Part shown: positions 1-64,000 of the stretch, piece after piece
How the letters are laid out: each line of letters begins with the position of its first letter
Position numbering within the stretch: position 1 is the first letter of the stretch
Assembly (NCBI RefSeq): GCF_017357525.1
Contig: NZ_CP036172.1
Location: 1,028,561-1,092,560, forward strand
DNA length: 64,000 nt
Reading direction: 5' to 3'
From: Methanofollis aquaemaris
Lineage (GTDB): Archaea; Halobacteriota; Methanomicrobia; Methanomicrobiales; Methanofollaceae
Program-made: the position numbers and the translations under genes
The notes under the pieces: generated by a model
Seen by the model: only the letters and a program-made list of their open reading frames with translations
The model's database searches: none
What the model was told of the DNA's origin: nothing

Positions 1-2
1 AA

Positions 3-722
3 GGGGTTGGTCCGCATCGCCAGGGAGAAGAGGTACGGATAATTTTCCTTGAGATATGCCATGTAGTCGAGCCACTGGACGACCAGGAGGCGGTAGGCCC
101 GGTTGACATCGTTGTTCAGGTGGGCAAGGTCGGTCGCGGGGGTATGCGCAAGGTCGTCGCGCCGTTCGAGTTCGTCGGCAAGGTGGAAGACCGCTCGCAG
201 CACCTCGGTGAAGTGTTCGTGTTCGAGGAGTACCGGGTTTTCCAGGAGACGCAGGAGGAAGGGACGTTTCTGGATCAGAAACGACCTGATCTCACTGAGT
301 TCGTCGGCGTCCACCGTCACCTGAGAGGGGTGGTCGGTGATACAGGCCCGCACTTCATCAAACTCTTTCGCAGACCAATCGTCCCCGACCATCAGGTCGC
401 ACCGGATCGCGTCCATGCCGACGTCGCGGTCGGAGAGCCTGACCAGGAGGCGGGTGCCGACCTCAGAGAAGAAGGTTCCGATGACCATATTCAACTTCTG
501 GAGTTTGTCCCGTCTCGCCCGCACCGTGAGGAGTTGGTTTAAGATGAGCGTGACAAGCAGAACATTGATCGGGAGGAAACCCAGGGCATTGAAGATGTAA
601 TAGTAGGTGTTCTCAGGGGTGCCGAGGACGAGGAACTTCACCGTATAGATCGCAACACTTGCCATCACCAGGAAAATTCCAAGCCTGGTCTCCCAGGTTA
701 GCCGTATCATGGACCGATTCAT
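3..722 (-). CDS. Membrane-anchored hypothetical protein (3' end outside window)
   Basis: The frame is open from an ATG at 722 to the left edge, with a stop just upstream of the ATG at 729-731. The N-terminus has two hydrophobic helices, roughly residues 11-32 and 38-62. A long, charged, mostly helical cytoplasmic region follows, with leucine-rich stretches and many Arg/Glu. No catalytic motif is visible and I do not recognise the family. It could be a sensory or scaffold protein, but nothing seen here proves that. The C-terminus lies outside the window. Confidence 0.7.
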   Translation of the reverse strand, partial: MNRSMIRLTWETRLGIFLVMASVAIYTVKFLVLGTPENTYYYIFNALGFLPINVLLVTLILNQLLTVRARRDKLQKLNMVIGTFFSEVGTRLLVRLSDRDVGMDAIRCDLMVGDDWSAKEFDEVRACITDHPSQVTVDADELSEIRSFLIQKRPFLLRLLENPVLLEHEHFTEVLRAVFHLADELERRDDLAHTPATDLAHLNNDVNRAYRLLVVQWLDYMAYLKENYPYLFSLAMRTNP

Positions 723-811
723 CGTGCATCATGGTTGATGCCCGACAACAAAAAATACCTGCGATTGAAGAAGACGGAAAAAAAGAGTGCGTGAATTTTA
801 TACAGGTCGGC

Positions 812-2056
812 TCAGACCCAGCCGCGCAGCTTCATCGCGTCGACGACGCGCTTCATGGCCAAGGTGTAGGCGGCCTGGCGCATGGAGATGCTGTGCTCCT
901 GTGCGATCTCGGCGACCTCGTGGTAGGCGCGGGTCATCTTCTTGCCGAGACGGGCCTGGACATCGTTCTCCTCCCAGCGGTCGAGGGAGAAGTTCTGGAC
1001 CATCTCGAAGTATGAGACCGTCACACCGCCTGAGTTGCAGAGGAAGTCAGGGATAACGGTGATGCCCTTCTTGAAGAGGATCGCGTCGCCCTCCGGGGAG
1101 ATAGGGCCGTTTGCAAGTTCACCGACGATGGTCGCCTGGACTTTGTCTGCGTTCGTCTCGTTGATGGCGTTCTCAAGAGCCGCGGGGATGAGGATGTCGA
1201 CCTTCAGGGCAAGGAGATCGTCGTTGGTGAGATTCTCCGCACCCTCGAAGTCCCTGACTGAGCCGGTCTTTGCCTTGTGGGCGGCGAGTTTCTTGAGGTC
1301 GAGGCCTTCTTCGTTGTAGATCGCACCGTGGCTGTCGCTGACCGCGACGATGGTGCATCCGAGTTCTTCGCCCAGGGTGGCGGCGTGAGAGCCGGCATTC
1401 CCGAAGCCCTGAATCGCGATCTTCGCCTGGGTGAGGTCGATCCCGTGGTCCTTTGCCGCCTCTTTGAGGACATACCAGCCGCCGCGGGCGGTGGCGTCGC
1501 CCCTGCCTGCCGAGCCGCCGAGGAGGATCGGCTTGCCGGTGATGACACCACAGGCATTGTGGCCGACAAGGGTCGAGTACTCGTCCATCATCCAGATCAT
1601 GATCTGGGGGGTGGTGTAGACGTCAGGGGCCGGGACGTCGCACTCAGGGCCGATGTCCTTGTAGATCGCCCGGATGTAGGCGCGGCTCAGCCGTTCGAGT
1701 TCGCCCTCGGAGAGTTCCTTGGGGTTGCAGATGATACCGCCCTTGCCGCCGCCGAGGGGAAGGTCGAGGAGAGCGCACTTCCAGGTCATCAGTGCTGCAA
1801 GAGATCGGATGGTGTCGATGGTCTCGTGGGGGTGGAACCTGATCCCGCCCTTCGTGGGGCCAAGGGCACTGTTGTATTGGACACGGAAGCCCTGGAAGAC
1901 ACGGACTGTGCCGTCGTCCATCCGTACCGGGAGGGCTACGTGGATCTCACGCATCGGAGTTTTGAGGAACTCCTCGACATTCGGGGAGATCCCAAGGAAT
2001 TCGGTACACGAGCAGATCTGCTTCTTGACATTTTCAAAGGGGTTCTCATTGGTCAT
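812..2056 (-). CDS. gdhA: Glu/Leu/Phe/Val-type glutamate dehydrogenase
   Basis: Cytoplasmic NAD(P)-dependent oxidative deamination of glutamate, or the reverse amination of 2-oxoglutarate. The length (414 aa) fits the hexameric archaeal and bacterial class. Seen in the protein: the substrate-domain PLGGGKGG motif near residue 100 with its binding lysine, PAPDV near residue 145, and the nucleotide-binding GFGNAGS near residue 220 in a Rossmann domain. Two starts are possible: ATG at 2056 after a GGTGA site, or GTG at 2065 after AGAGGG. I chose the ATG. The gene stands alone, with an AT-rich promoter region upstream at about 2119-2157. Confidence 0.95.
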
Positions 2057-2118
2057 TGGATTCACCAGTTTCCCTCTAATAATTAACCGTAATCGGGCTT
2101 ATAGATGCCGAATGGGCC

Positions 2119-2157
2119 GAATAATAATATATTGCAGATAAAGTTTAAAAAACCCCC
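2119..2157 (-). promoter_or_regulatory. Promoter region of gdhA
   Basis: On the minus strand this AT-rich stretch contains TTTTTTAAACTTTAT followed by AATATATTATT. Both resemble archaeal TATA (BRE/A-box) elements and lie 60-100 nt upstream of the gdhA start in otherwise GC-rich DNA. Which of the two is used cannot be decided from sequence. Confidence 0.45.
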
Positions 2158-2159
2158 GA

Positions 2160-2478
2160 TTTTGAATTTGTGAGAGGAATACAGACGATAAAACGTGGCC
2201 GCCCACGAAGGAAGGAAACTTCCTACCTGCGCCCCTCGGGGGCGGTGCAGAATAGCGAGCGGTGAAGGGAAGAAGGAGATGCAGATGGTGTAAAAAAGAA
2301 GATGAAGAGATCTGAAAATTCTACGATCAGCATAGGCAGAGTGCTCGTCACTTCAGTGGTGAGATGAATATTGTTTTCACCGACAACCAGATCTCAGGAA
2401 AAGATAATAGTGCGGTTCTGTTGGATCCCTATTCTGGAGTGTGAATCAGTGGCTGACCACCTCTCACCACGCGTGGAC
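2160..2478. other. Intergenic stretch with no gene seen
   Basis: No reading frame with host-like codon use appears on either strand. It has a short inverted repeat around an AGGAAACTTCCT core near 2210-2222 and purine-rich runs near 2265-2310. It joins the gdhA promoter to repeat copy A. Confidence 0.4.
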
Positions 2479-2835
2479 TTGATACGCAGAGGACAGGAAC
2501 AACCTCTGAACAATCATCTCCTCTGCCTTCCCGCCCCTATCGCAATCCCGTGGGTCCGGGGGCAGAGACCCCGGCGCGATTCATGGGGGAAGGCACGTCG
2601 ATCAGACGTGCCGCCCCGACCGCAGAATCTTCACCGCCGTCTCGCACCGGGGGGCGTTGCCCCCCGGACCCCCCACGGATGAAGATAGCCGAGGGGCGGC
2701 AGTTGAACAGTATCCTTCAGGTGCCCTGTTGCGAGGAGAGGAATCAAGTACCCCTTCGCACTCAGGAGAACTACAACGAGAAATTTTCATCACGTATGCT
2801 TGAGCCAGGGGTTCATGCCTGATTCTACAGAATCC
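2479..2835 (-). repeat. Interspersed repeat, copy A
   Basis: Read on the minus strand, this begins with CTGTAGAATCAGGCATGA, passes a CATACGTGATGAAAATTTCTC segment, then a GC-rich core and ends with GTTGTTCCTGTCCTCTGCGTATCAA. The same order is found in copies at 14251, 21691 and (partly) 62531. The core holds two strong hairpins, one with a CCGGGGGGC/GCCCCCCGG stem around 2648-2670 and one around 2550-2575. It lies between the 3' end of the gene at 2883 and the gdhA promoter. No coding frame is conserved between copies. Confidence 0.8.
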
Positions 2836-2882
2836 ATGAAGATTCTAAGAACAAAAAAAGAGGATGAAAGAATCCAGAGATT

Positions 2883-3194
2883 CTATTCGGCTGCAGAGGA
2901 CTCAGCCTCTACCATCAGGGAACCGAAGATGAGCCGTTCGAGCACCTGGGCAACATACTTCATCCACTGTGTCTGCTCGATATTCTCATAGCGGTGGATG
3001 TCGGCATAGACCTGGAGGCGCACCAGCGCGAAGCGCAAGTGCTCGAGTTCAGGGTCAGGGAGGGCCGAGGCTGCGGCGACGATCGGTTCGAGCCGATCCG
3101 GAAACGTCGCAACATCCGCCAGGACCGCGGCGATCTCGGTATGGATCTCCAGGGGCTCCCCGGCCCCCCGGAGCACCCGGAGAAATTTTTCCAT
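2883..3194 (-). CDS. Small hypothetical protein co-transcribed with Mrp ATPase
   Basis: A 103-aa acidic, helix-rich protein with no signal peptide, cysteine cluster or recognised domain. Its ATG directly follows the TAA of the Mrp/NBP35 gene with no gap, so the two are almost certainly translated from one mRNA. That suggests a role linked to iron-sulfur handling, but this is inference from position only. Confidence 0.75.
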   Translation of the reverse strand: MEKFLRVLRGAGEPLEIHTEIAAVLADVATFPDRLEPIVAAASALPDPELEHLRFALVRLQVYADIHRYENIEQTQWMKYVAQVLERLIFGSLMVEAESSAAE

Positions 3195-4076
3195 TTATTC
3201 CTCGACGACTTTGACGAGGTTCTCCATCACGGCGTCGATCGCCTTCCAGGACGAAGAATCGTTGTGCCGGTTGATGAACGGCCTGCCCTCGTCGCCGGCC
3301 TCGCGCATCGCAGGGTCGATGGGGATGGCCCCGAGGAATGGGACACCGAGTTCCTCGGCCGCGATCTTGCCGCCGCCCTTGCCGAAGATGTCGATCTCCT
3401 TGCCGCAGTCAGGGCAGATGAGACCGCTCATGTTCTCGACGATCCCGAGCACCTTGAGGTCGAGTTTCTCGACAAAGCGCACCGCCTTGCTTGAGTCGAG
3501 CGTCGAGACCGCCTGCGGGGTGGTGACGATGACCGCACCCTCGATCCGCGGGGCGAGCTGGATGATCGAGAGCGCCTCGTCGCCGGTTCCGGGCGGGAGG
3601 TCGACAACCAGGTAGTCGAGGTCGCCCCAGTTGACTTCCTCCAGGAACTGCTTGATCGCCGTCATCTTCATCGGACCGCGCCAGATCACCGGGGTCTCGC
3701 CATTGGGGAGGAGGAACTCCATCGAGACCACCGAGAGGTTGCCGGTCACATGCACCGGCTCGATCTTGTTGCCTGCCACCATCAGTTTCTCGTCCTCAAC
3801 ACCGACCATCTTGGGGACATTCGGGCCGTGGATATCCAGGTCGAGGAGACCGACATTCTTACCGTGGTTTGCAAGCGCGAAGGCGAGGTTGACCGAGACC
3901 GTGGTCTTGCCCACACCGCCCTTGCCAGAGAGGACAAGGACCACATGTTTCACGTTCAGATCTACCTTCGGCGGGAGGCCACAGGTGGCCTGCCCGTTCT
4001 CGTCCTTCTTAGCGCTCGGGCAGGTGCCGCAGTTGCCGTCGCACTCTGATCCCTGTTGAGACTGATTCTCTGCCAT
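3195..4076 (-). CDS. Mrp/NBP35-family P-loop ATPase (Fe-S cluster carrier)
   Basis: A cytoplasmic scaffold or carrier that binds and transfers [4Fe-4S] clusters to apoproteins. The start at 4076 (MAENQ) is preceded by GAGGAGAT; a longer upstream frame exists but lacks these signals. In order: an N-terminal cysteine cluster (C-x3-C-x2-C and one more Cys within the first 35 residues, as in NBP35), the deviant Walker A GKGGVGKTT, the LDLDIHGP switch, VVDLPPGTGD, and a late CPDCG pair that bridges a cluster in the dimer. About 293 aa, typical for archaeal members. A small gene follows without a gap. Confidence 0.95.
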   Translation of the reverse strand: MAENQSQQGSECDGNCGTCPSAKKDENGQATCGLPPKVDLNVKHVVLVLSGKGGVGKTTVSVNLAFALANHGKNVGLLDLDIHGPNVPKMVGVEDEKLMVAGNKIEPVHVTGNLSVVSMEFLLPNGETPVIWRGPMKMTAIKQFLEEVNWGDLDYLVVDLPPGTGDEALSIIQLAPRIEGAVIVTTPQAVSTLDSSKAVRFVEKLDLKVLGIVENMSGLICPDCGKEIDIFGKGGGKIAAEELGVPFLGAIPIDPAMREAGDEGRPFINRHNDSSSWKAIDAVMENLVKVVEE

Positions 4077-4270
4077 GACTATCTCCTCATTTTGTGTGCT
4101 CTCAACACTTCTATAAGTATCTGTTTGCGCGGCCCTTAAATAGTTTAGATCCAGGCAACAGACCCCGGAAAGGAACCAGAACATCTCGCCCCTACGGTCC
4201 CGCCCGTGAACGCGACCCCCAGGTTAAGTTTATCATGCCGACGACGCCCATGGGGGACGGAGGAGGGAGT

Positions 4271-6073
4271 ATGAAAGGTTATGCCGACCGTCTCCTTGCG
4301 GTTGACCTCACCGCGGGGAGGTGCAGAGCACGCCCCTATCCGGACGAGTGGAAGCATGACTATCTCGGTGGCCGGGGCCTCGGGGTGAGGCTCCTCACCG
4401 AGATGATCGACGCATCGACCGAACCGCTCAGCCCTGAAAATCCGCTGGTCATCGCCACCGGCCCACTGACCGGCAGCGGTGTCCCGTTGGGATCGCGTTT
4501 CGACATCGTCACCAGGTCGCCCCTGACCCGGACGCTTACCAGTGCGAATTCAGGGGGGTTCTTCGGGAAAGAACTGAAACGAGCAGGGTTTGACGGCATC
4601 ATCGTCACCGGCCGGGCCGAGCGGCCGGTCTATCTCTGGGTCAACGACGGAGCGGCCGAGATCAGGGACGCCTCCGGCATCTGGGGGAAACGGGTGAGCG
4701 AGACGGTGCGGGAGATCGAGGCCGAGACCCCGGGGCCTTCGACCGAGGTGCTCTGCATCGGCCCGGCCGGCGAACGCCTCAGCCCGATCTCCTCGATCAT
4801 GAACGAGACCTTCAGGTCGTCGGGGCGGGGCGGCGTCGGAGCGGTGATGGGGAGCAAGAACCTCAAGGCAGTCGCCGCACGGGGCGAGCAGAAGACGGAG
4901 GTCGCCGACCCCGAGGGGCTGAAGGGATTGAAGGCCGCGGTCAGGGCAAAACTCAGGGAGAACCCGGTGACCGGCATCGGCCTCCCGACCTACGGGACGG
5001 CGGTCCTGGTCAACATCATCAACGAGCACAACATCCTCCCGACCAGAAACTTCCAGCGCGGCTACGATCCGGAGGCCGGGGCGGTCTCAGGGGAGGAACT
5101 CGCGGAGCAGTATCTCAAGAGCAAGAAGTGCTGCTACTCGTGCATGGTCTGCTGCGGGAGACTCACCGAGATCGACGGCGTCGAAGGGGACGGCCCCGAG
5201 TACGAGACTCTCTGGGCTTTCGGGTCGAACATCGGGTGCCACGACCTCGGGATGGCGATCCGGGCGAACAACCTCTGCAACGATCTCGGCCTGGACACCA
5301 TCTCGGTCGGCGGGACGATCGCCGCGGCGATGGAGATGAACGAGCGGGGATACCTCGACACCGGGATCAGGTTCGGGGAATGCGAGAAGGTTCTCGATCT
5401 GGTCGAGGCGATCGGCGAGCGGCAGGGGATCGGCGACGCACTCGCCAAGGGGAGCGCCGCCTTCACCCGGCGACACGGCCATCCCGAACTCTCGATGGGC
5501 GTGAAAGGGCAGGAACTCCCTGCCTACGACCCCCGCGGGCTTCAGGGGCACGGCCTGGCCTACGCCACCTCGGTGAGAGGAGGCGACCATGTCTATGCCT
5601 ACCTCATCTCGCCGGAGGTGCTCGGTCTCCCCGAGGCACTCGACCCCTTCACCGACGAGGGGAAGGCCGATTGGACGAAGGCCTTCCAGGACCTCACCGC
5701 CGTCATCGACTCGATCGGGATCTGCCTCTTCACCTCCTTCGCCCTCGACGCCGACGACTATGCGGCGTTGGTCAGGGGAGTGACCGGCATGGAGATGAGC
5801 GCCGCCGACCTGATGGTGATCGGCGAGCGGATCTGGAACCTCCAGCAGCTCTTCAATCTCAGGGCCGGGTTCACACGTGCGGACGATACCCTGCCTGGCA
5901 GGCTGCTTGCCGAGCCGCTCACCGACGGCGCACCAGCCGGGAGGGTCTGGAGACGCGAGCCCTTGCTCTCAGAATATTACCGGGCCCGCGGCTGGGACCG
6001 GCACGGGGTTCCGGACCCGGAGAAACTGAAGGAACTCGGGATCGCCTGGGCGGCACCGCTTCCCGTGACATGA
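4271..6073 (+). CDS. Tungsten-dependent aldehyde ferredoxin oxidoreductase family protein
   Basis: Oxidises aldehydes to carboxylates with ferredoxin as acceptor, using a tungsten bis-pyranopterin and one [4Fe-4S] cluster. The start at 4271 follows GGAGGAGGG; the open frame further upstream is not coding. 600 aa, normal for AOR/FOR/WOR enzymes. Cluster ligands are visible as C288-x2-C291-x3-C295 with the fourth at C485 in D480-SIGIC, matching the D-x2-GL-C motif of AOR. The N-terminal cofactor-binding segment GGRGLGVRLL is also present. The substrate cannot be read from sequence. The gene stands alone, divergent from the Mrp gene, and its last 155 nt overlap the convergent MFS frame. Confidence 0.93.
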   Translation: MKGYADRLLAVDLTAGRCRARPYPDEWKHDYLGGRGLGVRLLTEMIDASTEPLSPENPLVIATGPLTGSGVPLGSRFDIVTRSPLTRTLTSANSGGFFGKELKRAGFDGIIVTGRAERPVYLWVNDGAAEIRDASGIWGKRVSETVREIEAETPGPSTEVLCIGPAGERLSPISSIMNETFRSSGRGGVGAVMGSKNLKAVAARGEQKTEVADPEGLKGLKAAVRAKLRENPVTGIGLPTYGTAVLVNIINEHNILPTRNFQRGYDPEAGAVSGEELAEQYLKSKKCCYSCMVCCGRLTEIDGVEGDGPEYETLWAFGSNIGCHDLGMAIRANNLCNDLGLDTISVGGTIAAAMEMNERGYLDTGIRFGECEKVLDLVEAIGERQGIGDALAKGSAAFTRRHGHPELSMGVKGQELPAYDPRGLQGHGLAYATSVRGGDHVYAYLISPEVLGLPEALDPFTDEGKADWTKAFQDLTAVIDSIGICLFTSFALDADDYAALVRGVTGMEMSAADLMVIGERIWNLQQLFNLRAGFTRADDTLPGRLLAEPLTDGAPAGRVWRREPLLSEYYRARGWDRHGVPDPEKLKELGIAWAAPLPVT

Positions 6074-7145
6074 CCCAGAAGTAGAGGCTGCCAAGAAGCC
6101 CGAGGGCCCCGGCCGCCCAGAAAACCCCAAAGACCCCGGCGACGTCCATGACGACGCCCGAGAGGAGGGGGCTTATGATCATCCCGACGGAGAAGGCGGT
6201 GTTGAAGACCCCGAGCGACGCCCCCACCCCCCAGACCCTGCCCCGCTGCACGGCCATGGCGGCGGCCGCGGACATGGAGAGAGCAGTGCCGAGGCTTGTC
6301 AGCGAGCAGGCGAGGAGGAGGGTGACGAAGTCGCCGGAGAACGGGATGAGGAGGAGAGCCACCGAGGAGACGACCGACCCGGCGAAGACCAGGCCTCTCT
6401 TGTTGCCGTGGTCGGCCCGTTCGCCTGACGGGATCTGGAGTACGGCGATGGCGAAGATGTGGACGAAGAGGAGGATGCCAATGCCTTTTGGTCCGATCGC
6501 GAGCGTCGAGGCGAAGATCGGGACGAAGGCAAGGATGCCCCCGCGTCCGAGGGCATGAACCGCCCTGAAGACCAGGAGACCTCTCATGCCGGGGTCGGCG
6601 GCGATCGCACAAAACGAGTGCTCTGATGCGGGCGGGGGCGGCCTGACCGTTCCCGGCGGCAGGGCAATGGCGAGGAAGCCAGCCGCACCGGCGACCAGGG
6701 CCATCACGGTGAACGCCCCCTGCACCCCGGCATACTCGCTGATCACCCCGCCGATGAACGGCCCGGTGGCCATGCCAAGATAGATCGCAGCGTGAAAGAT
6801 TCCCATCGCCGTCCCTTCCCGGCCGGGCGGTGCCGCTTCGGCCATGCTTGCCATGGCAACGGTGATCACCACCGCGGCCGCCGCACCATGGAGGAACCTC
6901 ACCAGGAAGAGTTCGGGGGCGGTCACGGCAAAGGGGTACAGGGCCGAGACGACGGCAAAACCAAGCAACCCGGCGACGACAAACCATCGCCGGCCCTCCC
7001 GGTCGGAGAGTGCCCCCGCATAGGGAGAGAAGATCCCGCGGGCAAGGGGGAAGGCCGCAAAGATGAGGCCGAGAACCAGGCCGGAGGCGTCGAGAGCTCC
7101 GGCATAATAGGGCATGAGCGGACTGATGACGCCGAGCCCGGCCAT
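5919..7145 (-). CDS. Major facilitator superfamily transporter (start unclear)
   Basis: A 12-helix MFS carrier of drug-efflux type; the A-motif-like loop GALSDREGRRWFV follows the second helix. The first ATG in frame is at 7145, inside transmembrane helix 1. The frame continues upstream through a good N-terminus (ISPHIRALAIASVAVF) to the trmO stop, but contains no ATG, GTG or TTG there, although GGTGAGGGG overlapping the trmO stop would serve as a ribosome site. So the true start is either non-canonical or lost. The C-terminus runs about 50 Arg/Pro-rich residues past the last helix and overlaps the AOR gene. Last gene of the rnhA operon. Confidence 0.8.
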   Translation of the reverse strand: MAGLGVISPLMPYYAGALDASGLVLGLIFAAFPLARGIFSPYAGALSDREGRRWFVVAGLLGFAVVSALYPFAVTAPELFLVRFLHGAAAAVVITVAMASMAEAAPPGREGTAMGIFHAAIYLGMATGPFIGGVISEYAGVQGAFTVMALVAGAAGFLAIALPPGTVRPPPPASEHSFCAIAADPGMRGLLVFRAVHALGRGGILAFVPIFASTLAIGPKGIGILLFVHIFAIAVLQIPSGERADHGNKRGLVFAGSVVSSVALLLIPFSGDFVTLLLACSLTSLGTALSMSAAAAMAVQRGRVWGVGASLGVFNTAFSVGMIISPLLSGVVMDVAGVFGVFWAAGALGLLGSLYFWVMSREAVPPRRSRVPSVSPGPEPRAGPSRGPGNILRARARVSRPSRLVRRR

Positions 7146-7218
7146 GGACGCAAAGACCGCTACCGAGGCGATCGCGAGGGCTCGGATGTGAGGAGAGATA
7201 TGAAACGCCGTTTGCCCC

Positions 7219-7632
7219 TCACCTTCTGGATTTCCCAGGGATCTCGATCAGCGGCAGAGAGGGCTTGAGGTCGAGGAGGGGGCTGCCGTCAAGGGCCTCA
7301 AGTCCCTGCACCCGGAGGGTCGTCCCCTTGATTGCAAGGAGGTCGACGACCGAGAGGGCGATGGGGTTGGGGCGGTGCGGGGACCGGGTCGAGAAGACGC
7401 CTCTCGAACGGGTCTGGCCGGGCGGGGTCGCCCTGAGAAGAGAGCGGTCTGCACGGTCCAGCCAGTAGAGAACGACCAGACGATCGCACCCTTCGAGGTC
7501 TTCGAGCCCCTCCGCATACGCGGGGTAGACCTCGATCTCGGATTCCACATCGTTCAGCCACCCCTGACGCGGAGCGTCGTCGGGTGTTGTGTATGGGGAC
7601 CGGATCGTCCCGATCGCTACCAGTTCCATCAT
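7219..7632 (-). CDS. trmO: TrmO-type tRNA (t6A37) N6-methyltransferase
   Basis: Methylates threonylcarbamoyl-adenosine 37 of tRNA with S-adenosylmethionine. 137 aa, the length of the beta-barrel TsaA/YaeB core. Seen: N-terminal IGTIRSPY, the central TRSPHRPNPIALS signature near residues 82-94, and a C-terminal LDLKPSLPLIEIP, close to the family's LDIKPYIP. Start ATG at 7632 overlaps the previous stop by 4 nt (ATGA), indicating translational coupling. Its own stop lies within a strong ribosome site for the next gene. Confidence 0.92.
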   Translation of the reverse strand: MMELVAIGTIRSPYTTPDDAPRQGWLNDVESEIEVYPAYAEGLEDLEGCDRLVVLYWLDRADRSLLRATPPGQTRSRGVFSTRSPHRPNPIALSVVDLLAIKGTTLRVQGLEALDGSPLLDLKPSLPLIEIPGKSRR

Positions 7633-8456
7633 CGCTCATCTCCGAGGGCGGACCCGCACTCCTCCCGATAGGTGCAGGACCGGCACCGCACCGCCGCGTT
7701 GTGGTTCCGCCTCGCGGTCCCGTCCTTCAGGCAGGTCCGCATCTCGTCCACGGTGGCAAGGACCTGTTCCCTGAGGTCGGGGGTGAACTCGATCCGGTGC
7801 TGCCCCCCGTTCCCGTAGACCAGGGTTCCGTACGGGACCGAGGTGCCGTACCGCTCCTCGACAAGGATACAGTATGCGGCGAGCTGGAGGATGTGGTTCC
7901 AGTACGGTTTTCTCGCCCGTCCGCTCTTCACCTCGACCGGGATATAGGCCCCGGTCATCTCGTCTCTGAGCACATAGTCGGGTTTGCCCGAGATCCGGTG
8001 TGCCTCTGAGAAGAGCACCTCAGACGGGGCGTCGAGGTCTGAGTAGAGCAACTCGCCTTCGGGGATCCCGAACTCCTTTCGCACTGTCCGGGTCTGATAA
8101 TATTTTCTGAGAGCGACGGTGAAGAAGACCGTGGCAAAGACCAGGAGGAGCAGAATTTCCATGTAGTTCCCAACCTTCCCGCCCATTGCACCCTCCCCGA
8201 GCAGGACGATGAGGGCGAGGGCAAGGAGAGCATAGCCCACGACGGTGAGGAGCCAGAAGATCCGCCGTTCTTGTTCGACCTGGAAGAGGGTCCTGCCCAC
8301 CTCGGCATGCACCCGGCGGCCCCGTTCGACCGATGGCGTGACCGGTTGGGTCGGGGCTGTTTTGCTCCGCTGGAACTGCCATGAGAGCGCACAGTATGAA
8401 TATTCGGCGATCTCAGAGGCCGAAACCACCGGGACGTTCTGCTCTGTCTCGTTCAT
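7629..8456 (-). CDS. Cas4/RecB-like PD-(D/E)XK nuclease with transmembrane insert
   Basis: 275 aa. The order is Cas4-like: an N-terminal Cys in YSYCALSW (C22), His/Glu helix, GKPDYVL near residue 157, VEVKSGR near residue 174, QLAAYCILVEE helix, and a C-terminal C-x2-C-x5-C (CRSCTYREEC), which with C22 would hold a [4Fe-4S] cluster. Two hydrophobic helices (about residues 65-85 and 100-118) are inserted after the first helices and before the nuclease core, so the enzyme should be tethered to the membrane. No CRISPR array or other cas gene is in the window. It overlaps rnhA and trmO by 4 nt each; a DNA or RNA repair/processing role is inference. Confidence 0.88.
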   Translation of the reverse strand: MNETEQNVPVVSASEIAEYSYCALSWQFQRSKTAPTQPVTPSVERGRRVHAEVGRTLFQVEQERRIFWLLTVVGYALLALALIVLLGEGAMGGKVGNYMEILLLLVFATVFFTVALRKYYQTRTVRKEFGIPEGELLYSDLDAPSEVLFSEAHRISGKPDYVLRDEMTGAYIPVEVKSGRARKPYWNHILQLAAYCILVEERYGTSVPYGTLVYGNGGQHRIEFTPDLREQVLATVDEMRTCLKDGTARRNHNAAVRCRSCTYREECGSALGDER

Positions 8457-8881
8457 CCCCTTTCCCTTCTGTCGAGTGCAAGGTTGCAGAGGGCGTCGGC
8501 CCTGCTGACATAGCGGTCGGAGCGCCGTACCGAGGAGAAGGTGACCTCGCTGAACGCTCCGGCAAGGGTGAAGACCTCCTCTCTGAGGGTACGGAGGTGT
8601 TCTTTGTTCACCCGGTATTCCCCGCGCAACTGGCGGACCACCAGTTCGCTGTCCGAGTGAAGCGCGACCGGCCCGTCGGTCCAGTCCATCGCCTCCCTGA
8701 GAGCGTTGATCACGGCCAGATATTCGGCGGTGTTGTTGGTGGTGACACCGGCAAGCCCGGAAGACTCGTGAACGACCTCACCGTCTCTGACAAAGAGATA
8801 GGCATAGGCCGCGGGCCCCGGGTTGCCCCTCGATGCCCCGTCGGTATAGATGGCCAATCCCCCTCTTTCCGTAGTGGTCAT
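8453..8881 (-). CDS. rnhA: Ribonuclease HI
   Basis: Cleaves the RNA strand of RNA:DNA hybrids with two metal ions. 142 aa with the acidic residues in place: D14 in YTDGASRGNPG, E53 in NTAEYLAV, D77 in HSDSELVVRQL and a last Asp in SRADALCN near residue 130. It lacks an N-terminal hybrid-binding domain. First gene of a 4-gene operon (rnhA, Cas4-like, trmO, MFS) with 4-nt overlaps. Archaea normally carry RNase HII; a type HI enzyme of this short class is found in some archaea. Confidence 0.93.
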   Translation of the reverse strand: MTTTERGGLAIYTDGASRGNPGPAAYAYLFVRDGEVVHESSGLAGVTTNNTAEYLAVINALREAMDWTDGPVALHSDSELVVRQLRGEYRVNKEHLRTLREEVFTLAGAFSEVTFSSVRRSDRYVSRADALCNLALDRRERG

Positions 8882-8962
8882 CCTGATACAATGGTGGGGG
8901 CCGCCCCCAGATATGGATACTGGTCAGGGAAAAAGAAGAGCATGAAGATGAGCGCGTCATCT

Positions 8963-9493
8963 TCAATTATTCTGCATATCAAGACAGATGATCCGGTAGC
9001 CCTTGACGGCCTCCCAACCGACGAAGAGGACGCCGGCGAGGACGAGCAACATCCCCACCAGGAAGGAGGCGATGGTGAGGAGGCCAAGGGCTTCGATACC
9101 TCCCAGCACCGAGAGGCCGATGAAGATCGAGGTGAGGACGAAGAACGCCACTGACGCTGAGTAGCAGACGATGGCGTCCCTCTCGAACTGTGCACGTGTC
9201 CGGAGTTCTGAGAGTTGTTCGAGCACGCACGAGAGGCGCGGGTCGTCGTCTTCCTGGCGGCCGGGTGCATCGTGGAGATGGATCCGCTTCTCCTCGTCAA
9301 GGACGCGGATCCGGTTGAGCACCACGGAATATTTGTTGCTCATGCCGAGGAGAAGGAGACCGCAGGCCGAGATCATAAGTCCGGGGGCGAGCATGGTCTG
9401 GATGATGTCAGCGGATGTCACAGGATCCTCCAGGTTTTCATTCGGTTTACTATAGGACAGCATGGAAAAAATATCTTGGTGAAGAGGCGGCAT
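8963..9493 (-). CDS. DUF2721 family membrane protein
   Basis: 176 aa with three hydrophobic helices: about residues 34-52, then after a charged cytoplasmic loop 112-134 and 138-160. The loop has the family-typical NRIRVLDEEKR and a LSELRTRAQFERDAI helix. Function unknown in the family. ATG at 9493 is preceded by GAGGATGGAG. Not clearly in an operon; the CBS gene upstream on the same strand ends 26 nt away and could be co-transcribed. Confidence 0.85.
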   Translation of the reverse strand: MPPLHQDIFSMLSYSKPNENLEDPVTSADIIQTMLAPGLMISACGLLLLGMSNKYSVVLNRIRVLDEEKRIHLHDAPGRQEDDDPRLSCVLEQLSELRTRAQFERDAIVCYSASVAFFVLTSIFIGLSVLGGIEALGLLTIASFLVGMLLVLAGVLFVGWEAVKGYRIICLDMQNN

Positions 9494-9519
9494 TCTCCAT
9501 CCTCTCTGGAAAAAGGAGA

Positions 9520-9942
9520 TCAGATCTTCGGTCGGCCTGCCCTGATCACCTCTGCGATCCGGCCCATCTCCTCTGCGAGCAGAGCGATGATATCGTCGAC
9601 CGTGATGATCCCGGTAAGGGCGCCCTGCCCGTCCACCACCGGGACACGCCTGACATTCCGTTCCCGCGCCTTCCCCAGCGCCTCGTAGAGGCCGGCGGTG
9701 GCCGGGAGGACCATGAGGTTCCCGGTCATCACGGCGCGGACCGGCACCTGCGCCGGGTCCAGGCCCTCGGCAGTGACCCGGACGGTGATGTCGCGGTCGG
9801 TGAGGATCCCGACCGGCCTCTTCTCCTCCACCACGACGATGCTCCCCACATTCTGCTCGGCCATGATCCTGGCGGCGTCATAGACCGGTGTCTCAGGCGG
9901 GACCGTCACCACCGGCACCTGACAGCAGTCCATCAGTGTCAT
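9520..9942 (-). CDS. Tandem CBS-domain protein
   Basis: 140 aa made almost only of two CBS motifs (about residues 9-60 and 68-125), the Bateman module that binds adenine nucleotides or SAM. Signature pieces are GSIVVVEEKRPVGILTDRDI and RRVPVVDGQGALTGIITVDD. No effector domain is attached, so it probably acts as a free regulatory subunit; partner unknown. It starts at ATG 9942, 78 nt from the divergent Clp1-like gene. Confidence 0.93.
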   Translation of the reverse strand: MTLMDCCQVPVVTVPPETPVYDAARIMAEQNVGSIVVVEEKRPVGILTDRDITVRVTAEGLDPAQVPVRAVMTGNLMVLPATAGLYEALGKARERNVRRVPVVDGQGALTGIITVDDIIALLAEEMGRIAEVIRAGRPKI

Positions 9943-10020
9943 CTATTCCATCCCCTCCGTTGCGTCACCCCTCTGGGGAAGCGAATATTTGAAGATGCGC
10001 GCGCGCCGAACCTGCTGACA

Positions 10021-10848
10021 ATGGCGATCGAGGTACCGGAATGGGAAGAACTGGCCCGGGCCCTCACTCACAGGGGGGCGGCGGGCACAATCTATCTCCT
10101 CGGAGCCACCGACACCGGCAAGACCACCCTGGCCTCCTTCCTCCTCGGTTGTCTCGGTGAGCGGACGGCCTACCTGGATGCCGACGGTGGCCAGGCCGCC
10201 CTCGGGCCGCCCGGGACACTGGGCGTCGTCCTGCCGGGTGGGGACATCCGTCTCCGTTTCACCGGCGCGCTCACGCCGACGCGGGCGCTGGATGAGACCT
10301 TCGAGGCTCTCGGAGCCCTGCTCATGGAGGCATACGCGGCGGGCGCGGAGACGGTGGTCGTCGACTCCTGCGGATATGTGGAGGGGCGGGGCGGCGTCGC
10401 CTTCCAGCGCCGTTCGGTGGCGGCCCTCAGGCCCGACCATATCATCGCGATCCAGCGGGGTCGGGAACTCGAACCTGTCCTCGGCCCGTTCAAGGGACGG
10501 TTCGGCCCGAAGTTTCACCGTATCCCCCCGTCACCTCATGCACACGAACGATCACGGGGCGAGAGGCGGCGGTACCGGGAAAGAAACTTTGCAGCCCATA
10601 TGGAAGGGGCGGTCAGGACAACTTTCCCTCCTGACCTCCCGGTCAGGGGGGCGGTCCCAAAAGACCCGAACGGGATGGCCGCTGCGGTCTGCGACGCCGC
10701 GGGGTGGGTCCTCACCATCGGGGTCGTCGAGGAGATCGATGAAACTGGGGTCACCCTCCTGGCCCCGCCGCCGGCCTCCGGCGTGCCGGCCTTCATCATG
10801 ATGGGACAGTATCGGCCCGGTCACCGCGGCCGGCCGGGCACAGCGTGA
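10021..10848 (+). CDS. Clp1/Grc3-like polynucleotide 5'-hydroxyl kinase
   Basis: An ATP-dependent kinase that phosphorylates 5'-OH ends of RNA (or DNA), in the family of archaeal Clp1 and eukaryotic Nol9/Grc3. The 275-aa protein starts at ATG 10021; the open frame upstream overlaps the CBS gene and is not used. Walker A GATDTGKTT lies at residues 28-36, followed by YLDADGGQAALGPPG, the DxDxGQ-like lid motif of this family, and VVVDSCGYVEG as Walker B region. The C-terminal part is a small beta domain. It overlaps the convergent sensor kinase by 53 nt. Confidence 0.85.
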   Translation: MAIEVPEWEELARALTHRGAAGTIYLLGATDTGKTTLASFLLGCLGERTAYLDADGGQAALGPPGTLGVVLPGGDIRLRFTGALTPTRALDETFEALGALLMEAYAAGAETVVVDSCGYVEGRGGVAFQRRSVAALRPDHIIAIQRGRELEPVLGPFKGRFGPKFHRIPPSPHAHERSRGERRRYRERNFAAHMEGAVRTTFPPDLPVRGAVPKDPNGMAAAVCDAAGWVLTIGVVEEIDETGVTLLAPPPASGVPAFIMMGQYRPGHRGRPGTA

Positions 10849-12268
10849 AGGAGAAGGCCGCCCCCTCCTCAGGCCGGCCAGGCACCCGATCGCCGACCCG
10901 GATCTCGCCGCCGTACCGCTGGACCAACATCCGGGCAATATACAGCCCCATACCTCTCCCGGGCTTCTGCTGTCCGTTGCGGTAGAGACGTTCGAAGACG
11001 CGGGGTTTGGCCGGGTCCGGGATCCCGGGACCGTTGTCCGCTACGGTGATCACCGCACGGTCGCCTTCCTCCCTCACCGAGACTATGATCCGCACCCCTT
11101 CTCCGCCGAACTTGATGCTGTTGCCAAAGAGATTTCCAAAGACCCGGCCGAGCAGTTCGTCGGCGAGGACGGCCATGCCGCGGCCTTCATACGAGAACTC
11201 AGGCCCCTGAAGGCGGGCGGCCTCGGCCCTGACCACCCGGTCGAGCGGGACCGGGCGGAGGGCCGGTTCCTCTTTCCGGCACGCCCGGATCACCCTGACC
11301 TCCTCGATGATCTCGCAACTCTCCCTGATCCCGGAAAGGCACCGTCCGGCGAGGGCATGTTCCTGTCCGGAGAGGTCATCCATGAGCAGGTCCAGAGAAC
11401 AGAGCGAGACCATATTGGCATTGTTGATATCATGGGCCATCAGGTCGAGGTAGAACTCGGCCTCCTCACGGGCGGCGGCGAGGTTCTCGGTGAGGACGGC
11501 CCGGTGAACAAGCCCGCCGATCTCCCGGCCGACCGCTTCGAGGGTCTCCTGCTCGATGGGAGTGAAGCGATGGGGGCTGCTGCTGGCGGCGGCAAGCGCC
11601 CCGATGACCGCACCCGACGGCCCGAGCACCGGGACGGCCGCGACCGAGTAGATCCCGAGTTCTCCCTTCTCATGGGGAACGCCAAGATAGGCCTCGGCAT
11701 AGGAGGCGCGGCCCTCGCAGAAGACAGTATGCCAGTAGCCTTCCCGCTCACCGGGCCCGACACTCTCGGGGAAATACAGGCGATACAGACCATGGTATGC
11801 CTGCAACCTCGCCGACCCGCCGGCGCGATCAGCCAGATAGACCGCCCCGGCATCGAAGTCAAGGAGCCTGACGGTCAGCCGCGCCACATTGGTCAGAACC
11901 TCGGCAAGGGTGCCAGGGGCGGCGGCCGCCCTGATGATGGCGTTGAGGATGGCGAGACGGCGACCGGCCTGCTTTTCGGCGGCGTCATCGGGGAGGAGAG
12001 TGACGGTCACCTGGCGGCCCCCTGATCCGGGGACCGCCTTCCCCCGCACCTCGCAGAGGTCTGAACCGATGCAGAGGGACACCGAGGCAGCACCCTCCTC
12101 TCCGGCACGGGTGAGGAGGATAGAGAAGTCCGGCGAAGAGAATGTTTCCTCCGGCACTGACAGAAACCTCGTGTTTGCATCGATTACCCGACCGTCCCGG
12201 TCGACCACGCCGACAGGCATGGGGAGAGACTCCAGCACCGCTACGAGATCGGGATCATCCATAGTCAT
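10796..12268 (-). CDS. PAS-GAF sensor histidine kinase
   Basis: A soluble two-component-type sensor, 490 aa. PAS-like domain about residues 8-60, GAF about 105-255, a dimerisation helix with DLMAHDINN (phosphoacceptor His) near residue 277, and an HATPase domain with N-box GNLFGNSIKF, G1 VADNGPGIP and G2 GRGMGLYIARML. No membrane helix. No response regulator is adjacent; the receiver-only protein at 22269 is a possible but unproven partner. Ligand of the GAF domain unknown. ATG 12268 or 12262. Confidence 0.92.
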   Translation of the reverse strand: MTMDDPDLVAVLESLPMPVGVVDRDGRVIDANTRFLSVPEETFSSPDFSILLTRAGEEGAASVSLCIGSDLCEVRGKAVPGSGGRQVTVTLLPDDAAEKQAGRRLAILNAIIRAAAAPGTLAEVLTNVARLTVRLLDFDAGAVYLADRAGGSARLQAYHGLYRLYFPESVGPGEREGYWHTVFCEGRASYAEAYLGVPHEKGELGIYSVAAVPVLGPSGAVIGALAAASSSPHRFTPIEQETLEAVGREIGGLVHRAVLTENLAAAREEAEFYLDLMAHDINNANMVSLCSLDLLMDDLSGQEHALAGRCLSGIRESCEIIEEVRVIRACRKEEPALRPVPLDRVVRAEAARLQGPEFSYEGRGMAVLADELLGRVFGNLFGNSIKFGGEGVRIIVSVREEGDRAVITVADNGPGIPDPAKPRVFERLYRNGQQKPGRGMGLYIARMLVQRYGGEIRVGDRVPGRPEEGAAFSFTLCPAGRGDRADTVPS

Positions 12269-12363
12269 GACTTCAGATCACCTCTCTGGCAGGAATAATA
12301 AAAATATGGAATTGAAAGGGGATGGTGTCGATCAACCCGGTCCCCTGAGAGGGGAGAGGGCTG

Positions 12364-14169
12364 TCATCCGATCTCCTCGGTGGGCATGGGTACCCCGGTC
12401 TGCACCGGCGGGGGCGCGGTCGGCCCGCCGAGGACGACCGCCCCGGCGCGGGTGCAGTCGGGAAGAGCGGTCAGAACAATCGATTGTTCAGAGACGGTGG
12501 CCAGGGTCTCGCCGAACCGGACGGTCCGCTCCACCCTCCCTTCCCATGACGGTTCATGAGTGACAGTGCCGATATGGTCGATGCCGTCCTTTTCAGAGAC
12601 AGTAAAGATGTACGCACCGTTCCACGGTGTAGAATACCCGGTGCCGTCCCGGTCCCGGTCAGAAACCGGGAGGGCGAGGACGCCGCGCCTCTCGTCGAAG
12701 AAGAAGGCCTTATGATCGTCGAGGGCCGGGGAGTGGGTTCTCCCGGTGCCGATGACCGCGGTGTCGATGACGGCCGGGGCCGAGACATTGCCGACGTCGA
12801 AGAGGGCGACCTTCAAGCCGCCGGTGACGGTGCCGCCCCACTCGTTCACCGTCGTCTCCCGGCCGACGCCGATGAGGCAGTGATCGCCGCAGGGGTGGAG
12901 ATACTCGGAGTAGCCCGGGATCTTCAGGGCGCCGAGGACCGCGGGCTTCGTCCCCGATAGGTCGATGACAAAGAGGGGGTCGATCTGCCTGAAGGTGACG
13001 AGGTAGAGACGATCGCCGATGAAACGGGATGCATAGATCCGCTCGCCCGGGGCGATTCCCTCGAGGGCGCCCCGCACTTCCATCCGGTCGTCGAGGAGGT
13101 AGACCCCGCTCGTGCTGTTCCCCTGGAAGGAGGTCGTCGCCACCCTGAGGGTGTCCCCGGTCTCGTCCATCGAGAACTGGTTCTTCACCGTGCCGTTGAC
13201 CATGCCGGTCGCCGCATACGCAGCACCGCCGGATGTGAGGGCGAAGCGGTGGATGACTGACCGGCCTGCCGGGCGGTCATGATAGGCGATGTAGAGATTT
13301 TTTTCAGAGACGTACATTGTCCCGCCCTCGCCGAGGAGGAAGGAGACCGCCGACGCCTCGCGCCCGCCCGCGACCGGGAAGGAGGCGAGGGTGTGGAATG
13401 CGTAATACCGCTGGGGCATGGGCGGGGTGTACATCGGCGGACGAATACCGCCGGCCTCGGGCAGAGGATAGACCGGATACTGCGGGTGTTCCACGGTCAT
13501 GAGCCAGACTTCGCTGTCGATGAGCCGCGCCTCTTGGAAGGTACCGGTGATGGTGACGGTGTCGATGAGGTGAGGGTTCGCCGGGTCTTCCACCGACCAG
13601 ATCCGGGCCAGGGTCACGGTCCGGTGCACCGGCACCGGGGCGACGCTCCCCTCAGGGGTGACAAGATCGTCCTGCATCTCCTCGGTGAAGACGACGAGAC
13701 GGTCGCCCTCCAGGAAGAGGGCTCGGGGCCGACCGTCCACCGCGGTCCGGCCGACGACGGCCGCCTCGTCGGGTGGGACGGCGCGGACGATGACAAACTC
13801 ATCCTCCCTGAGAATATAGAGGAACTCGCCATCGTTCTTGACGATGTCGGCCTCGTCCACCCCGGCGACCTGGACGTTTGTTGATGAATGGTCGACGCCC
13901 CCGGCACCGGGTGCGAGCGGGGCCGGCGGGGCCGACGTCGGTGCCTTCACACCCTCAGTCGCCGTACCAGGCATGATCTGACCCGTGGATTCACGGGACG
14001 GGTCTCGGGCATGCTCTTTGAGGAAAACGATCACCTCGTCGTCCGAGGAAAAAGCGCGCAGCCCGCTCTCTTCGATCTCTTCCCCGGCGTCAGGGAGCAC
14101 GAGGGCGAGACCACCTACAAGAATGATCAGGATGGCCCCGATAAGGGGCAGAAAGATCCAGCGGTCCAT
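12364..14169 (-). CDS. Secreted or membrane-anchored beta-propeller domain protein
   Basis: 601 aa. An N-terminal signal anchor (about residues 5-27) is followed by an acidic linker rich in Pro/Ala/Thr and then a long domain of the kind found in archaeal beta-propeller proteins of unknown function (Beta_propel). Repeated strands such as VAGVDEADIVKNDGEFLYIL and DRLYLVTFRQIDPLFVIDLS support blades exposed outside the cell. No enzyme motif seen. The gene stands alone, with repeat copy B upstream and a T/A-rich promoter (ATTATATATC around 14189-14199 on the other strand). Confidence 0.85.
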   Translation of the reverse strand: MDRWIFLPLIGAILIILVGGLALVLPDAGEEIEESGLRAFSSDDEVIVFLKEHARDPSRESTGQIMPGTATEGVKAPTSAPPAPLAPGAGGVDHSSTNVQVAGVDEADIVKNDGEFLYILREDEFVIVRAVPPDEAAVVGRTAVDGRPRALFLEGDRLVVFTEEMQDDLVTPEGSVAPVPVHRTVTLARIWSVEDPANPHLIDTVTITGTFQEARLIDSEVWLMTVEHPQYPVYPLPEAGGIRPPMYTPPMPQRYYAFHTLASFPVAGGREASAVSFLLGEGGTMYVSEKNLYIAYHDRPAGRSVIHRFALTSGGAAYAATGMVNGTVKNQFSMDETGDTLRVATTSFQGNSTSGVYLLDDRMEVRGALEGIAPGERIYASRFIGDRLYLVTFRQIDPLFVIDLSGTKPAVLGALKIPGYSEYLHPCGDHCLIGVGRETTVNEWGGTVTGGLKVALFDVGNVSAPAVIDTAVIGTGRTHSPALDDHKAFFFDERRGVLALPVSDRDRDGTGYSTPWNGAYIFTVSEKDGIDHIGTVTHEPSWEGRVERTVRFGETLATVSEQSIVLTALPDCTRAGAVVLGGPTAPPPVQTGVPMPTEEIG

Positions 14170-14250
14170 AGAGGATCATGGGGACAACATTATATATCAG
14201 AATCGATATCTACGAATTTTTTCGCACCCTTCCTCACTTATTCCGGTTTT

Positions 14251-14551
14251 GGCTTTGTTGAATCAGACATGAGCCGAAAGCACGCCGCAGGCATACCGCA
14301 TGAAAATTGTTCTGAGCAAAAGGATCTTTGCTCCCTCTCAATCGCCGCCCCTCGCCTATCTTCGCCGTGGGGAGGGTCTCTCCCCGGCGCGAGACGGCAG
14401 GTTCGGATCGGTCAGGTGGGGCGGCCCATCTGATCGAAGTGCCTTCCCACACGCTCGCGTCGGGGGCGCTGCCCCCGGATCCCAGGGGTTGCGATAGGGA
14501 CGGGAAGGCGGGGAAAATCGTTCAGAGGGTGATCCTGTCCTCTGCCGATCT
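14251..14551 (+). repeat. Interspersed repeat, copy B
   Basis: Starts GGCTTTGTTGAATCAGACAT, contains GCACGCCGCAGGCATACC and ATGAAAATTGTTCTGAG, then the GC-rich core with hairpins (GGGAGGGTCTCTCCCC and TCGGGGGCGCTGCCCCCGGA), and ends near GATCCTGTCCTCTGCC. Aligns by eye over its whole length with copies A and C. It occupies most of the 437-nt gap between two minus-strand genes and no gene is seen in it. Confidence 0.8.
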
Positions 14552-14606
14552 GTCACGCAGGAGCAGAGGTGTGGTCAACCCCTCATGGTCACGCCAGAAG
14601 AGGTGT

Positions 14607-15836
14607 TCAACAGCGCCCCGGTTTCCTGAAAAGAACAATCCGGTTCGTGTTCGTCCCTCCCCGGTTGTTCCTGATCCCCCAGATGTTCGAGGTCTTGGTG
14701 AAGACCTGGGTATTGACCATCACGCCCTCAGGCACGAACCCGACCCCCGCCCCGAGCGGGACGACGTGCTCGTCGAGAGAGACGCTGCCGTTACGCACCT
14801 CGCCGACCTCGAAGGCGACCCGGCCGCCGGGCTTTGTCACCCTGAAGAGTTCGGCAAAGACCTGGCCCATCGTCTCCTCCCACTCCCTGACCGTCCTCGC
14901 CATAGTGATCCCCTCGCCGATCGCCCTGGCGTCCAGGCCGTTGAACCAGCACCTGAGCCAGTTGTCCTTTGCGTACTGAACGATATCGAGAAAGGGGGGC
15001 GAGGTGACGGTGAGGGCGACCGAACCTGAAGGGAGACGAGGCGTCGAGGCGGCGTCGCCGGTGAGAAAGAGGGCGTCCTCTCCGGCGCGGCGGAGGGCCG
15101 AGAGTTCTTCCTTACTCATCCGCCCGAGGAGCCGCCGGGACTTCCGGAGAATGAGGGCATGGGTGTCGCGGTATTCAGGCACCTGGCCGCGCTTTGTGTT
15201 GATCCGCCGCTGACTCTCCGGCGAGACCGCCTGGTTTGGCGGGAGAGTGTAGACCGAGAAGAACCCCCTCGAGTGGCCGGTGAGCCTGGTGGTCGCCACC
15301 ATCCTGATCCAGCGGTCGACGGCGTCCTCCTCGTCGCCCCGGCCGATCAGGTACGAGCGGAGGGCCACCAGTTCCCCCTCGGTCTTCGGGTGATAGAACA
15401 TCGAGAGATCGGTCCCGGCACACAGCCCCACACCCCGCGGGATCTCCTCCAGCCGCGCTCGCACCTCGTCGAGGTCGGGTGGGGAGAGACGGGGACGCGC
15501 CAGGATCCCGGAGAGCGGATTGGCATCGTTTGCGGCGACCCGTCGGCCGAGCAGCGCGGCCTCGACCGCCGTTGTCCCCCGCCCGCTGAAGGGATCGTAG
15601 ACGAGGTCCCCTGGCCGGGTAAGAAGATCGATGAAAAACCGCGGGAGTTGGGGCTTGAAACACGCCCGGTACGAGACCTCGTGGATCGACGACGCCTGCC
15701 TCTGCCGCGCCGTCCAGAACTCATTTGCATACCGCGGGACCGTCACGCCTCCACAGGTCGCCTCGTCATGGCGGGTCGGCGTGCCGTCGGCCGCGGTGAA
15801 GTCCTCAAAGTAGTCGTCGAGGGAGGTCGGTCGCAT
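14607..15836 (-). CDS. Orphan DNA amino-methyltransferase (N4-cytosine or N6-adenine)
   Basis: 409 aa. SAM-binding motif I DPFSGRGTT is at residues 81-89, preceded by a motif-X-like KPQLPRFFIDLL, and the catalytic motif IV TSPPF is at 278-282. The order X-I then IV, with about 190 residues between that probably include target recognition, is permuted relative to the beta class. VTKPGGRVAFEVGEV follows as a late strand. No restriction endonuclease gene adjoins it, so a solitary epigenetic role is likely; the target is unknown. ATG 15836. Confidence 0.9.
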   Translation of the reverse strand: MRPTSLDDYFEDFTAADGTPTRHDEATCGGVTVPRYANEFWTARQRQASSIHEVSYRACFKPQLPRFFIDLLTRPGDLVYDPFSGRGTTAVEAALLGRRVAANDANPLSGILARPRLSPPDLDEVRARLEEIPRGVGLCAGTDLSMFYHPKTEGELVALRSYLIGRGDEEDAVDRWIRMVATTRLTGHSRGFFSVYTLPPNQAVSPESQRRINTKRGQVPEYRDTHALILRKSRRLLGRMSKEELSALRRAGEDALFLTGDAASTPRLPSGSVALTVTSPPFLDIVQYAKDNWLRCWFNGLDARAIGEGITMARTVREWEETMGQVFAELFRVTKPGGRVAFEVGEVRNGSVSLDEHVVPLGAGVGFVPEGVMVNTQVFTKTSNIWGIRNNRGGTNTNRIVLFRKPGRC

Positions 15837-15871
15837 CAGAGAAGATTTCTCCCCCCGAGTACCTGAAGGCT

Positions 15872-15894
15872 TCGATCGAGGAGGACTCGATCGA
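15872..15894. repeat. Perfect 9-bp inverted repeat hairpin
   Basis: TCGATCGAG, a 5-nt loop GAGGA, then CTCGATCGA. It lies 36 nt upstream of the methyltransferase start at 15836, so it may form in that gene's 5' leader or bind a dimeric regulator. Only the symmetry is seen; function is inference. Confidence 0.6.
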
Positions 15895-15918
15895 TCCGGA
15901 GGCTCTCAACAATGCCCG

Positions 15919-15936
15919 TTTTCCGGCTCCGGAAAA
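15919..15936 (-). terminator. Hairpin after the radical SAM gene
   Basis: TTTTCCGG-CT-CCGGAAAA forms an 8-bp stem 18 nt after the stop at 15954, with T-runs inside the arms. It probably marks the 3' end of the radical SAM transcript. Archaeal termination needs mainly T-runs, so this is a moderate call. Confidence 0.4.
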
Positions 15937-15953
15937 AGCCTCTTCCGGACCGA

Positions 15954-17078
15954 TCACGGAATGATCTCGCAGCCATTGTATCGCTCGTACGCAAAGTCGT
16001 CCAGGGAGACGACCCCTTCCCTGATCAGTTCCCTGATCTCGGGGAGAGACGAGACGACGGCATCGCGGAGGTTTCGGACCGTCCCGCAGACCATGTGCCG
16101 CCCAACCTCCGGCCAGGGGCGGAGGATACTGGAGTACAGGCACCTCCCCCCACAGAAGTCGATAAGGTCGCAGGCGGTGCAGGGCCCTTCGACCGACACT
16201 TCGGGCAGATCCTGCGGTCTGGTCGTCGCCACATTGCCGAGATACCAATCCCGCATCCCGACCATGCAGGGGCACGGGATGATCGTCCCGTCAGTCATGA
16301 CCGTGTAGTTCGCATACCCGCATCCGCACCGCAACCCCCCCTCCCGACCGAGGAGGAGGTCGGCGGTCACGCCGAGGAAGGGGTACCATGTCGGAACTGT
16401 TCCCTCCTTCATCCTCTCCACCCAGTGGCCGACCAGGCGGCGGATGCCGGGGTTGTACGACCCGGCCGCCCAGCGACCGAAGTCCCGCTTCGAGTAGTCG
16501 CCCCAGAAATCGGCGTCGATCTGCCAGTGGATCGAGGAGAACGAGTGGTCAGAGTTTTCTGAGAGATAGAGAACCGCCTTCTCGATATCGGTCTTCTCCG
16601 TGATGGTCATCCTGGCGATAAGTTCGCCGGTGTAACCCCCATCGAGGAGAGCATGCACATTTTCCATCACCCTCCGGTAGACACCTTTCCCGCGGTGGGC
16701 GTCGGTGAGAACTTCGGGGCCGTCGATGGAGACCAGGACCGTCGAGAAGCGGTTCCGATACTCGGGTTCCAGGCGGTCGAGGAGAAGGGCGTTGGTCTGG
16801 AGCATGAACCGTCCGATCGGGGCATGGTCCATCACCTCTCTGACGAGGTCAAGGCGCAACAGCGGTTCGCCCCCATAGAAGGTGAGTACGGCACCAGAGT
16901 CTTGTGAGAGGAAACGATAGAGATCTCTGAGGTCGAAGGAGAGTTCGGGCGGGACATCCTCATCAAAGGCTATCCACCTCCCGAAGGGGTCGCTCTCTTC
17001 GAAGTCCTTGGCCCGACAGTACGAGCAGCAGAGATTGCAAGCGTCGGTGAGAATGAGGTGGTAATACATCTGCTCCAT
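15954..17078 (-). CDS. Radical SAM enzyme of the AF1577 type with C-terminal Cys clusters
   Basis: 374 aa from ATG 17078 ([10 protein letters not shown]). The cluster motif C-x3-C-x2-C lies in [10 protein letters not shown] about residues 14-21, followed by [10 protein letters not shown] and VLVSIDGP typical of peptide-modifying or anaerobic-sulfatase-maturase-like enzymes. The C-terminal part has RCGCGY, IPCPCM, and [16 protein letters not shown], a SPASM-like set for auxiliary [4Fe-4S] clusters. Family members are called putative peptide-modifying enzymes; no precursor peptide is evident next to this one. Divergent from ablA. Confidence 0.88.
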
Positions 17079-17170
17079 ACAAATTTGCAGCGATTCCCGA
17101 TAAATCTCTCCGCAGAACCCCAATCGATCTGCAACCCATACGGGAGAATTTAAAGAGTCAATTTCCGAAA

Positions 17171-17195
17171 AAACATATTATAAATAAATATCCAC
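17171..17195 (+). promoter_or_regulatory. Promoter of ablA
   Basis: ACATATTATAAATAAATAT is a strong archaeal TATA element about 60-70 nt upstream of the ablA ATG at 17243; a second AT-rich element (CATTATATC) lies at 17208-17216, about 30 nt before the ATG. The ablA ribosome site GGACGGAG is at 17228-17235. Salt-induced regulation is known for abl genes, but no specific operator is recognisable. Confidence 0.55.
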
Positions 17196-17242
17196 GACAT
17201 TATATCTACCATAGTCGATTAATTTCTGGACGGAGAATTCAG

Positions 17243-18556
17243 ATGATCACCGACACGACGACAGCACATGAGATCGCCATGCGAATCGATGCCGACATGG
17301 CTGTTTCCAGGTGGAAAGATTGGCGCTGGCAGGTCAGCCACTCGGTCAGAGACATCAAGACCTTCGAGCGGGCTCTCGGTATCACCTTCCCCCCCGAAGA
17401 ACGGGTCGAACTGGAGCGGACGGTCGAGAGGTTCCCCCTCTGTGTCACCCCCTATTACCTCTCTCTCATCGACCCCGAGGACTTCAGAAACGATCCCGTC
17501 TTCATGCAGTGTTTCCCCTCGGTCAGGGAACTCGACGTAGAGGACTACGATCTCTCTGACCCCCTGGCCGAGGACGCCGACATGGCGGCACCCTGCATCA
17601 CCCACCGGTACCCGGACCGGGTGCTCTTCCTGATCTCAAATATCTGTGCGATGTACTGTCGGCATTGCACCAGGAAACGAAAGGTCGGCGACACTGACTC
17701 GGTCCCGGTCAGAGAGGAGATCGATGCCGGCCTCGCCTATATCAGAGATCATCCCGAGGTGCGCGACGTCCTCCTCTCGGGCGGCGACCCCCTCATGCTC
17801 CCTGACGAGAGCCTCGACCGGATCCTCACCGAACTCGACGCCATCGAGCATGTGGAAGTGGTGCGGATCGGCACCCGCGTGCCGGTCGTCCTCCCCTACC
17901 GGATCACCCCCGACCTCATTGAGATGCTCGGCCGCCACCACCCCCTCTGGATCAACACCCACTTCAACCACCCCAAAGAGTTCACTGCCTCTTCAGAGGA
18001 AGCGCTCGGGAAACTTGCCGACGCCGGCATGCCCCTCGGCAACCAGACGGTTCTCCTCGCCAATGTCAATGACTGCCCGCGGCTGCAACGCACTCTTGCT
18101 CACAAACTGGTCAGAAACCGGGTCCGCCCCTATTATCTCTACCAGTGCGACCTCTCGGAAGGTCTCTCTCATTTCAGAACCTCGGTCGCCAGGGGGATCG
18201 AGATCATCGAGAACCTGATCGGGCATACGAGCGGGTTTGCGGTGCCGACCTATGTGGTCGACGCACCGGGCGGCGGGGGCAAGATCCCTCTGATGCCAAA
18301 CTACGTCCTCTCCTGGGCCGACAACAAGGTGGTGCTGCGCAACTACGAGGGAGTGATCACCACCTACCAGGAGCCCAAGGACTACTCTCCGGTCTACTGC
18401 GACGGAAACTGCAAGGAGTGCACCCTTCAGCTCAAGGAAGAAAGTGCCGAAGAACCGGGACCGGTCGGGATCGCCAGGATCCTCTCAGACCTCGACGAGA
18501 CCTCGACCCTGGTCCCAGAGCATACCGAACGGATGGAGCGGCGCAGCGATGTCTGA
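17243..18556 (+). CDS. ablA: Lysine 2,3-aminomutase
   Basis: A radical SAM, PLP-dependent enzyme converting L-alpha-lysine to L-beta-lysine, the first step of N-epsilon-acetyl-beta-lysine osmolyte synthesis in methanogens. 437 aa. Cluster motif C135-x3-C139-x2-C142 (CAMYCRHC), LLSGGDPL, the HFNHPKE motif, and a PLP-lysine region [11 protein letters not shown] near residues 342-352. The C-terminal [10 protein letters not shown] supplies the zinc-type cysteines. ATG 17243 follows GGACGGAG. Overlaps ablB by 8 nt, so the two are one operon. Confidence 0.96.
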
Positions 18557-19391
18557 TGTAGTGGTGACCATCGGGAAGTCGCGGGTTCAGCATGGCCCGG
18601 CCAACAACCGGGTCTACCTGATCAAACTCAACCCTGCAGATAGCGCCACAATGCCCGACCGTCTCCTGACCCTTGCACGGGAGCACGGGTACACCAAGGT
18701 CTTCTGCCGTGTCCATGCGGGGGCGCTGGAGGCGTTTCTCAAGGCGGGGTACCAGATCGAGGCGCAGGCACCGGAACTCTTCCGCGGGGTGGAAGACGGC
18801 TACTTTCTCAGTTATTTCCTCGACCCGACAAGGGAGAGGATCAAGGTGCCTTTCCCACCCGTCCCACCCACGAAGACCGGGGTATGCCTCCCTCCTCCTC
18901 TCCCGCCGGGGTATAGAGTGAGAGAGGCGGGCGAAGAGGACGCCGGGAGTCTGGCCGCCCTCTATAAACAGAACTTCGAGACCTATCCGTTCCCGATCGA
19001 CGACCCTGCCTACATCATATCGGCGATGAGAGAGCAGGTCAGGTTCTTCGTCGTCGAGCGCGAGCAGGACGGCGGGGTGGACGTGGTCGGGGCCTCGTCC
19101 GCCGAGATGGACCCGGCGGGCAAAAGTGTGGAGATGACCGACATGGCGATCAGTCCGTCCTGCCGGGGCCTCGGGCTCTCGGTGCATCTCCTGCATGCGA
19201 TGGAGGCGGAGATGCGGCGGGCCGGGATGATCGTCGCCTACACCATCTCTCGGGCGGCGTGGGAACCGGTCAACCGCCTTTTTGCCAGCGCCGGGTACCG
19301 TTACGGTGGTACGATGGTCAACAACACCCAGATCTGCGGGCGGTGTGAGTCGATGCATCTCTGGTACCGGCGACTGGACCGCCCCGCATAA
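18549..19391 (+). CDS. ablB: Beta-lysine N6-acetyltransferase
   Basis: Transfers acetyl from acetyl-CoA to the epsilon-amino group of beta-lysine, giving the compatible solute N-epsilon-acetyl-beta-lysine. 280 aa starting at ATG 18549, inside the ablA 3' end. N-terminal domain of about 125 residues ([22 protein letters not shown]), then a GNAT fold with [22 protein letters not shown] near residues 197-218, the acetyl-CoA binding loop. The position after ablA fixes the function. Cytoplasmic, probably osmotically induced with ablA. Confidence 0.95.
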
Positions 19392-19424
19392 GGCATATAT
19401 GAGGGCACCGCTATTGAGGGGAGT

Positions 19425-19586
19425 ATGCAGATGTACAGGTGCACCAAGTGCGGTTATGTCTATAACCCGAAGACCGGGGACCAGACGCAGGGGATCGCCC
19501 CAAACACCCCCTTCGAGGATCTGCCTGAAACCTGGGTCTGTCCCCGATGCAACGCCCCCAAAAGTGCCTTTGAACCTATCGATTAA
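19425..19586 (+). CDS. Rubredoxin
   Basis: A small one-electron carrier with a mononuclear Fe(Cys)4 site. 53 aa; the ligands are C6-x2-C9 (CTKCGYVY) and C39-x2-C42 (CPRCNAPK), with the usual aromatic residues. ATG 19425 follows TTGAGGGGAG. It ends exactly where the next gene begins (TAA then ATG). In methanogens rubredoxin often serves oxygen or superoxide defence; a rubrerythrin or FprA partner is not present here. Confidence 0.96.
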
Positions 19587-20336
19587 ATGAACCAGAAAAG
19601 CGGACGCGTCGCCTGCGTCGACATGGAGTTCGGGCATATCTACGGGACGCACCGCGCCCTGGTCATGCCCATCGAGGTCGGGGCGGTCATCTATGATCCG
19701 ATGTCCGACCAGGCAAAATTTGCCGGGATTACCTCGGGCTATGATATCGAGGTCGAGGTCTGGCTGAACACGACCGACGCCCTCGGCCGGAAGACCGGGG
19801 TGGTGACGCATGTGGCGAATCCGGGAAGGATGCACACAGACATTGCATACGACCCCCGCCACCGCCTCGACCGGGACGGGTGGCGGGCGGCACGCAAGAC
19901 CGTCGCGGCATCCTTCGACGACCTCGGGGTATTCATGGAGCGGCTTTGCCTGGAAGAGGAGGTGGAGAGATTTGCTTTCTTCGCCAAGAACATGGAGTGC
20001 CGGGCTCTTGACCGGGCCGGGTTCGACCTTGCACCGTACCGGTGTACCGATCTCCAGCGCGATATCAAGACGGCCCTCCACATGAAGGACTTCCTCTCTC
20101 TTGACCGCAGCGCCAGCATCATCGGTTTTGAGACAGAAAAAGGAGAAATAAAGTCAAACCGTTTCTCATATTCGGTCCCTGACCGATACCTCCCTTCCAT
20201 CCGCCCTCACTCTGCGGTCGGGGACGCCGCCAGGATCTTCCTCCTGGCCCGCGAGTTCTATACCGGCACCGAGCGATTCCTCTCTGAGGCGGAGATCTAT
20301 CTGACCAGATGTGAGAGGGAAGGATCCTCAGCCTGA
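19587..20336 (+). CDS. DEDD-type 3'-5' exonuclease-like protein
   Basis: 249 aa. Motif-like pieces of the DnaQ/RNase T fold: D12-x-E14 in CVDMEFG followed by MPIEVGAV, a mid-protein helix with Asp (SFDDLGVFME), and H208-x4-D213 in PHSAVGDAARIFLL, matching the ExoIII-epsilon H-x4-D. The spacing is normal for the fold but overall similarity appears low, so substrate and activity are uncertain. It starts immediately after the rubredoxin stop and ends with a 9-nt overlap with the convergent flavoprotein gene. Confidence 0.7.
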   Translation: MNQKSGRVACVDMEFGHIYGTHRALVMPIEVGAVIYDPMSDQAKFAGITSGYDIEVEVWLNTTDALGRKTGVVTHVANPGRMHTDIAYDPRHRLDRDGWRAARKTVAASFDDLGVFMERLCLEEEVERFAFFAKNMECRALDRAGFDLAPYRCTDLQRDIKTALHMKDFLSLDRSASIIGFETEKGEIKSNRFSYSVPDRYLPSIRPHSAVGDAARIFLLAREFYTGTERFLSEAEIYLTRCEREGSSA

Positions 20337-20885
20337 GGCGAGGCGCTTCCCCAGTTCATAGGCCCGCCGCATGAGTTCCCCATCCTTTGCCGCGTCGCCG
20401 ACATCAAGAAGTCCCGCACCGACGAGGGGCGCCGCCACCTCGATGCCGAAGAACTCCATGGTGACGGCAAGGTGGGTGGCCATGGGGCCGTAGACGTCGG
20501 GGTTCGGGTCGCCCTGCGCAAGGATGATCGCCGCTTTCTTGCCGGGCCTGAGCCTTGAGGTGAACTCAGGGCCCATAAAGGCGTACCACCGGTCGATGAA
20601 GCTCTTGGTGATCCCGCTCACCATCCCGAAGTAGACCGGCGAGCCCAGGATGATCCCGTCGGTCTCCTCGATCATCTGGTAGAGGCCGGTCATGTCGTCC
20701 TCAAGTTTGCATGTCCCGCCGTCATTGCAGAAGCCGCAGCCCTGACAGTCCAGAAAGGCCGCATCGTTGAGGTAAATCAGGGTCGTCTCGGCCCCGGCGT
20801 CCTCCGCACCCTGGAGGGCCTCTCTGACCAGCACCTCGGTGTTCCCGCCAGGCCGCGGGCTCCCGACAAACGCAGTGACTTTCAT
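20328..20885 (-). CDS. Iron-sulfur flavoprotein (NADPH-dependent FMN reductase fold)
   Basis: 185 aa from ATG 20885. FMN phosphate-binding loop GSPRPGGNTEVL at residues 8-19, compact cluster motif C47-x2-C50-x2-C53-x5-C59, and ILGSPVYFGMVSG near residues 79-91. This compact Cys motif marks the Isf family of methanogens, which couples ferredoxin to electron acceptors such as O2 or H2O2. An oxidative-stress role fits the neighbouring rubredoxin but is inference. The longer upstream frame is not used. Confidence 0.92.
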   Translation of the reverse strand: MKVTAFVGSPRPGGNTEVLVREALQGAEDAGAETTLIYLNDAAFLDCQGCGFCNDGGTCKLEDDMTGLYQMIEETDGIILGSPVYFGMVSGITKSFIDRWYAFMGPEFTSRLRPGKKAAIILAQGDPNPDVYGPMATHLAVTMEFFGIEVAAPLVGAGLLDVGDAAKDGELMRRAYELGKRLASG

Positions 20886-20968
20886 GATCTCTCTCCGGGA
20901 GAGGCATGCCTCTCCTCCTATATCAAATAAATACACGCGAAAAAAGGGAACGGCAGTCCGGACCGACT

Positions 20969-21613
20969 TCAGGCCCTGGGGACTACCTTGAGAACAAGGG
21001 AGAAGTTCGTCTCGGTCCCGGTCGTGTTCTCCCACGGACGTTTGTAGATCGCAGAGAAGGTCTGGTTGCCCTCACCGGCGGCTTCGATGAGCCAGGTGTG
21101 CGTCCCGCCGACACCGACCATGCCCTCGGGGTGGGGGTCGACGGTGTAGGTGTCGTTGAGGAGGGTCAGTCCGTCGGTGAGGGTGGCGTTCCACTCATAT
21201 CCGGTCGTCGGGTTCGCCCGCAGGTCGACCTGCACGATGCTCCCGAGGCTCACCTCGACAGAGGTGTTGTCTGCGGTCTCGTTGAAGACGAAGGCAGGTG
21301 TTGCCATGGCGGCGCGGTATGCCTCCCATGCGTCCATCTCAGTGCCGTTCTCGAAGATGCAGACGCCGTATTCGCTCCCGTCGGCGTCCTTCCTGATCTC
21401 ATACCCATAGCCCATCTCCTGGCACCAGACCGCGGCGGGGTTCGGCATCCCGATGGTCGTGTTCTCGGTCGGGGCCGGCGTTTCGTTCGTCGTCGTCTCA
21501 GGGACAGGCGTAGTCTCTGGAGTCTCCTGCTGGTCCGCCGAGGTGCATCCTGCACCGATCAGAGAGGCGGCAAGGACCAGGAGGACGACTCCGGCAAGGA
21601 TCTTTGCTTTCAT
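20969..21613 (-). CDS. Lipoprotein with DUF333 and chagasin-type protease-inhibitor domains
   Basis: 214 aa. Signal peptide with lipobox ...LIGAGC (C23), then a Thr/Pro/Glu linker (about residues 25-55). A DUF333-like segment follows (NPAAVWCQEMGYGYEI, then YGVCIFENGTEMDAWEAY). The last 100 residues carry chagasin (inhibitor family I42) loops NPTTGYEW, a GGTHTW loop and KRPWE. Chagasins block papain-like cysteine peptidases, so this should be a surface-held inhibitor. ATG 21613; the upstream in-frame extension is rejected because it removes the signal peptide. Confidence 0.88.
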   Translation of the reverse strand: MKAKILAGVVLLVLAASLIGAGCTSADQQETPETTPVPETTTNETPAPTENTTIGMPNPAAVWCQEMGYGYEIRKDADGSEYGVCIFENGTEMDAWEAYRAAMATPAFVFNETADNTSVEVSLGSIVQVDLRANPTTGYEWNATLTDGLTLLNDTYTVDPHPEGMVGVGGTHTWLIEAAGEGNQTFSAIYKRPWENTTGTETNFSLVLKVVPRA

Positions 21614-21690
21614 ACCTAACACCTTAGCATCATCTGAAATAAACGATTCCTTGAGCGCGAAGATTTTCACACTCAAATTTCACTTTTTAC

Positions 21691-22013
21691 GGCTGCGTAG
21701 AATCGGGCATGAGCCAAGAGCACGTCTCAGACATATCGCATGAAAATCTCTCATCGCGGTTCTTCGGGGTATGGAAGGATCCTTGATCCCTCCCCTGAAC
21801 ACTGTTCAATCGCCTCCCCTCGGTGATCCTCATCGTGGAGGGGTTAGGGGGGTCTCCTCCCGGCGCGAGACGGGGGTGAATCCTTCTGGTGGGGCGGCCC
21901 TTCTGATCGACGTGCCTTCCCACACGAATCGCACCGGGGGCGCTGCCCCCCGATAGGGGCGGGAAGGCAGAGGGATAACCGTGCAGAGGTTGTTCCCGTC
22001 CTCTGTCTATCAA
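21691..22013 (+). repeat. Interspersed repeat, copy C
   Basis: Begins GGCTGCGTAGAATCGGGCAT, includes GAGCACGTCTCAGACATATC and ATGAAAATCTC, the GC-rich core with hairpins (near 21838-21868 and CCGGGGGCGCTGCCCCCCGA at about 21935), and ends GTTGTTCCCGTCCTCTGTCTATCAA. Full-length match by eye to copies A and B. It lies between two divergent genes, and no coding frame is conserved with other copies. Confidence 0.8.
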
Positions 22014-22204
22014 CCCCATGGGAAATCAGGGGCGGCCCCCCCCAACGAGATCAATCCAGAAAAGTTCAACAGAGCCTTTACCCACATGAAACAGCGAAGC
22101 CTTTTGATCGAATAATTTTACCTATCCGGACATCATCCAATCTTCAAGTGTCGCCATTAAGAACCAGACTGTTTTTCATCCTGAAACACACATATGCACC
22201 AATA

Positions 22205-22262
22205 TTTTTTGAAATATAATTAGAATTATGCGAAATCTATTAATATTCAAACACAATATTAC
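22205..22262 (+). promoter_or_regulatory. AT-rich promoter region of the receiver gene
   Basis: A 58-nt run of A/T-rich DNA with TTTGAAATATAATT and TCTATTAATATTC boxes directly upstream of the ATG at 22269. The second box is about 30 nt before the ATG and no Shine-Dalgarno is present, so a leaderless or short-leader transcript is likely. Confidence 0.45.
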
Positions 22263-22268
22263 CCAATC

Positions 22269-22751
22269 ATGCCCCCATACCCCCCTGCTGAGATCCGCGT
22301 CCTCGCGGTAGACGATGATCCGGGACTTCTCGATATTATCAGAATTTTTCTCGAAAGCACCGGCAATATCGTCGTTTCCCGGGACATGTGTGCCAGAGAT
22401 GCCCTTTATACCCTTGAAACAGAATATTTCGATGTTTGTATCTCAGACTTCGATATGCCCGGCATGAACGGAGTCCAGTTCATCAGAAAGATCCGGGAAG
22501 ACGGCTATGACCTCCCCTGTATCCTGATGACAGGGAACAGACGGAAAGAAGTGCATGACGCTGCCCTCGGCGCCGGTGCATGGTGTGTGATCCAGAAGGG
22601 TGGGAAAGGCCCGGCCTTCTTCAGTGAACTTGCAGAGGCCGTAAAAGAGGCTGCAGAAAGAGGACCGACCAGCGGCTATCCGGGAGTCAGAACCAGTGAC
22701 GGCGGCCGTGATGTTCGCCTGACAGTCAAGGGAGGAGCGGACGTTTCCTGA
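22269..22751 (+). CDS. Single-domain response regulator (receiver only)
   Basis: 160 aa. Receiver fold with acidic pair DDDP near residues 15-18, phosphoacceptor Asp in SDFDMPGMNG near residue 61, and Thr in LMTGN. The usual conserved Lys appears as QKGGKGP. No output domain follows; the last 30 residues look disordered. It may relay from a kinase such as the GAF sensor at 10796, which lacks a neighbour receiver, but that pairing is a guess. Separated by 53 nt from the parvulin gene. Confidence 0.9.
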   Translation: MPPYPPAEIRVLAVDDDPGLLDIIRIFLESTGNIVVSRDMCARDALYTLETEYFDVCISDFDMPGMNGVQFIRKIREDGYDLPCILMTGNRRKEVHDAALGAGAWCVIQKGGKGPAFFSELAEAVKEAAERGPTSGYPGVRTSDGGRDVRLTVKGGADVS

Positions 22752-22804
22752 GTCTGCTCACGCAGGACTCATAATTAATATCACCTGGCGTCGCACATTT
22801 CTGC

Positions 22805-23083
22805 ATGGTACAGTGTAACGCGTCCCACATCCTGGTAGGGAGCATGGCAGAGGCGCATGAACTGATCGAGCGGATCAAATCAGGAGAGGACTTCGAGGCC
22901 CTCGCACGGAAACACTCCATCTGCCCGTCCGGAAAAGACGGAGGGAAACTTGGATGGTTCGGGAAGGGGCAGATGGTTCCGCCCTTCGAGAAGGCTGCAT
23001 TTGCAGGGAAGGAAGGCGAGGTCGTCGGGCCGGTGAAGACTCAGTTCGGCTGGCACGTCATCCGGATCAACGGCAAGAAATAA
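22805..23083 (+). CDS. Parvulin-type peptidyl-prolyl cis-trans isomerase
   Basis: 92 aa, a stand-alone cytoplasmic parvulin. Seen: N-terminal ASHILV, helix EAHELIERIKSGEDFEALAR, SICPSGKDGGKLGWFGKGQMVPPFE with the catalytic loop, and C-terminal TQFGWHVIRI. All features match PpiC-like archaeal minimal parvulins. Helps protein folding at prolyl bonds. ATG 22805; no clear Shine-Dalgarno, so possibly leaderless or coupled to the previous gene. Confidence 0.95.
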   Translation: MVQCNASHILVGSMAEAHELIERIKSGEDFEALARKHSICPSGKDGGKLGWFGKGQMVPPFEKAAFAGKEGEVVGPVKTQFGWHVIRINGKK

Positions 23084-23106
23084 TCCCTTTTTTTTCTGAC
23101 CGGTTC

Positions 23107-23150
23107 GAATCGTTCACAGGCCGGGAGCACGCCTCATGCCTTCCTCTCCA
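23107..23150. repeat. Possible solo end of the interspersed repeat
   Basis: CCGGGAGCACGCCTCATGCC here resembles CCGGGAGCACGCCTGAGGCATGC in the solo end at 61337 and the GAGCACGTCTCAGACAT end of copy C. It is short and diverged, and no GC-rich core follows. Confidence 0.35.
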
Positions 23151-23161
23151 GATCCTTTTCC

Positions 23162-24148
23162 TCAGAACAACCTGATGTGCCGCCGTGCGGCCTCGGTCGT
23201 CTCCCGCCCTTGCGGGGTCCGCTTGAGAAACCCGATCTGGATCAGGTACGGCTCGTAGACCTCCTCGACCGTCCGCACCTCCTCGCCGATCGAGATGGCG
23301 ATCGTCCTCGCACCCACCGGGCCGCCGCCGAAATCGTCGGCGATCACCGTGAGGATCCGGCGATCGAGATCGTCGAGGCCCAGACTGTCGATGCCGAGCA
23401 TCGTCAGTGCACGGTCGGCCGTCTCGCCGTCGATGGTGCCGTCGCCCCTGACCATCGCAAAGTCCCGCACCCTCCTGAGAAGCCGGTTTGCGATCCTCGG
23501 CGTTCCCCGACTCCGCTTCGCAATCTCTTGCGCTCCGTCCGGGGTGATCGGGGTCTGCATGATCAGAGCGCTCCGCTGCACGATCCCCACCAGGTCGGCC
23601 ACTTCATAGAGGTTGAGGCGGAAGACCAGACCGAACCGGTCCCTGAGCGGAGATCCCAGCAACCCGATCTTCGTCGTCGCACCGACCAGCGTGAACTCCT
23701 CAAGCGGGAGCGGCACCGACCGCGCCCCCGGTCCCTCGCCAATCATCACATCGATGCAGTTGTCCTCCATCGCCGGATAGAGAATCTCCTCGACCACCGG
23801 GTTGAGACGGTGGATCTCGTCGATGAAGAGGACGTCGCCGCGAGAGAGCGCCGTCAACTGAGCGGCAAGGTCGCCCGGACGGTCCAGCACTGGCCCTGAG
23901 GTACTCCTGATCCCGACCCCCATCTCCCGCGCCACAATCCCGGCAAGCGTCGTCTTGCCAAGGCCCGGAGGCCCGGAGAAGAGGATATGATCGAGAGACT
24001 CCCCCCGTTTCTTCGCCGCCTCGATGGCGATGGCAAGTGTCTCCTTGATCTGGGGTTGCCCCACGAACTCGTCCAGCGACCCCGGCCTGATCCCCGCCTC
24101 GTCGGTCTCGTCCGGGAGCATATCCGGTGAAGGGATGCGTTCGTTCAT
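23162..24148 (-). CDS. ruvB: Holliday junction branch-migration helicase RuvB
   Basis: An AAA+ motor that drives branch migration of Holliday junctions with RuvA. 328 aa, the bacterial length. Walker [13 protein letters not shown] near residues 59-70, FIDEIHRL as Walker B, the RuvB-type intein-free sensor I (VGATTKIG), Arg finger region [13 protein letters not shown], and the C-terminal winged helix ([18 protein letters not shown]). Overlaps ruvA by 4 nt. This is the bacterial system; archaea generally use Hjc and Hel308-type enzymes, so acquisition from bacteria is likely. Confidence 0.97.
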
Positions 24149-24744
24149 GCCGACCCGCGCCCCCGCAGAGATGCCAGTGCAGCGCGTATCAGGGCCTGCA
24201 CCGTCGGGCCTTCGCCCAGACCGGGCAGGACGGCGTCGATCGCTTCCTGCGCCTCGTGCGCTGAAAACCCGAGCGACACCAGGGCGCTCGCCGCGTCGCA
24301 GACCGCCGCGGGACGCCGGTCAAGGGAGAGCGTCGCCGCATGTTTCTTCATCTTCTCCTTCAGTTCAAGGATGAGCCGTTTCGCACTCTTCGGGCCGATG
24401 CCGGGGATCCGGGTGAGCACCTTCTCGTCGTCGTTGAGGATGGCAAGGGCGAACTCCTCGAACGAGATCCTGGAGAGGATGTTCATGGCGATCTGCGGCC
24501 CGATGCCGCTGACCCCGATCAGGATCGTGAAAAGTTCGAGTTCGCCGGGATAGAGAAACCCGAACAACTGGATGTCGTCGTCGCGGACCGCCATGTGCGT
24601 GTGGAGCATGACGCGCCCTCGCGTCTGCTTGAGAGTCGCCAGTGCAGGTTCGGTCACCTGCACGCGGTACCCGACGCCGCCGACGTCGATCACCACCCAC
24701 CGCTCGCCGGTGGATGCCAGTTCTCCGGAAAGGTGTGCGATCAT
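24145..24744 (-). CDS. ruvA: Holliday junction DNA-binding protein RuvA
   Basis: Tetrameric junction-binding partner of RuvB. 199 aa from ATG 24744 (MIAHLSGEL), one nucleotide after the ruvC stop, so translation is coupled. N-terminal OB-fold ([27 protein letters not shown]), two helix-hairpin-helix motifs ([13 protein letters not shown] and [17 protein letters not shown]) and the C-terminal RuvB-binding domain ([17 protein letters not shown]). A longer frame starting at 24783 lies inside ruvC and is not needed. Confidence 0.96.
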
Positions 24745-24745
24745 C

Positions 24746-25225
24746 TTATCGTACCATATTGATGTGGCAGAGAGCGACGGCAAGACCGTCGGCGGTGTCG
24801 TCGGGCTGCGGCACTTCCCGCAACCTGAGCAGCCGCCTCATCATCTCCTGCACCTGGTGTTTGTCGGCACGCCCCGAACCGGTGACCGCCTGTTTGATCT
24901 GGTTGGGGGTGTACTCGGCGATCGGTATCTTGCGCTGCTCGGCGGCGAGGAGGAGGATGCCTCGCGCCTCGCTGACGCGCATAGCAGTCGTGACGTTTTT
25001 GGAGAAGAACAGTTTTTCCAGGACGACCCATGCGGGTTCGTACTCGTCGAAGAGTGCGGATACGCGCTCGTAGATCTCCAGCAGACGCTCGGGCTGACTG
25101 CGGTCGGCCGCGGTCTCGATACAGCCGTAGTCCAGCGGCACGGGGTACCGGCTGCCCTTCCTGAGGACGCCGTACCCGGTCCTCGCCACGCCGGGGTCAA
25201 TACCGATCACGATCATGCTCAGCAC
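24746..25225 (-). CDS. ruvC: Holliday junction resolvase RuvC
   Basis: Endonuclease that resolves junctions by symmetric nicks. Acidic residues are in place: GIDPG at the N-terminus, VLEKLFFSKN in the middle and DDTADGLAVALCH near the end. Start: GTG at 25225 has GGAG six bases upstream; ATG at 25216 is the alternative and gives a more usual N-terminus but a 15-nt spacing. The order ruvC-ruvA-ruvB is a standard bacterial arrangement. The start region lies in a perfect palindrome (25221-25240). Confidence 0.95.
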   Translation of the reverse strand: MLSMIVIGIDPGVARTGYGVLRKGSRYPVPLDYGCIETAADRSQPERLLEIYERVSALFDEYEPAWVVLEKLFFSKNVTTAMRVSEARGILLLAAEQRKIPIAEYTPNQIKQAVTGSGRADKHQVQEMMRRLLRLREVPQPDDTADGLAVALCHINMVR

Positions 25226-25240
25226 GGAGTACTCCGTGCT
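25221..25240. promoter_or_regulatory. 20-bp perfect palindrome over the ruvC ribosome site
   Basis: AGCACGGAGTACTCCGTGCT reads the same on both strands. In ruvC mRNA it can fold as an 8-bp stem with a GUAC loop, burying the GGAG ribosome site and the GUG start. As DNA it could instead bind a dimeric regulator. Only the symmetry is directly seen. Confidence 0.6.
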
Positions 25241-25285
25241 CCTGGTTGATACGGTTTTTGCGAGGGGCGAAGCGCGAGAAGATTC

Positions 25286-26509
25286 TCATCTTTTTGCGCT
25301 CTCCGCCCCGGCCTTCCCGGCCAGGACGAAGAGGGCGGCGACGGCCAGGGCAAGGGCCGCCGGGACAGCGAACCCGGCCGCATATCCGACGCTCCCGATG
25401 ACGATGCCGGCGACGAGAGGGCCTGAGGCATGGCCGATGTCCATGATCGAACCGAGCGCCCCGACCGAGGCGCCGAGTTCCTGGGTGCGGGCGACGTCGG
25501 CGACATAGGCGCCGGTGGAGACGGTGACCAGGGAGAGGGCGAGGCCGAAGAGGACTCCGATCGCCATCACCACCGGCACCGCGGCGGTGAGGGGGACGGC
25601 GGCGATGCACCCGGCGATCGCGAGGAGGCCGAGCACGATCTGCGCCCGCCGGCCGGTCCGGTCGGAGAGCGCCCCGAAGAAGGGTTTGGAGAGGGCGATG
25701 GCCAGCACCTGGAGGGCGAAGAGGAGGCCGATGAGGTACTCCTGCACCCCGATGCCGGTGAGGTACAGGGGGAGCCAGGTCTCGAAGATCCCGAAGGCGA
25801 AGTAGGTCGCCATCTCCACCAGCGCAGTGGAGAGGAGAAGACGATTTTTCCCGAAGCCCGCGAGGCGTTCGCCGAACTCGCCGAGGGTGACCCGGCTCTC
25901 GCCGCCCTCGGACGCCCTTCCTTCCTTGATCCCGAGGATGAGGAAGACGACCGGGAGCGAGGCGAGGAAGGCCGCGACATAGACGATGCGGTAGTTCAGG
26001 AGCCCGGCCGAGGCCGCGAAGAGCGAGATGAGGATGCCGCCCACGAGCGGGGCGATCGTCCTCCCGACGAGGGTGGCAGAGGAGTAGATGCCGCTCTTCT
26101 CTCCCTTCGCATCAGGGTAGGCCGAGTAGATCATCATCGCGGCGACCGGGCCGAGGATGGCGGTCGCGAGGCCGTGGAAGAACCTGACCGGGATGAGCCA
26201 GAGGGGGTCGACGACGAGGAGGTACAGGAGCGGGGCGGAGAGGAAGACGGCACCCGAGGCGATCAGAAGACGCCGCGGGCCGAGGCGGTCGGCCATCACT
26301 CCGACCGGGAAGGAGAAGAGGATCCCGGCCGCGGGGGAGACGAAGGCGATGAGGCCGATCATCGTCTCGTCCGCGCCGAGGGCGCTGGAGAAGAGGGGGA
26401 GCACGGGGTTTTTCGAGATGGTCGTGGAGAAGATCGCGAAGAACCCGATGATCGAGAGATAGGTGATGAGGGACGGGCCCGCCCGTCCGATTTTTGTCGG
26501 TTGCACCAT
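25286..26509 (-). CDS. Major facilitator superfamily transporter
   Basis: 407 aa with about 12 membrane helices; A-motif-like loops GVMADRLGPRRLL after helix 2 and GALSDRTGRRAQIV after helix 8. Resembles multidrug/arabinose-efflux-type carriers, substrate unknown. ATG 26509 (MVQPTKIG) has AGGTGA five bases upstream, so it is preferred over 26539. It ends 60 nt before ruvC in the same direction, but the palindrome between them suggests separate control. Confidence 0.9.
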   Translation of the reverse strand: MVQPTKIGRAGPSLITYLSIIGFFAIFSTTISKNPVLPLFSSALGADETMIGLIAFVSPAAGILFSFPVGVMADRLGPRRLLIASGAVFLSAPLLYLLVVDPLWLIPVRFFHGLATAILGPVAAMMIYSAYPDAKGEKSGIYSSATLVGRTIAPLVGGILISLFAASAGLLNYRIVYVAAFLASLPVVFLILGIKEGRASEGGESRVTLGEFGERLAGFGKNRLLLSTALVEMATYFAFGIFETWLPLYLTGIGVQEYLIGLLFALQVLAIALSKPFFGALSDRTGRRAQIVLGLLAIAGCIAAVPLTAAVPVVMAIGVLFGLALSLVTVSTGAYVADVARTQELGASVGALGSIMDIGHASGPLVAGIVIGSVGYAAGFAVPAALALAVAALFVLAGKAGAESAKR

Positions 26510-26597
26510 GCCGGTCACCTGGTACCGGAAGATGGACACCGGCGAGCGATGAACCTATCGGGGACATGGTGATATACCGGGAGGTGCCAGAGGGACG

Positions 26598-27380
26598 GTG
26601 GTGACGGATATGGTTGTTGACGCCATTCCCCGGATCGTCGGTTTTGTCTATGCGATCGTTCTTGCCCCCGCCCTTATACTGCTCTGGCGCAGCGGACGGA
26701 TCACGCGGCGGCGGGCGCTGCCTCTTCTCGCCGTCTCCGCCGTCCTCGGTTTTCTGATCTTCGCCCCGATGGCGCCGTACCAACTCCAACTCCTGGTCGC
26801 CGGCGACCTCGCAGGGCTCGACGCCCCCGTAGCCCTGGTCCTCGGAGGTCTCGCCTTCTTCGTTGTCGTGGCCCTCGTCGGGGGCAGAACCTTCTGCGGC
26901 CACCTCTGCCCCGTCGGCGCCGTCCAGGAAATTCTCTCCCTGGCCGGGTACGCACGGGTCGGCCGCACCAGAAAGAAGGAGACGATCGTCCTGCGGTCTG
27001 TAGTCTTCGCCGCCGTCCTCCTTGCCGGTCTCCTCTTCTCTGAAAATATCCTCGGTGCCCTGGGGCTGGAGGACTTCTTCTTCCTGAATGTAACTTCGGT
27101 CTCCTTCTTCGTCTTCGCCGCCCTGATGATCCTCGGCGTCGCGGTGTATCGACCTTTTTGCCGCGTCATCTGTCCGTACGGTGCGGTGCTCGCCCTCGCC
27201 GCCGCTCAGGCGCAGTACAGGTTCAGGAGGACCGACCTCTGCATCAAGTGCCGGAAGTGCGAGAAGGCCTGCCCGGTCGACGAGGCAAAAGAGAGCGACC
27301 GAAAGGTCGAGTGTTATATGTGCGGGAGGTGCGTCGAGGTCTGCCCGGTGGAGGGAGCGCTCCGCTATGCCAGACGGTAG
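26598..27380 (+). CDS. NapH/MauN-type membrane polyferredoxin
   Basis: 260 aa, about five membrane helices. Two CxxxCP motifs on the cytoplasmic side (FCGHLCPVG near residue 99 and FCRVICPYG near residue 190), then two classical [4Fe-4S] ferredoxin motifs at the C-terminus (CIKCRKCEKACP and CYMCGRCVEVCP). This architecture passes electrons between quinone- or ferredoxin-linked partners at the membrane. Partner unknown: it is divergent from an MFS gene and converges on dnaK. Confidence 0.9.
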   Translation: MVTDMVVDAIPRIVGFVYAIVLAPALILLWRSGRITRRRALPLLAVSAVLGFLIFAPMAPYQLQLLVAGDLAGLDAPVALVLGGLAFFVVVALVGGRTFCGHLCPVGAVQEILSLAGYARVGRTRKKETIVLRSVVFAAVLLAGLLFSENILGALGLEDFFFLNVTSVSFFVFAALMILGVAVYRPFCRVICPYGAVLALAAAQAQYRFRRTDLCIKCRKCEKACPVDEAKESDRKVECYMCGRCVEVCPVEGALRYARR

Positions 27381-27405
27381 ATGACCGAGGGCGGCCCGGC
27401 CCCGG

Positions 27406-29223
27406 TCACTTCGCGTCCTTCATCCGGTACTCGGCGTCGTAGACCGTTCCCCCTCCCTGGCCCGGCGCCGCGGCCGCTTCCTGGTAGATGACGGTCCCGG
27501 CCTCCTGGAGGACGGCCTTGAGTCTCTCCACCTCCGACCTGACTGCGTCCATTTCCTTCCCGGCAAGGGCGCTCTTCAGGTCGGCGAGGGCCCCCTCGAC
27601 CTTTTCTTTCGGCCCGGCACCCATCCTCTCCCCCAGATCGGCGAGGGTCTTTTCCGCGGTGTAGACAAGGGCGTCGGCCTCATTTCTTACCTCGGCCTCG
27701 TCCCGCCGTCTCTGGTCCTCGGCCTCGTACTCCTCCGCCTCCTTCACCATCCGGTCGATCTGGTCCCCGGGAAGTTTGGTCGAGGCGGTGATGGTCATCT
27801 GCTGCTCTTTGCCGGTGGCGCGGTCCTGTGCCGAGACCTTGAGGATGCCCGAGGCGTCGATGTCGAAGGTGACCTCGATCTGCGGGATGCCCCGCGGCGC
27901 AGGCGGGATGCCGACGAGGTTGAACTGGCCGAGGCTGGTGTCGTCCTGCGCCATCGGGCGTTCGCCCTGGAGGACGTTGATGGTCACCGCGGTCTGGAGG
28001 TCAGCGGCGGTGGTGAAGATCTGGCTCGTCCTGGTCGGGACCGTGGTGTTGCGCGGGATGAGGGCGGTTCTCACATGGCCGAGGGTCTCGATCCCGAGGG
28101 TGAGCGGGGTGACGTCCAGGAGGACCATGTCGGTGATCTCGCCGGCCAGGATCGCTCCCTGGACCGCCGCCCCGACGGCGACGCACTCCATCGGGTCGAC
28201 GCCGTGCTCGGCCGGTCGGCCGGTCTTCTCCTCGACGAACTGCCTGACGACCGGCATCCTGGTCGGGCCGCCGACCAGGATCACCTTCCCGATCTCGTCC
28301 TTCGTCATCTTCGCATCGGCGAGGGCCTGCTCGAAGGGGGCGCCGCACCGCTCGATGATGGGCCCGACCAGGCCTTCGAGTTTTGCGCGGGTCAGTTTCA
28401 TCACCAGGTGCTTCGGTCCCGCCGCCCCGCCGGTGATGTAGGGGAGGTTGATCTCGGTCTCAAGGACGGTCGAGAGTTCGATCTTCGCCCGTTCGGCCGC
28501 CTCTCTCAGGCGTTGCACCGCGATCCGGTCTTCGCGCAGGTCGATCCCCTCCTGCCGTTTGAACTCGTCGGCGATCCAGTCGATGACGGCGTCGTCCATG
28601 TCGGTGCCGCCGAGATGGGTGTCGCCCGCGGTCGCGAGCACCCGGAACGTCCCTTCACCGAACTCCATCACCGTGACGTCCAGGGTACCGCCGCCGAAGT
28701 CGAAGACCAGGATCTTCTGCTCGCCCCCCCTGTCCAGGCCGTATGCCATCGAGGCGGCGGTCGGTTCGTTGATGAGCCGCACCACCTCCAGACCCGCGAT
28801 GGTCCCGGCGTCCTTCGTTGCCGTCCGCTGGTTGTCGTCGAAGTAGGCCGGGACGGTGATCACCGCCTTCGTCACCGGTTCGCCCAGGAAGGCCTCGGCG
28901 TCCCGTCTGATCTTTTTGAGGAGGAAGGCGGAGATCTGCTGGGGCGTGTAGTCGGTGCCGTAGATGTGGTAGATGTGGTCGGTCCCCATCTTCCGCTTTG
29001 CCGCCATCACCGTCCCCTCCGGGTTGGTGACCACCTGCCGCCGGGCCGGTTCGCCGACGAGCACCTGTCCGTCTTTCGTGAAGGCGACGTACGACGGGAA
29101 CATCTTCCCCGCCCAGGTCGCCCCCTCTGCGGACGGGACGATCGTCGGTTTCCCGCCGATCATCACCGCCGCCTGACTGTTCGAGGTTCCGAGATCGATC
29201 CCGATGATCTTCTGGTCTGACAT
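27406..29223 (-). CDS. dnaK: Chaperone DnaK (Hsp70)
   Basis: ATP-driven folding chaperone, 605 aa from ATG 29223 ([17 protein letters not shown]). Signatures: [22 protein letters not shown], and [13 protein letters not shown] in the ATPase domain; the linker [11 protein letters not shown]; substrate domain and lid; short Gly-rich tail. The open frame upstream of 29223 has no homology-like sequence and is rejected. dnaJ and grpE are not beside it within the window. Archaeal dnaK is generally considered acquired from bacteria. Confidence 0.97.
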
Positions 29224-29647
29224 GGCCACATCCCCCTGTTGGTATGCCGTCTTCGGGTGCTCTGGAGAGATAAGGGTTGCTGGGGCGGGGGAAGAGACGG
29301 CGCATCGTCTCCCGAAATCGCGCCGATTTCCACGCGATTCTCCAGGCCATCTCTCCCGCGTGGCAGAAGGAACCGGATAGATTCTATCACCTCCAATCAT
29401 ATCGGCCCTCAGCGAGCGATTATACCCTCTGCATTTCAGAGCATCCGACAAACAGACCCCATTTTCCCGGCATCTCAAAAAAGGCCAAAACTATCGCTGA
29501 TCAAAGCGGCCGATCGCAAAACGGAGGGCAAATCAGCGGCATAAGGGTCGGTAAGGGGGCAGCCCCGCCACCCCCGCCCGTCCGGGCACAACCATAATGA
29601 ACCGGGGAGGGAGAGATCTCCACATCAGCACCGGAGAGACGGCATCC
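29224..29647. other. Intergenic region between dnaK and hydrolase
   Basis: No convincing gene. It should hold the divergent dnaK and hydrolase promoters. An inverted repeat AATCGCG-(n10)-CGCGATT at about 29317-29340 might be an operator for dnaK; no HrcA CIRCE element is recognisable. The part near 29540-29590 is C-rich and low in complexity. Confidence 0.4.
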
Positions 29648-30571
29648 ATGAACGAGAAAAATGAACCGCCCGACGTCGGGTACGTGACCGCGAACGGGAT
29701 CAGGATCGGCTACCGGGAGTACGGGAGCGGCGCACCCCTGCTCCTGATCGCGGGATACACGGGGAGGATGGACGACTGGGACCCCCGGATCATCACGGCC
29801 CTTGCCGCGGGCTTCAGGGTGATCGTCTTCGACAACCGCGGCATGGGGGAGACGGGGTCTGACGGGAGGCCTTTCTCCATCGAACTCTTCGCGGAGGACA
29901 CCCGCGCCTTCCTCGACACCCTCGGGATCGCGCGGGCGCATATCTGCGGCCACTCGATGGGATCGTTCGTCGCGCAGGAACTCGCGATCCGCCACCCCGA
30001 ACGCGTGGACGGACTCGTCCTCGCCTCGACCCTCCCTGCGATCGATTCCGATCGCCACACCGCCCTCACGGCATTCCTCGGCGAGATCGCGGAGGACACC
30101 GCCTCCGTCGACCTCACCCTCAGGAGATTGTACGGGGCGGCGTACGCGGCCCGGCATCCTGAACTGGCCGCGGTCCTCAGGATGAACCTGACATTTCTGC
30201 ACACCTCCGGCCTCTTCGATCCCGCATCGATACGCGGGCAGGAGCAGGCGATCCTCTCGTGGCCGGGAAGCGCCGGGCGCCTGGACCGGATCAGGGCGGA
30301 CACGATGGTCCTCGTCGGGACCGACGACGAACTCAGCCCGCCGGAAGATGCGGTCAGGGTGGCGGCCGGGATACCGGGGTGCTGGCTCATTCAGGTCCGC
30401 GGCGCCGGGCACGACCTCTTCTTCCAGGCCCCCGACCTCTGCGCAGAGGTGATCAGGATGGTGCTCTCTTCACCGGGGCTCACGCCTCTTCCCAATCATA
30501 ACCCCGGCGGTAGCGCGATCCCTCCTCCACCGCCTTCCCCAGGGCCAGCAGGTCGGCAAGGGCCTCGGTGA
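29648..30571 (+). CDS. Alpha/beta-fold hydrolase
   Basis: 307 aa from ATG 29648, preceded by CCGGAGAG; ATG 29597 is an alternative 17 codons upstream. Nucleophile elbow GHSMGS near residue 101, preceded by the oxyanion region LLIAGYTGRMDDWD and FDNRGMGET; acid Asp in VGTDDELSPP and His in GAGHDLFF complete the triad. Substrate unknown. The last 30 codons (Pro/Gly-rich) overlap the convergent phosphoribosyltransferase by 92 nt and look like a non-conserved extension. Confidence 0.9.
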   Translation: MNEKNEPPDVGYVTANGIRIGYREYGSGAPLLLIAGYTGRMDDWDPRIITALAAGFRVIVFDNRGMGETGSDGRPFSIELFAEDTRAFLDTLGIARAHICGHSMGSFVAQELAIRHPERVDGLVLASTLPAIDSDRHTALTAFLGEIAEDTASVDLTLRRLYGAAYAARHPELAAVLRMNLTFLHTSGLFDPASIRGQEQAILSWPGSAGRLDRIRADTMVLVGTDDELSPPEDAVRVAAGIPGCWLIQVRGAGHDLFFQAPDLCAEVIRMVLSSPGLTPLPNHNPGGSAIPPPPPSPGPAGRQGPR

Positions 30572-31151
30572 CCTCCTCCTCGGCGGCCCGGATCTCGTAC
30601 CGGCGGGCGAGCGCCGCCCTGATCTCCGCCGTGGTGAGGGGCTCTTCCAGGAGCACCTTCTCGGTGAAGCCCGTCAGGTCCTCGTGGAGCGCCCACGGAT
30701 AGACCACCCACCGCCACCCGGCAAGATATTCGGCATAATAGTCGGGATCGAAGGAGGAGGTGTGCTTGTGCTGGAGCACGCCGGTCCTCACCTCCCGCGG
30801 CCCGAACTCCTCCACGTACCAGACCGCACGCTGGAGGGTCTCGCCCGTATCGGTGATGTCGTCGACGATGAGCACCGAAAGGTCTCCGACATCGGTCGCC
30901 AGCGGGTAGCGGACCACCGCCTCCTTCTTCTTTCTCGCCGCGATCCCCCAGTGCTCGATCTTGATGCTGGTCAGGGTGTCGATGAGCAGACGGTCGCAGA
31001 CGATCCTGGCCGGGACATACCCGCCGCGGCCGATGGCGATCACCAGGTCCGGGCGATAGTCCGCGGCCCGCACCTTCGCCGCGAGGGCACGGGAGAGGCG
31101 GACGGCGTGGTCCCAGGCGACGAGATCGCAGGTGAATGATTCGGGGATCAT
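30480..31151 (-). CDS. Phosphoribosyltransferase
   Basis: 223 aa. PRPP-binding signature VLIVDDITDTGET near residues 93-105, with the upstream RGGYVPARI loop. The C-terminal 75 residues form a separate helical domain (TTAEIRAALARRYEIRAAEEEV) seen in archaeal purine/xanthine-type PRTases of unknown base specificity. Salvage of a nucleobase is the likely role. A decayed copy of its first 25 codons lies at 39602-39676. Confidence 0.9.
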   Translation of the reverse strand: MIPESFTCDLVAWDHAVRLSRALAAKVRAADYRPDLVIAIGRGGYVPARIVCDRLLIDTLTSIKIEHWGIAARKKKEAVVRYPLATDVGDLSVLIVDDITDTGETLQRAVWYVEEFGPREVRTGVLQHKHTSSFDPDYYAEYLAGWRWVVYPWALHEDLTGFTEKVLLEEPLTTAEIRAALARRYEIRAAEEEVTEALADLLALGKAVEEGSRYRRGYDWEEA

Positions 31152-31167
31152 GAATCCCCGGAGGGCG

Positions 31168-31180
31168 TGCGGGGATATAA
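31168..31180 (-). promoter_or_regulatory. TATA box of the phosphoribosyltransferase gene
   Basis: On the minus strand GGTTTTATATCCC matches an archaeal A-box. It lies about 20-27 nt upstream of the ATG at 31151, which would make the mRNA leaderless or nearly so. Confidence 0.45.
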
Positions 31181-31189
31181 AACCGGGGC

Positions 31190-31417
31190 ATGGAGGGGAA
31201 GGGGGCGCCCGGGGTGCCGGTCACCCTGCCTGCGTTCGATCCCGGGGAGGTCGAGCGCCTTCTCAAGCAACTCGAAAAAGAGGTGGAGAGCGGCGAGACG
31301 ATCGAGGAGGTGAAGACCAGATCTGTTTCAAAGGCCCCGCGATCTTTTTTCGGCACGGATACGATTTTTCCCGGTTCAGGAAAAATTCCTGCCTCTTATC
31401 GGATCTTCCTGAAGTGA
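31190..31417 (+). CDS. Small hypothetical protein
   Basis: 75 aa. The first 45 residues have host-like codon use and a helix of LLKQLEKEVESGETIEEV; after that the composition shifts to Ser/Phe-rich, non-conserved-looking sequence. The 3' end overlaps the KTSC gene on the other strand by 22 nt. It may be a truncated or frameshifted gene. No domain recognised. Confidence 0.35.
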   Translation: MEGKGAPGVPVTLPAFDPGEVERLLKQLEKEVESGETIEEVKTRSVSKAPRSFFGTDTIFPGSGKIPASYRIFLK

Positions 31418-31608
31418 TACCACTCTCTGACGTGCTCGTTGAAGTAGGTCCCGTGGGAAGGGGCCGCCATCAACTCCCGATAGACCGGCTCCGGGACGTC
31501 GGAGTACTGGTAGAGAGAACCGTTCGTGAACTCGATCTCCAGGGTGCCGGAGAGAGCACTGTATCCGACCGATTTGATGGTGCCGGAGGTGACGGTTTGG
31601 CGCAACAT
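31396..31608 (-). CDS. KTSC-domain protein
   Basis: 70 aa covering a whole KTSC domain: SVGYSALSGTLEIEFTNGSLYQYSDVP and YFNEHVREWYHFRKI. The domain usually starts with Ser-x-x-x-x-Gly-Tyr and is found next to lysyl-tRNA-synthetase or alone; its role is unknown, with a nucleic-acid link suggested. ATG 31608. No neighbour in the same operon. Confidence 0.88.
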   Translation of the reverse strand: MLRQTVTSGTIKSVGYSALSGTLEIEFTNGSLYQYSDVPEPVYRELMAAPSHGTYFNEHVREWYHFRKIR

Positions 31609-31700
31609 GGATCTGCCTCTAGCGTGTCTGTTGATATACTGTTCTATTTGAGGTATCGAGCCTCAACAAGCAAGGTGCATGGTTTCTCGGGGCAACTAAC

Positions 31701-31793
31701 TCAGTCCATATCCGGTGTGTCGGTGCAGCCCGCGAAGGCGACAACGACGACGACCATCACGACCGCCGCGAAGATGAATTTCTTCTGTACCAC
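31701..31793 (-). CDS. Tiny lipoprotein (30 aa)
   Basis: A GTG at 31793 preceded by GGAGGGG at about 6 nt opens a frame encoding basic residues (VQKK), a hydrophobic helix of about 17 residues, the lipobox FAGC at residues 20-23, and a 7-residue acidic tail (TDTPDMD) before TGA. This is a complete bacterial/archaeal lipoprotein signal with almost no mature protein. Similar 'empty' lipoproteins are known in archaea and bacteria. It lies in a 317-nt gap and is too short for usual gene calling. Confidence 0.6.
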   Translation of the reverse strand: MVQKKFIFAAVVMVVVVVAFAGCTDTPDMD

Positions 31794-31925
31794 ACCATAC
31801 CCCTCCGTTCATCCGCCGGATTGGGATGGAAAGATGATAAGAACGATCCCGGATGCAGAACCTCCGGATTTCCACCGCCGGAGATTTTATACATCCGGGA
31901 CTTTGAATCCTCTGTACGGTGAACG

Positions 31926-32558
31926 ATGAAAAGGAGCGTCTATTTCTTCGCATGTCCTGCTTTTGCCGACTGGGAACCGCCGCTTGCGGTCTCCATGATC
32001 TCTGATACGAACGAATTCCCGAAAAAAAGAAGTTACAGGGTGATCACCTTCGGGCTTTCGAAAGATCCGGTCTCGTCGCTCGGCGGGATCACGGTCCTCC
32101 CGGACGTCGACGTCGACGGGGTCGACCTTGCGGATGCGGCGATGGTGATCCTGCCCGGGTCGTCATTCTACGAAAATCACGACCCTGTTGAACTGTTCCC
32201 TCTGATCAGGGAGTGCGTACGGCACAAGATCCCCGTAGCGGCGATCTGCGGCGGGACGCTCTTCCTCGCACGGCACGGTTTTCTGGACGACGTCCGCCAC
32301 ACCAGTTGCGGTCCAGAGTGGCTGAAGGAGCACGCTCCCGACTATCGCGGGGAGGTGCATTACGTTCATGCGCCGGGCGTCGCCGACGGCGGCATCATCA
32401 CGGCAAATCCCTTCGGTTTCGTGGAGTTTGCCGCCGAGATCATCAGGGCGCTGGACGTGTTCCCACCAGAATATCTCGAATTCTGGGTGCGCACCATCAA
32501 GACCGGCTACCTGAACGTCGATTCGGTCGACCCGACGGCGGGAAAGATGAATGAGTGA
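31926..32558 (+). CDS. DJ-1/PfpI family protein (class I glutamine amidotransferase-like)
   Basis: 210 aa. Nucleophile elbow AAICGGTLFLA with Cys at residue 108, an upstream Glu in FYENHD and the domain's early MVILPGSSF. The C-terminal extension (WVRTIKTGYLNVD) is unusual relative to minimal PfpI proteins. Activity may be protein deglycase, hydratase or stress response; not decidable. ATG 31926 with no gene upstream in the same direction. Confidence 0.9.
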   Translation: MKRSVYFFACPAFADWEPPLAVSMISDTNEFPKKRSYRVITFGLSKDPVSSLGGITVLPDVDVDGVDLADAAMVILPGSSFYENHDPVELFPLIRECVRHKIPVAAICGGTLFLARHGFLDDVRHTSCGPEWLKEHAPDYRGEVHYVHAPGVADGGIITANPFGFVEFAAEIIRALDVFPPEYLEFWVRTIKTGYLNVDSVDPTAGKMNE

Positions 32559-32615
32559 GGGGTGGCGGGGCGGCGGCGACCTCTGGCGCGGCAAGCCCGA
32601 GACTCCTGTCCGTCG

Positions 32616-33935
32616 TCACCTTTCCTCTCTCTCGATGAACTCCCTGATCTCGGCGGTCGCACGTTCCCCTTCGGGCGTGTCCTCGACGACGAAGAAGATC
32701 GTCCCGGCAAGGAGGGCCGCACCCCCGGCCGCCAGGACCGGGAGGGGAAGCGTAACGAGCATGAGGATGCATGAGCCCGCACCGACCAGGGGGATGAGAG
32801 GGCCGAACGGGATCCTGAAGTAGGTCCGATCGCCGGGGACGGGCCTGTGCCCGAGGGTGAGGATGACGGCGCTGATGTTGACGAGGCCCATCGAGACGAG
32901 AGCGACGGTGTTGGTGAGGTCGACGATCACCCCGAGGTTCCCGAGGAGGATCAGCCCGGCCGCGACGCCTGCCGAAAGGAGCACGGCGTTTGCCGGTTGT
33001 TCGCCCTTGAGGGCAGCAAAACGTCCGGGGATCTGCTTTTCGGCCGCCATCGTGAGGATCACCCTGGACCCCCCGATGATGTTGGCGTTCGCGGCCGAGA
33101 GCGTGGAAAAGATCGCCCCGATAGCGACGATCGTCCCGCCCCACCCGCCGAAGAAGACGACCGCGGCGTCGAAGAGGCTGCTGTCGCCGTACGCCGGGAG
33201 ATGGGCGGCGAGGAGGGCGACCTCGACGCCGCAGTAGATCACGGCGACGATCCCGATCGAGGCGAGGGTGGCGAGGGGAACGACCCGCGCCGAACTTTTG
33301 ATCTCGCCGCCCATCATCGCCACGACCTGGAAACCGAGATAGGCGAAGAAGACCATCGCGACACCGTCGAGCATCGCCCCGGTCCCGTGCGGGAAGAAAG
33401 GCGTGAAGTCGGCGGGGGTGAGATTGATCACCCCGACGGCCGCCACCAGGAGGAGGACGACGATCTTCGCCGCCACCAGGGCCACCTCGGCCCGGCCGGC
33501 CTCGGCGGTGCTCCTGAGGTTGAGGAGGGTGAGCAGGACGAGACCGACGAGGGCGGCGATCCTGGGGTCGAAAGCGGTGCCGAGAAGGCGGTTTGCATAG
33601 ATCCCGAGACCGAGAAGGACGAAGGCCGAGGCGATGGTGACGCTGATGTACATTCCCCATCCGGCAAGAAAACCCGGATACGGCCCGAGCATGTGGTGGG
33701 CATAGAGATATCCGCCGCCGTCGCCGGGGCAGATGCTCGCAAGGACGGCATAGGATAGACCGGTGAAGGCGACGAGGATCCCGCAGAGGAGATAGGACAG
33801 AACGGCCGCGGGTCCGGCCGTCTGGACCATGAGACCCGAGAGGACGAAGACCCCGGCCCCGACCATGTTTCCGACCGCAAAGGCGACCGCGGTGCCTGCG
33901 CTGAGCCCCCCGCTGCGGGTGTAGCCGTCGGCCAT
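32616..33935 (-). CDS. APC-family amino acid permease
   Basis: 439 aa from ATG 33935 (MADGYTRSGGLS); the longer frame upstream is not coding. About 12 helices. Helix 1 has the unwound GNMVGAGVFVLSG that binds substrate; later helices have ANANIIGGSRVILTMA and FRIPFGPLIPLVG. Probably imports or exchanges amino acids or polyamines at the cytoplasmic membrane. A short charged tail follows the last helix. Confidence 0.93.
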   Translation of the reverse strand: MADGYTRSGGLSAGTAVAFAVGNMVGAGVFVLSGLMVQTAGPAAVLSYLLCGILVAFTGLSYAVLASICPGDGGGYLYAHHMLGPYPGFLAGWGMYISVTIASAFVLLGLGIYANRLLGTAFDPRIAALVGLVLLTLLNLRSTAEAGRAEVALVAAKIVVLLLVAAVGVINLTPADFTPFFPHGTGAMLDGVAMVFFAYLGFQVVAMMGGEIKSSARVVPLATLASIGIVAVIYCGVEVALLAAHLPAYGDSSLFDAAVVFFGGWGGTIVAIGAIFSTLSAANANIIGGSRVILTMAAEKQIPGRFAALKGEQPANAVLLSAGVAAGLILLGNLGVIVDLTNTVALVSMGLVNISAVILTLGHRPVPGDRTYFRIPFGPLIPLVGAGSCILMLVTLPLPVLAAGGAALLAGTIFFVVEDTPEGERATAEIREFIEREER

Positions 33936-34337
33936 CAGGTGGTTCTCGCATCTCCCCGTTAAAAAAGTGATCCTCAGATGGAGAGGAGAGAGGGGACGGC
34001 GGTCAGTTCCTCCTCTCTCCTCAAAGAGTGATATATTCCATCCGCCCGCCCGACGACGCACCCGACTCATTTTCAAAACGCATACCGCAACCCTGGATGG
34101 CCCCGATGGATCTGACCTGCCGGTCGGCCGAGAAGATCACCTTTCTCCGCGACACGGCGGACCTCAACGTTGTATTACACGGCATATCCGTGACGTAAAG
34201 AATGAGGGGAAGGGCCGGGGAGCCGCCAGCCCCCCGCAGAGATAGCCGCCCAGAGTATTTTTACAGGGTCAACAAAGAGGAAAAGCCATATCATCTCACG
34301 CGTATCACTCCATCAATAGCCAGGAGGAAGAGAGGGA
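33936..34337. other. Intergenic region with an 11-bp hairpin
   Basis: No gene seen in about 400 nt. GAGGAGAGAGG at 33983-33993 pairs with CCTCTCTCCTC at 34012-34022 with an 18-nt loop, in the 5' leader of the permease (minus strand); it could be an attenuator or operator. The part at 34285-34320 is AT-richer and should include the mntA promoter. Confidence 0.45.
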
Positions 34338-34649
34338 ATGCACCGAACCGTAGCAGAAAAAATACCGGAGATAACAGAGATCTGCAGGACGCACCGCGTC
34401 AAAACGCTCGAACTCTTCGGGTCGGCGGCCGGGGAGGGGTTCGACCCCGCTACGAGCGACCTCGATTTTGTCGTCGAGTTCGAGGCCATGTCGCCGGCCG
34501 AACACGCCGACATCTATCTCGACCTCGCCCGTGATCTCGAAGCACTCTTCGCCCGTCCCGTCGACCTGGTGGAGATGGCGCCCATCAAAAATCCCTATTT
34601 CAGAAAGGCGGTGGAAGAGTCCAGGGTCCCCGTATATGCCGCCCCATGA
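34338..34649 (+). CDS. mntA: MntA-type nucleotidyltransferase antitoxin
   Basis: 103 aa minimal nucleotidyltransferase. GSAAGEGFDPATSDLDFVVEF holds the G-S-x10-D-x-D motif at about residues 28-43. In MntA/HepT pairs the antitoxin adds AMP to a Tyr of the toxin. Start ATG 34338 follows AGGAGGAAGAGAGGG. Overlaps hepT by 14 nt, so both come from one mRNA. Confidence 0.9.
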   Translation: MHRTVAEKIPEITEICRTHRVKTLELFGSAAGEGFDPATSDLDFVVEFEAMSPAEHADIYLDLARDLEALFARPVDLVEMAPIKNPYFRKAVEESRVPVYAAP

Positions 34650-34983
34650 GATCAGGAAGTACCTCTACGATGTGGCCGCGGCCTCAGATCTGATCACATC
34701 ATTTGTTGATGGGAAAAACTTCGACGATTACCGGAACGACTCGATGCTCCGCTCCGCAGTTGAGCGCCAGTTCGAGATCATCGGGGAAGCGCTGAACCAG
34801 GCGGTCAAAAGATATCCCGATCTGAAAGATGAGATCCCCGACGCTTCCCGCATCATATCGTTCAGGAACCGGCTCATCCACGGGTATGCCACGGTCTCGG
34901 ACGAGGTCGTGTGGGGTATCGTCGAAAAGTACCTGCCTCCTCTCCGAAAACAGGTGAAGATGATGCTGGAAGGATCGTCCTGA
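34636..34983 (+). CDS. hepT: HepT-family RNase toxin
   Basis: 115 aa, four-helix HEPN fold. The catalytic R-x4-H with following Tyr is RNRLIHGYA near residues 79-87, an all-present RX4-6HxY motif, so the toxin should be active unless AMPylated by MntA. The upstream helix (SAVERQFEIIGEALNQAVKRYP) is typical. Targets are tRNA or mRNA in known members. Confidence 0.92.
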   Translation: MPPHEIRKYLYDVAAASDLITSFVDGKNFDDYRNDSMLRSAVERQFEIIGEALNQAVKRYPDLKDEIPDASRIISFRNRLIHGYATVSDEVVWGIVEKYLPPLRKQVKMMLEGSS

Positions 34984-35035
34984 ACCATCCCGCGGGGGAC
35001 GCCTTCATCCCCCCTCCGACCGACTCCCTGCCACG

Positions 35036-35330
35036 CGGTACACCGAAGGCAGGATCGGCCGGGTCTTCTCTCTCCGGATCGACGACGGCGAGGACATCCT
35101 CGAAGAACTCACCCGCTTTGCCGGGGAGAAGGGGATCGCCTGCGGCATGGTCCAGGTGCTCGGGGCGCTGAGGCCGGTCTTCCCCCCCGTCCCCCATGTG
35201 GAGAAGGTCGCCGCGGGCGGGGGGTCTCCGGGAGCGTGCGGCTGTCTACCTCGTCGTGAAGGCGGTCATCGTGGAGCTCGTCGGGATGGCGGCCGGACAG
35301 GCGTGCACCTCCCGGTCTTCGGAAGAGGGT
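35036..35330 (+). pseudogene. Broken PPC-domain (DUF296) DNA-binding protein
   Basis: Starts in frame with RYTEGRIGRVFSLRIDDG, EDILEELTRFAGEKGI and MVQVLGALR, the N-terminal half of archaeal PPC proteins, with no start codon (the usual Met is ACG-like context). It then runs into VPHVEKVAAGGG, after which the domain's middle is missing. Its C-terminal strand (YLVVKAVIVELVGM) appears in a different frame at about 35233-35280. An internal deletion and frameshift make it non-functional. Confidence 0.7.
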
Positions 35331-35488
35331 GAGGGGTTCGCCGGTCCCGTCGACAGGGGGAGAGGTCTGATCATGAGACTCTCTCCGGGCCGACAGGGGA
35401 ATGACACACCGCGCACCGTACGGCAATCCCGTGCCGTTGCTCACCATATAAATTCCGATATGGACAGTTATGCCGATATGAGAATCCG

Positions 35489-35503
35489 AAATCATATATA
35501 TGA
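35489..35503 (+). promoter_or_regulatory. TATA box of the surface-protein gene
   Basis: AAATCATATATATGA is centred about 26 nt before the ATG at 35523, in an AT-rich 90-nt leader (35450-35522) that also has CATATAAATTCC near 35445. With no Shine-Dalgarno, the mRNA is probably leaderless. Confidence 0.5.
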
Positions 35504-35522
35504 TCAAATTGCTCTCATAAAA

Positions 35523-38504
35523 ATGAGCAATCATCAAAATACCACTTCTTTACGTATAATAGGGATAATTATTGCAGCTTTTTTGCTTTTTGTCGGCACG
35601 ACGAGCGCTGCCGTCCCCGCGGCATCATTCACCGCCGCACCGACGGAGGGCGTCGCACCTCTCACCGTCGCCTTCACCGACACCTCCGACGGCGACCCGA
35701 CCGGGCAGGCGTGGTTCTTCGGCGACGAGGACTACACGCAGGCCTGGACACCTCTGCCCGACGCCGGGTGGTCGGCGCGGAGTTTCCCTGCGACGGTCGC
35801 ACTGCCCGACGGCACCATTGTCCTCATGGGCGGCTGTGAATGGCCCGCCTACACAAACGACACCTGGAAGTCGACAGACGGCGGCAGGACCTGGACGGAG
35901 GTGAACGCGAGTTCAGGGTGGACGGCACGGTCCGGCCATACCACCGTCGCCCTCCCCGACGGCACTATCGTCCTCATGGGCGGTTTCGACGGCACCGCCG
36001 AACGGAACGACACCTGGATCTCGACCGATAGGGGCGTCACCTGGGAGCAGGTGAACGCGAGTTCGGGGTGGACGGCGCGGCAGGCCCATACCGCCGTCGC
36101 CCTCCCCGACGGCACTATCGTCCTCATGGGCGGTTTTGACGGCACCGGCTTCGTGAACGACGTCTGGCGGTCGGAGGACGGCGGCGTTACGTGGACGAAG
36201 CTGCCCGACGCAGGGTGGTCAAAAAGGATGTACCCTGAGAGCGTCGCCATGCCCGACGGCAGCATCATCCTCATGGGCGGTGCCAGCGGCGGTCCCACCG
36301 GCGGACTCTGCAATGACACCTGGCGATCGGAGGACGGCGGCAGGACCTGGACGGAGTTGCCCCGCGCCGGGTGGACGGGACGGATGTACCCCGAGAGCGT
36401 CGCCATGCCCGACGGCAGCGTCCTCCTGATGGGAGGGTACGACGGCGGGTATACGAACGATGTCTGGCGGTCGACCGATGACGGCGCCACCTGGACACAG
36501 GTGCCCGATGCCGGGTGGATGGGACGGAGCGGCCACACCTCCGTCGCCATGCCCGACGGGAGCGTCGTCGTCATGGGCGGTTCCGACGGCACCGATAAAA
36601 ACGACGTCTGGCAGTTCGGGCCCGCTGGGTCGACCGACCAGAACCCCACGCACACCTACGAGGTCGCAGGCACCTACACGGTGACTTTGCAGGCGTTCAA
36701 CGCCGACGGTCCGGCGCGGGCGACCGGGACGGTCACGGTCGCGGCATGTGTCCCGCCGACGGCGGCGTTCACCGGCACGCCGCTGTCCGGCACCGCACCC
36801 CTCACCGTCTGCTTCACCGACGCCTCGACCGGCGACCCGACCGGGCGGACCTGGTTCTTCGGCGACGAGGACTACACGGAGGCCTGGACACAGCTCCCTG
36901 ATGCCGCGTGGCCGGCACGGATCTGTTTCAGCAGCGTGGCGACGCCCGACGGCACCATCATCATCATGGGCGGGTGGGACGAGACCACCAATCTGAACGA
37001 CGTCTGGCGGTCGGCCGATGGCGGCGCGACCTGGACGAAAGCGGGGGATGCCCGGTGGTCAGCACGGTCCCATCACGCGGCCGTCGCCCTGCCCGACGGG
37101 AGCGTCGTCGTCATGGGCGGTTCCGACGCCGCAAGCCTGAACGACACCTGGATCTCGACGGATAAAGGCAGGACATGGACGCTCCAGAACGCGAGTTCAG
37201 GGTGGACGGCACGGGGAGACCCGGCCGTCGTCGCGCTTGCCGACGGGAGCATCGTCCTGATGGGCGGTTCCGATCCCTGGTGGAAGAACGACACCTGGAT
37301 CTCGACCGACAGGGGCATGACCTGGACGATGCAGAACGCGAGTTCGGGGTGGACGGGACGGACCTTCCACAGCAGCGTCGCCATGCCTGACGGGAGCATC
37401 ATCCTCACGGGAGGTCTCGACGGCACCGCCCGCCTGAACGACACGTGGCGCTCGACCGATGAAGGCGTTACCTGGACGCTGATGAACGGGAGTTCGGGGT
37501 GGGCCGGACGGACCTCCCACAGCATGGTCGCCATGCCCGACGGGAGCGTCCTCCTCATGGGCGGGTGGAACGGCACGCCTCTCCACGACGCCTGGCGGTC
37601 GACGGACAACGGCGCAACCTGGACGAGACTGCCCGATGCCGCGTGGGCGGGACGGTATTATCACGCCAGCGTCGCCCTGCCGGACGGGAGCGTCGTCGTC
37701 ATGGGCGGTCTCGATGACGACGCCCGCCTGAACGATGTCTGGCGTCTCCGGCCCGCAGAATCAGGGCAGAACCCCACGCACACGTACACGACGCCGGGCA
37801 CCTATACGGTCACGTTCCAGGCGTTCAATGCCGGCGGGTACGACCGCGAACAAAAGACTGTCACGGTCAGGGTGCCATCGTCGGGCGGCGGCGACGGTGA
37901 CGACTCGTGGACGGCACCGGCGGCGCAGTCGCTCACCTCACGCGACGTGACCGTGAGCGGGAGATCGGCCGTGAGCCGGGTCAACGTCACCGGCACCGGG
38001 ACCTCCGGGATCATCGTCACGGCCACCGTCCTCTCCGCACCGCCCGCCGGCGTCCCGCCGGTGCCGGGCAGCGTCCTCGAGTACGTCGATCTCGTGCCGG
38101 CCCGGTACACGAACATCACCGGGGCGACGGTCACCTTCACGGTCCCGGTCGCATGGATGGAGGAGCACCGCCTCTCCCCGGCCGACGTCGTGCTGTACCA
38201 CTATGCCAACGCCACCTGGAACGCCCTGCCGACGACGGCCGGGGCGACCGCGGACGGGGGGGTCACCTTCACGGCGACGAGTCCGGGCTTCTCCCTCTAC
38301 GCGATCTCCGGAGTAGCGGAAGTCCCGGCAGAACCGACAACAATCCCGACACCGGCGGCGACGGCCTCGCCCGCGACGCCGGTGACGACCGCGGAGGAGA
38401 CCACGGCCGTGCCGACGACGCAGCAGGCGGCGCCCGCTCTCCCCCTGGCGGCGATCGCGGTCGGCGGCGGGTTCCTCCTCAGGCGCCGGCGGATACAGCG
38501 GTAG
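35523..38504 (+). CDS. Giant surface protein: two Kelch-like propellers nested in PKD domains, PGF-pre-PGF tail
   Basis: 993 aa, exported: signal helix residues 9-30. Two modules follow. Each opens with the first half of a PKD domain (ASFTAAPTEGVAPLTVAFTD... WFFGDEDYT), then six repeats of about 48 residues with the core A-[LM]-PDG-[ST]-[IV]-[IV]-L-MGG and [ST]-TD-GG-x-TWT, then the second PKD half (QNPTHTY...GTYTVT). So six-bladed propellers sit inside PKD loops. Residues about 790-930 match the PGF-pre-PGF domain; a Thr/Ala linker, hydrophobic helix and RRRR end anchor it. The start 35523 is chosen by the signal peptide; the open frame upstream is the PPC pseudogene. Confidence 0.88.
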   Translation: MSNHQNTTSLRIIGIIIAAFLLFVGTTSAAVPAASFTAAPTEGVAPLTVAFTDTSDGDPTGQAWFFGDEDYTQAWTPLPDAGWSARSFPATVALPDGTIVLMGGCEWPAYTNDTWKSTDGGRTWTEVNASSGWTARSGHTTVALPDGTIVLMGGFDGTAERNDTWISTDRGVTWEQVNASSGWTARQAHTAVALPDGTIVLMGGFDGTGFVNDVWRSEDGGVTWTKLPDAGWSKRMYPESVAMPDGSIILMGGASGGPTGGLCNDTWRSEDGGRTWTELPRAGWTGRMYPESVAMPDGSVLLMGGYDGGYTNDVWRSTDDGATWTQVPDAGWMGRSGHTSVAMPDGSVVVMGGSDGTDKNDVWQFGPAGSTDQNPTHTYEVAGTYTVTLQAFNADGPARATGTVTVAACVPPTAAFTGTPLSGTAPLTVCFTDASTGDPTGRTWFFGDEDYTEAWTQLPDAAWPARICFSSVATPDGTIIIMGGWDETTNLNDVWRSADGGATWTKAGDARWSARSHHAAVALPDGSVVVMGGSDAASLNDTWISTDKGRTWTLQNASSGWTARGDPAVVALADGSIVLMGGSDPWWKNDTWISTDRGMTWTMQNASSGWTGRTFHSSVAMPDGSIILTGGLDGTARLNDTWRSTDEGVTWTLMNGSSGWAGRTSHSMVAMPDGSVLLMGGWNGTPLHDAWRSTDNGATWTRLPDAAWAGRYYHASVALPDGSVVVMGGLDDDARLNDVWRLRPAESGQNPTHTYTTPGTYTVTFQAFNAGGYDREQKTVTVRVPSSGGGDGDDSWTAPAAQSLTSRDVTVSGRSAVSRVNVTGTGTSGIIVTATVLSAPPAGVPPVPGSVLEYVDLVPARYTNITGATVTFTVPVAWMEEHRLSPADVVLYHYANATWNALPTTAGATADGGVTFTATSPGFSLYAISGVAEVPAEPTTIPTPAATASPATPVTTAEETTAVPTTQQAAPALPLAAIAVGGGFLLRRRRIQR

Positions 38505-38558
38505 AACCGGGTGCCCTTCCGCGAGTATGATTCATTCCTTTTTTTCCGCACTGCGGCG

Positions 38559-39446
38559 TCACCACACCGCCCCGAGGATCATCCCGCCCGCATACACCAC
38601 CATCGCCAGGTGAAAGAGGGGGAGCACCCGCATCGCGGCCTCCGGCGTCGGCCCTCTGAGGATGACGACGTTCGCGACGAGGAGCATGGCAAACCCGACG
38701 AGCAGTCCGGCCCGCGCCGTCGGGCCAAGCACCCCGGCGAAGAGGAGGGCCGCACCGCCGTGGAGCGCGGTGAACCCGGCGATCCAGTGGGCCGTCCCCC
38801 GCGTTCCGTACAGCACGGTGACCGTCCGCATCCCCCTGGCGTGATCGTTTTCCACGTCGACAAGGTCGTTTGCGCCGAGGTGGGCGAGGGCGTAGGGGTA
38901 GAAGAAGAGGAAGTAGAGGAGGGCGGTGAGGTCGGGCGTCCCGGCGACAAGGTAGCCCGCGACCGGGAAGAGGGCGAAGTCGGTTCGCCCGACGACCTGG
39001 GCGATGGGGAATGTCTGGTCCCGCTTCTTCACCTGGTAGAAGACCTCGACGGCAAAACTGTAGCCCATGATGGCGGCCACCCAGAGGGAGTGGGGGTACG
39101 GTAGCGTGGCGATGAGGAGGAGCGCGAGAAGGCCGAGGATGAGGAAGAGGCCGAGGGCGTGCGTCGCGGGGATCTCTCCGGCCGCAAGGGGCCGCGTCCC
39201 GAAGAGCCGCCAGTACCGGGTCAGTCGCCCTTCGACGTCTTTTGTGTCGCGTTCGCGGTCAACGTAGTCGTTGAGCACCATCCCGGCCTCGAAGCCGAAG
39301 AGGCCGATGAGGGCGGCGGTGACGACGAGGGGCCAGGAGAAGTTTTGGTACGCGGTGAAGGCGAGGAAGAGGCCTGAGCAGAAGAGGAGCGGCCAGGCGA
39401 AGGCGAAGTGGATGCGCAGGAGGTCGGCGTAGGCGCGGAGGGTCAT
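38559..39446 (-). CDS. UbiA-family prenyltransferase
   Basis: 295 aa, about nine helices. The two Asp-rich Mg-diphosphate motifs are NDYVDRERD near residue 59 and DLVDVENDH near residue 195. Attaches an isoprenoid chain to an aromatic or lipid acceptor (for example archaetidyl lipids or quinone-like molecules); acceptor not decidable. Distinct from the lycopene-elongase-like UbiA at 56291. Last host gene before the AT-rich island. Confidence 0.9.
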   Translation of the reverse strand: MTLRAYADLLRIHFAFAWPLLFCSGLFLAFTAYQNFSWPLVVTAALIGLFGFEAGMVLNDYVDRERDTKDVEGRLTRYWRLFGTRPLAAGEIPATHALGLFLILGLLALLLIATLPYPHSLWVAAIMGYSFAVEVFYQVKKRDQTFPIAQVVGRTDFALFPVAGYLVAGTPDLTALLYFLFFYPYALAHLGANDLVDVENDHARGMRTVTVLYGTRGTAHWIAGFTALHGGAALLFAGVLGPTARAGLLVGFAMLLVANVVILRGPTPEAAMRVLPLFHLAMVVYAGGMILGAVW

Positions 39447-39601
39447 GGGGGGTTCCTCCGGTGGGGTTCGCGGGTGATGGGTGTTTTTTGGATGGGTGTT
39501 TTCATAGGACTTCGGGTCAGGGGTTCATCTTTCCTTATGGGTTTTATTGTCTTGTGGTTGATCCTGGGGGTGGGATGGGGTGTGGAGGAGGAGAGTGTCA
39601 C

Positions 39602-39676
39602 AGCGGATGGGGAGCGGGCGTGGTGAACGGCATGATCCCGGGTGATGAGGTCACAGATGAAGGCTTTGGGGATCAT
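39602..39676 (-). pseudogene. Decayed N-terminal fragment of the phosphoribosyltransferase gene
   Basis: Minus-strand MIPKAFICDLITRDHAV matches the first residues of the intact gene at 31151 (MIPESFTCDLVAWDHAV) at 11 of 17 positions and continues weakly for 8 more, then similarity stops. The following 150 nt are a G/T-rich low-complexity stretch with no homology. A truncated paralogue at the left edge of the island. Confidence 0.55.
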
Positions 39677-39855
39677 CGGATAAATGAATTACAGAATTCC
39701 CGGTAAACGGTGCCTCGATCCAGGCAAATTTTTAAGTCCCGGGTTCCTTTGAGATCTGCCTCTAGACAAAATGGCCAATCGTATCGCTTAAAAAATAAAA
39801 TAACCTGCCCCACAACATAGAAAATCCGATCATCCATAGAATAGAAACAATTCCC

Positions 39856-39866
39856 TTTTAAATATC
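39856..39866 (+). promoter_or_regulatory. TATA box of the MORC-Z1 operon
   Basis: TTTTAAATATC matches the archaeal A-box and lies about 45 nt before the TTG start at 39907, where GGTGA (39897-39901) serves as ribosome site. This appears to drive all four overlapping genes. Confidence 0.5.
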
Positions 39867-39906
39867 AAAAACAAAATCCAGACTATTATCTAATAACGGT
39901 GATCTT

Positions 39907-41433
39907 TTGTCTACCGAAGATAACAAAAAAGACCTACAGGAAATACTGGGAGAATATGCAGACCCCAGGCCCTCTGCACTGATAGAGTCACTGAGGGCCT
40001 TTGGATATGATCTAAAAACATCCATTGCGGATCTGATTGACAACAGCATATCAGCACATGCAAAAAATATCTATGTTGATTTTTATTATAACGGCTTCGA
40101 TTCATCCGTTACCATCACAGATGACGGCATCGGAATGACGCTTGAAGGTCTTGTCAATGCCATGAGGCCCGGTTCCTTCAGTCCGCTTGAGGTCAGAAAA
40201 CCTGAAGATCTTGGGAGATTTGGTCTGGGCTTAAAAACGGCCTCATTTTCCCAGTGTCGGCGGACAACAGTTTTTTCAAAAATAGAAGGATCTACTGGCA
40301 ATGCCAGAACATGGGATCTTGACACGGTAATTGCAGGAAACAAATGGCAACTTATTATACCTAATTCATCTGGTGAGATCAGAGAATTTTCAAGAATCAG
40401 AAATTTTAATTCAGGAACTGTGGTATTATGGGAAAAAACAGACCGAATATCGTCCGGAATGGAAACCGAATGCGCAAATGATCTCAACCGTTTCAACGAT
40501 ATGATCGATGAGGTTTCTGAACATCTTTCAATGACATTTCACAGATTCCTGGAGGGACACGGGAAAATAAACATATTCATAAATGGAAATCCAGTAGAGC
40601 CCTGGGATCCATTTCTGTCATCACATCCCTCAACCCAGGAAATTACAGATGAACCCATTCCCCTAAGCAAAGAAATTGTTAATATTACGCCTTATGTCCT
40701 CCCCCACCATTCAAGAATCACCGATGAAGAGCATGAAAGATCTTCAGGACCTAAAGGATGGAACGATCAGCAGGGATTCTACATATACCGCAACAGAAGG
40801 CTTCTCGTATCAGGAAGCTGGCTTAATCTTGGATTTAAAAAGGAAGAACATTACAAACTCGCGAGAATAAAGGTTGACATTCCTAATTCACTTGATAGCC
40901 AGTGGCAGATTGATGTAAAAAAGGCAGTTGCCCGTCCCCCCCCACAGATAAGAGATGATCTCAAAAGGCTGGCAAGACTGACCCGTAAAAGGGCATCGGA
41001 CATATACCGGCACAGAGGAAAAATCATTGCAAGAACACAGTCTGGAAATGATACATTCATGTGGGAAATAATAACGAAAAACAGAAAACCCACATACAAA
41101 ATCAACAGAAAACATCCGCTTGTCAGTGATCTCCTGAATGACGATTCAGTGAATCACACAAAAATCAGACAGTTATTAAAAGGCATTGAGGAGACCGTTC
41201 CTATCAGTGCAATAATACTGAAAAATTCTGAGAATCCAGACAGTATTTCAGCACCTTTTGAGCATTCCAGCGAAGATGAGATTTATGGATACATTGATGT
41301 ATTCTATTTGGCTTTGAAAAAAAGAGGTTTTACGGATTCGGCTATCCTGGAAAAACTCAGATTTCACGAAGAATTCAGGGATTATCAGGATCTGATTGAC
41401 ATCTACTTTGAAAAGAGGCGTAAAAATGAATGA
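39907..41433 (+). CDS. MORC/MutL-like GHKL ATPase of a restriction-linked system
   Basis: 508 aa, TTG start with GGTGA five bases upstream. GHKL fold: N-box ADLIDNSISA at residues 41-50 (Asp42 where MutL has Glu), G1 DDGIGM at 72-77, G2 GRFGLGLK at 103-110. An S5-like transducer follows (VDIPNSLDSQWQIDVKKAVARPP), and residues 350-508 are helical. Iyer, Abhiman and Aravind described such MORC-like ATPases together with Z1, PD-(D/E)XK and AIPR proteins as predicted restriction-type systems. Probably loads or moves on DNA as an ATP-dependent clamp. Overlaps the Z1 gene by 8 nt. AT-rich codons unlike host genes. Confidence 0.9.
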   Translation: MSTEDNKKDLQEILGEYADPRPSALIESLRAFGYDLKTSIADLIDNSISAHAKNIYVDFYYNGFDSSVTITDDGIGMTLEGLVNAMRPGSFSPLEVRKPEDLGRFGLGLKTASFSQCRRTTVFSKIEGSTGNARTWDLDTVIAGNKWQLIIPNSSGEIREFSRIRNFNSGTVVLWEKTDRISSGMETECANDLNRFNDMIDEVSEHLSMTFHRFLEGHGKINIFINGNPVEPWDPFLSSHPSTQEITDEPIPLSKEIVNITPYVLPHHSRITDEEHERSSGPKGWNDQQGFYIYRNRRLLVSGSWLNLGFKKEEHYKLARIKVDIPNSLDSQWQIDVKKAVARPPPQIRDDLKRLARLTRKRASDIYRHRGKIIARTQSGNDTFMWEIITKNRKPTYKINRKHPLVSDLLNDDSVNHTKIRQLLKGIEETVPISAIILKNSENPDSISAPFEHSSEDEIYGYIDVFYLALKKRGFTDSAILEKLRFHEEFRDYQDLIDIYFEKRRKNE

Positions 41434-44218
41434 TGTAAAGAGAGGCACAAAACTGGTTCGAGATCTGATCGAGGATAAAATAAAGGAAGGTTTGCTTAAA
41501 AGAGAAGATATTGCAGAAGCAATTGAGGACTTAATGCCTGTCCTGAAAAAAATGTTTGACTGGGACGAGGGAAAAATAAGGGATACACTCCAACGTGAAG
41601 TAGAAAGCCAGACAAATACCTGGCTTGTGGAAAACGCTGCGGTTCTTGAAAATGATGAAAACCACGCTCCATGGCTTGATGATAAACGTGGTAAACTGAA
41701 CTGGGAGTTCTGGAACAGTTATATTGAGTACCTTCAGGATAAGGGGTGGAGCGGCACCCTGATAGAAAATCTTGACAATACAACAGATAATATCCTCAGG
41801 AGACTTGAAGATCCAGTTCGAGAAGGGAACTGGGATCGCCGTGGAATGGTTGTCGGTGAGATACAATCCGGAAAAACCTCAAATTATATCGGGCTTGCAT
41901 GTAAGGCATTTGATGCAGAATATAAACTGGTAATAATTCTCGCAGGCATACACAACAGTCTTAGAAGTCAGACACAGATACGTGTCAATGAGGGTATTAT
42001 AGGGAGCAATACCATTTCAGGGATAGATGATCCTGACTCACAAAAAAGAACAGGAGTTGGACTACTTCCGGGCTATGATTATAAGAAGAGACCCGGAACC
42101 CTGACTTCTATCGAAGACAATGGCGATTTTTCAAAAAAGGTCATGAAAAGCGCCGGCATAAAACCTGGCCAGATGCCATTGATTCTGGTTGTCAAAAAAA
42201 ATGTGACATCACTTAAAAATATAAAAAACTGGGCCCTTTCCGAGGCGCAACGTGTTGAAACAGGGGAAAAAATTCTCCGGGATGTACCTCTTCTTCTGAT
42301 AGATGATGAGGCTGACAACGCCTCAATAGATACAAATAAGATCCCCGATGCTGAACCAGATGAAGAGTCAGATGAGGAGTATGAACCGACAAGGATAAAT
42401 GGACTAATAAGAGGAATTCTTCACAGTTTTGAAAAATCTTCATATGTTGGATATACCGCAACACCCTTTGCAAATATATTCATATATCCCGTTAAATACC
42501 TCACAAAGTACGGAAGAGATCTGTTCCCGAGGAATTTTATCATCAGTCTTCCCACCCCTTCAAATTATATAGGTCCTGAAAAAGTATTCGGTTTCGATGA
42601 CGACCCGGAGACCGGCATTGAAGGGCAGGACGGGCTCCCACTTGTAATCCCAGTACATGACAGCGCGGATTACATACCTTCAATTCATAAAAGTGATCAT
42701 TATATCAGTGAAATTCCTGAATCCCTCAAAAAAGCGGTAAAATATTTTATTCTTTCCTGTACTGCAAGAACAGTCCGTGGACATCCGAATGAACATAATT
42801 CCATGCTTGTACATGTTACAAGATATATCAATGTGCAAACACGAATAGGAGTATTGGTGGAATCAGAGCTCAGAGCAGTTCAACAGAAACTAAAATACGG
42901 AACCGGCCGGAACTCCGAGAATATTCTTGAAGAATTCCATGAGATATGGGAGACAGATTTTGTCCCGGTTACAAGGACTGTTATAGAAAAAACAGGCGAT
43001 GCTGCAATCTCCGAAGTGTCCTGGGATGAAATAAAAGAGCATATTGTCCCTGTGGCATTAAAAATACGGATAATCATTGCAAACAGTTCTTCAAAAGACG
43101 TTCTTGAGTATAGAAACCATGAGAAAGTCGGGCTATCAGCGATCATAATTGGAGGAGACAGACTATCCCGAGGGCTGACACTTGAAGGTCTTACGATCAG
43201 TTACTATCTCCGTTCAACCCATATGTACGATACTCTTATGCAGATGGGAAGGTGGTTTGGTTATCGTCCCGGATATCTTGACCTCTGCCGGATTTTTACA
43301 ACAAGCGAACTGATAGAATGTTACCGCCATATAGCCCTTGCAGGAAAGGAACTGCGTGAAGAATTTATTCATATGGCAGACACAGGCGCAACCCCTGAGG
43401 ACTACGGCCTGCGGGTACGAACGCACCCGGGAAATATGATAGTTACAAGCGTTAACAAGATGCGTTACGGTGAAAAGATGAGGCTTTCGTATGCCGGAAC
43501 AGTCAGCGAAAGTGTGGTGTATTTTAGAGACAGGAATCAAAATGAGAAAAACATAAAATCAACAGGGGATTTCATTACAGAACTTAACAGTGGCAGGGAT
43601 TTCAGTAATATGAAAAAATATTACCTCTGGAGAAATATTCCCGCTGAAGATGTCATATCATATATGGACTCCATTAAGACACATCCGCATTCATATAAGG
43701 CAAATTCGTCCCTGATATCAAAATATATTAAAAAGGCATCGGCAAAGGGTGAACTAACCTCATGGACCATTGTACTGATGAACAGCGGAAACGGGGATAA
43801 AATAAAAATCGGGGATTACGAGGTAAAATCAGTAATCCGTTCACGTCTCAACACTGAAGACACATCTTCGGATAAGTATACAATACGCCGTCTGATATCA
43901 ACCCGTGACGAATGGCTCGATATGGATGAACCAGTCCGGAAAAACATCATGGCCATGACAGTGGAAGCCTGGAAAAATGGGAAAATAAAATCAAAAGAAG
44001 CACCAGAGATCCCTTCGGGCAGGATTATTCGCGAAAAAAGGGATAAATCAAGCGGACTGCTTCTCATATATCCTGTTGATCTTCGTGAGGGCAATAAAAT
44101 ACTTGTCCACACTACTGGATTTGCGGTAAGTTTTCCATACAGCAAAACCGCTCCAGACATTGAATACATCGTAAACAAGATCTACTGGGATAATGAGGTT
44201 CTTGATGGAGGATATTGA
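41426..44218 (+). CDS. Z1-domain superfamily II helicase-like ATPase
   Basis: 930 aa from ATG 41426. Walker A-like GEIQSGKTSNY at residues 144-154, the DEAD-like LLIDDEADNAS at 290-300, YTATPFANIF near 353, then the conserved Z1 region with IIGGDRLSRGLTLEGL and MQMGRWFGYRPGY near residues 572-620 (helicase motifs V-VI equivalents). Z1 proteins are thought to unwind or translocate DNA for the nuclease subunits. Overlaps its neighbours at both ends. Confidence 0.93.
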   Translation: MNDVKRGTKLVRDLIEDKIKEGLLKREDIAEAIEDLMPVLKKMFDWDEGKIRDTLQREVESQTNTWLVENAAVLENDENHAPWLDDKRGKLNWEFWNSYIEYLQDKGWSGTLIENLDNTTDNILRRLEDPVREGNWDRRGMVVGEIQSGKTSNYIGLACKAFDAEYKLVIILAGIHNSLRSQTQIRVNEGIIGSNTISGIDDPDSQKRTGVGLLPGYDYKKRPGTLTSIEDNGDFSKKVMKSAGIKPGQMPLILVVKKNVTSLKNIKNWALSEAQRVETGEKILRDVPLLLIDDEADNASIDTNKIPDAEPDEESDEEYEPTRINGLIRGILHSFEKSSYVGYTATPFANIFIYPVKYLTKYGRDLFPRNFIISLPTPSNYIGPEKVFGFDDDPETGIEGQDGLPLVIPVHDSADYIPSIHKSDHYISEIPESLKKAVKYFILSCTARTVRGHPNEHNSMLVHVTRYINVQTRIGVLVESELRAVQQKLKYGTGRNSENILEEFHEIWETDFVPVTRTVIEKTGDAAISEVSWDEIKEHIVPVALKIRIIIANSSSKDVLEYRNHEKVGLSAIIIGGDRLSRGLTLEGLTISYYLRSTHMYDTLMQMGRWFGYRPGYLDLCRIFTTSELIECYRHIALAGKELREEFIHMADTGATPEDYGLRVRTHPGNMIVTSVNKMRYGEKMRLSYAGTVSESVVYFRDRNQNEKNIKSTGDFITELNSGRDFSNMKKYYLWRNIPAEDVISYMDSIKTHPHSYKANSSLISKYIKKASAKGELTSWTIVLMNSGNGDKIKIGDYEVKSVIRSRLNTEDTSSDKYTIRRLISTRDEWLDMDEPVRKNIMAMTVEAWKNGKIKSKEAPEIPSGRIIREKRDKSSGLLLIYPVDLREGNKILVHTTGFAVSFPYSKTAPDIEYIVNKIYWDNEVLDGGY

Positions 44219-45221
44219 TTCAGTCTGGAACATTCTCTGTTCCGATGCAAAATCCGGGCACTTACAGGGAACTGCACGCCGTCTTCTCAACCCCGAAGGA
44301 TGTTGTCCCGTGTATGCAGGCGTAAGATCTTCTGACCTTTCAAGGATAATTTTTTTTAATGTAGGTAAGGAAAATCTTCCGTCCAGAAATAGATTTTCTC
44401 AGACCCGCGCAATGGAGGTATATTCAGGGAAAATCCCCGGGGATAATTCATATGCAGTGTGCCTCATTCTCAGAGATAAGAGTTTTTCGGATCTCTTCTC
44501 AGTACTGGCAGTAGATATTGTCAGTGAGATTCAGGATGAACCGGGTGAAAAAGCAGCAGTAAAGAGATTTGTCCGGAGAATTAATACCTGGATATCATTC
44601 TTCGAAAAATTCGGCAATTCGGGGCTTACACCTGAAAAGGTAAGGGGCCTTTATGGTGAATTATGGTTCATAAGACAATACCTTCTTTCCAGCAAGGATC
44701 GTTATAAAAAAATAAGAGGCTGGACAGGTCCAGATGGTACACCGCATGATTTTCAGTTTGGAAAAACCGCTTTTGAAGTAAAGACAACTGCAACAAAAAA
44801 ACCGTGGAAAGTCAAAATCTCCAATGAAATACAACTTGATGATTCAGGAATCGAAAATCTCTTTCTCTATCACCTGGCACTGAGAGAGATCGAAGGGGGC
44901 GCTCCGACACTTCCAGACCTTGTCGATGAAATACTGGATAATTTAAAATATACTCCTGAGATCCGTGGATATTTATTGGATATGCTGTTAAAAGCAGGTT
45001 ATATGGAGGCTCAAAAAGATCATTATATCCATAAAGGATTTATAATATATGAAGAAAATTTTTATAGAATCTGTGATGGATTTCCAAGGCTTACAGGCAA
45101 GGATCTCCCTGAGGGAACCGGAGATATTAATTATAGTGTCTCTCTGGCATCTGCAGGCAGTTTTATAACCGAAAAAGAAAAGATAGACAATATATTGGGG
45201 AAATTAAGTAATGATATTTAA
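44205..45221 (+). CDS. PD-(D/E)XK motif nuclease (DUF4420-like)
   Basis: 338 aa from ATG 44205, which has TGAGGT six bases upstream; ATG 44193 is possible. Putative active site: E152 in GLYGELWFI, D182 in GTPHDFQF, E191-x-K193 in TAFEVKTTA. This family accompanies Z1 and AIPR genes and is the likely DNA-cutting subunit. It overlaps the Z1 gene by 14 nt and AIPR by 11 nt. Confidence 0.88.
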   Translation: MEDIDSVWNILCSDAKSGHLQGTARRLLNPEGCCPVYAGVRSSDLSRIIFFNVGKENLPSRNRFSQTRAMEVYSGKIPGDNSYAVCLILRDKSFSDLFSVLAVDIVSEIQDEPGEKAAVKRFVRRINTWISFFEKFGNSGLTPEKVRGLYGELWFIRQYLLSSKDRYKKIRGWTGPDGTPHDFQFGKTAFEVKTTATKKPWKVKISNEIQLDDSGIENLFLYHLALREIEGGAPTLPDLVDEILDNLKYTPEIRGYLLDMLLKAGYMEAQKDHYIHKGFIIYEENFYRICDGFPRLTGKDLPEGTGDINYSVSLASAGSFITEKEKIDNILGKLSNDI

Positions 45222-47991
45222 TCTGACTCATCTCAACTCATTCTGCAGCGACTTCAGACAGGATGTCATCAGGGGATCTGAAGAGGACGGGAGCACACAT
45301 GAGGACAAATTCACCGAACTCATAATGGATGCACTCGAAGAGGCAGATGAGACAGAAAATGCCGTGGTCTGTTACCACAAAAAGACCGGAATAAAGGTAA
45401 ACGGTTATGGAGTAAATGATTCCGGCGACATTCTGGATCTATTTATCTCAGAATATTCCGGCCAGTCGCCACCGGGCAGCATTCCTAAATCCGACATTAG
45501 ATTGGCATTCAGACGTGTTGAAAAATTCTTTGAAAAATGTCTGGATGGTTACTACAGATCTCTTGAAGAAGCACAGCCGGTCTATGATCTTTCAGACAGA
45601 ATATACAGATTCAGCAGTGAATTAAGAAAAATAAGATTTTTTCTTCTGACTGATAAAACATCAAGACTTGAAGAGATTAAAGACAAGGAACAGGGAGATT
45701 TTGTATATACATACCAGGTGTGGGATATCAACAGGTATCACAAACTTGTTAGTTCAGGAAGAAGCAGGGAATCCATAATAATAAAAATAAAGGAAGATTT
45801 TGACAGCTCTCTGCCCTGCCTGGATGAAGGCGGTAAAAATCCAGTTTATACCTCTTATCTTGCAGTAATACCCGGGAAGACACTTGTTAGCCTGTACGAT
45901 GAATACGGCCCAAGACTGCTTGAAAGGAATGTACGATCATACCTTCAGGTAAGAGGAAAGGTCAATAAAGGCATCCGGAACACTGTTCTAAACGATCCTG
46001 AAATGTTTCTTGCATACAACAACGGTCTTTCAACCACTGCCGAAGAGGTAACAACAGAAGTTATCGGAGGCAGGACATACATTACAGAGATTCGCGATTT
46101 TCAGATTGTCAACGGTGCACAGACCACCGCAACAATACATGATACATATGTGAAGAACAAAGATAAGGTTGATCTTCAGTATATTAATATTCCCATGAAA
46201 CTGACAGTTTTGAAAGACAGTTCTCAATTAAATGAGATTGTTCCCAGAATATCACAGTACTCAAATACACAGAATAAAATAGATATGGCGGATTTTTCGT
46301 CAAACCATCCGTTCCACATAAAAATGGAGGAACTTTCTGGAAGGATTCGGGCTCCTTCTCGGGAAGGTATCCAGCTTGAATCATACTGGTTCTATGAGAG
46401 AGTCAGGGGCCAGTACCTGAATAAAAGAAATAGGGAAGTTACACCTGCAAAAAAGAAACTTTTTGATAAGATCTATCCCAAGAGTCAGAAAATTGAAAAG
46501 ACAGAACTTCCAGTTTTTGAGCATACCTGGCAGATGCGACCCTATGATGTCAGTCTCGGCAAACAAAAAAATTATAAACTTTTCATGGACGAGATGGCAT
46601 CCAGAAGTGTCATTGAACCAGATGAAAAATATTTTATCGGCGCCGTTGCAAAGGCAATACTTTACAGGACAACGTATTCAATTGTCCGGAGGGAACTTGA
46701 AGGGGGATATAGGCCCAATATTGTAACTTATTCCATTGCTTATCTGAATTATAAAACCGGTAGTAAAATCAATCTCGAAAAAATCTGGAAGGAACAGGAT
46801 ATCTGTCCTGAACTCCGGGATGTCCTCTCCCAACTTGTAAAGGATATACAGCAGTTTATTATAACCGCTCCAGAGGGCAAAAATGTCACTGAATTCTGTA
46901 AAAAAAAGGAATGCTGGGATAAACTTTGTCAGGGAAATATTGAGTTAGCTGAAGGGGTCAGGGCGGCGTTTTCAGATGCTGAAAAACCAAATAAATCAGG
47001 GATAACAGCAAGTATTCCATTCAGCAGTGTTTCCCCGGAAGAATGGAAAAAAATTGAAGTTTGGGGCCTTCAAACAAGTTATCTTAACTCTAAACAGCGT
47101 AATATTGCAAAAAAGATCTTTTCAAATATGAAGGCAGGCAGATACTGTTCTCCTGATCTTATGCTTGAAGCCCTGGCTGTAATTAACATCGCCAAAAATA
47201 TGGGTTTTAATTTTTCCTCGTACAGTACGTCCAGAAAAGATGAATCTGAAAAATACAATATTTTTAGTGAAGAACCTGCAAAATCAAATTCAGAATCCAC
47301 CCCGGTATCCCCGGTTGAATCCTCAGGAATTTCCGATAAAATGATAGAAGCGGAGGTAATTCGGGTTCTGAAAAAGCATGGCGGCAAATGTAGAGTATCA
47401 GATTTGATCGGAGAACTGGAAAAAACATGGGATAGTCAGTTGACAGAATATGATCGTGAGATCTATGGGTCAGGTTATTCCAGATGGAGAGTCAGGGTTA
47501 CGGGAATGAAAAATCATCTGATTGAGAATAAAATTCTGAAGAAGCACTCAGAGAATGGAATCTGGGTTCTGAATCCGCGTTATGGCCCTGGAAAGATAAC
47601 CGGCCCAGAAAAAATAAACGATAAACCAGAGTTGATAAAAGATAAGTATGGAAAAATACTGAACACAGGCATTTCAGATGAAAAGATCGAAGAGGATATT
47701 GTCCGTGTTCTTAAAATGCACGGTGGTGCCACACAACTTTCCACTCTTCTTTCTGAACTTGAGGATGTTTGGGGCGGAGTTTTAACCCCGGTGGATCTTG
47801 AGAAAAGTAAGACAGGATATGTCAGATGGCGAACAAGGGTTTCCACAAAAAAGAATAACCTGATTAAAAAAGGAATCCTTGATAAAAATCGTCAGTCCGG
47901 GATCTGGAAGCTTGATAAGAGGACATATAATGATTCAGTTAAGGTAACTGAGGGATTTTTGTCTGAGGATTCAGTGCATGCTCATGATTAA
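45211..47991 (+). CDS. AIPR-family protein with two C-terminal winged-helix repeats
   Basis: 926 aa. The abortive-infection phage-resistance core shows LLERNVRSYLQVRGKVNKG and FLAYNNGLSTTAEEV near residues 245-285, then IVNGAQTTATI, as in AIPR proteins. The last 220 residues add two copies (about 705-790 and 819-903) of a segment with ...EVIRVLKKHGG...LIGELEKTW...GYSRWRVRV...NHLIENKIL...GIWVLN, which looks like the Mrr N-terminal winged helix. They may give sequence or modification recognition. Last gene of the operon, convergent with the glycosylase. Confidence 0.88.
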   Translation: MIFNLTHLNSFCSDFRQDVIRGSEEDGSTHEDKFTELIMDALEEADETENAVVCYHKKTGIKVNGYGVNDSGDILDLFISEYSGQSPPGSIPKSDIRLAFRRVEKFFEKCLDGYYRSLEEAQPVYDLSDRIYRFSSELRKIRFFLLTDKTSRLEEIKDKEQGDFVYTYQVWDINRYHKLVSSGRSRESIIIKIKEDFDSSLPCLDEGGKNPVYTSYLAVIPGKTLVSLYDEYGPRLLERNVRSYLQVRGKVNKGIRNTVLNDPEMFLAYNNGLSTTAEEVTTEVIGGRTYITEIRDFQIVNGAQTTATIHDTYVKNKDKVDLQYINIPMKLTVLKDSSQLNEIVPRISQYSNTQNKIDMADFSSNHPFHIKMEELSGRIRAPSREGIQLESYWFYERVRGQYLNKRNREVTPAKKKLFDKIYPKSQKIEKTELPVFEHTWQMRPYDVSLGKQKNYKLFMDEMASRSVIEPDEKYFIGAVAKAILYRTTYSIVRRELEGGYRPNIVTYSIAYLNYKTGSKINLEKIWKEQDICPELRDVLSQLVKDIQQFIITAPEGKNVTEFCKKKECWDKLCQGNIELAEGVRAAFSDAEKPNKSGITASIPFSSVSPEEWKKIEVWGLQTSYLNSKQRNIAKKIFSNMKAGRYCSPDLMLEALAVINIAKNMGFNFSSYSTSRKDESEKYNIFSEEPAKSNSESTPVSPVESSGISDKMIEAEVIRVLKKHGGKCRVSDLIGELEKTWDSQLTEYDREIYGSGYSRWRVRVTGMKNHLIENKILKKHSENGIWVLNPRYGPGKITGPEKINDKPELIKDKYGKILNTGISDEKIEEDIVRVLKMHGGATQLSTLLSELEDVWGGVLTPVDLEKSKTGYVRWRTRVSTKKNNLIKKGILDKNRQSGIWKLDKRTYNDSVKVTEGFLSEDSVHAHD

Positions 47992-48066
47992 AGTAAAAGG
48001 AAAAGACACTCTTTTAGAAGATATGACAAAAAATACCCGATGTCAGGAAGGGAATAAATTGTACGA

Positions 48067-48735
48067 TTAATCCTCCCTGACCTGCACCCCTTCCAGGTAA
48101 TACCTGCACATCTCCTTTAACGGACACTCCTGATGAAGAGGAACCTGTGCTCTGCAGATCGCAGCGGTAAAATCCAGGATTGCAAAGAGAAGTCGTCCCG
48201 GATCTTCCACAGAAAAAAGATCTTCTGCGATGGTTCTGACATCCCTCTTTCTTCTGATCTCACCGGTGAGATGTAATCCATAGAATCTGTTGATAAACCT
48301 CGCAATGTTTGAATCAATAACCGGATGCGACTTTCCATAACATATGGTGAGGATTGCTCCAGCCACATACTCTCCGACTCCCGGAATTTCTCTCAATCCA
48401 TTCTCTGTTTCAGGGAACTTTCCTCCAGATTCCCTGACGATGTATCGGGCTGCCTCGATGAAGTGTGCTGAACGCCAGTGAAGCCCGAGGTGTTCCGTCA
48501 CCAGCCGGACATCAGAAATATTCGCCTGTGCAAGGCTGAAAACATCCGGATAATGAAGGATAAACTCAGTATATACTGGAACAACCTGATCTGCCCGCGT
48601 TCTATGCAGCATGAATTCAGCAATCATGACCCTGTAAGGATCACGAGTGTGACGCCAGAGATAGTCCCTGAAATGTTCAGCTCCCCACTCCTGCAGCTGT
48701 CTCTGTATTTCTCCTGCATCTACAGATTTCATCAT
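48067..48735 (-). CDS. Mig-type T:G-mismatch DNA glycosylase (EndoIII/MutY family)
   Basis: 222 aa from ATG 48735, with AGGTG seven bases upstream; a start at 48774 would overlap the methyltransferase. HhH hairpin IPGVGEYVAGAIL with Tyr123 where EndoIII has Lys and MutY Ser; Tyr is the Mig.MthI (T:G glycosylase) residue. Catalytic Asp141 lies in PVIDSNIARF. The cluster motif reads C194-x6-H201-x2-C204-x5-C210, so the second Cys is His. It should remove T arising from deaminated 5-methylcytosine made by the adjoining methyltransferases, as in Methanothermobacter plasmid pFV1. Confidence 0.88.
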   Translation of the reverse strand: MMKSVDAGEIQRQLQEWGAEHFRDYLWRHTRDPYRVMIAEFMLHRTRADQVVPVYTEFILHYPDVFSLAQANISDVRLVTEHLGLHWRSAHFIEAARYIVRESGGKFPETENGLREIPGVGEYVAGAILTICYGKSHPVIDSNIARFINRFYGLHLTGEIRRKRDVRTIAEDLFSVEDPGRLLFAILDFTAAICRAQVPLHQECPLKEMCRYYLEGVQVRED

Positions 48736-48751
48736 ACTCAACACCTGCAAT

Positions 48752-49687
48752 TCAGATATATTTCCGACTCTCAATCATTTCCCGAATGACCCGGGCCATC
48801 TTCTGTGCCGCGATGGGGCTGACGGCATTGGCAACCATCTGATACCTTATGCTCAGGCCCATACCTGCGGGAAACCGGAAATCTGCAGGAAAACCCATGA
48901 TCTCCATGGTTTCCCGCACCGATAATACTCGCAGCGGGAAGTTTCCCTCTCCAGCCCTGGGATGGAGAATGTAGGTCTTCATAATGTTGCCAAAGGAGGG
49001 AGCATACCCATCATACTCCAACTTTGACCACCCATATTTGCCTGAATCATAATATTCCCGATACCGGTCTATTGTATTGAGGTGTGGCCATTCGTGATCG
49101 GGAACCTTTCCCTCTGCGTACCCTTCATATTTTTCGATTGCCTGGCCAACGGTGATTGGTTGCTCCTTTAAACGGTCCATGCGAATGAAAAAATCCTTTG
49201 CATCTAGTCCGAAATCTCTGAAGCCTACTGTGAATAGTCGCCGTCTTTTCGTTGCCGCCCCGAAATCGAGATATTTCAACGATTGTGAGGCTACGCTATA
49301 TCCTTCTCTTTTGACCTTTTTTATGAGCGATCGAAAGCCTTCGTCGCTCCCCATAGGGGGTACATTCTCCATCAGGAAAGCATGGGGTCTGAGTTCGATC
49401 ACATGGTCGAAGAATCGTTCGAGAAGCCGATAATCCGGATGGAGCGATCCCCGCTTCCGTGTGTTGATACTCGACCAGGGGCGACATGGAGGACCACCCA
49501 TCACAACATCAAATGTCCCGGGAACCGAGCCCAAGGTGAGATCGGCCTCAATACATTCACCAATATCATTGGTTGAAAATATATCTGCAGAGTACTGATT
49601 GATGTCAGCACCTGTTACAGAAAATCCGTCGTCTCTAAATCCCAGTGAGAGCCCGCCAGCGCCACAGAATAGGTCAAGTGCTCTCAT
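48752..49687 (-). CDS. DNA (cytosine-5) methyltransferase 1
   Basis: 311 aa. Motif I DLFCGAGGLSLGF (5-17), motif IV GGPPCRPWS with C68, motif VI MENVP with E107, motif VIII KRRRLFTVGF and motif X QMVANAVSP near residue 284. The target-recognition region is short (about residues 175-255). It has PCR in place of the commoner PCQ, seen in one branch of Dcm-like enzymes. Directly follows a second 5-methyltransferase and precedes the glycosylase, with 16 nt between. Confidence 0.94.
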   Translation of the reverse strand: MRALDLFCGAGGLSLGFRDDGFSVTGADINQYSADIFSTNDIGECIEADLTLGSVPGTFDVVMGGPPCRPWSSINTRKRGSLHPDYRLLERFFDHVIELRPHAFLMENVPPMGSDEGFRSLIKKVKREGYSVASQSLKYLDFGAATKRRRLFTVGFRDFGLDAKDFFIRMDRLKEQPITVGQAIEKYEGYAEGKVPDHEWPHLNTIDRYREYYDSGKYGWSKLEYDGYAPSFGNIMKTYILHPRAGEGNFPLRVLSVRETMEIMGFPADFRFPAGMGLSIRYQMVANAVSPIAAQKMARVIREMIESRKYI

Positions 49688-49726
49688 TATTTCACCATTA
49701 TCCAGTTTGTGAACCAGATCATGTTT

Positions 49727-50998
49727 TCAATCTACAACCTTTTGTATCATTTTTTTAATTTCCCGGGCGATTCCTTCGGCCATTAGAGGGGGAACCGCGT
49801 TTCCTATCTGAACATATTGTGCAGTCCGTGGCCCTTCAAAGAGATAGTTGTCAGGGAATGACTGGATACGAGCAGCCTCACGCACTGTAAGAGAACGGGC
49901 CTGACTTATATCTGGATGAATGAAAAAATGCCCATCTTTCGAGAGATGAGCGACAATTGCATGTGAAAGTCCATCTCCATCGACAACCTTGAATCGATCC
50001 AGGAATGAAGATTGATTGGCATGTGTCTTCAGGTTTTCAGGTAGTTCATTATAACGCAGCCGCTTTTTACTGTCATTCCACATCCTGATCGCAGTTCGAT
50101 ATATCTCACGATCTCTGTCATTATGATTTCTTGCAATGTGGTGACGGACATATCTATGATTGTTACGGATATGGGATCTCTTGAGGTACCCAGAGGGCCG
50201 GCCGACCCTGTATCTCTGTGGTCCATCCGTTCCTTCCCCGGGTTCGAGTTCACGAAGGTCTTTCAGTACATCCCAGATTTTATACCGGGGTTCAGCGATT
50301 TCGAACCCAGGATAGGTAAGATCATGATCTTTCTTCCATCCTATGAATATGATACGTTTTCTGTTCTGCAGAACTCCAAAATCCCGTGCATTCAGGATCT
50401 TAGGCTCTGGAGGAGTATAATATCCAAGACTTTTAATCCGCTCCAAGAAATCAGAGTAAATCTCTCCATTTCTAGCGCTTATCAGACCCGGTACGTTTTC
50501 AAAAACAAATATTTCAGGTTTAAATTCATCGATGAATCGTAAGTAGTGAATATAGAGGTGATTCCTAGGATCATTCCGCATTTTATTCAAATCTCGCGCT
50601 CTCCCTATCAGAGAATATGCCTGACAGGGTGGACCACCTATGATAACATCGACGTTGTTTCGATTCAGGTCATCAAGACGAGCATGGACATCGGCTATAG
50701 TTTTATCCAGTGTTTCTACAGATAGTTCACGGTCTATGATTCCAGTGTCCGAAACATCCAGTGATTTACACTCTTCAAGGAATTCATCACGGGAAATTTC
50801 CTGATCATAATACTGATAATAGATGTCCTGCTGCCCTTTTTCAACAAGAGCATGGAACAAGGTCCGGGTTTCAAGCGTCCGCGCTGCATGGACGTTCATC
50901 TCGATGTGGGAAACGATATTGAAATCATTCCGAAAAAATCCCTCGGTGAGTCCACCTGCACCTGCAAACATATCCAGGACTATTTTTTTTGACACCAC
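49727..50998 (-). CDS. DNA (cytosine-5) methyltransferase 2
   Basis: 423 aa from GTG 50998, with AGGTGAG six bases upstream. Motif I DMFAGAGGLTEGFF (9-22), motif IV GGPPCQAYS with C125, motif VI FENVPG with E167, motif VIII QNRKRIIFIGW, and motif X YVQIGNAVPPLMAEGIA near the end. Longer than the first enzyme, with a bigger insertion between I and IV and a bigger recognition domain. The two probably recognise different sites or strands. Confidence 0.95.
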   Translation of the reverse strand: MVSKKIVLDMFAGAGGLTEGFFRNDFNIVSHIEMNVHAARTLETRTLFHALVEKGQQDIYYQYYDQEISRDEFLEECKSLDVSDTGIIDRELSVETLDKTIADVHARLDDLNRNNVDVIIGGPPCQAYSLIGRARDLNKMRNDPRNHLYIHYLRFIDEFKPEIFVFENVPGLISARNGEIYSDFLERIKSLGYYTPPEPKILNARDFGVLQNRKRIIFIGWKKDHDLTYPGFEIAEPRYKIWDVLKDLRELEPGEGTDGPQRYRVGRPSGYLKRSHIRNNHRYVRHHIARNHNDRDREIYRTAIRMWNDSKKRLRYNELPENLKTHANQSSFLDRFKVVDGDGLSHAIVAHLSKDGHFFIHPDISQARSLTVREAARIQSFPDNYLFEGPRTAQYVQIGNAVPPLMAEGIAREIKKMIQKVVD

Positions 50999-50999
50999 C

Positions 51000-51303
51000 G
51001 ATTTCTCACCTGCAAACGAATATTACTATGAATTAATCAATTGTTATAATCTGTTTCTGAAAATCAAAAAAGATTTCCTTTCTTTTGCTATAGAATAGAA
51101 ATTGATAATGTCCCCCTCATTTTTTGTTGAAAAAATCAGCAGTTGTCACTATTATTAAATCCAGAAAATGGCAGCATCCAGAACACTATCCGACATGGCC
51201 CGATAAAAATTCCGGAAACCTAAAATCAATCCCAGACCAGCAAGATCCAGGAGAGGAGAGCCACCCCTCCAGGGGGTCTCCCACTCACGCCAGCGCTGGC
51301 ACG
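51000..51303. other. Right edge of the AT-rich island
   Basis: No gene. Up to about 51150 the DNA is AT-rich and must hold the methyltransferase promoter (TTATAATC-like elements on the minus strand near 51045-51060). Then it becomes GC-rich with hairpins: ACCCCTCCAGGGGGT at 51265-51279 and the 12-bp palindrome GCCAGCGCTGGC at about 51291-51302. No att-like direct repeat was recognised. Confidence 0.4.
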
Positions 51304-51448
51304 CCATCGGCCCGGGCCTCGCGGCGTTGTCGAGGATCACGGTCTTCACCGCGTTGAAGCCGACCTGTGTCGGCGTACAAAGGTCATTCGGGCTGGCATG
51401 GATCTCCGGCCCCCATGTTCCGGCACCGCCGCGGCCGTCCCACCCCAA
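51304..51448 (-). pseudogene. Unidentified host-type gene fragment at the island edge
   Basis: Minus-strand frame with strong G/C third positions, reading ...EIHASPNDLCTPTQVG, NAVKTVILDNAARPGPM. It is bounded by the GNAT gene on one side and island DNA on the other, with no start or stop that fits a whole gene. I do not recognise the family. Looks like the stump of a gene cut by the island's insertion or by deletion. Confidence 0.4.
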
Positions 51449-51932
51449 ACCTCACACACCCCTCCTCATCCCCCACCCCATCACACACAAACCCGCACTT
51501 CTCCAGCACCCGCACCGAAGCACCATTCCCCGCTTCCGCCTGCGCCACGACACGCACCACCTCAGGAAACCCAAACGCCCACGCCACCAGGGCGGCCACC
51601 GCCTCGGTCGCATACCCGCACCCCCGGTACGCCGGGAGAACCGCATACCCGATCTCCGCCTCGCCCTCAAGCGACGGCCGCCCGACAAACCCGCACGAAC
51701 CGACGAGCACCCCCTCCGCGGAGATCACGTACCAGAGATTCCAGCCCACACTCTCAGGGTCATTCTTCAACCAGGAGAAAAAAATTGGGAGGGCGTCGGG
51801 GAGCGTCTCGGGCGGCCAGTCATCGGGGACGGCGGCGCCCAGCAGACCGGCAAGCGTCGGGGCGTCGGCGGCAAGGTGCGCCGCCGTGGCCGGGACCAGG
51901 CGGAGACGGGCGGTCTCGAACGCCTCACTCAC
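51384..51932 (-). CDS. GNAT-family N-acetyltransferase
   Basis: 182 aa from GTG 51932, overlapping the methyltransferase stop by 8 nt. RimJ/RimL-like: N-terminal FETARLRLVPATAAHL, acetyl-CoA loop RGCGYATEAVAALVAWAF near residues 103-120, and RVLEKCGFVCDG near 141-152. Substrate unknown (protein N-terminus or small amine). Its last 60 nt run into the gene fragment at the island edge, so the C-terminal tail may be altered. Confidence 0.88.
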   Translation of the reverse strand: MSEAFETARLRLVPATAAHLAADAPTLAGLLGAAVPDDWPPETLPDALPIFFSWLKNDPESVGWNLWYVISAEGVLVGSCGFVGRPSLEGEAEIGYAVLPAYRGCGYATEAVAALVAWAFGFPEVVRVVAQAEAGNGASVRVLEKCGFVCDGVGDEEGCVRFGVGRPRRCRNMGAGDPCQPE

Positions 51933-52902
51933 TCCATCCCTCGGCCCGCAACCGCTCCTTCGCGCGTCCCACATACCCCTCGTCCGAATCCACGCAGACA
52001 AAGTGCCGCCCCGCCTGCAACGCCGCGATCCCCGTGCTCCCCGCCCCCGCAAACGGATCGAGGACCACGTCGCCCTTGAACGTATAGAGCTGGATGCAGC
52101 GGAACGGGAGTTCGACCGGGAACGGTGCCGGGTGGCCCACCTTCTTCGCCGAGACCGTCGGGAACGTCCAGATGCTCTTGGTCCACTCCAGGAACTGGTC
52201 CCTCGTGATCGTGTCCTCGCGCTCGCCCTTCTTGCGGGAGTACGTCCCCTTCGAGAAGACCAGGATATACTCGTGGACATCGCGCAGCGTCGGGTTCGAG
52301 GCCGAACACCAGCTCCCCCAGGCCGTCGAGATCCCCGCCCCGGTCGCCTTGTTCCAGATCACCTCGCCGCGCATCAGGAACCCCAGGTCGTGCATCACCG
52401 AGATGATATAACTGTGATACGGGATGTAGGGCTTTCTCCCGACATTCGCCACATTCACGCAGGCCCGCCCGCCAGGGACGAGCACCCGGTAGACCTCGGC
52501 AAAGACCGTGCGCAGGAGAGAAAGATACTCGTCGAGATCGAGGTCGTCGTCGTAGGTCTTGCCGACATTGTACGGCGGCGAGGTGACCATCAGGTGGACA
52601 CTGTCGTCCGGGAGGAAGGAGAGATCCCTGCTGTCCTTGCAGATCACCTCATCGAGGCACTCCTCCGGCACCTCGTTCTCACCGGTCCCGCCCTGACTCC
52701 CCTCTCCCCCGGCCGCATAGATCCGCCGGCCGTAGAAGGCGCTTGCGTTATGACATTCCCGTTTCGAAACCCCGAACTCACTGGTCTCCGACTTCTTCCT
52801 CCCGAAGGTGACGCGCTGCCTGCACGTCGGGCAGGTGGTGGAGTACTTCGCCTTCCCGGTATATTCCCAGGAGAAACCGCATGCCGGACAGGTGAGATGC
52901 AT
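51925..52902 (-). CDS. Beta-class DNA amino-methyltransferase with N-terminal zinc ribbon
   Basis: 325 aa. Residues 5-27 hold C-P-x-C ... C-P-T-C (CPACGFSW, TTCPTCRQR), a zinc ribbon. Then the beta-class order: motif IV TSPPY at 108-111, target region, FPVELPFRCIQ (X), and motif I DPFAGAGSTG at 282-291. Product N4-methylcytosine or N6-methyladenine. No nuclease neighbour, GC-rich host codons: a solitary host methyltransferase rather than part of the island. Confidence 0.93.
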   Translation of the reverse strand: MHLTCPACGFSWEYTGKAKYSTTCPTCRQRVTFGRKKSETSEFGVSKRECHNASAFYGRRIYAAGGEGSQGGTGENEVPEECLDEVICKDSRDLSFLPDDSVHLMVTSPPYNVGKTYDDDLDLDEYLSLLRTVFAEVYRVLVPGGRACVNVANVGRKPYIPYHSYIISVMHDLGFLMRGEVIWNKATGAGISTAWGSWCSASNPTLRDVHEYILVFSKGTYSRKKGEREDTITRDQFLEWTKSIWTFPTVSAKKVGHPAPFPVELPFRCIQLYTFKGDVVLDPFAGAGSTGIAALQAGRHFVCVDSDEGYVGRAKERLRAEGWSE

Positions 52903-52986
52903 CGATCACATCTTGGCTCCATCTGGTAATAGGAGTGCCGAAACGCCCCCGACAGATCCCGGGACCAGGGTGCGCCACCGGCCCCG

Positions 52987-53006
52987 ATTTATAATAAATT
53001 ATATAT
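52987..53006 (+). promoter_or_regulatory. TATA region of the DUF1508 gene
   Basis: TTTATAATAAATTATATAT, an extended A-box about 40 nt before the ATG at 53039, with GGAGGAA as ribosome site at 53031-53037. Confidence 0.55.
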
Positions 53007-53038
53007 GGGGGAGGCGCCTCCATACCCCCGGAGGAACC

Positions 53039-53224
53039 ATGCCAAAAGGGAAATTTGAGGTTTACCGGGACAAAGGAGACGAATACAGGTTCAGACTGAA
53101 GGCCTCAAACGGTCAGGTCATCGCCACCAGTCAGGGCTACAAGTCGAGGGAGTCATGCATGAAGGGGATAGAGAGCGTCAGAAACAATGCCCCGAATGCC
53201 GAGATCCTCGAACTGAGCGAGTGA
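53039..53224 (+). CDS. YegP/DUF1508 family small protein
   Basis: 61 aa, a single copy of the DUF1508 fold: GKFEVYRDKGDEYRFRLKASNGQ, IATSQGYKSRESCMKGIESV, and a short acidic tail. Bacterial YegP has two copies; one-copy archaeal forms are common and probably dimerise. Function unknown. Start fixed by GGAGGAACC just upstream. Confidence 0.95.
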   Translation: MPKGKFEVYRDKGDEYRFRLKASNGQVIATSQGYKSRESCMKGIESVRNNAPNAEILELSE

Positions 53225-53250
53225 CTCTTTTAAAAAAAGATTATTTTTTG
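53225..53250. terminator. T/A-run terminator between convergent genes
   Basis: CTCTTTTAAAAAAAGATTATTTTTTG gives T-runs on both strands right after the DUF1508 stop and over the end of the MscS-like gene: a bidirectional intrinsic archaeal terminator. Confidence 0.45.
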
Positions 53251-53909
53251 ACCTTGCAGAAGAACCGGTCCATGATCTCGGGTGCCCGGTCCTTGAGACC
53301 GAAGCCGACGATGATCGCGATGGCGGCACCGATCCCGAGCGCCACACCCCATGCCAGCGGCCCGATGAAGATGTAGATGATCGTCAGGTCGAAGGCAAGC
53401 TGGGTCAGCGCGAGGATGATCACGACAAAGTACAGGAACAGCCTGATCAGAAGGATCATCGGCCCGATCAGAGAGATCTCCATATTCTCTCCATAGCGCT
53501 CCATCCAGTCCGCGAAGAAGTCGATGAGAATGATGCCGACCACCAGGATCAGGATGAAGGCCACGACATTCGGGATGTACGCGACGATGACGGCCATCGC
53601 CTTCGAGAGCGACTCGATCTGAAGGACATTCGTTGCCGCCATGATGGCGATGAGGTAGATGAAAATTCTCACCAGGATATCGAAGAGATGCACGATCGAT
53701 AACCCGCTCTTCTCGATCGCGGCCCCTGGTTCTGTCTTCCTGAGGGCATCGTCCACCCCGATCTTGTCGAGGAAGACCGAGATCGCCTTGCCGAGCACCC
53801 GCCCGATGATCCATCCGATGATCAGGATGATGATGGCGGCGACGATGTTCGGCAGGAAGATCACGACTCCGCCGACCATCTCAGAGATCTGGGACATGAT
53901 ATCAACCAT
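53241..53909 (-). CDS. Mechanosensitive-channel-like protein with conserved TM-helix repeats
   Basis: 222 aa with five hydrophobic helices and two copies of the MscS-associated TM_helix motif, seen as PNIVAAIIILIIGWIIGRVLG near residues 20-40 and PNVVAFILILVVGIILIDFF near 110-130. It lacks the MscS channel and beta domains, so it is a TM-helix-only member of unknown function. Start 53909, or 53897. Stands alone. Confidence 0.88.
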   Translation of the reverse strand: MVDIMSQISEMVGGVVIFLPNIVAAIIILIIGWIIGRVLGKAISVFLDKIGVDDALRKTEPGAAIEKSGLSIVHLFDILVRIFIYLIAIMAATNVLQIESLSKAMAVIVAYIPNVVAFILILVVGIILIDFFADWMERYGENMEISLIGPMILLIRLFLYFVVIILALTQLAFDLTIIYIFIGPLAWGVALGIGAAIAIIVGFGLKDRAPEIMDRFFCKVKK

Positions 53910-53920
53910 AAGACATCAGG

Positions 53921-53952
53921 CCCAAATTATAATATTTACATATATAATTTCC
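53921..53952 (-). promoter_or_regulatory. Promoter of the TM-helix gene
   Basis: On the minus strand AATTATATATGTAAATATTATAATTT: overlapping A-boxes 12-40 nt before the ATG at 53909, so the leader is short. Confidence 0.5.
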
Positions 53953-54196
53953 CTCGCCGCCTGATTCCTACCACTCCCGAAGAACCATGGCCGGAATGCC
54001 CGGTCTCATTCACCCGGCGATATCGGAGAGGAGATCGCTCAGGAAAGATCACGGAAATCGATACGAAACACACACCCTGCTTTTCCAGGGGGAGGGCGGA
54101 GAGCATGGCGTCCGGGGTGGGGCATGCCGCGGCGAGTGCTCCGCTCCGATCGGCGGCGCTGCTCGTCGAATATCGGAGCGCACGAAAAATGAGAGT

Positions 54197-54628
54197 TCAT
54201 CCCATCCCGATCTCGATGACCGTCGGGTATTTCTGCATGATCGCATACACGATCGTGTTCGAGACCCAGAGTTTCCCTTCCCGCATCTGGCGCATCTCGC
54301 TCAGTTCGCCGAGTGCCTGCAAGGCCCTGAACGCGGTTTCGTCCCTGAGATAATAACTGTCCGTGACGTCGAGCGTGGAATAGAAGGTGATCGGGATCAT
54401 GAGGCGGCCGTGGACCTTCTCGGGCAGACGGTCGCCAAGCGTCCGGATCACCTCTCGATCAAAGGCATGCTCTTTTCCACCTTTCGTCACCGAGGACGGG
54501 GACGTCTCCGTGAGCAGTCGGGCAAGGGACTTCTTCTCGGCCACCAGCCCGTCTTTGATCCTGCCGACCTCCAGGGAGACCCATTTTTTGAGGACCGATT
54601 CCTCGCCGAGGTTGGGGCGGTATGACAT
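54197..54628 (-). CDS. UPF0216 (DUF61) family protein
   Basis: 143 aa. Matches the archaea-only UPF0216 family: SVLKKWVSLEVGRIKDGLVAEKKSLARLL at the N-terminus, then RTLGDRLPEKVHGRLMIPITFYST, and a C-terminal GKLWVSNTIVYAIMQKYPTVIEIG. Function unknown. No operon partner. Confidence 0.9.
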   Translation of the reverse strand: MSYRPNLGEESVLKKWVSLEVGRIKDGLVAEKKSLARLLTETSPSSVTKGGKEHAFDREVIRTLGDRLPEKVHGRLMIPITFYSTLDVTDSYYLRDETAFRALQALGELSEMRQMREGKLWVSNTIVYAIMQKYPTVIEIGMG

Positions 54629-54736
54629 CGATCCGCCGGATAGGAGCGTGGAGGTATATATCTTTGCCGGGGCGTGGTGAAGAGACAGGATCGGGGCCGG
54701 AGGAGATAAATTACCGTCAACGGGGAGTCCCTGTTC

Positions 54737-55280
54737 TCATCGTTTCACCGAGAGATAGACCGATATCGCCGCGATCAGTGCCCCGGTGCCCAGACTGAAC
54801 TCAAGAATCGCGCCCTCGCCCCGCCAGGTCACGGCCTCGCCAAGGAAGAGGACGGCCAGGGCGATGACGACGACTCCCAGGAGTTTGGTCTTGAGGTCGT
54901 CGAGGGTGCGGATCTCCGCCCACCCGGGGAGGGGCGCCCTGGCGATGAAGAGTTCGTACAGTCCCAGAGAGATGATGTAAAAGACCGTGGCCACCAGAAA
55001 GGTGTCGATGACCTTGATGGAGATGGAGAGTATCTCGACCCGCGCCTCGGCACCGGCACTCCAGGCGACGAACATCTCGACGACCATGACGAGGGAGAGA
55101 AAAAAAACTGGAGATAAACAGGGTGACTGAGGTCAGGGCCGAACCGACCACTGCCAGGGTGAAGAGCACTCTGCCAGACGAGGCGATGACCCGCACACAG
55201 CACTCCGATGAAGCATTCCCCCACGGGTTGGTCGTCGGACGCTCTCCGTTGACCGGGCCTTCATCGCCTTGTCCACTCAT
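54737..55280 (-). pseudogene. UPF0114 (YqhA-like) membrane protein, frameshifted
   Basis: The 3' frame (54737-55087) holds three helices of the family (MFVAWSAGAE, IDTFLVATVFYIISLGLYELFI, TLDDLKTKLLGVVVIAL). The 5' frame from ATG 55280 holds the family's N-terminus (RVIASSGRVLFTLAVVGSALTSVTLFISS). They meet at a run of eight T (plus-strand A at 55100-55107); seven T would join them into a 180-aa protein of normal length. This is either a true frameshift, phase variation, or a sequencing error. UPF0114 function is unknown. Confidence 0.75.
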
Positions 55281-55399
55281 CGCCCTCCCCCGCGGGCCGA
55301 ACCGCAGGAGGGGCATGGGGACGGCAGGATATAAAACTCATCGCCGCGACGATCCCCGGAAGAGGAGATACGCAGCGTGAAGAAGAAATGCCTGAAAAG

Positions 55400-55471
55400 A
55401 GCCGCTGGAGGGATTCGAACCCTCGACCTGCTGATTACGAATCAGCCGCTATACCACTAAGCCACAGCGGC
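55400..55471 (-). tRNA. tRNA-Thr (anticodon CGT)
   Basis: Minus-strand cloverleaf: acceptor arms GCCGCTG and CAGCGGC with discriminator T, D-arm GGCTTAGTGGTATAGC, anticodon stem CTGATT-CGT-AATCAG with anticodon CGT reading ACG codons, T-arm GAGGGTTCGAATCCCTC. 72 nt, no intron and no encoded CCA. Confidence 0.97.
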
Positions 55472-55535
55472 ACGTCACCTCTATAGGTGCTCTCCTATGT
55501 TGGCGCCGCTGAATAATAAAGGTAGTTGTCGCCCC

Positions 55536-56279
55536 TCAGCCCTCCGGTCCCTCCCGTGGGTGTCCGGTCGGGAGAAGGAGAAAGAGCGCGACGAGGGCCG
55601 CCCCCATGAAAGCCGGGAAGAGAAGACTCTCGCGGAGCAGATACCCGGTCCAGAACCCGAAGATCAGCACCGCACTCGACGACATCGACGGCGGGGGCAC
55701 GCTCCCGCCGGCACCGCGGTGGAAGACCCAGGCATAGAAGACCCCGGTGATCGCCCAGCCGACGAAGTTCACCACCGGGATCCCGTAATAGATCCCCAAG
55801 TTCTCCCAGGCCCAGAACCCGGCACTGACCGCCGCCGGGTCGAGGACGAGATCGGCGGCGACGAGGAGGAGGGCGCTTGCCGGGAGAAAACGGCGAAGAG
55901 TCGGTCCGACAAGGATCCCCGCCGCCGTGACAGCGCCCAGGAAGACCGGCGGGTACGCCACCCCCACGGTCCAGGGGACCAGCCCGAAGACCTTCCAGCC
56001 CAACGCGTCGGCGTACGCGAAAGAACCGTACGGCACGCCGGTCGCCACCGCCGCCGCCTCGACCAGGAGGGGGAGGACGGTCAGGACGCCGAGGAGCACC
56101 GCCCCCCGCCGCCACCCGAGCCATATGATGAGGGCGGCATAGGAGGGGAGGGCCATGAGGACGAGAAAGAGCACCGACGCCGCACCGCTCTCTGCTCCGA
56201 AGTCCACCAGGACGAGACCGACGAGGCCGAGGACCAGGGCGCCGAGGGCCGTCACCGCCCGCCATGCACGAATGTTCAT
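55536..56279 (-). CDS. cruF: CruF-like carotenoid hydratase
   Basis: 247 aa, about seven helices. DUF422 family, with VPYGSFAYADALG, FGLVPWTVGVAYPP, LDPAAVSAGFWAWE and GIPVVNFVGWAITG, conserved blocks of CruF/bisanhydrobacterioruberin hydratase. Adds water to the terminal C=C to give hydroxyl ends of bacterioruberin. Last gene of the carotenoid operon, 11 nt after the elongase. Confidence 0.9.
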   Translation of the reverse strand: MNIRAWRAVTALGALVLGLVGLVLVDFGAESGAASVLFLVLMALPSYAALIIWLGWRRGAVLLGVLTVLPLLVEAAAVATGVPYGSFAYADALGWKVFGLVPWTVGVAYPPVFLGAVTAAGILVGPTLRRFLPASALLLVAADLVLDPAAVSAGFWAWENLGIYYGIPVVNFVGWAITGVFYAWVFHRGAGGSVPPPSMSSSAVLIFGFWTGYLLRESLLFPAFMGAALVALFLLLPTGHPREGPEG

Positions 56280-56290
56280 CTCATTTTCTC

Positions 56291-57139
56291 CTAGATGGCC
56301 TTCGAGAGGGTGACGGCCGTAAAGGCCAGGCCCCCGAGGGCCGTGTTGACGAGCGGGAGGTACCAGTACACCGCATCAATGCGCATCCTCCTGGAGAGAA
56401 GAAGCGAGAGGGGAACCGCGGGGAAGAGGAGGACCGGCAGAGCGAGGAGCGAAAAACCCGCGAGCGCCATCACCAGGATCGCGAAGCCCGACCAGAAGAG
56501 CAGACAGAGAAGAAGCGACCGCCGCTCGCCGAGGAAGACCGCCGTCGTGGTAATCCCGGCCGCCCGGTCGCATTCGATGTCGGGCACCGCCGAGAAGAGG
56601 TGCATCGCGGCGATGTGCAGGTAGCCCGCGGCGACGAGGAGGGCCGGCGGGAACGTCCCCGCGGCCAGGAGATACCCGAAGATGCCGGGCATGATATAGA
56701 GCATGTTGGAGGAGAAGTCAAGGACCGGCACCTCTTTGAACCTGAGCGGCGGGGCGCTGTAGAAGTAGGAGAGAAAGAAGAAGAGCAGAAAAACGATCTT
56801 CTCCGCCGGAGTCTGCGAGACGAGGAGGAGGAGGCTGAACCCGGCGACGAAGAGGAGGACCGTCCCGAGGTCCCGGCGCTCGGCGTCGACGAGATAATGT
56901 TCCTTCTCCCCCTTCTTCTGGTTGAGACGGTCGGTCTCCCGGTCCCAGCGGTCGTTGACGCCGTAGATGAAGACGTTTGCCAGAAAGAAGAAGTACAGGA
57001 GATAGAGGGTGTATGCCGGCAGGAAGAAGGCCTTCCACGAGGCCATCCCCAGGGCGTAGCCGAGGACATAGGTGCCGCCGGTGTAGATCCAGAACCGCGG
57101 CCTGGAGACCGAATAGGCAAGGGCGAGGGGAGCGGTCAC
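56291..57139 (-). CDS. lyeJ: Lycopene-elongase-like UbiA prenyltransferase
   Basis: 282 aa, eight or nine helices. N-x2-DR-x2-D motif: VNDRWDRETDRLN near residue 61; second motif VPDIECDRAAGI near residue 195. LSRPRFW-like N-terminus (SVSRPRFWIYTGG) is typical of carotenoid elongases LyeJ/CrtEb, which add C5 units to lycopene to form C45/C50 carotenoids. Overlaps crtB by 4 nt. Confidence 0.88.
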   Translation of the reverse strand: MTAPLALAYSVSRPRFWIYTGGTYVLGYALGMASWKAFFLPAYTLYLLYFFFLANVFIYGVNDRWDRETDRLNQKKGEKEHYLVDAERRDLGTVLLFVAGFSLLLLVSQTPAEKIVFLLFFFLSYFYSAPPLRFKEVPVLDFSSNMLYIMPGIFGYLLAAGTFPPALLVAAGYLHIAAMHLFSAVPDIECDRAAGITTTAVFLGERRSLLLCLLFWSGFAILVMALAGFSLLALPVLLFPAVPLSLLLSRRMRIDAVYWYLPLVNTALGGLAFTAVTLSKAI

Positions 57140-57987
57140 CCCGTCTCACCCCGCCCGGGCCGGGTGAGGACGAGAGCGTTGGCACAGGCGCGGCCGACCG
57201 CTCGCAGGGGCGAGGGCTTGACCTTCCGGCGGTAGACGACGAACGGGTCTTTTCTGATCTCTTCGGCCGTCCAGCGGTAGAGGTCTGAGGCCGTCTTCAC
57301 CGGCACCAGGTACCTGAATGGGATGAACGCAAAGCCTGCCTCCCCCTCGCTCTGCCAGCGGGAGTAGCGCTCGACCTGCGCCCTGACAAACGAGGCGAAG
57401 GCATCGGGTGCGGCCGCGGTCGCTGCATGTTCGAGCGAGGAGAGATCGAAGGCCGCCAGTTCGTCCTGCGGGAAGTAGGTCCGGCCGAGCGCGAGGTCTT
57501 CTGCAATGTCCCTGATGAAGTTGATATATTGCATCGCCTTCCCGAGGGCGCGGGCGGCTTCGAGCGCCTCCCCGGAGAGGCCCATCACCCGCGCCATCAT
57601 CAGCCCGACCACCTCAGACGATCCGTACAGATACTCCTCGAGGTCGGCGACGGTTGCATAGGTCGTCGTCCGGAGGTCGGACTCCATCGAACAGAGAAAG
57701 GCCTCCACCCATGCCGGTTCGATCCCTTTGCGCTCCATCAGGTCGACGAAGGCGTCAACGACGAGGTCGCCGCCCGGTTCGCCCCCGAGCGCTCCCAGGT
57801 ACCGCTCCTTGAACGCAAAGTATTCGGCGGTCTGCTGGGGCATGGCGTCAACGAAGTCGTCGGCCGTCCTGACAAACGAGTACAGAAGAAAGACGTCCTC
57901 TCTCACCGGCCGCGGAAAAAAGAGCGTGCTGTAAAAGTACGTCGTGCTCCCGTGCCTGAAGATCCGGTAATGGGTGGGCGTGACCAT
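57136..57987 (-). CDS. crtB: Phytoene synthase
   Basis: Condenses two geranylgeranyl diphosphates to 15-cis-phytoene. 283 aa. First Asp-rich motif VRTADDFVDA near residues 39-48, second NFIRDIAEDLALGRTYFP near residues 155-172. Cytoplasmic, membrane-associated. It starts 12 nt after crtI ends. Confidence 0.95.
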   Translation of the reverse strand: MVTPTHYRIFRHGSTTYFYSTLFFPRPVREDVFLLYSFVRTADDFVDAMPQQTAEYFAFKERYLGALGGEPGGDLVVDAFVDLMERKGIEPAWVEAFLCSMESDLRTTTYATVADLEEYLYGSSEVVGLMMARVMGLSGEALEAARALGKAMQYINFIRDIAEDLALGRTYFPQDELAAFDLSSLEHAATAAAPDAFASFVRAQVERYSRWQSEGEAGFAFIPFRYLVPVKTASDLYRWTAEEIRKDPFVVYRRKVKPSPLRAVGRACANALVLTRPGRGETG

Positions 57988-57999
57988 GGCCTCGCCGCC

Positions 58000-59475
58000 C
58001 TACCCCCCATGCCGGTCGGCGATCTCGCGTGCCACGATGCTGGAAGAAATAAGGGTCATCGGCACCCCGATCCCCGGATGGGTATACTGCCCGGTGTAGT
58101 AGAGGTTCCCGACCTTTTTGCTCAGGTGCGCCGGCCGCCAGAGGGCCGTCTGGAAGAGCGTGTGCGAGAGGCCGAGGGCCGTGCCCTGGTAGGCGTTGTA
58201 GCGCTCCTCGAAGTCGTGCAGGGCAAAGATCCGGCGGACCACCACGGCGCTGCGGAGGTCGTCGTCCAGTTTTCGTTCGAGGTCGCTGATGACCCGCTCG
58301 AAGAACGCCTCTCTCAGGGCCGGTGTGTCCTCGAGGCCGGGCGCGAGGGGCACCAGGATGAAGAGCGCCTCGCCTCCGGGCGGCGCGGCCGTCGGGTCGG
58401 TCTTCGAGGGGACGTTGACATAATACGAAGGATGGTCAGGCCATGCCGCCTTCTTCGGGTCGAAGATCAGGTCGAACCCCTCCTCCCAGTCCCGGTCCAG
58501 GACGAGGGTATGGTGCGCCAGGCCCTCCACCCGCCGGTCCAGGCCCAGGTAGACGACGAATGCCGAGGGCGCCAGCACCCTGGAACGCCAGTACTTCTCC
58601 GGATAACTCCGGTGGGCAGGGTCCAGGAGGTCGAGTTCGGCATGGGCGTAGTCGGCATTGACCAGGACCAGGTCGGCGTCGCGGCGCCCTGCGGCGGTGA
58701 CGACGCCGGTCGCCTCCTTCCCCGTCACCTCGATCCGCTCCACCGGTTCGTTGAGGGCGACCTGGACCCCCAGGGACCGGGCAAGATCGGAGAGGCCGCC
58801 GACCACCGCCCGCATCCCGCCGACCGGGTACCAGACCCCCATCGTCATGTCGATGTGGGACATGATATGATAGAACGACGGGGTGTTCTGCGGCGAACCG
58901 CCGAGAAACCCGATGGAGTACTGGACGATCTTCTGCGCCTCTTCGCTCTCGAAATGCCGCTTGACAAATTTTTCCAGGCTCTCGAAGATATGCATCCGCC
59001 GACCCTGCATGATCAACCGGCCGCTGAGAAAGTCGAAGATCGAGCGGTAGTCGCGGTACAGGAACTCGTTGATCGAGAGGTCGTAGATTTCCTTTGCCGA
59101 GTCCAGATACGCCTTCAGTTTCTCGCCGCCCCTCTCCTCGAAGGAGTCGAAGAGGGCATAGTCCTTCTCAAGACCTGCCGGGAGATCGACGACCTCGCCG
59201 CCGCCAAAAAAGATCCTGTACGCCGGGTCGAGACGTTTGAGTTCATAGAAGTCGGCCGGGCGCTTCCCGACCTCGGCGAAGAACTTCTCGTAGACGTCGG
59301 GCATCAGGTACCACGAGGGGCCCATGTCGAAGGAGAACCCCTGCTCCTGGTAGACACCTGCCCGGCCGCCCGGCTGCTCGTTCTTCTCGACCACCTCCAC
59401 CTCGAAACCCCGGTGCGCCAGCAAGGCAGCCGCCGAGAGGCCGCCAAAGCCCGCTCCGACAACAATAGTTTTCAT
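58000..59475 (-). CDS. crtI: Phytoene desaturase
   Basis: FAD-dependent desaturation of phytoene to lycopene (or further). 491 aa from ATG 59475; the open frame upstream is not needed. Dinucleotide fold VVGAGFGGLSAAALLAHRG at residues 4-22, KNEQPGGRAG, and C-terminal GNLYYTGQYTHPGIGVPMTLISS, the bacterial-type CrtI signature. Only one desaturase lies here, although C50 synthesis in haloarchaea also uses CrtD. Confidence 0.95.
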   Translation of the reverse strand: MKTIVVGAGFGGLSAAALLAHRGFEVEVVEKNEQPGGRAGVYQEQGFSFDMGPSWYLMPDVYEKFFAEVGKRPADFYELKRLDPAYRIFFGGGEVVDLPAGLEKDYALFDSFEERGGEKLKAYLDSAKEIYDLSINEFLYRDYRSIFDFLSGRLIMQGRRMHIFESLEKFVKRHFESEEAQKIVQYSIGFLGGSPQNTPSFYHIMSHIDMTMGVWYPVGGMRAVVGGLSDLARSLGVQVALNEPVERIEVTGKEATGVVTAAGRRDADLVLVNADYAHAELDLLDPAHRSYPEKYWRSRVLAPSAFVVYLGLDRRVEGLAHHTLVLDRDWEEGFDLIFDPKKAAWPDHPSYYVNVPSKTDPTAAPPGGEALFILVPLAPGLEDTPALREAFFERVISDLERKLDDDLRSAVVVRRIFALHDFEERYNAYQGTALGLSHTLFQTALWRPAHLSKKVGNLYYTGQYTHPGIGVPMTLISSSIVAREIADRHGG

Positions 59476-59563
59476 CGCCTCAACATCTCCCCTCTGGGGC
59501 CGCAACGGCCCCGACGCTCCATCCGCAATAGCGCCAGAAAAAGGTATCGTCCCTCGGCTCCGG

Positions 59564-61216
59564 TCACCCCCTCCTGACCAGGACAGCATACACCGCCACC
59601 ACCCCGATGACGACCGCCACAAGGTAGCCGAGAAACGTCACCGACGAGACCACCCCGCAGAGCCCGGCCTCGACGGGGCGGTCGGTGGAGAGCATCACGA
59701 GCGACGAACCCATCATGAACCCGGCCGCGACCATTCCGATGAGGAGCAGTTTTGCGGCGTACCTGATGGAGGCGCCGAGGGCGAGCATGTCGGGGCTCTC
59801 GATATAAAACTTGACATCTCCGGCCGCGACCTTCTTGAGCGTGGCGTTGGCAGTCTGCGGGAGATCGAGGAGGTCACCGAGGCGTCCTTCCGCCGACCGT
59901 AAGATCTCTGCGAAGCATTCGGGGGAGAAGATCTGCCTCCTCCGGATCTCCGCGATCCTGGGTCCGGCCTGTTCAGGGAAATTAAATCCAGGGTCGAGGT
60001 CTCTGCAGATGGTGGTGAGGAAGAGGAGCACCTTGACCACCTGCATCATCGTGAGCGGGACGGTGAGACGGTAGCGCTGGAGCGTGTCGGGGATCTGTTC
60101 CATCACCTCCCCGAAGTCCACCTGTCCGAGTTCATACGTCCGAAACTGCCGGAGGGTGGTGTAGATCTCGTCCTTGAATGCCTCCAGAACTTCGTCGCCG
60201 GGGACGATCCCCAGGTCATGGTAGGCAGCGACGATGCTCTCGACGTCCTCGTCCACGACGCCGGACATGAGACGGATGAAGGCGTCCCGGCGCTCGGGCC
60301 TGAGAACCCCGACGGTCCCGAAGTCGACGAAGGCCAGCGACCCGTCTCGGGTCACGAGGAGGTTGCCGGTATGGGGGTCGGCATGGAAGAACCCGTCCTC
60401 AAAGACCTGCTTGAGATAGGAGGTGAGCAGGAGGTCGGCAACCTCTTCGGGGCGGACGCCGTACGCCCTGATCCCTTCGAGGTCGTCGACCCTCACCCCC
60501 TCGATATAGGTCATCGTCAGGAGACGCGGGCCCGAGCACTCCCAGTAAATTCTCGGGATGACGACGCGGGGGAAGGCCTTCAGGTTGTGGGCCAGCACCT
60601 CGGCATGTTTGCCCTCCTGCACAAAGTCCAGTTCGCGCCTGATCTGGAGGGCGAACTCCTGGACAAGACCGACCGGGTTATACACGGCAAGGTCGGGGTA
60701 CCGCCGCTCGATCCGGCGGGCAAGCGCGGCAAGGATCTCAAGGTCTTCCTCGATGACCTTCCTGATCCCCGGCCGCTGCACCTTGACGGCCACCTCGGTC
60801 CCGTCTTTGAGGACCGCACGATGGACCTGCGCGAGGGAGGCGGCCGCGACCGGAGTCTCGTCGAAAGAGGCGAAGGCCTCCTCGATCGGGCCGCAACACT
60901 CCTCGATCACCGGCCTCACCGTCTCGAAGGGGAGAGGCGCCACCTCGTCGGTCAGCCGCGTCAGTTCCTCGGCGAGAGGTTGGGGCAGGAGTTCCCGGCG
61001 GGTGCTCAGGATCTGCCCGAACTTGATGAAGGCGGGGCCGAGTTCCTCCAGGGCAAGACGGACCCGCCGATAGACCGGGACGGTCCCATCAGCACGCTCC
61101 CGCTTCCAGAGCCCGAACCTGACCGAAGGGGGGACGATCCCGTCGACGACGGCGCCCAGGCCGTACTTCACCAGCACCCCGGTGATCTCCCGGTACCTGC
61201 CCAGATGCCTGATCAC
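59564..61216 (-). CDS. ABC1/UbiB-family atypical kinase
   Basis: 550 aa. ABC1 signature: KxGQ motif FIKFGQILSTR near residues 63-73, Ala-rich loop AAASLAQVHRA, VKVQRPG with the ATP-binding Lys, FHADPHTGN and FVDFGTVG as catalytic and metal motifs; two C-terminal membrane helices. UbiB proteins handle isoprenoid lipids; here it heads the carotenoid operon (88 nt before crtI), which suggests a role in moving or exporting isoprenoids. Confidence 0.93.
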   Translation of the reverse strand: MIRHLGRYREITGVLVKYGLGAVVDGIVPPSVRFGLWKRERADGTVPVYRRVRLALEELGPAFIKFGQILSTRRELLPQPLAEELTRLTDEVAPLPFETVRPVIEECCGPIEEAFASFDETPVAAASLAQVHRAVLKDGTEVAVKVQRPGIRKVIEEDLEILAALARRIERRYPDLAVYNPVGLVQEFALQIRRELDFVQEGKHAEVLAHNLKAFPRVVIPRIYWECSGPRLLTMTYIEGVRVDDLEGIRAYGVRPEEVADLLLTSYLKQVFEDGFFHADPHTGNLLVTRDGSLAFVDFGTVGVLRPERRDAFIRLMSGVVDEDVESIVAAYHDLGIVPGDEVLEAFKDEIYTTLRQFRTYELGQVDFGEVMEQIPDTLQRYRLTVPLTMMQVVKVLLFLTTICRDLDPGFNFPEQAGPRIAEIRRRQIFSPECFAEILRSAEGRLGDLLDLPQTANATLKKVAAGDVKFYIESPDMLALGASIRYAAKLLLIGMVAAGFMMGSSLVMLSTDRPVEAGLCGVVSSVTFLGYLVAVVIGVVAVYAVLVRRG

Positions 61217-61336
61217 GGTTCACCCCCCGGCCAAAAAACCCGCCACGGACGACGGGCTTATGCTCGTGGGAAAAGGGGGACGAAGATATATAATACCGGT
61301 GCCGGAGGGAGGGAGAAAAAGATTCAGGAGAAAGAA

Positions 61337-61395
61337 GCATGAACCGGGAGCACGCCTGAGGCATGCTTTCGCTCATGACCGATTCTACACAGCCG
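61337..61395 (-). repeat. Solo end of the interspersed repeat
   Basis: Minus strand GGCTGTGTAGAATCGGTCAT, GAGCGAAAGCATGCC and the near-perfect palindrome AGCATGCCTCAGGCGTGCT. It matches the first 40-50 nt of copies B-D but lacks the GC-rich core. Located in the 214-nt gap between the ABC1 gene and the DUF3467 gene. Confidence 0.65.
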
Positions 61396-61430
61396 AAAAA
61401 AAGGAGTATGGTCTCTCTTGGGGGCCGGAC

Positions 61431-61724
61431 CTACGAGTAGCCCCGCATTGTCACGTTCGTGCTCGGGGCCTTCTCCTCGGGCGGCTGGATGGTCCCGAAC
61501 TTCTCTTCATAATCGTTCATGCTCTTCGAAAGAACAGCAAGGAGGTTCTTGGCATGTCTCGGACTGATGGAGACGATCGCCTTGGCTCTGGCCTGGTTGG
61601 TCCCGGGGATCTCGTGAAGGAACATGAACGTGAACTCATCTTCCTTATAGGCCACCTGGATCCGGTTGGCGTAGACCGGGTCCAGCGTCTGCGGGACATT
61701 CACCGAGAGGTCGTGTTGTGCCAT
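61431..61724 (-). CDS. DUF3467 family protein
   Basis: 97 aa from ATG 61724 (MAQHDLSVNVPQ). Matches DUF3467: YANRIQVAYKEDEFTFMFLHE, then ARAKAIVSISPRHAKNLLAVLSKSMNDYEEKFG. Function unknown; about 100-residue members are widespread in bacteria and archaea. Divergent from the Cas4-like gene. Confidence 0.9.
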   Translation of the reverse strand: MAQHDLSVNVPQTLDPVYANRIQVAYKEDEFTFMFLHEIPGTNQARAKAIVSISPRHAKNLLAVLSKSMNDYEEKFGTIQPPEEKAPSTNVTMRGYS

Positions 61725-61764
61725 AGAGTAAAGTATAAGCAAGGAGGGATTAAGGGTTTTTGCG

Positions 61765-62430
61765 ATGGACGACCTGACCGGGATCGCCGCGGTCATCACC
61801 GCACGCTTCTGTCCCCTCCGCTTATACCTCGATCGACAGGAGAAACACGAGGAGCCGCCGCGCTATGCGGTCTGCAAACAGGTCTCGTACCACCTCGGCG
61901 CACCCTTCGAACCCGACGCCGTCTGGAAGGAGGTATGCACCGTCCTCCCGTACGCCGGCGAGGAGGAACGAGCCCTCTTCGAGCAGTGCGTGACAAACTG
62001 CCAGGGGAAAGAGTGGCCGCGCTTCTCAGACCACGACGTCCCGGTCGCCTCCGCGGCTCACGGGATCAGGGGGACCGTCGACAAGATCGACCCTGCGCTC
62101 CCGGCCTTCGCACTTACCAGAGCAAGCGAGGCGCCGCAGGCCGGAGTCTGGGGAGCCGACCGGGTCAGGGTCGCCGGTTTTATCGCCTGCGTCAGGGAGA
62201 GCCTCGGACTCGAGGTAAGCGGCGGGTGGGTGGAGTACGTCCCCTCTGGCGTCCTCAGATTCTGCACCCCCGGCCCCAGGGACCGGCGGGTGATGCTCAG
62301 GGCGGTCGATGCCGCAAAAAAAGTTGAAGAGGGACAGATCCCGAGAAAACCGCTCAACCCGCCGTGCGCCAGGTGCCCGCACGAGGAGCGGTGCGCACCC
62401 GGACCGCGGCGACTCTCGGACCTGCTGTGA
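61765..62430 (+). CDS. Degenerate Cas4/RecB-like protein
   Basis: 221 aa. N-terminal ITARFCPLRLYLDRQ with Cys16, GIRGTVDKIDPAL with an Asp where PD-(D/E)XK nucleases have one, and a C-terminal PCARCPHEERC with R-L-S-D-L-L end, as in Cas4. Where E-x-K is expected the protein reads FALTRASEAP, so the catalytic Lys is not obvious and the enzyme may be inactive. The cysteine set for a [4Fe-4S] cluster is kept. Starts ATG 61765; no cas genes nearby. Confidence 0.75.
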   Translation: MDDLTGIAAVITARFCPLRLYLDRQEKHEEPPRYAVCKQVSYHLGAPFEPDAVWKEVCTVLPYAGEEERALFEQCVTNCQGKEWPRFSDHDVPVASAAHGIRGTVDKIDPALPAFALTRASEAPQAGVWGADRVRVAGFIACVRESLGLEVSGGWVEYVPSGVLRFCTPGPRDRRVMLRAVDAAKKVEEGQIPRKPLNPPCARCPHEERCAPGPRRLSDLL

Positions 62431-62530
62431 GATGGCTCTCTGGATTTTCCCCTTCCGAAACGTGAATCGAGAATCGACCACCCGGCGCGAAGAGGGGGGA
62501 AGGCGTGATGATCTGGGCGTGCCGCCCATA

Positions 62531-62875
62531 TTGTAGAATTGCTCATGAGGCGAAAGCACGCCTCAAGCATACGAGATGAACATTTCTCGCCGCACGATCG
62601 CTCATTTCAAGACTGAAGAACCGATGGGAATCGTGTTCCATCGCCGCCCCCGCCTATCCTCATCGTGGGGGGTCCGGGGGCAAAGCCCCCCGGCGCGAGA
62701 CTCCGGGAAATATTCTGCGATGAGGGCGGCACACCTGATCATCACGCCTTCCCGAACATCGGTGCCGGGGGGCGGCGATTGAAAGGGATCGGCCCACACG
62801 CTGAAGCGTTGCTCAGAACAATGTTCAACCGCGTATGCTTGAGCCCAAAACTCATGCCGAATTCTACAGAGCCGA
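62531..62875 (+). repeat. Interspersed repeat, copy D (both ends present)
   Basis: Left end TTGTAGAATTGCTCATGAGG ... AAGCATACGAGATGAACATTTCTC (62533-62589); core with hairpin GGGGGCAAAGCCCCC at about 62676 and CCGGGGGGCGG at 62765; right end 62812-62873 (CAGAACAATGTTCAACCG, GTATGCTTGAGC, CTCATGCCGAATTCTACAG) is the reverse complement of the left-end type. So this copy has about 55-bp imperfect terminal inverted repeats, as in MITE-like elements. Confidence 0.75.
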
Positions 62876-62913
62876 AAAAAGAGATTTATGCAGGAAGAGG
62901 GGGTTCCCCCCTC

Positions 62914-63840
62914 TCAGGCCTGTTCCATCAGCGTCTTCGAGACGATATACTCGCCCTTCGCCTCGCGGGTCGTGCCCACGATGAGCCACTGTGTATCGCC
63001 GTGCTGCTCCAGGACACCCTGGGCCTCGATCACCTCGCCCGCGAGGGCCTGCCCCGAATAGGTGTGGGTGAACGAGATCACCCGCGAGACCGACTCGTGC
63101 TCCACCTCATAGACCGCAGGGGAGTCGAAGGCGTTGGAGGCGTCGGTGACCGTCGCCTCGATCCGCGTTCTTCCGAGTTCCTTGCCCTTCCCCGCGGGGG
63201 CCGAGGCGAGGGCGTCGTACGACCGCGTATACAGGAGGTCGAAGTAGGTGTCGCCGAACTCCCCCCGGTTCCATTTGCGCGACTCGTGGAGGACGAAGGC
63301 ATCGAAGGAGATCTCGGGGATACGTTTGGTGTAGACCTTCCGCCACATCTCCTCGCTCATCCGCGGGAGTTTCCCGGCCTCGACCAGTTTTTTCAGTCTG
63401 GCCTGGGCCGTGAACCATGCTGGCCCATAGACCACCAGGTCGATGTCGGAGGCCCCGTTCTCCAGACCGAGCACCCGCGATCCCGTGCATCCGACCGCAC
63501 CTGCCGGGAGATCGAAACAGTTGAGAAGGCGCTGAACGCGGGGATCGCGCGAGGCGATCCAGTCCATCCGCTCGTCGGGCTTGTAGACCTTCGTGACGTC
63601 GCTAAGCGGCACGCGGTGGAGGGTGTCGAGGTACTCGGGCTTGTGCTCCCTGATATATTCGAACGCAGGTTCGAAGTCCAGTTTGGTGTACCGCCGGCCC
63701 TCCGGGTTCACCCGCTCCCCGTGCTCGTCGGGGACGTACCTGAGCACGCACCCGACCCGTTCGTCGTTGTCATATGCCGAGACGGCGTAGATATGGCCGT
63801 CGGTATCCTCGATAAAATCACGTAGTCTGATCGCGTTCAT
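62914..63840 (-). CDS. Nucleotidyltransferase-fold protein (archaeal, unknown substrate)
   Basis: 308 aa. Mid-protein motif CTGSRVLGLENGASDIDLVVYG near residues 118-138 gives the G-S-x-D-x-D catalytic pattern of pol-beta-type nucleotidyltransferases. The N-terminal 100 residues (YAVSAYDNDERVGCVLRYVP; VPLSDVTKVYKPDERM) and the C-terminal domain are not of a class I recognise; the C-terminus resembles a small RNA- or nucleotide-binding barrel (TSTEAKGEYI-like strands). Overlaps the Sua5-type gene by 4 nt, so both are coupled. Confidence 0.75.
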   Translation of the reverse strand: MNAIRLRDFIEDTDGHIYAVSAYDNDERVGCVLRYVPDEHGERVNPEGRRYTKLDFEPAFEYIREHKPEYLDTLHRVPLSDVTKVYKPDERMDWIASRDPRVQRLLNCFDLPAGAVGCTGSRVLGLENGASDIDLVVYGPAWFTAQARLKKLVEAGKLPRMSEEMWRKVYTKRIPEISFDAFVLHESRKWNRGEFGDTYFDLLYTRSYDALASAPAGKGKELGRTRIEATVTDASNAFDSPAVYEVEHESVSRVISFTHTYSGQALAGEVIEAQGVLEQHGDTQWLIVGTTREAKGEYIVSKTLMEQA

Positions 63841-64000
63841 TCCAATGCTCCCAGAAATGCTCCGACCTCCTCGACCTTCGCACCGGGCCGCAGAACCTTC
63901 CGGTGCACGAGGTCGACGACGGTGCTCGGCGTCCCGGGGAGGACGCCGCCGTCGATGAGATAGTCGTGGGGGACGTGGACCTGATCGACGGTGATCGGGT
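63837..64000 (-). CDS. Sua5/YrdC-type threonylcarbamoyl-AMP synthase (C-terminal part)
   Basis: Only the last 54 codons lie in the window: DGGVLPGTPSTVVDLVHRKVLRPGAKVEEVGAF..., the C-terminal block of YrdC-like proteins (GxPSTVVD and LRPG). The enzyme makes L-threonylcarbamoyladenylate for t6A in tRNA. Stop TGA at 63837-63839 overlaps the next gene's ATG. The N-terminus is outside. Confidence 0.85.
   Translation of the reverse strand, partial: PITVDQVHVPHDYLIDGGVLPGTPSTVVDLVHRKVLRPGAKVEEVGAFLGALE

What the first reader, a model, noticed from the sequence alone, without database searches (positions are those of the whole stretch)
39856..50998. Compact defence-type island: MORC ATPase, Z1, PD-(D/E)XK, AIPR, two m5C methyltransferases and a T:G glycosylase
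Four overlapping genes on the plus strand (MORC-like GHKL, Z1 helicase, PD-(D/E)XK, AIPR) face three minus-strand genes (two cytosine-5 methyltransferases and a Mig-like glycosylase) in one block of AT-rich DNA within a GC-rich chromosome. MORC/Z1/REase/AIPR gene sets were predicted as restriction-type systems in comparative genomics (Iyer, Abhiman and Aravind). Here they come with two methyltransferases and a dedicated repair enzyme for methyl-C deamination, which suggests a methylation-guided, multi-subunit restriction system. That whole assembly working as one unit is inference.
Basis: partly seen in the sequence, partly recalled or inferred. Interest (0 to 1): 0.85.

Follow-up and report, generated by a model that had tools for sequence, protein, structure and literature searches.

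The report
Archaeal restriction island with own repair enzyme
Seven neighbouring genes in a methane-producing archaeon form a recognised kind of multi-protein anti-virus DNA restriction system that also carries two DNA-methylating enzymes and, instead of the repair nuclease its relatives usually carry, a glycosylase predicted to mend the mutations that such methylation causes.

Summary
Window ~39,577-51,435 is a 42.5% GC insert in 62.8% GC DNA holding exactly the seven genes named. The plus-strand half is mzaBCDE-like (MORC/GHKL, Z1, DUF4420 PD-(D/E)XK, AIPR); no mzaA sigma factor. In 94 MORC-Z1 loci from archaea and bacteria, a C5 methyltransferase is adjacent in 87, and in 52 of the 52 with long flanks. 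A Vsr repair nuclease is present in 61 and a Mig-like glycosylase in 8; no locus has both. So methyltransferase plus T:G repair is a normal part of this system, and here the glycosylase stands where Vsr usually does. The two halves still evolve separately: the effector genes co-vary (r 0.78-0.91), the methyltransferase is often swapped (r ~0.3). The window's trio (two methyltransferases + glycosylase) recurs in another genome around an unrelated GHKL effector set. The system type is already described (Iyer 2008; Gao 2020; Miller 2022); the Mig-for-Vsr replacement, the second methyltransferase and the double Mrr_N tail on AIPR make this a new variant. Restriction of unmethylated DNA is the likeliest function but is inferred, not shown.

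The parts
39577..51435 (.). foreign segment at a variable chromosomal site; holds the seven genes only
   Evidence: homology with congeners stops at ~39,570-39,599 and resumes at ~51,435-51,448; between these limits congeners are empty or carry other systems; GC 0.425 vs 0.628
39907..41433 (+). MzaB-like MORC/GHKL ATPase, 508 aa
   Evidence: PADLOC MzaB 1.8e-109; NCBIfam NF041932 440 bits (cut-off 850, not met); Pfam HATPase_c_3; N-box ADLIDNS, DDGIGM and GRFGLGLK motifs conserved across homologues
41426..44218 (+). MzaC-like Z1-domain SF2 helicase/ATPase, 930 aa
   Evidence: PADLOC MzaC 6.5e-203; NF041933 786 bits (cut-off 1500); Pfam Z1; invariant GxxQSGKT, DDEAD, YTATP, DTLMQMGRWFG
44193..45221 (+). 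MzaD-like PD-(D/E)XK nuclease (DUF4420), 342 aa
   Evidence: Pfam DUF4420 4.2e-68; NF041934 140 bits; E156, D186, E195, K197 each kept in 90 of 91 homologues
45211..47991 (+). MzaE-like AIPR protein, 926 aa, with two C-terminal Mrr_N-like winged-helix repeats (about 707-790 and 820-902)
   Evidence: PADLOC MzaE 2.7e-89; Pfam AIPR, AIPR_N, Mrr_N 1.2e-07; the tail is absent from nearly all of 85 aligned AIPRs; AlphaFold2 model pLDDT 80.6
48067..48774 (-). Mig-like HhH-GPD DNA glycosylase, up to 235 aa (likely start ~48,732 by alignment with relatives), predicted T:G repair
   Evidence: best solved relative 1KEA Mig, 1e-47; Tyr and Asp catalytic positions and the (H/R)RT motif instead of MutY LQQT
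48752..49687 (-). second C5-cytosine methyltransferase, 311 aa (MT311), short target-recognition region
   Evidence: Pfam DNA_methylase 2.8e-39; close homologue found in only one other genome of 298 relatives and 394 phylum members
49727..50998 (-). main C5-cytosine methyltransferase, 423 aa (MT423)
   Evidence: Pfam 1.2e-62, PADLOC DrmMII-type PDLC02649 3e-184; 74-76% identical to the methyltransferase next to four other methanogen MZA-like loci

Best explanation
A multi-subunit, ATP-driven restriction system of the MZA type. The C5 methyltransferase(s) mark host DNA. The effector complex (MORC clamp/looping ATPase, Z1 translocase, DUF4420 nuclease, AIPR sensor/effector) attacks DNA lacking that mark. 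The Mig-like glycosylase removes thymines that arise when the system's own 5-methylcytosines deaminate, the task Vsr does in most relatives. Shown here: gene identities, intact motifs, conserved linkage of methyltransferase and effector, mutual exclusion of Vsr and glycosylase, insertion as one block, modular exchange. Inferred: that methylation protects the host, that unmethylated DNA triggers the effector, the role of each subunit, the T:G activity, and the methylated sequences.
For: MzaB-E matches. C5 methyltransferase next to the MORC-Z1-DUF4420-AIPR cassette in 87/94 loci and 52/52 with long flanks, in archaea, Pseudomonadota, Actinomycetota, Bacteroidota, Cyanobacteria, Verrucomicrobia and others. 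Vsr in 61/94, Mig-like in 8/94, both in 0/94 (hypergeometric 1e-4; 0.003 with the four close Methanomicrobiales loci counted once). The glycosylase lies in five different arrangements relative to the cassette. These are the genome's only two C5 methyltransferases, and a separate MutY-like gene exists elsewhere. Other m5C systems at the same site in congeners also bring their own repair gene: Vsr in L151, Mig-like beside Druantia in L152. Precedent: plasmid pFV1 has mig next to an NgoPII-type restriction-modification pair.
Against: No experiment. NCBIfam MZA equivalog cut-offs are not met, so equivalence to the tested mzaABCDE is uncertain. The methyltransferase tree barely tracks the effector tree (r ~0.3) and target-recognition regions differ strongly between loci with near-identical Z1 proteins, which does not fit a classical pair of enzymes sharing one fixed site. 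The nearest relative of the window's MORC/Z1/AIPR (L029) has no recognisable DUF4420 nuclease. About a quarter of loci show neither Vsr nor the glycosylase, some because contigs end.
Confidence: 0.65

Rival explanations
1. The effector cassette is an abortive-infection machine triggered by something other than missing methylation (for example a phage protein or DNA end), and the methyltransferase acts as an addiction or regulatory element rather than as the self mark.
For: AIPR is named for abortive infection. Many bacterial relatives carry a dedicated sigma factor (28/94), so expression is regulated. The effector tolerates very different methyltransferases. From memory, mzaABCDE was tested without an added methyltransferase.
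Against: A C5 methyltransferase is present in every fully covered locus (52/52), usually with a deamination-repair gene, which argues for real, extensive genomic methylation.
Confidence: 0.18
2. Two independent neighbours: an orphan methyltransferase/repair module and a separate MZA effector that share a defence hotspot.
For: Opposite strands and different GC (0.40-0.42 against 0.44-0.49). The trio exists without MZA genes in G018 (L147). The site is a hotspot.
Against: 52/52 linkage across phyla; in most methanogen relatives the methyltransferase is the first gene of the same-strand operon and, where present, the glycosylase usually the last; the segment limits enclose only these seven genes.
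Confidence: 0.08
3. Phage-growth-limitation logic: the methyltransferase marks invading DNA during infection and the effector then attacks marked DNA.
For: Mrr_N-like modules, known from modification-dependent Mrr-type proteins, are fused to this AIPR.
Against: The host would be methylated by the same enzymes; a built-in deamination repair enzyme implies long-term host methylation (inference).
Confidence: 0.05

Closest known systems
mzaABCDE (Gao et al. 2020; NCBIfam NF041931-NF041935, PADLOC MzaA-E)
   Same: MORC, Z1, DUF4420 and AIPR in the same order, full-length HMM matches
   Different: no MzaA sigma factor; scores well below the equivalog cut-offs; methyltransferases and glycosylase attached; long AIPR tail
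Type II Z1/PD-(D/E)XK/cytosine-methyltransferase system predicted by Miller et al. 2022 (PMC9523054)
   Same: Z1 + PD-(D/E)XK + C5 methyltransferase core, plus AIPR, associated with MORC; mzaA mostly absent; ~20% identity to Mza proteins
   Different: two methyltransferases and a Mig-like glycosylase; divergent gene orientation; archaeal host (the paper describes spread across bacteria)
Third class of MORC restriction-modification operons (Iyer, Abhiman, Aravind 2008, PMC2292703)
   Same: SF2 helicase with DThhQXuRhFG motif, novel RE-fold nuclease, DCM often plus Vsr, AIPR
   Different: Mig-like glycosylase instead of Vsr; the paper does not mention glycosylases
pFV1 Mig with NgoPII-family restriction-modification (Methanothermobacter)
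   Same: T:G glycosylase encoded beside a C5 methyltransferase
   Different: simple Type II restriction enzyme; window glycosylase only ~28% identical to Mig
DISARM (DrmMII)
   Same: both methyltransferases match PADLOC DrmMII profiles best
   Different: none of the DISARM core proteins among the island genes

Membership tests
MZA (mzaABCDE) | MzaB, C, D and E homologues adjacent and in order | tested here: met
MZA (mzaABCDE) | MzaA sigma factor | tested here: not met
   no MzaA match around the island; present in 28 of 94 loci, profile confirmed
MZA (mzaABCDE) | NCBIfam equivalog score cut-offs | tested here: not met
   440/850, 786/1500, 140/420, 405/1050 bits
MZA (mzaABCDE) | anti-phage activity | not testable with these tools
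   needs an infection or plasmid-exclusion assay
Miller 2022 type II Z1/DUF/methyltransferase system | Z1 + PD-(D/E)XK + C5 methyltransferase core, plus AIPR, with MORC | tested here: met
Iyer 2008 class-3 MORC restriction-modification operon | Z1-type SF2 helicase with DThhQXuRhFG motif and RE-fold partner with E-D-ExK | tested here: met
   DTLMQMGRWFG; E156, D186, E195, K197; paper
Mig T:G glycosylase | HhH-GPD with Tyr and Asp catalytic positions, no MutY C-terminal domain, non-MutY (no LQQT) recognition motif | tested here: met
   note that some MutY proteins also have the Tyr
Mig T:G glycosylase | excises T from T:G | not testable with these tools
   biochemical
Mig T:G glycosylase | groups with Mig rather than MutY in a tree | tested here: inconclusive
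   deep branches unresolved
DISARM | DrmA/DrmB/DrmC core genes | tested here: not met
   no such match among the seven island proteins

The most novel reading that the evidence does not exclude
The MZA effector is indifferent to which sequence is methylated and takes its specificity from exchangeable methyltransferase + repair cartridges: the methyltransferase itself acts as the recognition subunit or licence, so one restriction engine can be re-aimed by swapping the cartridge, and the same cartridge (MT423-MT311-Mig) can serve unrelated GHKL effectors.
Probability: 0.3. Interest if true: 0.75.

Novelty: new variant of a known kind. Interest (0 to 1): 0.52.

Why it matters
MZA-type systems are widespread but mechanistically unknown. 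The near-universal methyltransferase, the mutually exclusive Vsr or Mig repair gene, and swapping of the methyltransferase under a near-constant effector together give a testable model: a restriction system gated by DNA methylation whose specificity module is exchangeable. It also suggests that the mutational cost of 5-methylcytosine is heavy enough for mobile restriction systems to carry their own repair enzyme, with two unrelated enzymes filling the same slot.

Tried and rejected
A single-sequence Z1 scan of genome contigs found nothing; repeated with an alignment it gave 80 loci. DISARM was considered because of the DrmMII matches and rejected for lack of other Drm genes. A housekeeping MutY identity for the glycosylase was rejected: the sequence motif and size fit Mig better, a separate MutY-like gene exists, and the gene is conserved in other MZA-like loci. 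AIPR and Z1: no sequence match in the PDB. Fold search of the AIPR model: best matches not significant (a ParB-N domain E=0.29 prob 0.25; FokI E=1.5 prob 0.35), kept only as leads. A tree of the glycosylases did not resolve deep branches. Predicting the methylated sequences from target-recognition regions was not possible. Paper searches for an experimental MZA mechanism found none in the held library; the Gao 2020 paper is not held.
Full report
WHAT IS THERE. The window lies in a 2.75 Mb single-contig genome. Its closest loci in the named collection belong to Methanoculleus and Methanocalculus, so the host is probably a member of Methanomicrobiales (inference). Seven genes fill 39,907-50,998. 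On the plus strand are a MORC/GHKL ATPase, a Z1 helicase, a DUF4420 PD-(D/E)XK protein and an AIPR protein, overlapping by a few bases. On the minus strand are a 423-aa and a 311-aa C5 methyltransferase and an HhH-GPD glycosylase. The plus-strand proteins match MzaB, MzaC, MzaD and MzaE of the anti-phage MZA system over most of their length, but below NCBI's equivalog cut-offs. Catalytic motifs are intact in the Z1, PD-(D/E)XK and both methyltransferase proteins. The MORC N-box carries Asp where MutL has Glu, but 88 of 92 homologues do too.

ONE INSERTED BLOCK. The segment has 42.5% GC against 62.8% around it. In other members of the genus the two flanking genes (a UbiA-like gene and an N4/N6 methyltransferase gene) lie about 1 kb apart with none of these genes between them (G009) or 2.5 kb apart (G008). 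In G005 they enclose a UvrD-family helicase, Vsr, a C5 methyltransferase and a GHKL protein; in G003 Druantia genes with a Mig-like glycosylase and a C5 methyltransferase. Homology breaks at ~39,577 and ~51,435, so the seven genes and nothing else make up the local insert. This is a defence hotspot, not a tRNA site (the only tRNA is at 55.4 kb).

DO THE HALVES BELONG TOGETHER? A C5 methyltransferase is adjacent in 87 and in all 52 loci with several kilobases of flank on both sides. Vsr is present in 61, a Mig-like HhH glycosylase in 8, both in none; MzaA in 28. Pfam confirms Vsr in all six sampled members and NCBIfam confirms MzaA. The absence of overlap has a hypergeometric probability of 1e-4, or 0.003 with the four close Methanomicrobiales loci counted once; phylogeny is only crudely handled, and the 80 contig loci are the best-scoring ones, not a random sample. 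The glycosylase sits in five arrangements: last gene of the operon (L020, L021, L023, L026), convergent behind AIPR (L027), directly after the methyltransferase (L045), downstream before the methyltransferase in Marinobacter (L097), and the window's. The simplest reading is that the slot 'repair of deaminated 5-methylcytosine' is filled by either of two unrelated enzymes.

MODULARITY. Tree distances of MORC, Z1, PD-(D/E)XK and AIPR correlate at 0.78-0.91; the methyltransferase correlates with them at only 0.30-0.36, and with Vsr at 0.51. Loci with 89-91% identical Z1 proteins can have methyltransferases whose recognition regions are ~15% identical (L084/L100, L077/L100). Conversely the window's MT423 region is 69-75% identical to L020-L026 although their Z1 proteins are only ~43% identical. 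In genome G018 (L147) the complete trio recurs at 57% (MT311), 57% (glycosylase) and 64% (MT423) identity around a different set: a 651-aa protein with a GHKL-like N-box matching PADLOC PDC-M33A, plus two unknown proteins. No MORC-Z1-DUF4420-AIPR cassette was recognised there. So methyltransferase(s) and repair enzyme behave as a cartridge that can pair with different effectors. The second methyltransferase is found with the other two in both places, which argues that it is part of the cartridge. Close homologues were found in only these two genomes among 298 relatives and 394 phylum members.

THE GLYCOSYLASE. Best solved relative is Mig, 1KEA (1e-47; MutY structures follow closely). It has the Tyr and Asp at the Mig catalytic positions, an (H/Q/R)RT motif where MutY has QQT, C-terminal Cys residues for an Fe-S cluster, and lacks the MutY C-terminal domain by length. 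The genome has a separate MutY-like gene. T:G activity is inferred. pFV1 of Methanothermobacter shows mig near an NgoPII-type restriction-modification pair, so a glycosylase beside a methyltransferase is known; I found no report of one in MZA-type systems, within the limits of the held library.

THE AIPR PROTEIN. At 926 aa it is longer than nearly all of 85 relatives, with two Mrr_N-like winged-helix repeats at the end. The AlphaFold2 model is confident over the AIPR body (pLDDT 80.6 overall) but weak in the tail, and fold matches to solved structures are not significant. These repeats could help read DNA sequence or methylation; this is speculation.

MECHANISM. Most likely the methyltransferases mark the host, the MORC-Z1-nuclease-AIPR complex attacks unmarked DNA using ATP, and the glycosylase limits C-to-T mutation at the marks. 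Iyer et al. proposed DNA looping by MORC and unwinding by the helicase. The exchange of methyltransferases under a constant effector is hard to reconcile with separate enzymes that both recognise one fixed sequence, and suggests the methyltransferase contributes specificity to the complex; this is the most interesting open point. Against certainty: L029, the nearest relative of the effector genes, lacks a recognisable DUF4420 nuclease.

STATUS. The system type is known: predicted in 2008, tested as MZA in 2020 (cited by Miller; the original paper was not readable here), and extended with a methyltransferase core in 2022. What is added here is quantitative linkage, the Vsr/Mig alternation, the cartridge exchange, and the archaeal variant with two methyltransferases.

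Noticed in passing
L152 (G003:C1:1709801-1728800), 3743-16504: At the same chromosomal site a congener carries Druantia-type genes (DruF, DruL, DruE, DruK) followed by a Mig-like glycosylase and a C5 methyltransferase: the glycosylase also accompanies Druantia.
   Followed up: partly
L151 (G005:C1:1204001-1216500), 2726-9687: At the same site another congener carries a UvrD-family helicase with a PD-(D/E)XK domain, Vsr, a C5 methyltransferase and a GHKL protein similar to PADLOC Type II REase models.
   Followed up: partly
L147 (G018:C7:76001-96000), 9684-16298: The window's methyltransferase-methyltransferase-glycosylase trio surrounds a different three-gene set (GHKL-like 651 aa, 261 aa and 243 aa without Pfam matches): possible undescribed defence system.
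   Followed up: partly
L029 (G012:C1:823301-843300), 5942-12806: Nearest relative of the window's MORC, Z1 and AIPR has no recognisable DUF4420 nuclease between Z1 and AIPR; Vsr is present instead of the glycosylase.
   Followed up: no
L031, L033, L034: Archaeal MORC-Z1-DUF4420 loci without AIPR; L031 and L033 carry a second, ~725-aa GHKL protein and a response-regulator-like neighbour.
   Followed up: no
window 51925-52902 (-): N4/N6-type DNA methyltransferase conserved in most of the genus and of host-like GC; it borders the hotspot but is not part of the insert.
   Followed up: partly
window 35196-38504 (+): Large 1102-aa predicted surface protein with PKD-like segments and long internal repeats (LPDAGWS..R / MPDGSI.LMGG).
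   Followed up: no
L155 (G000:C1:2535801-2538300): The host's own MutY-like protein has ETN where related glycosylases have a catalytic Asp (D.N); its activity may differ.
   Followed up: no
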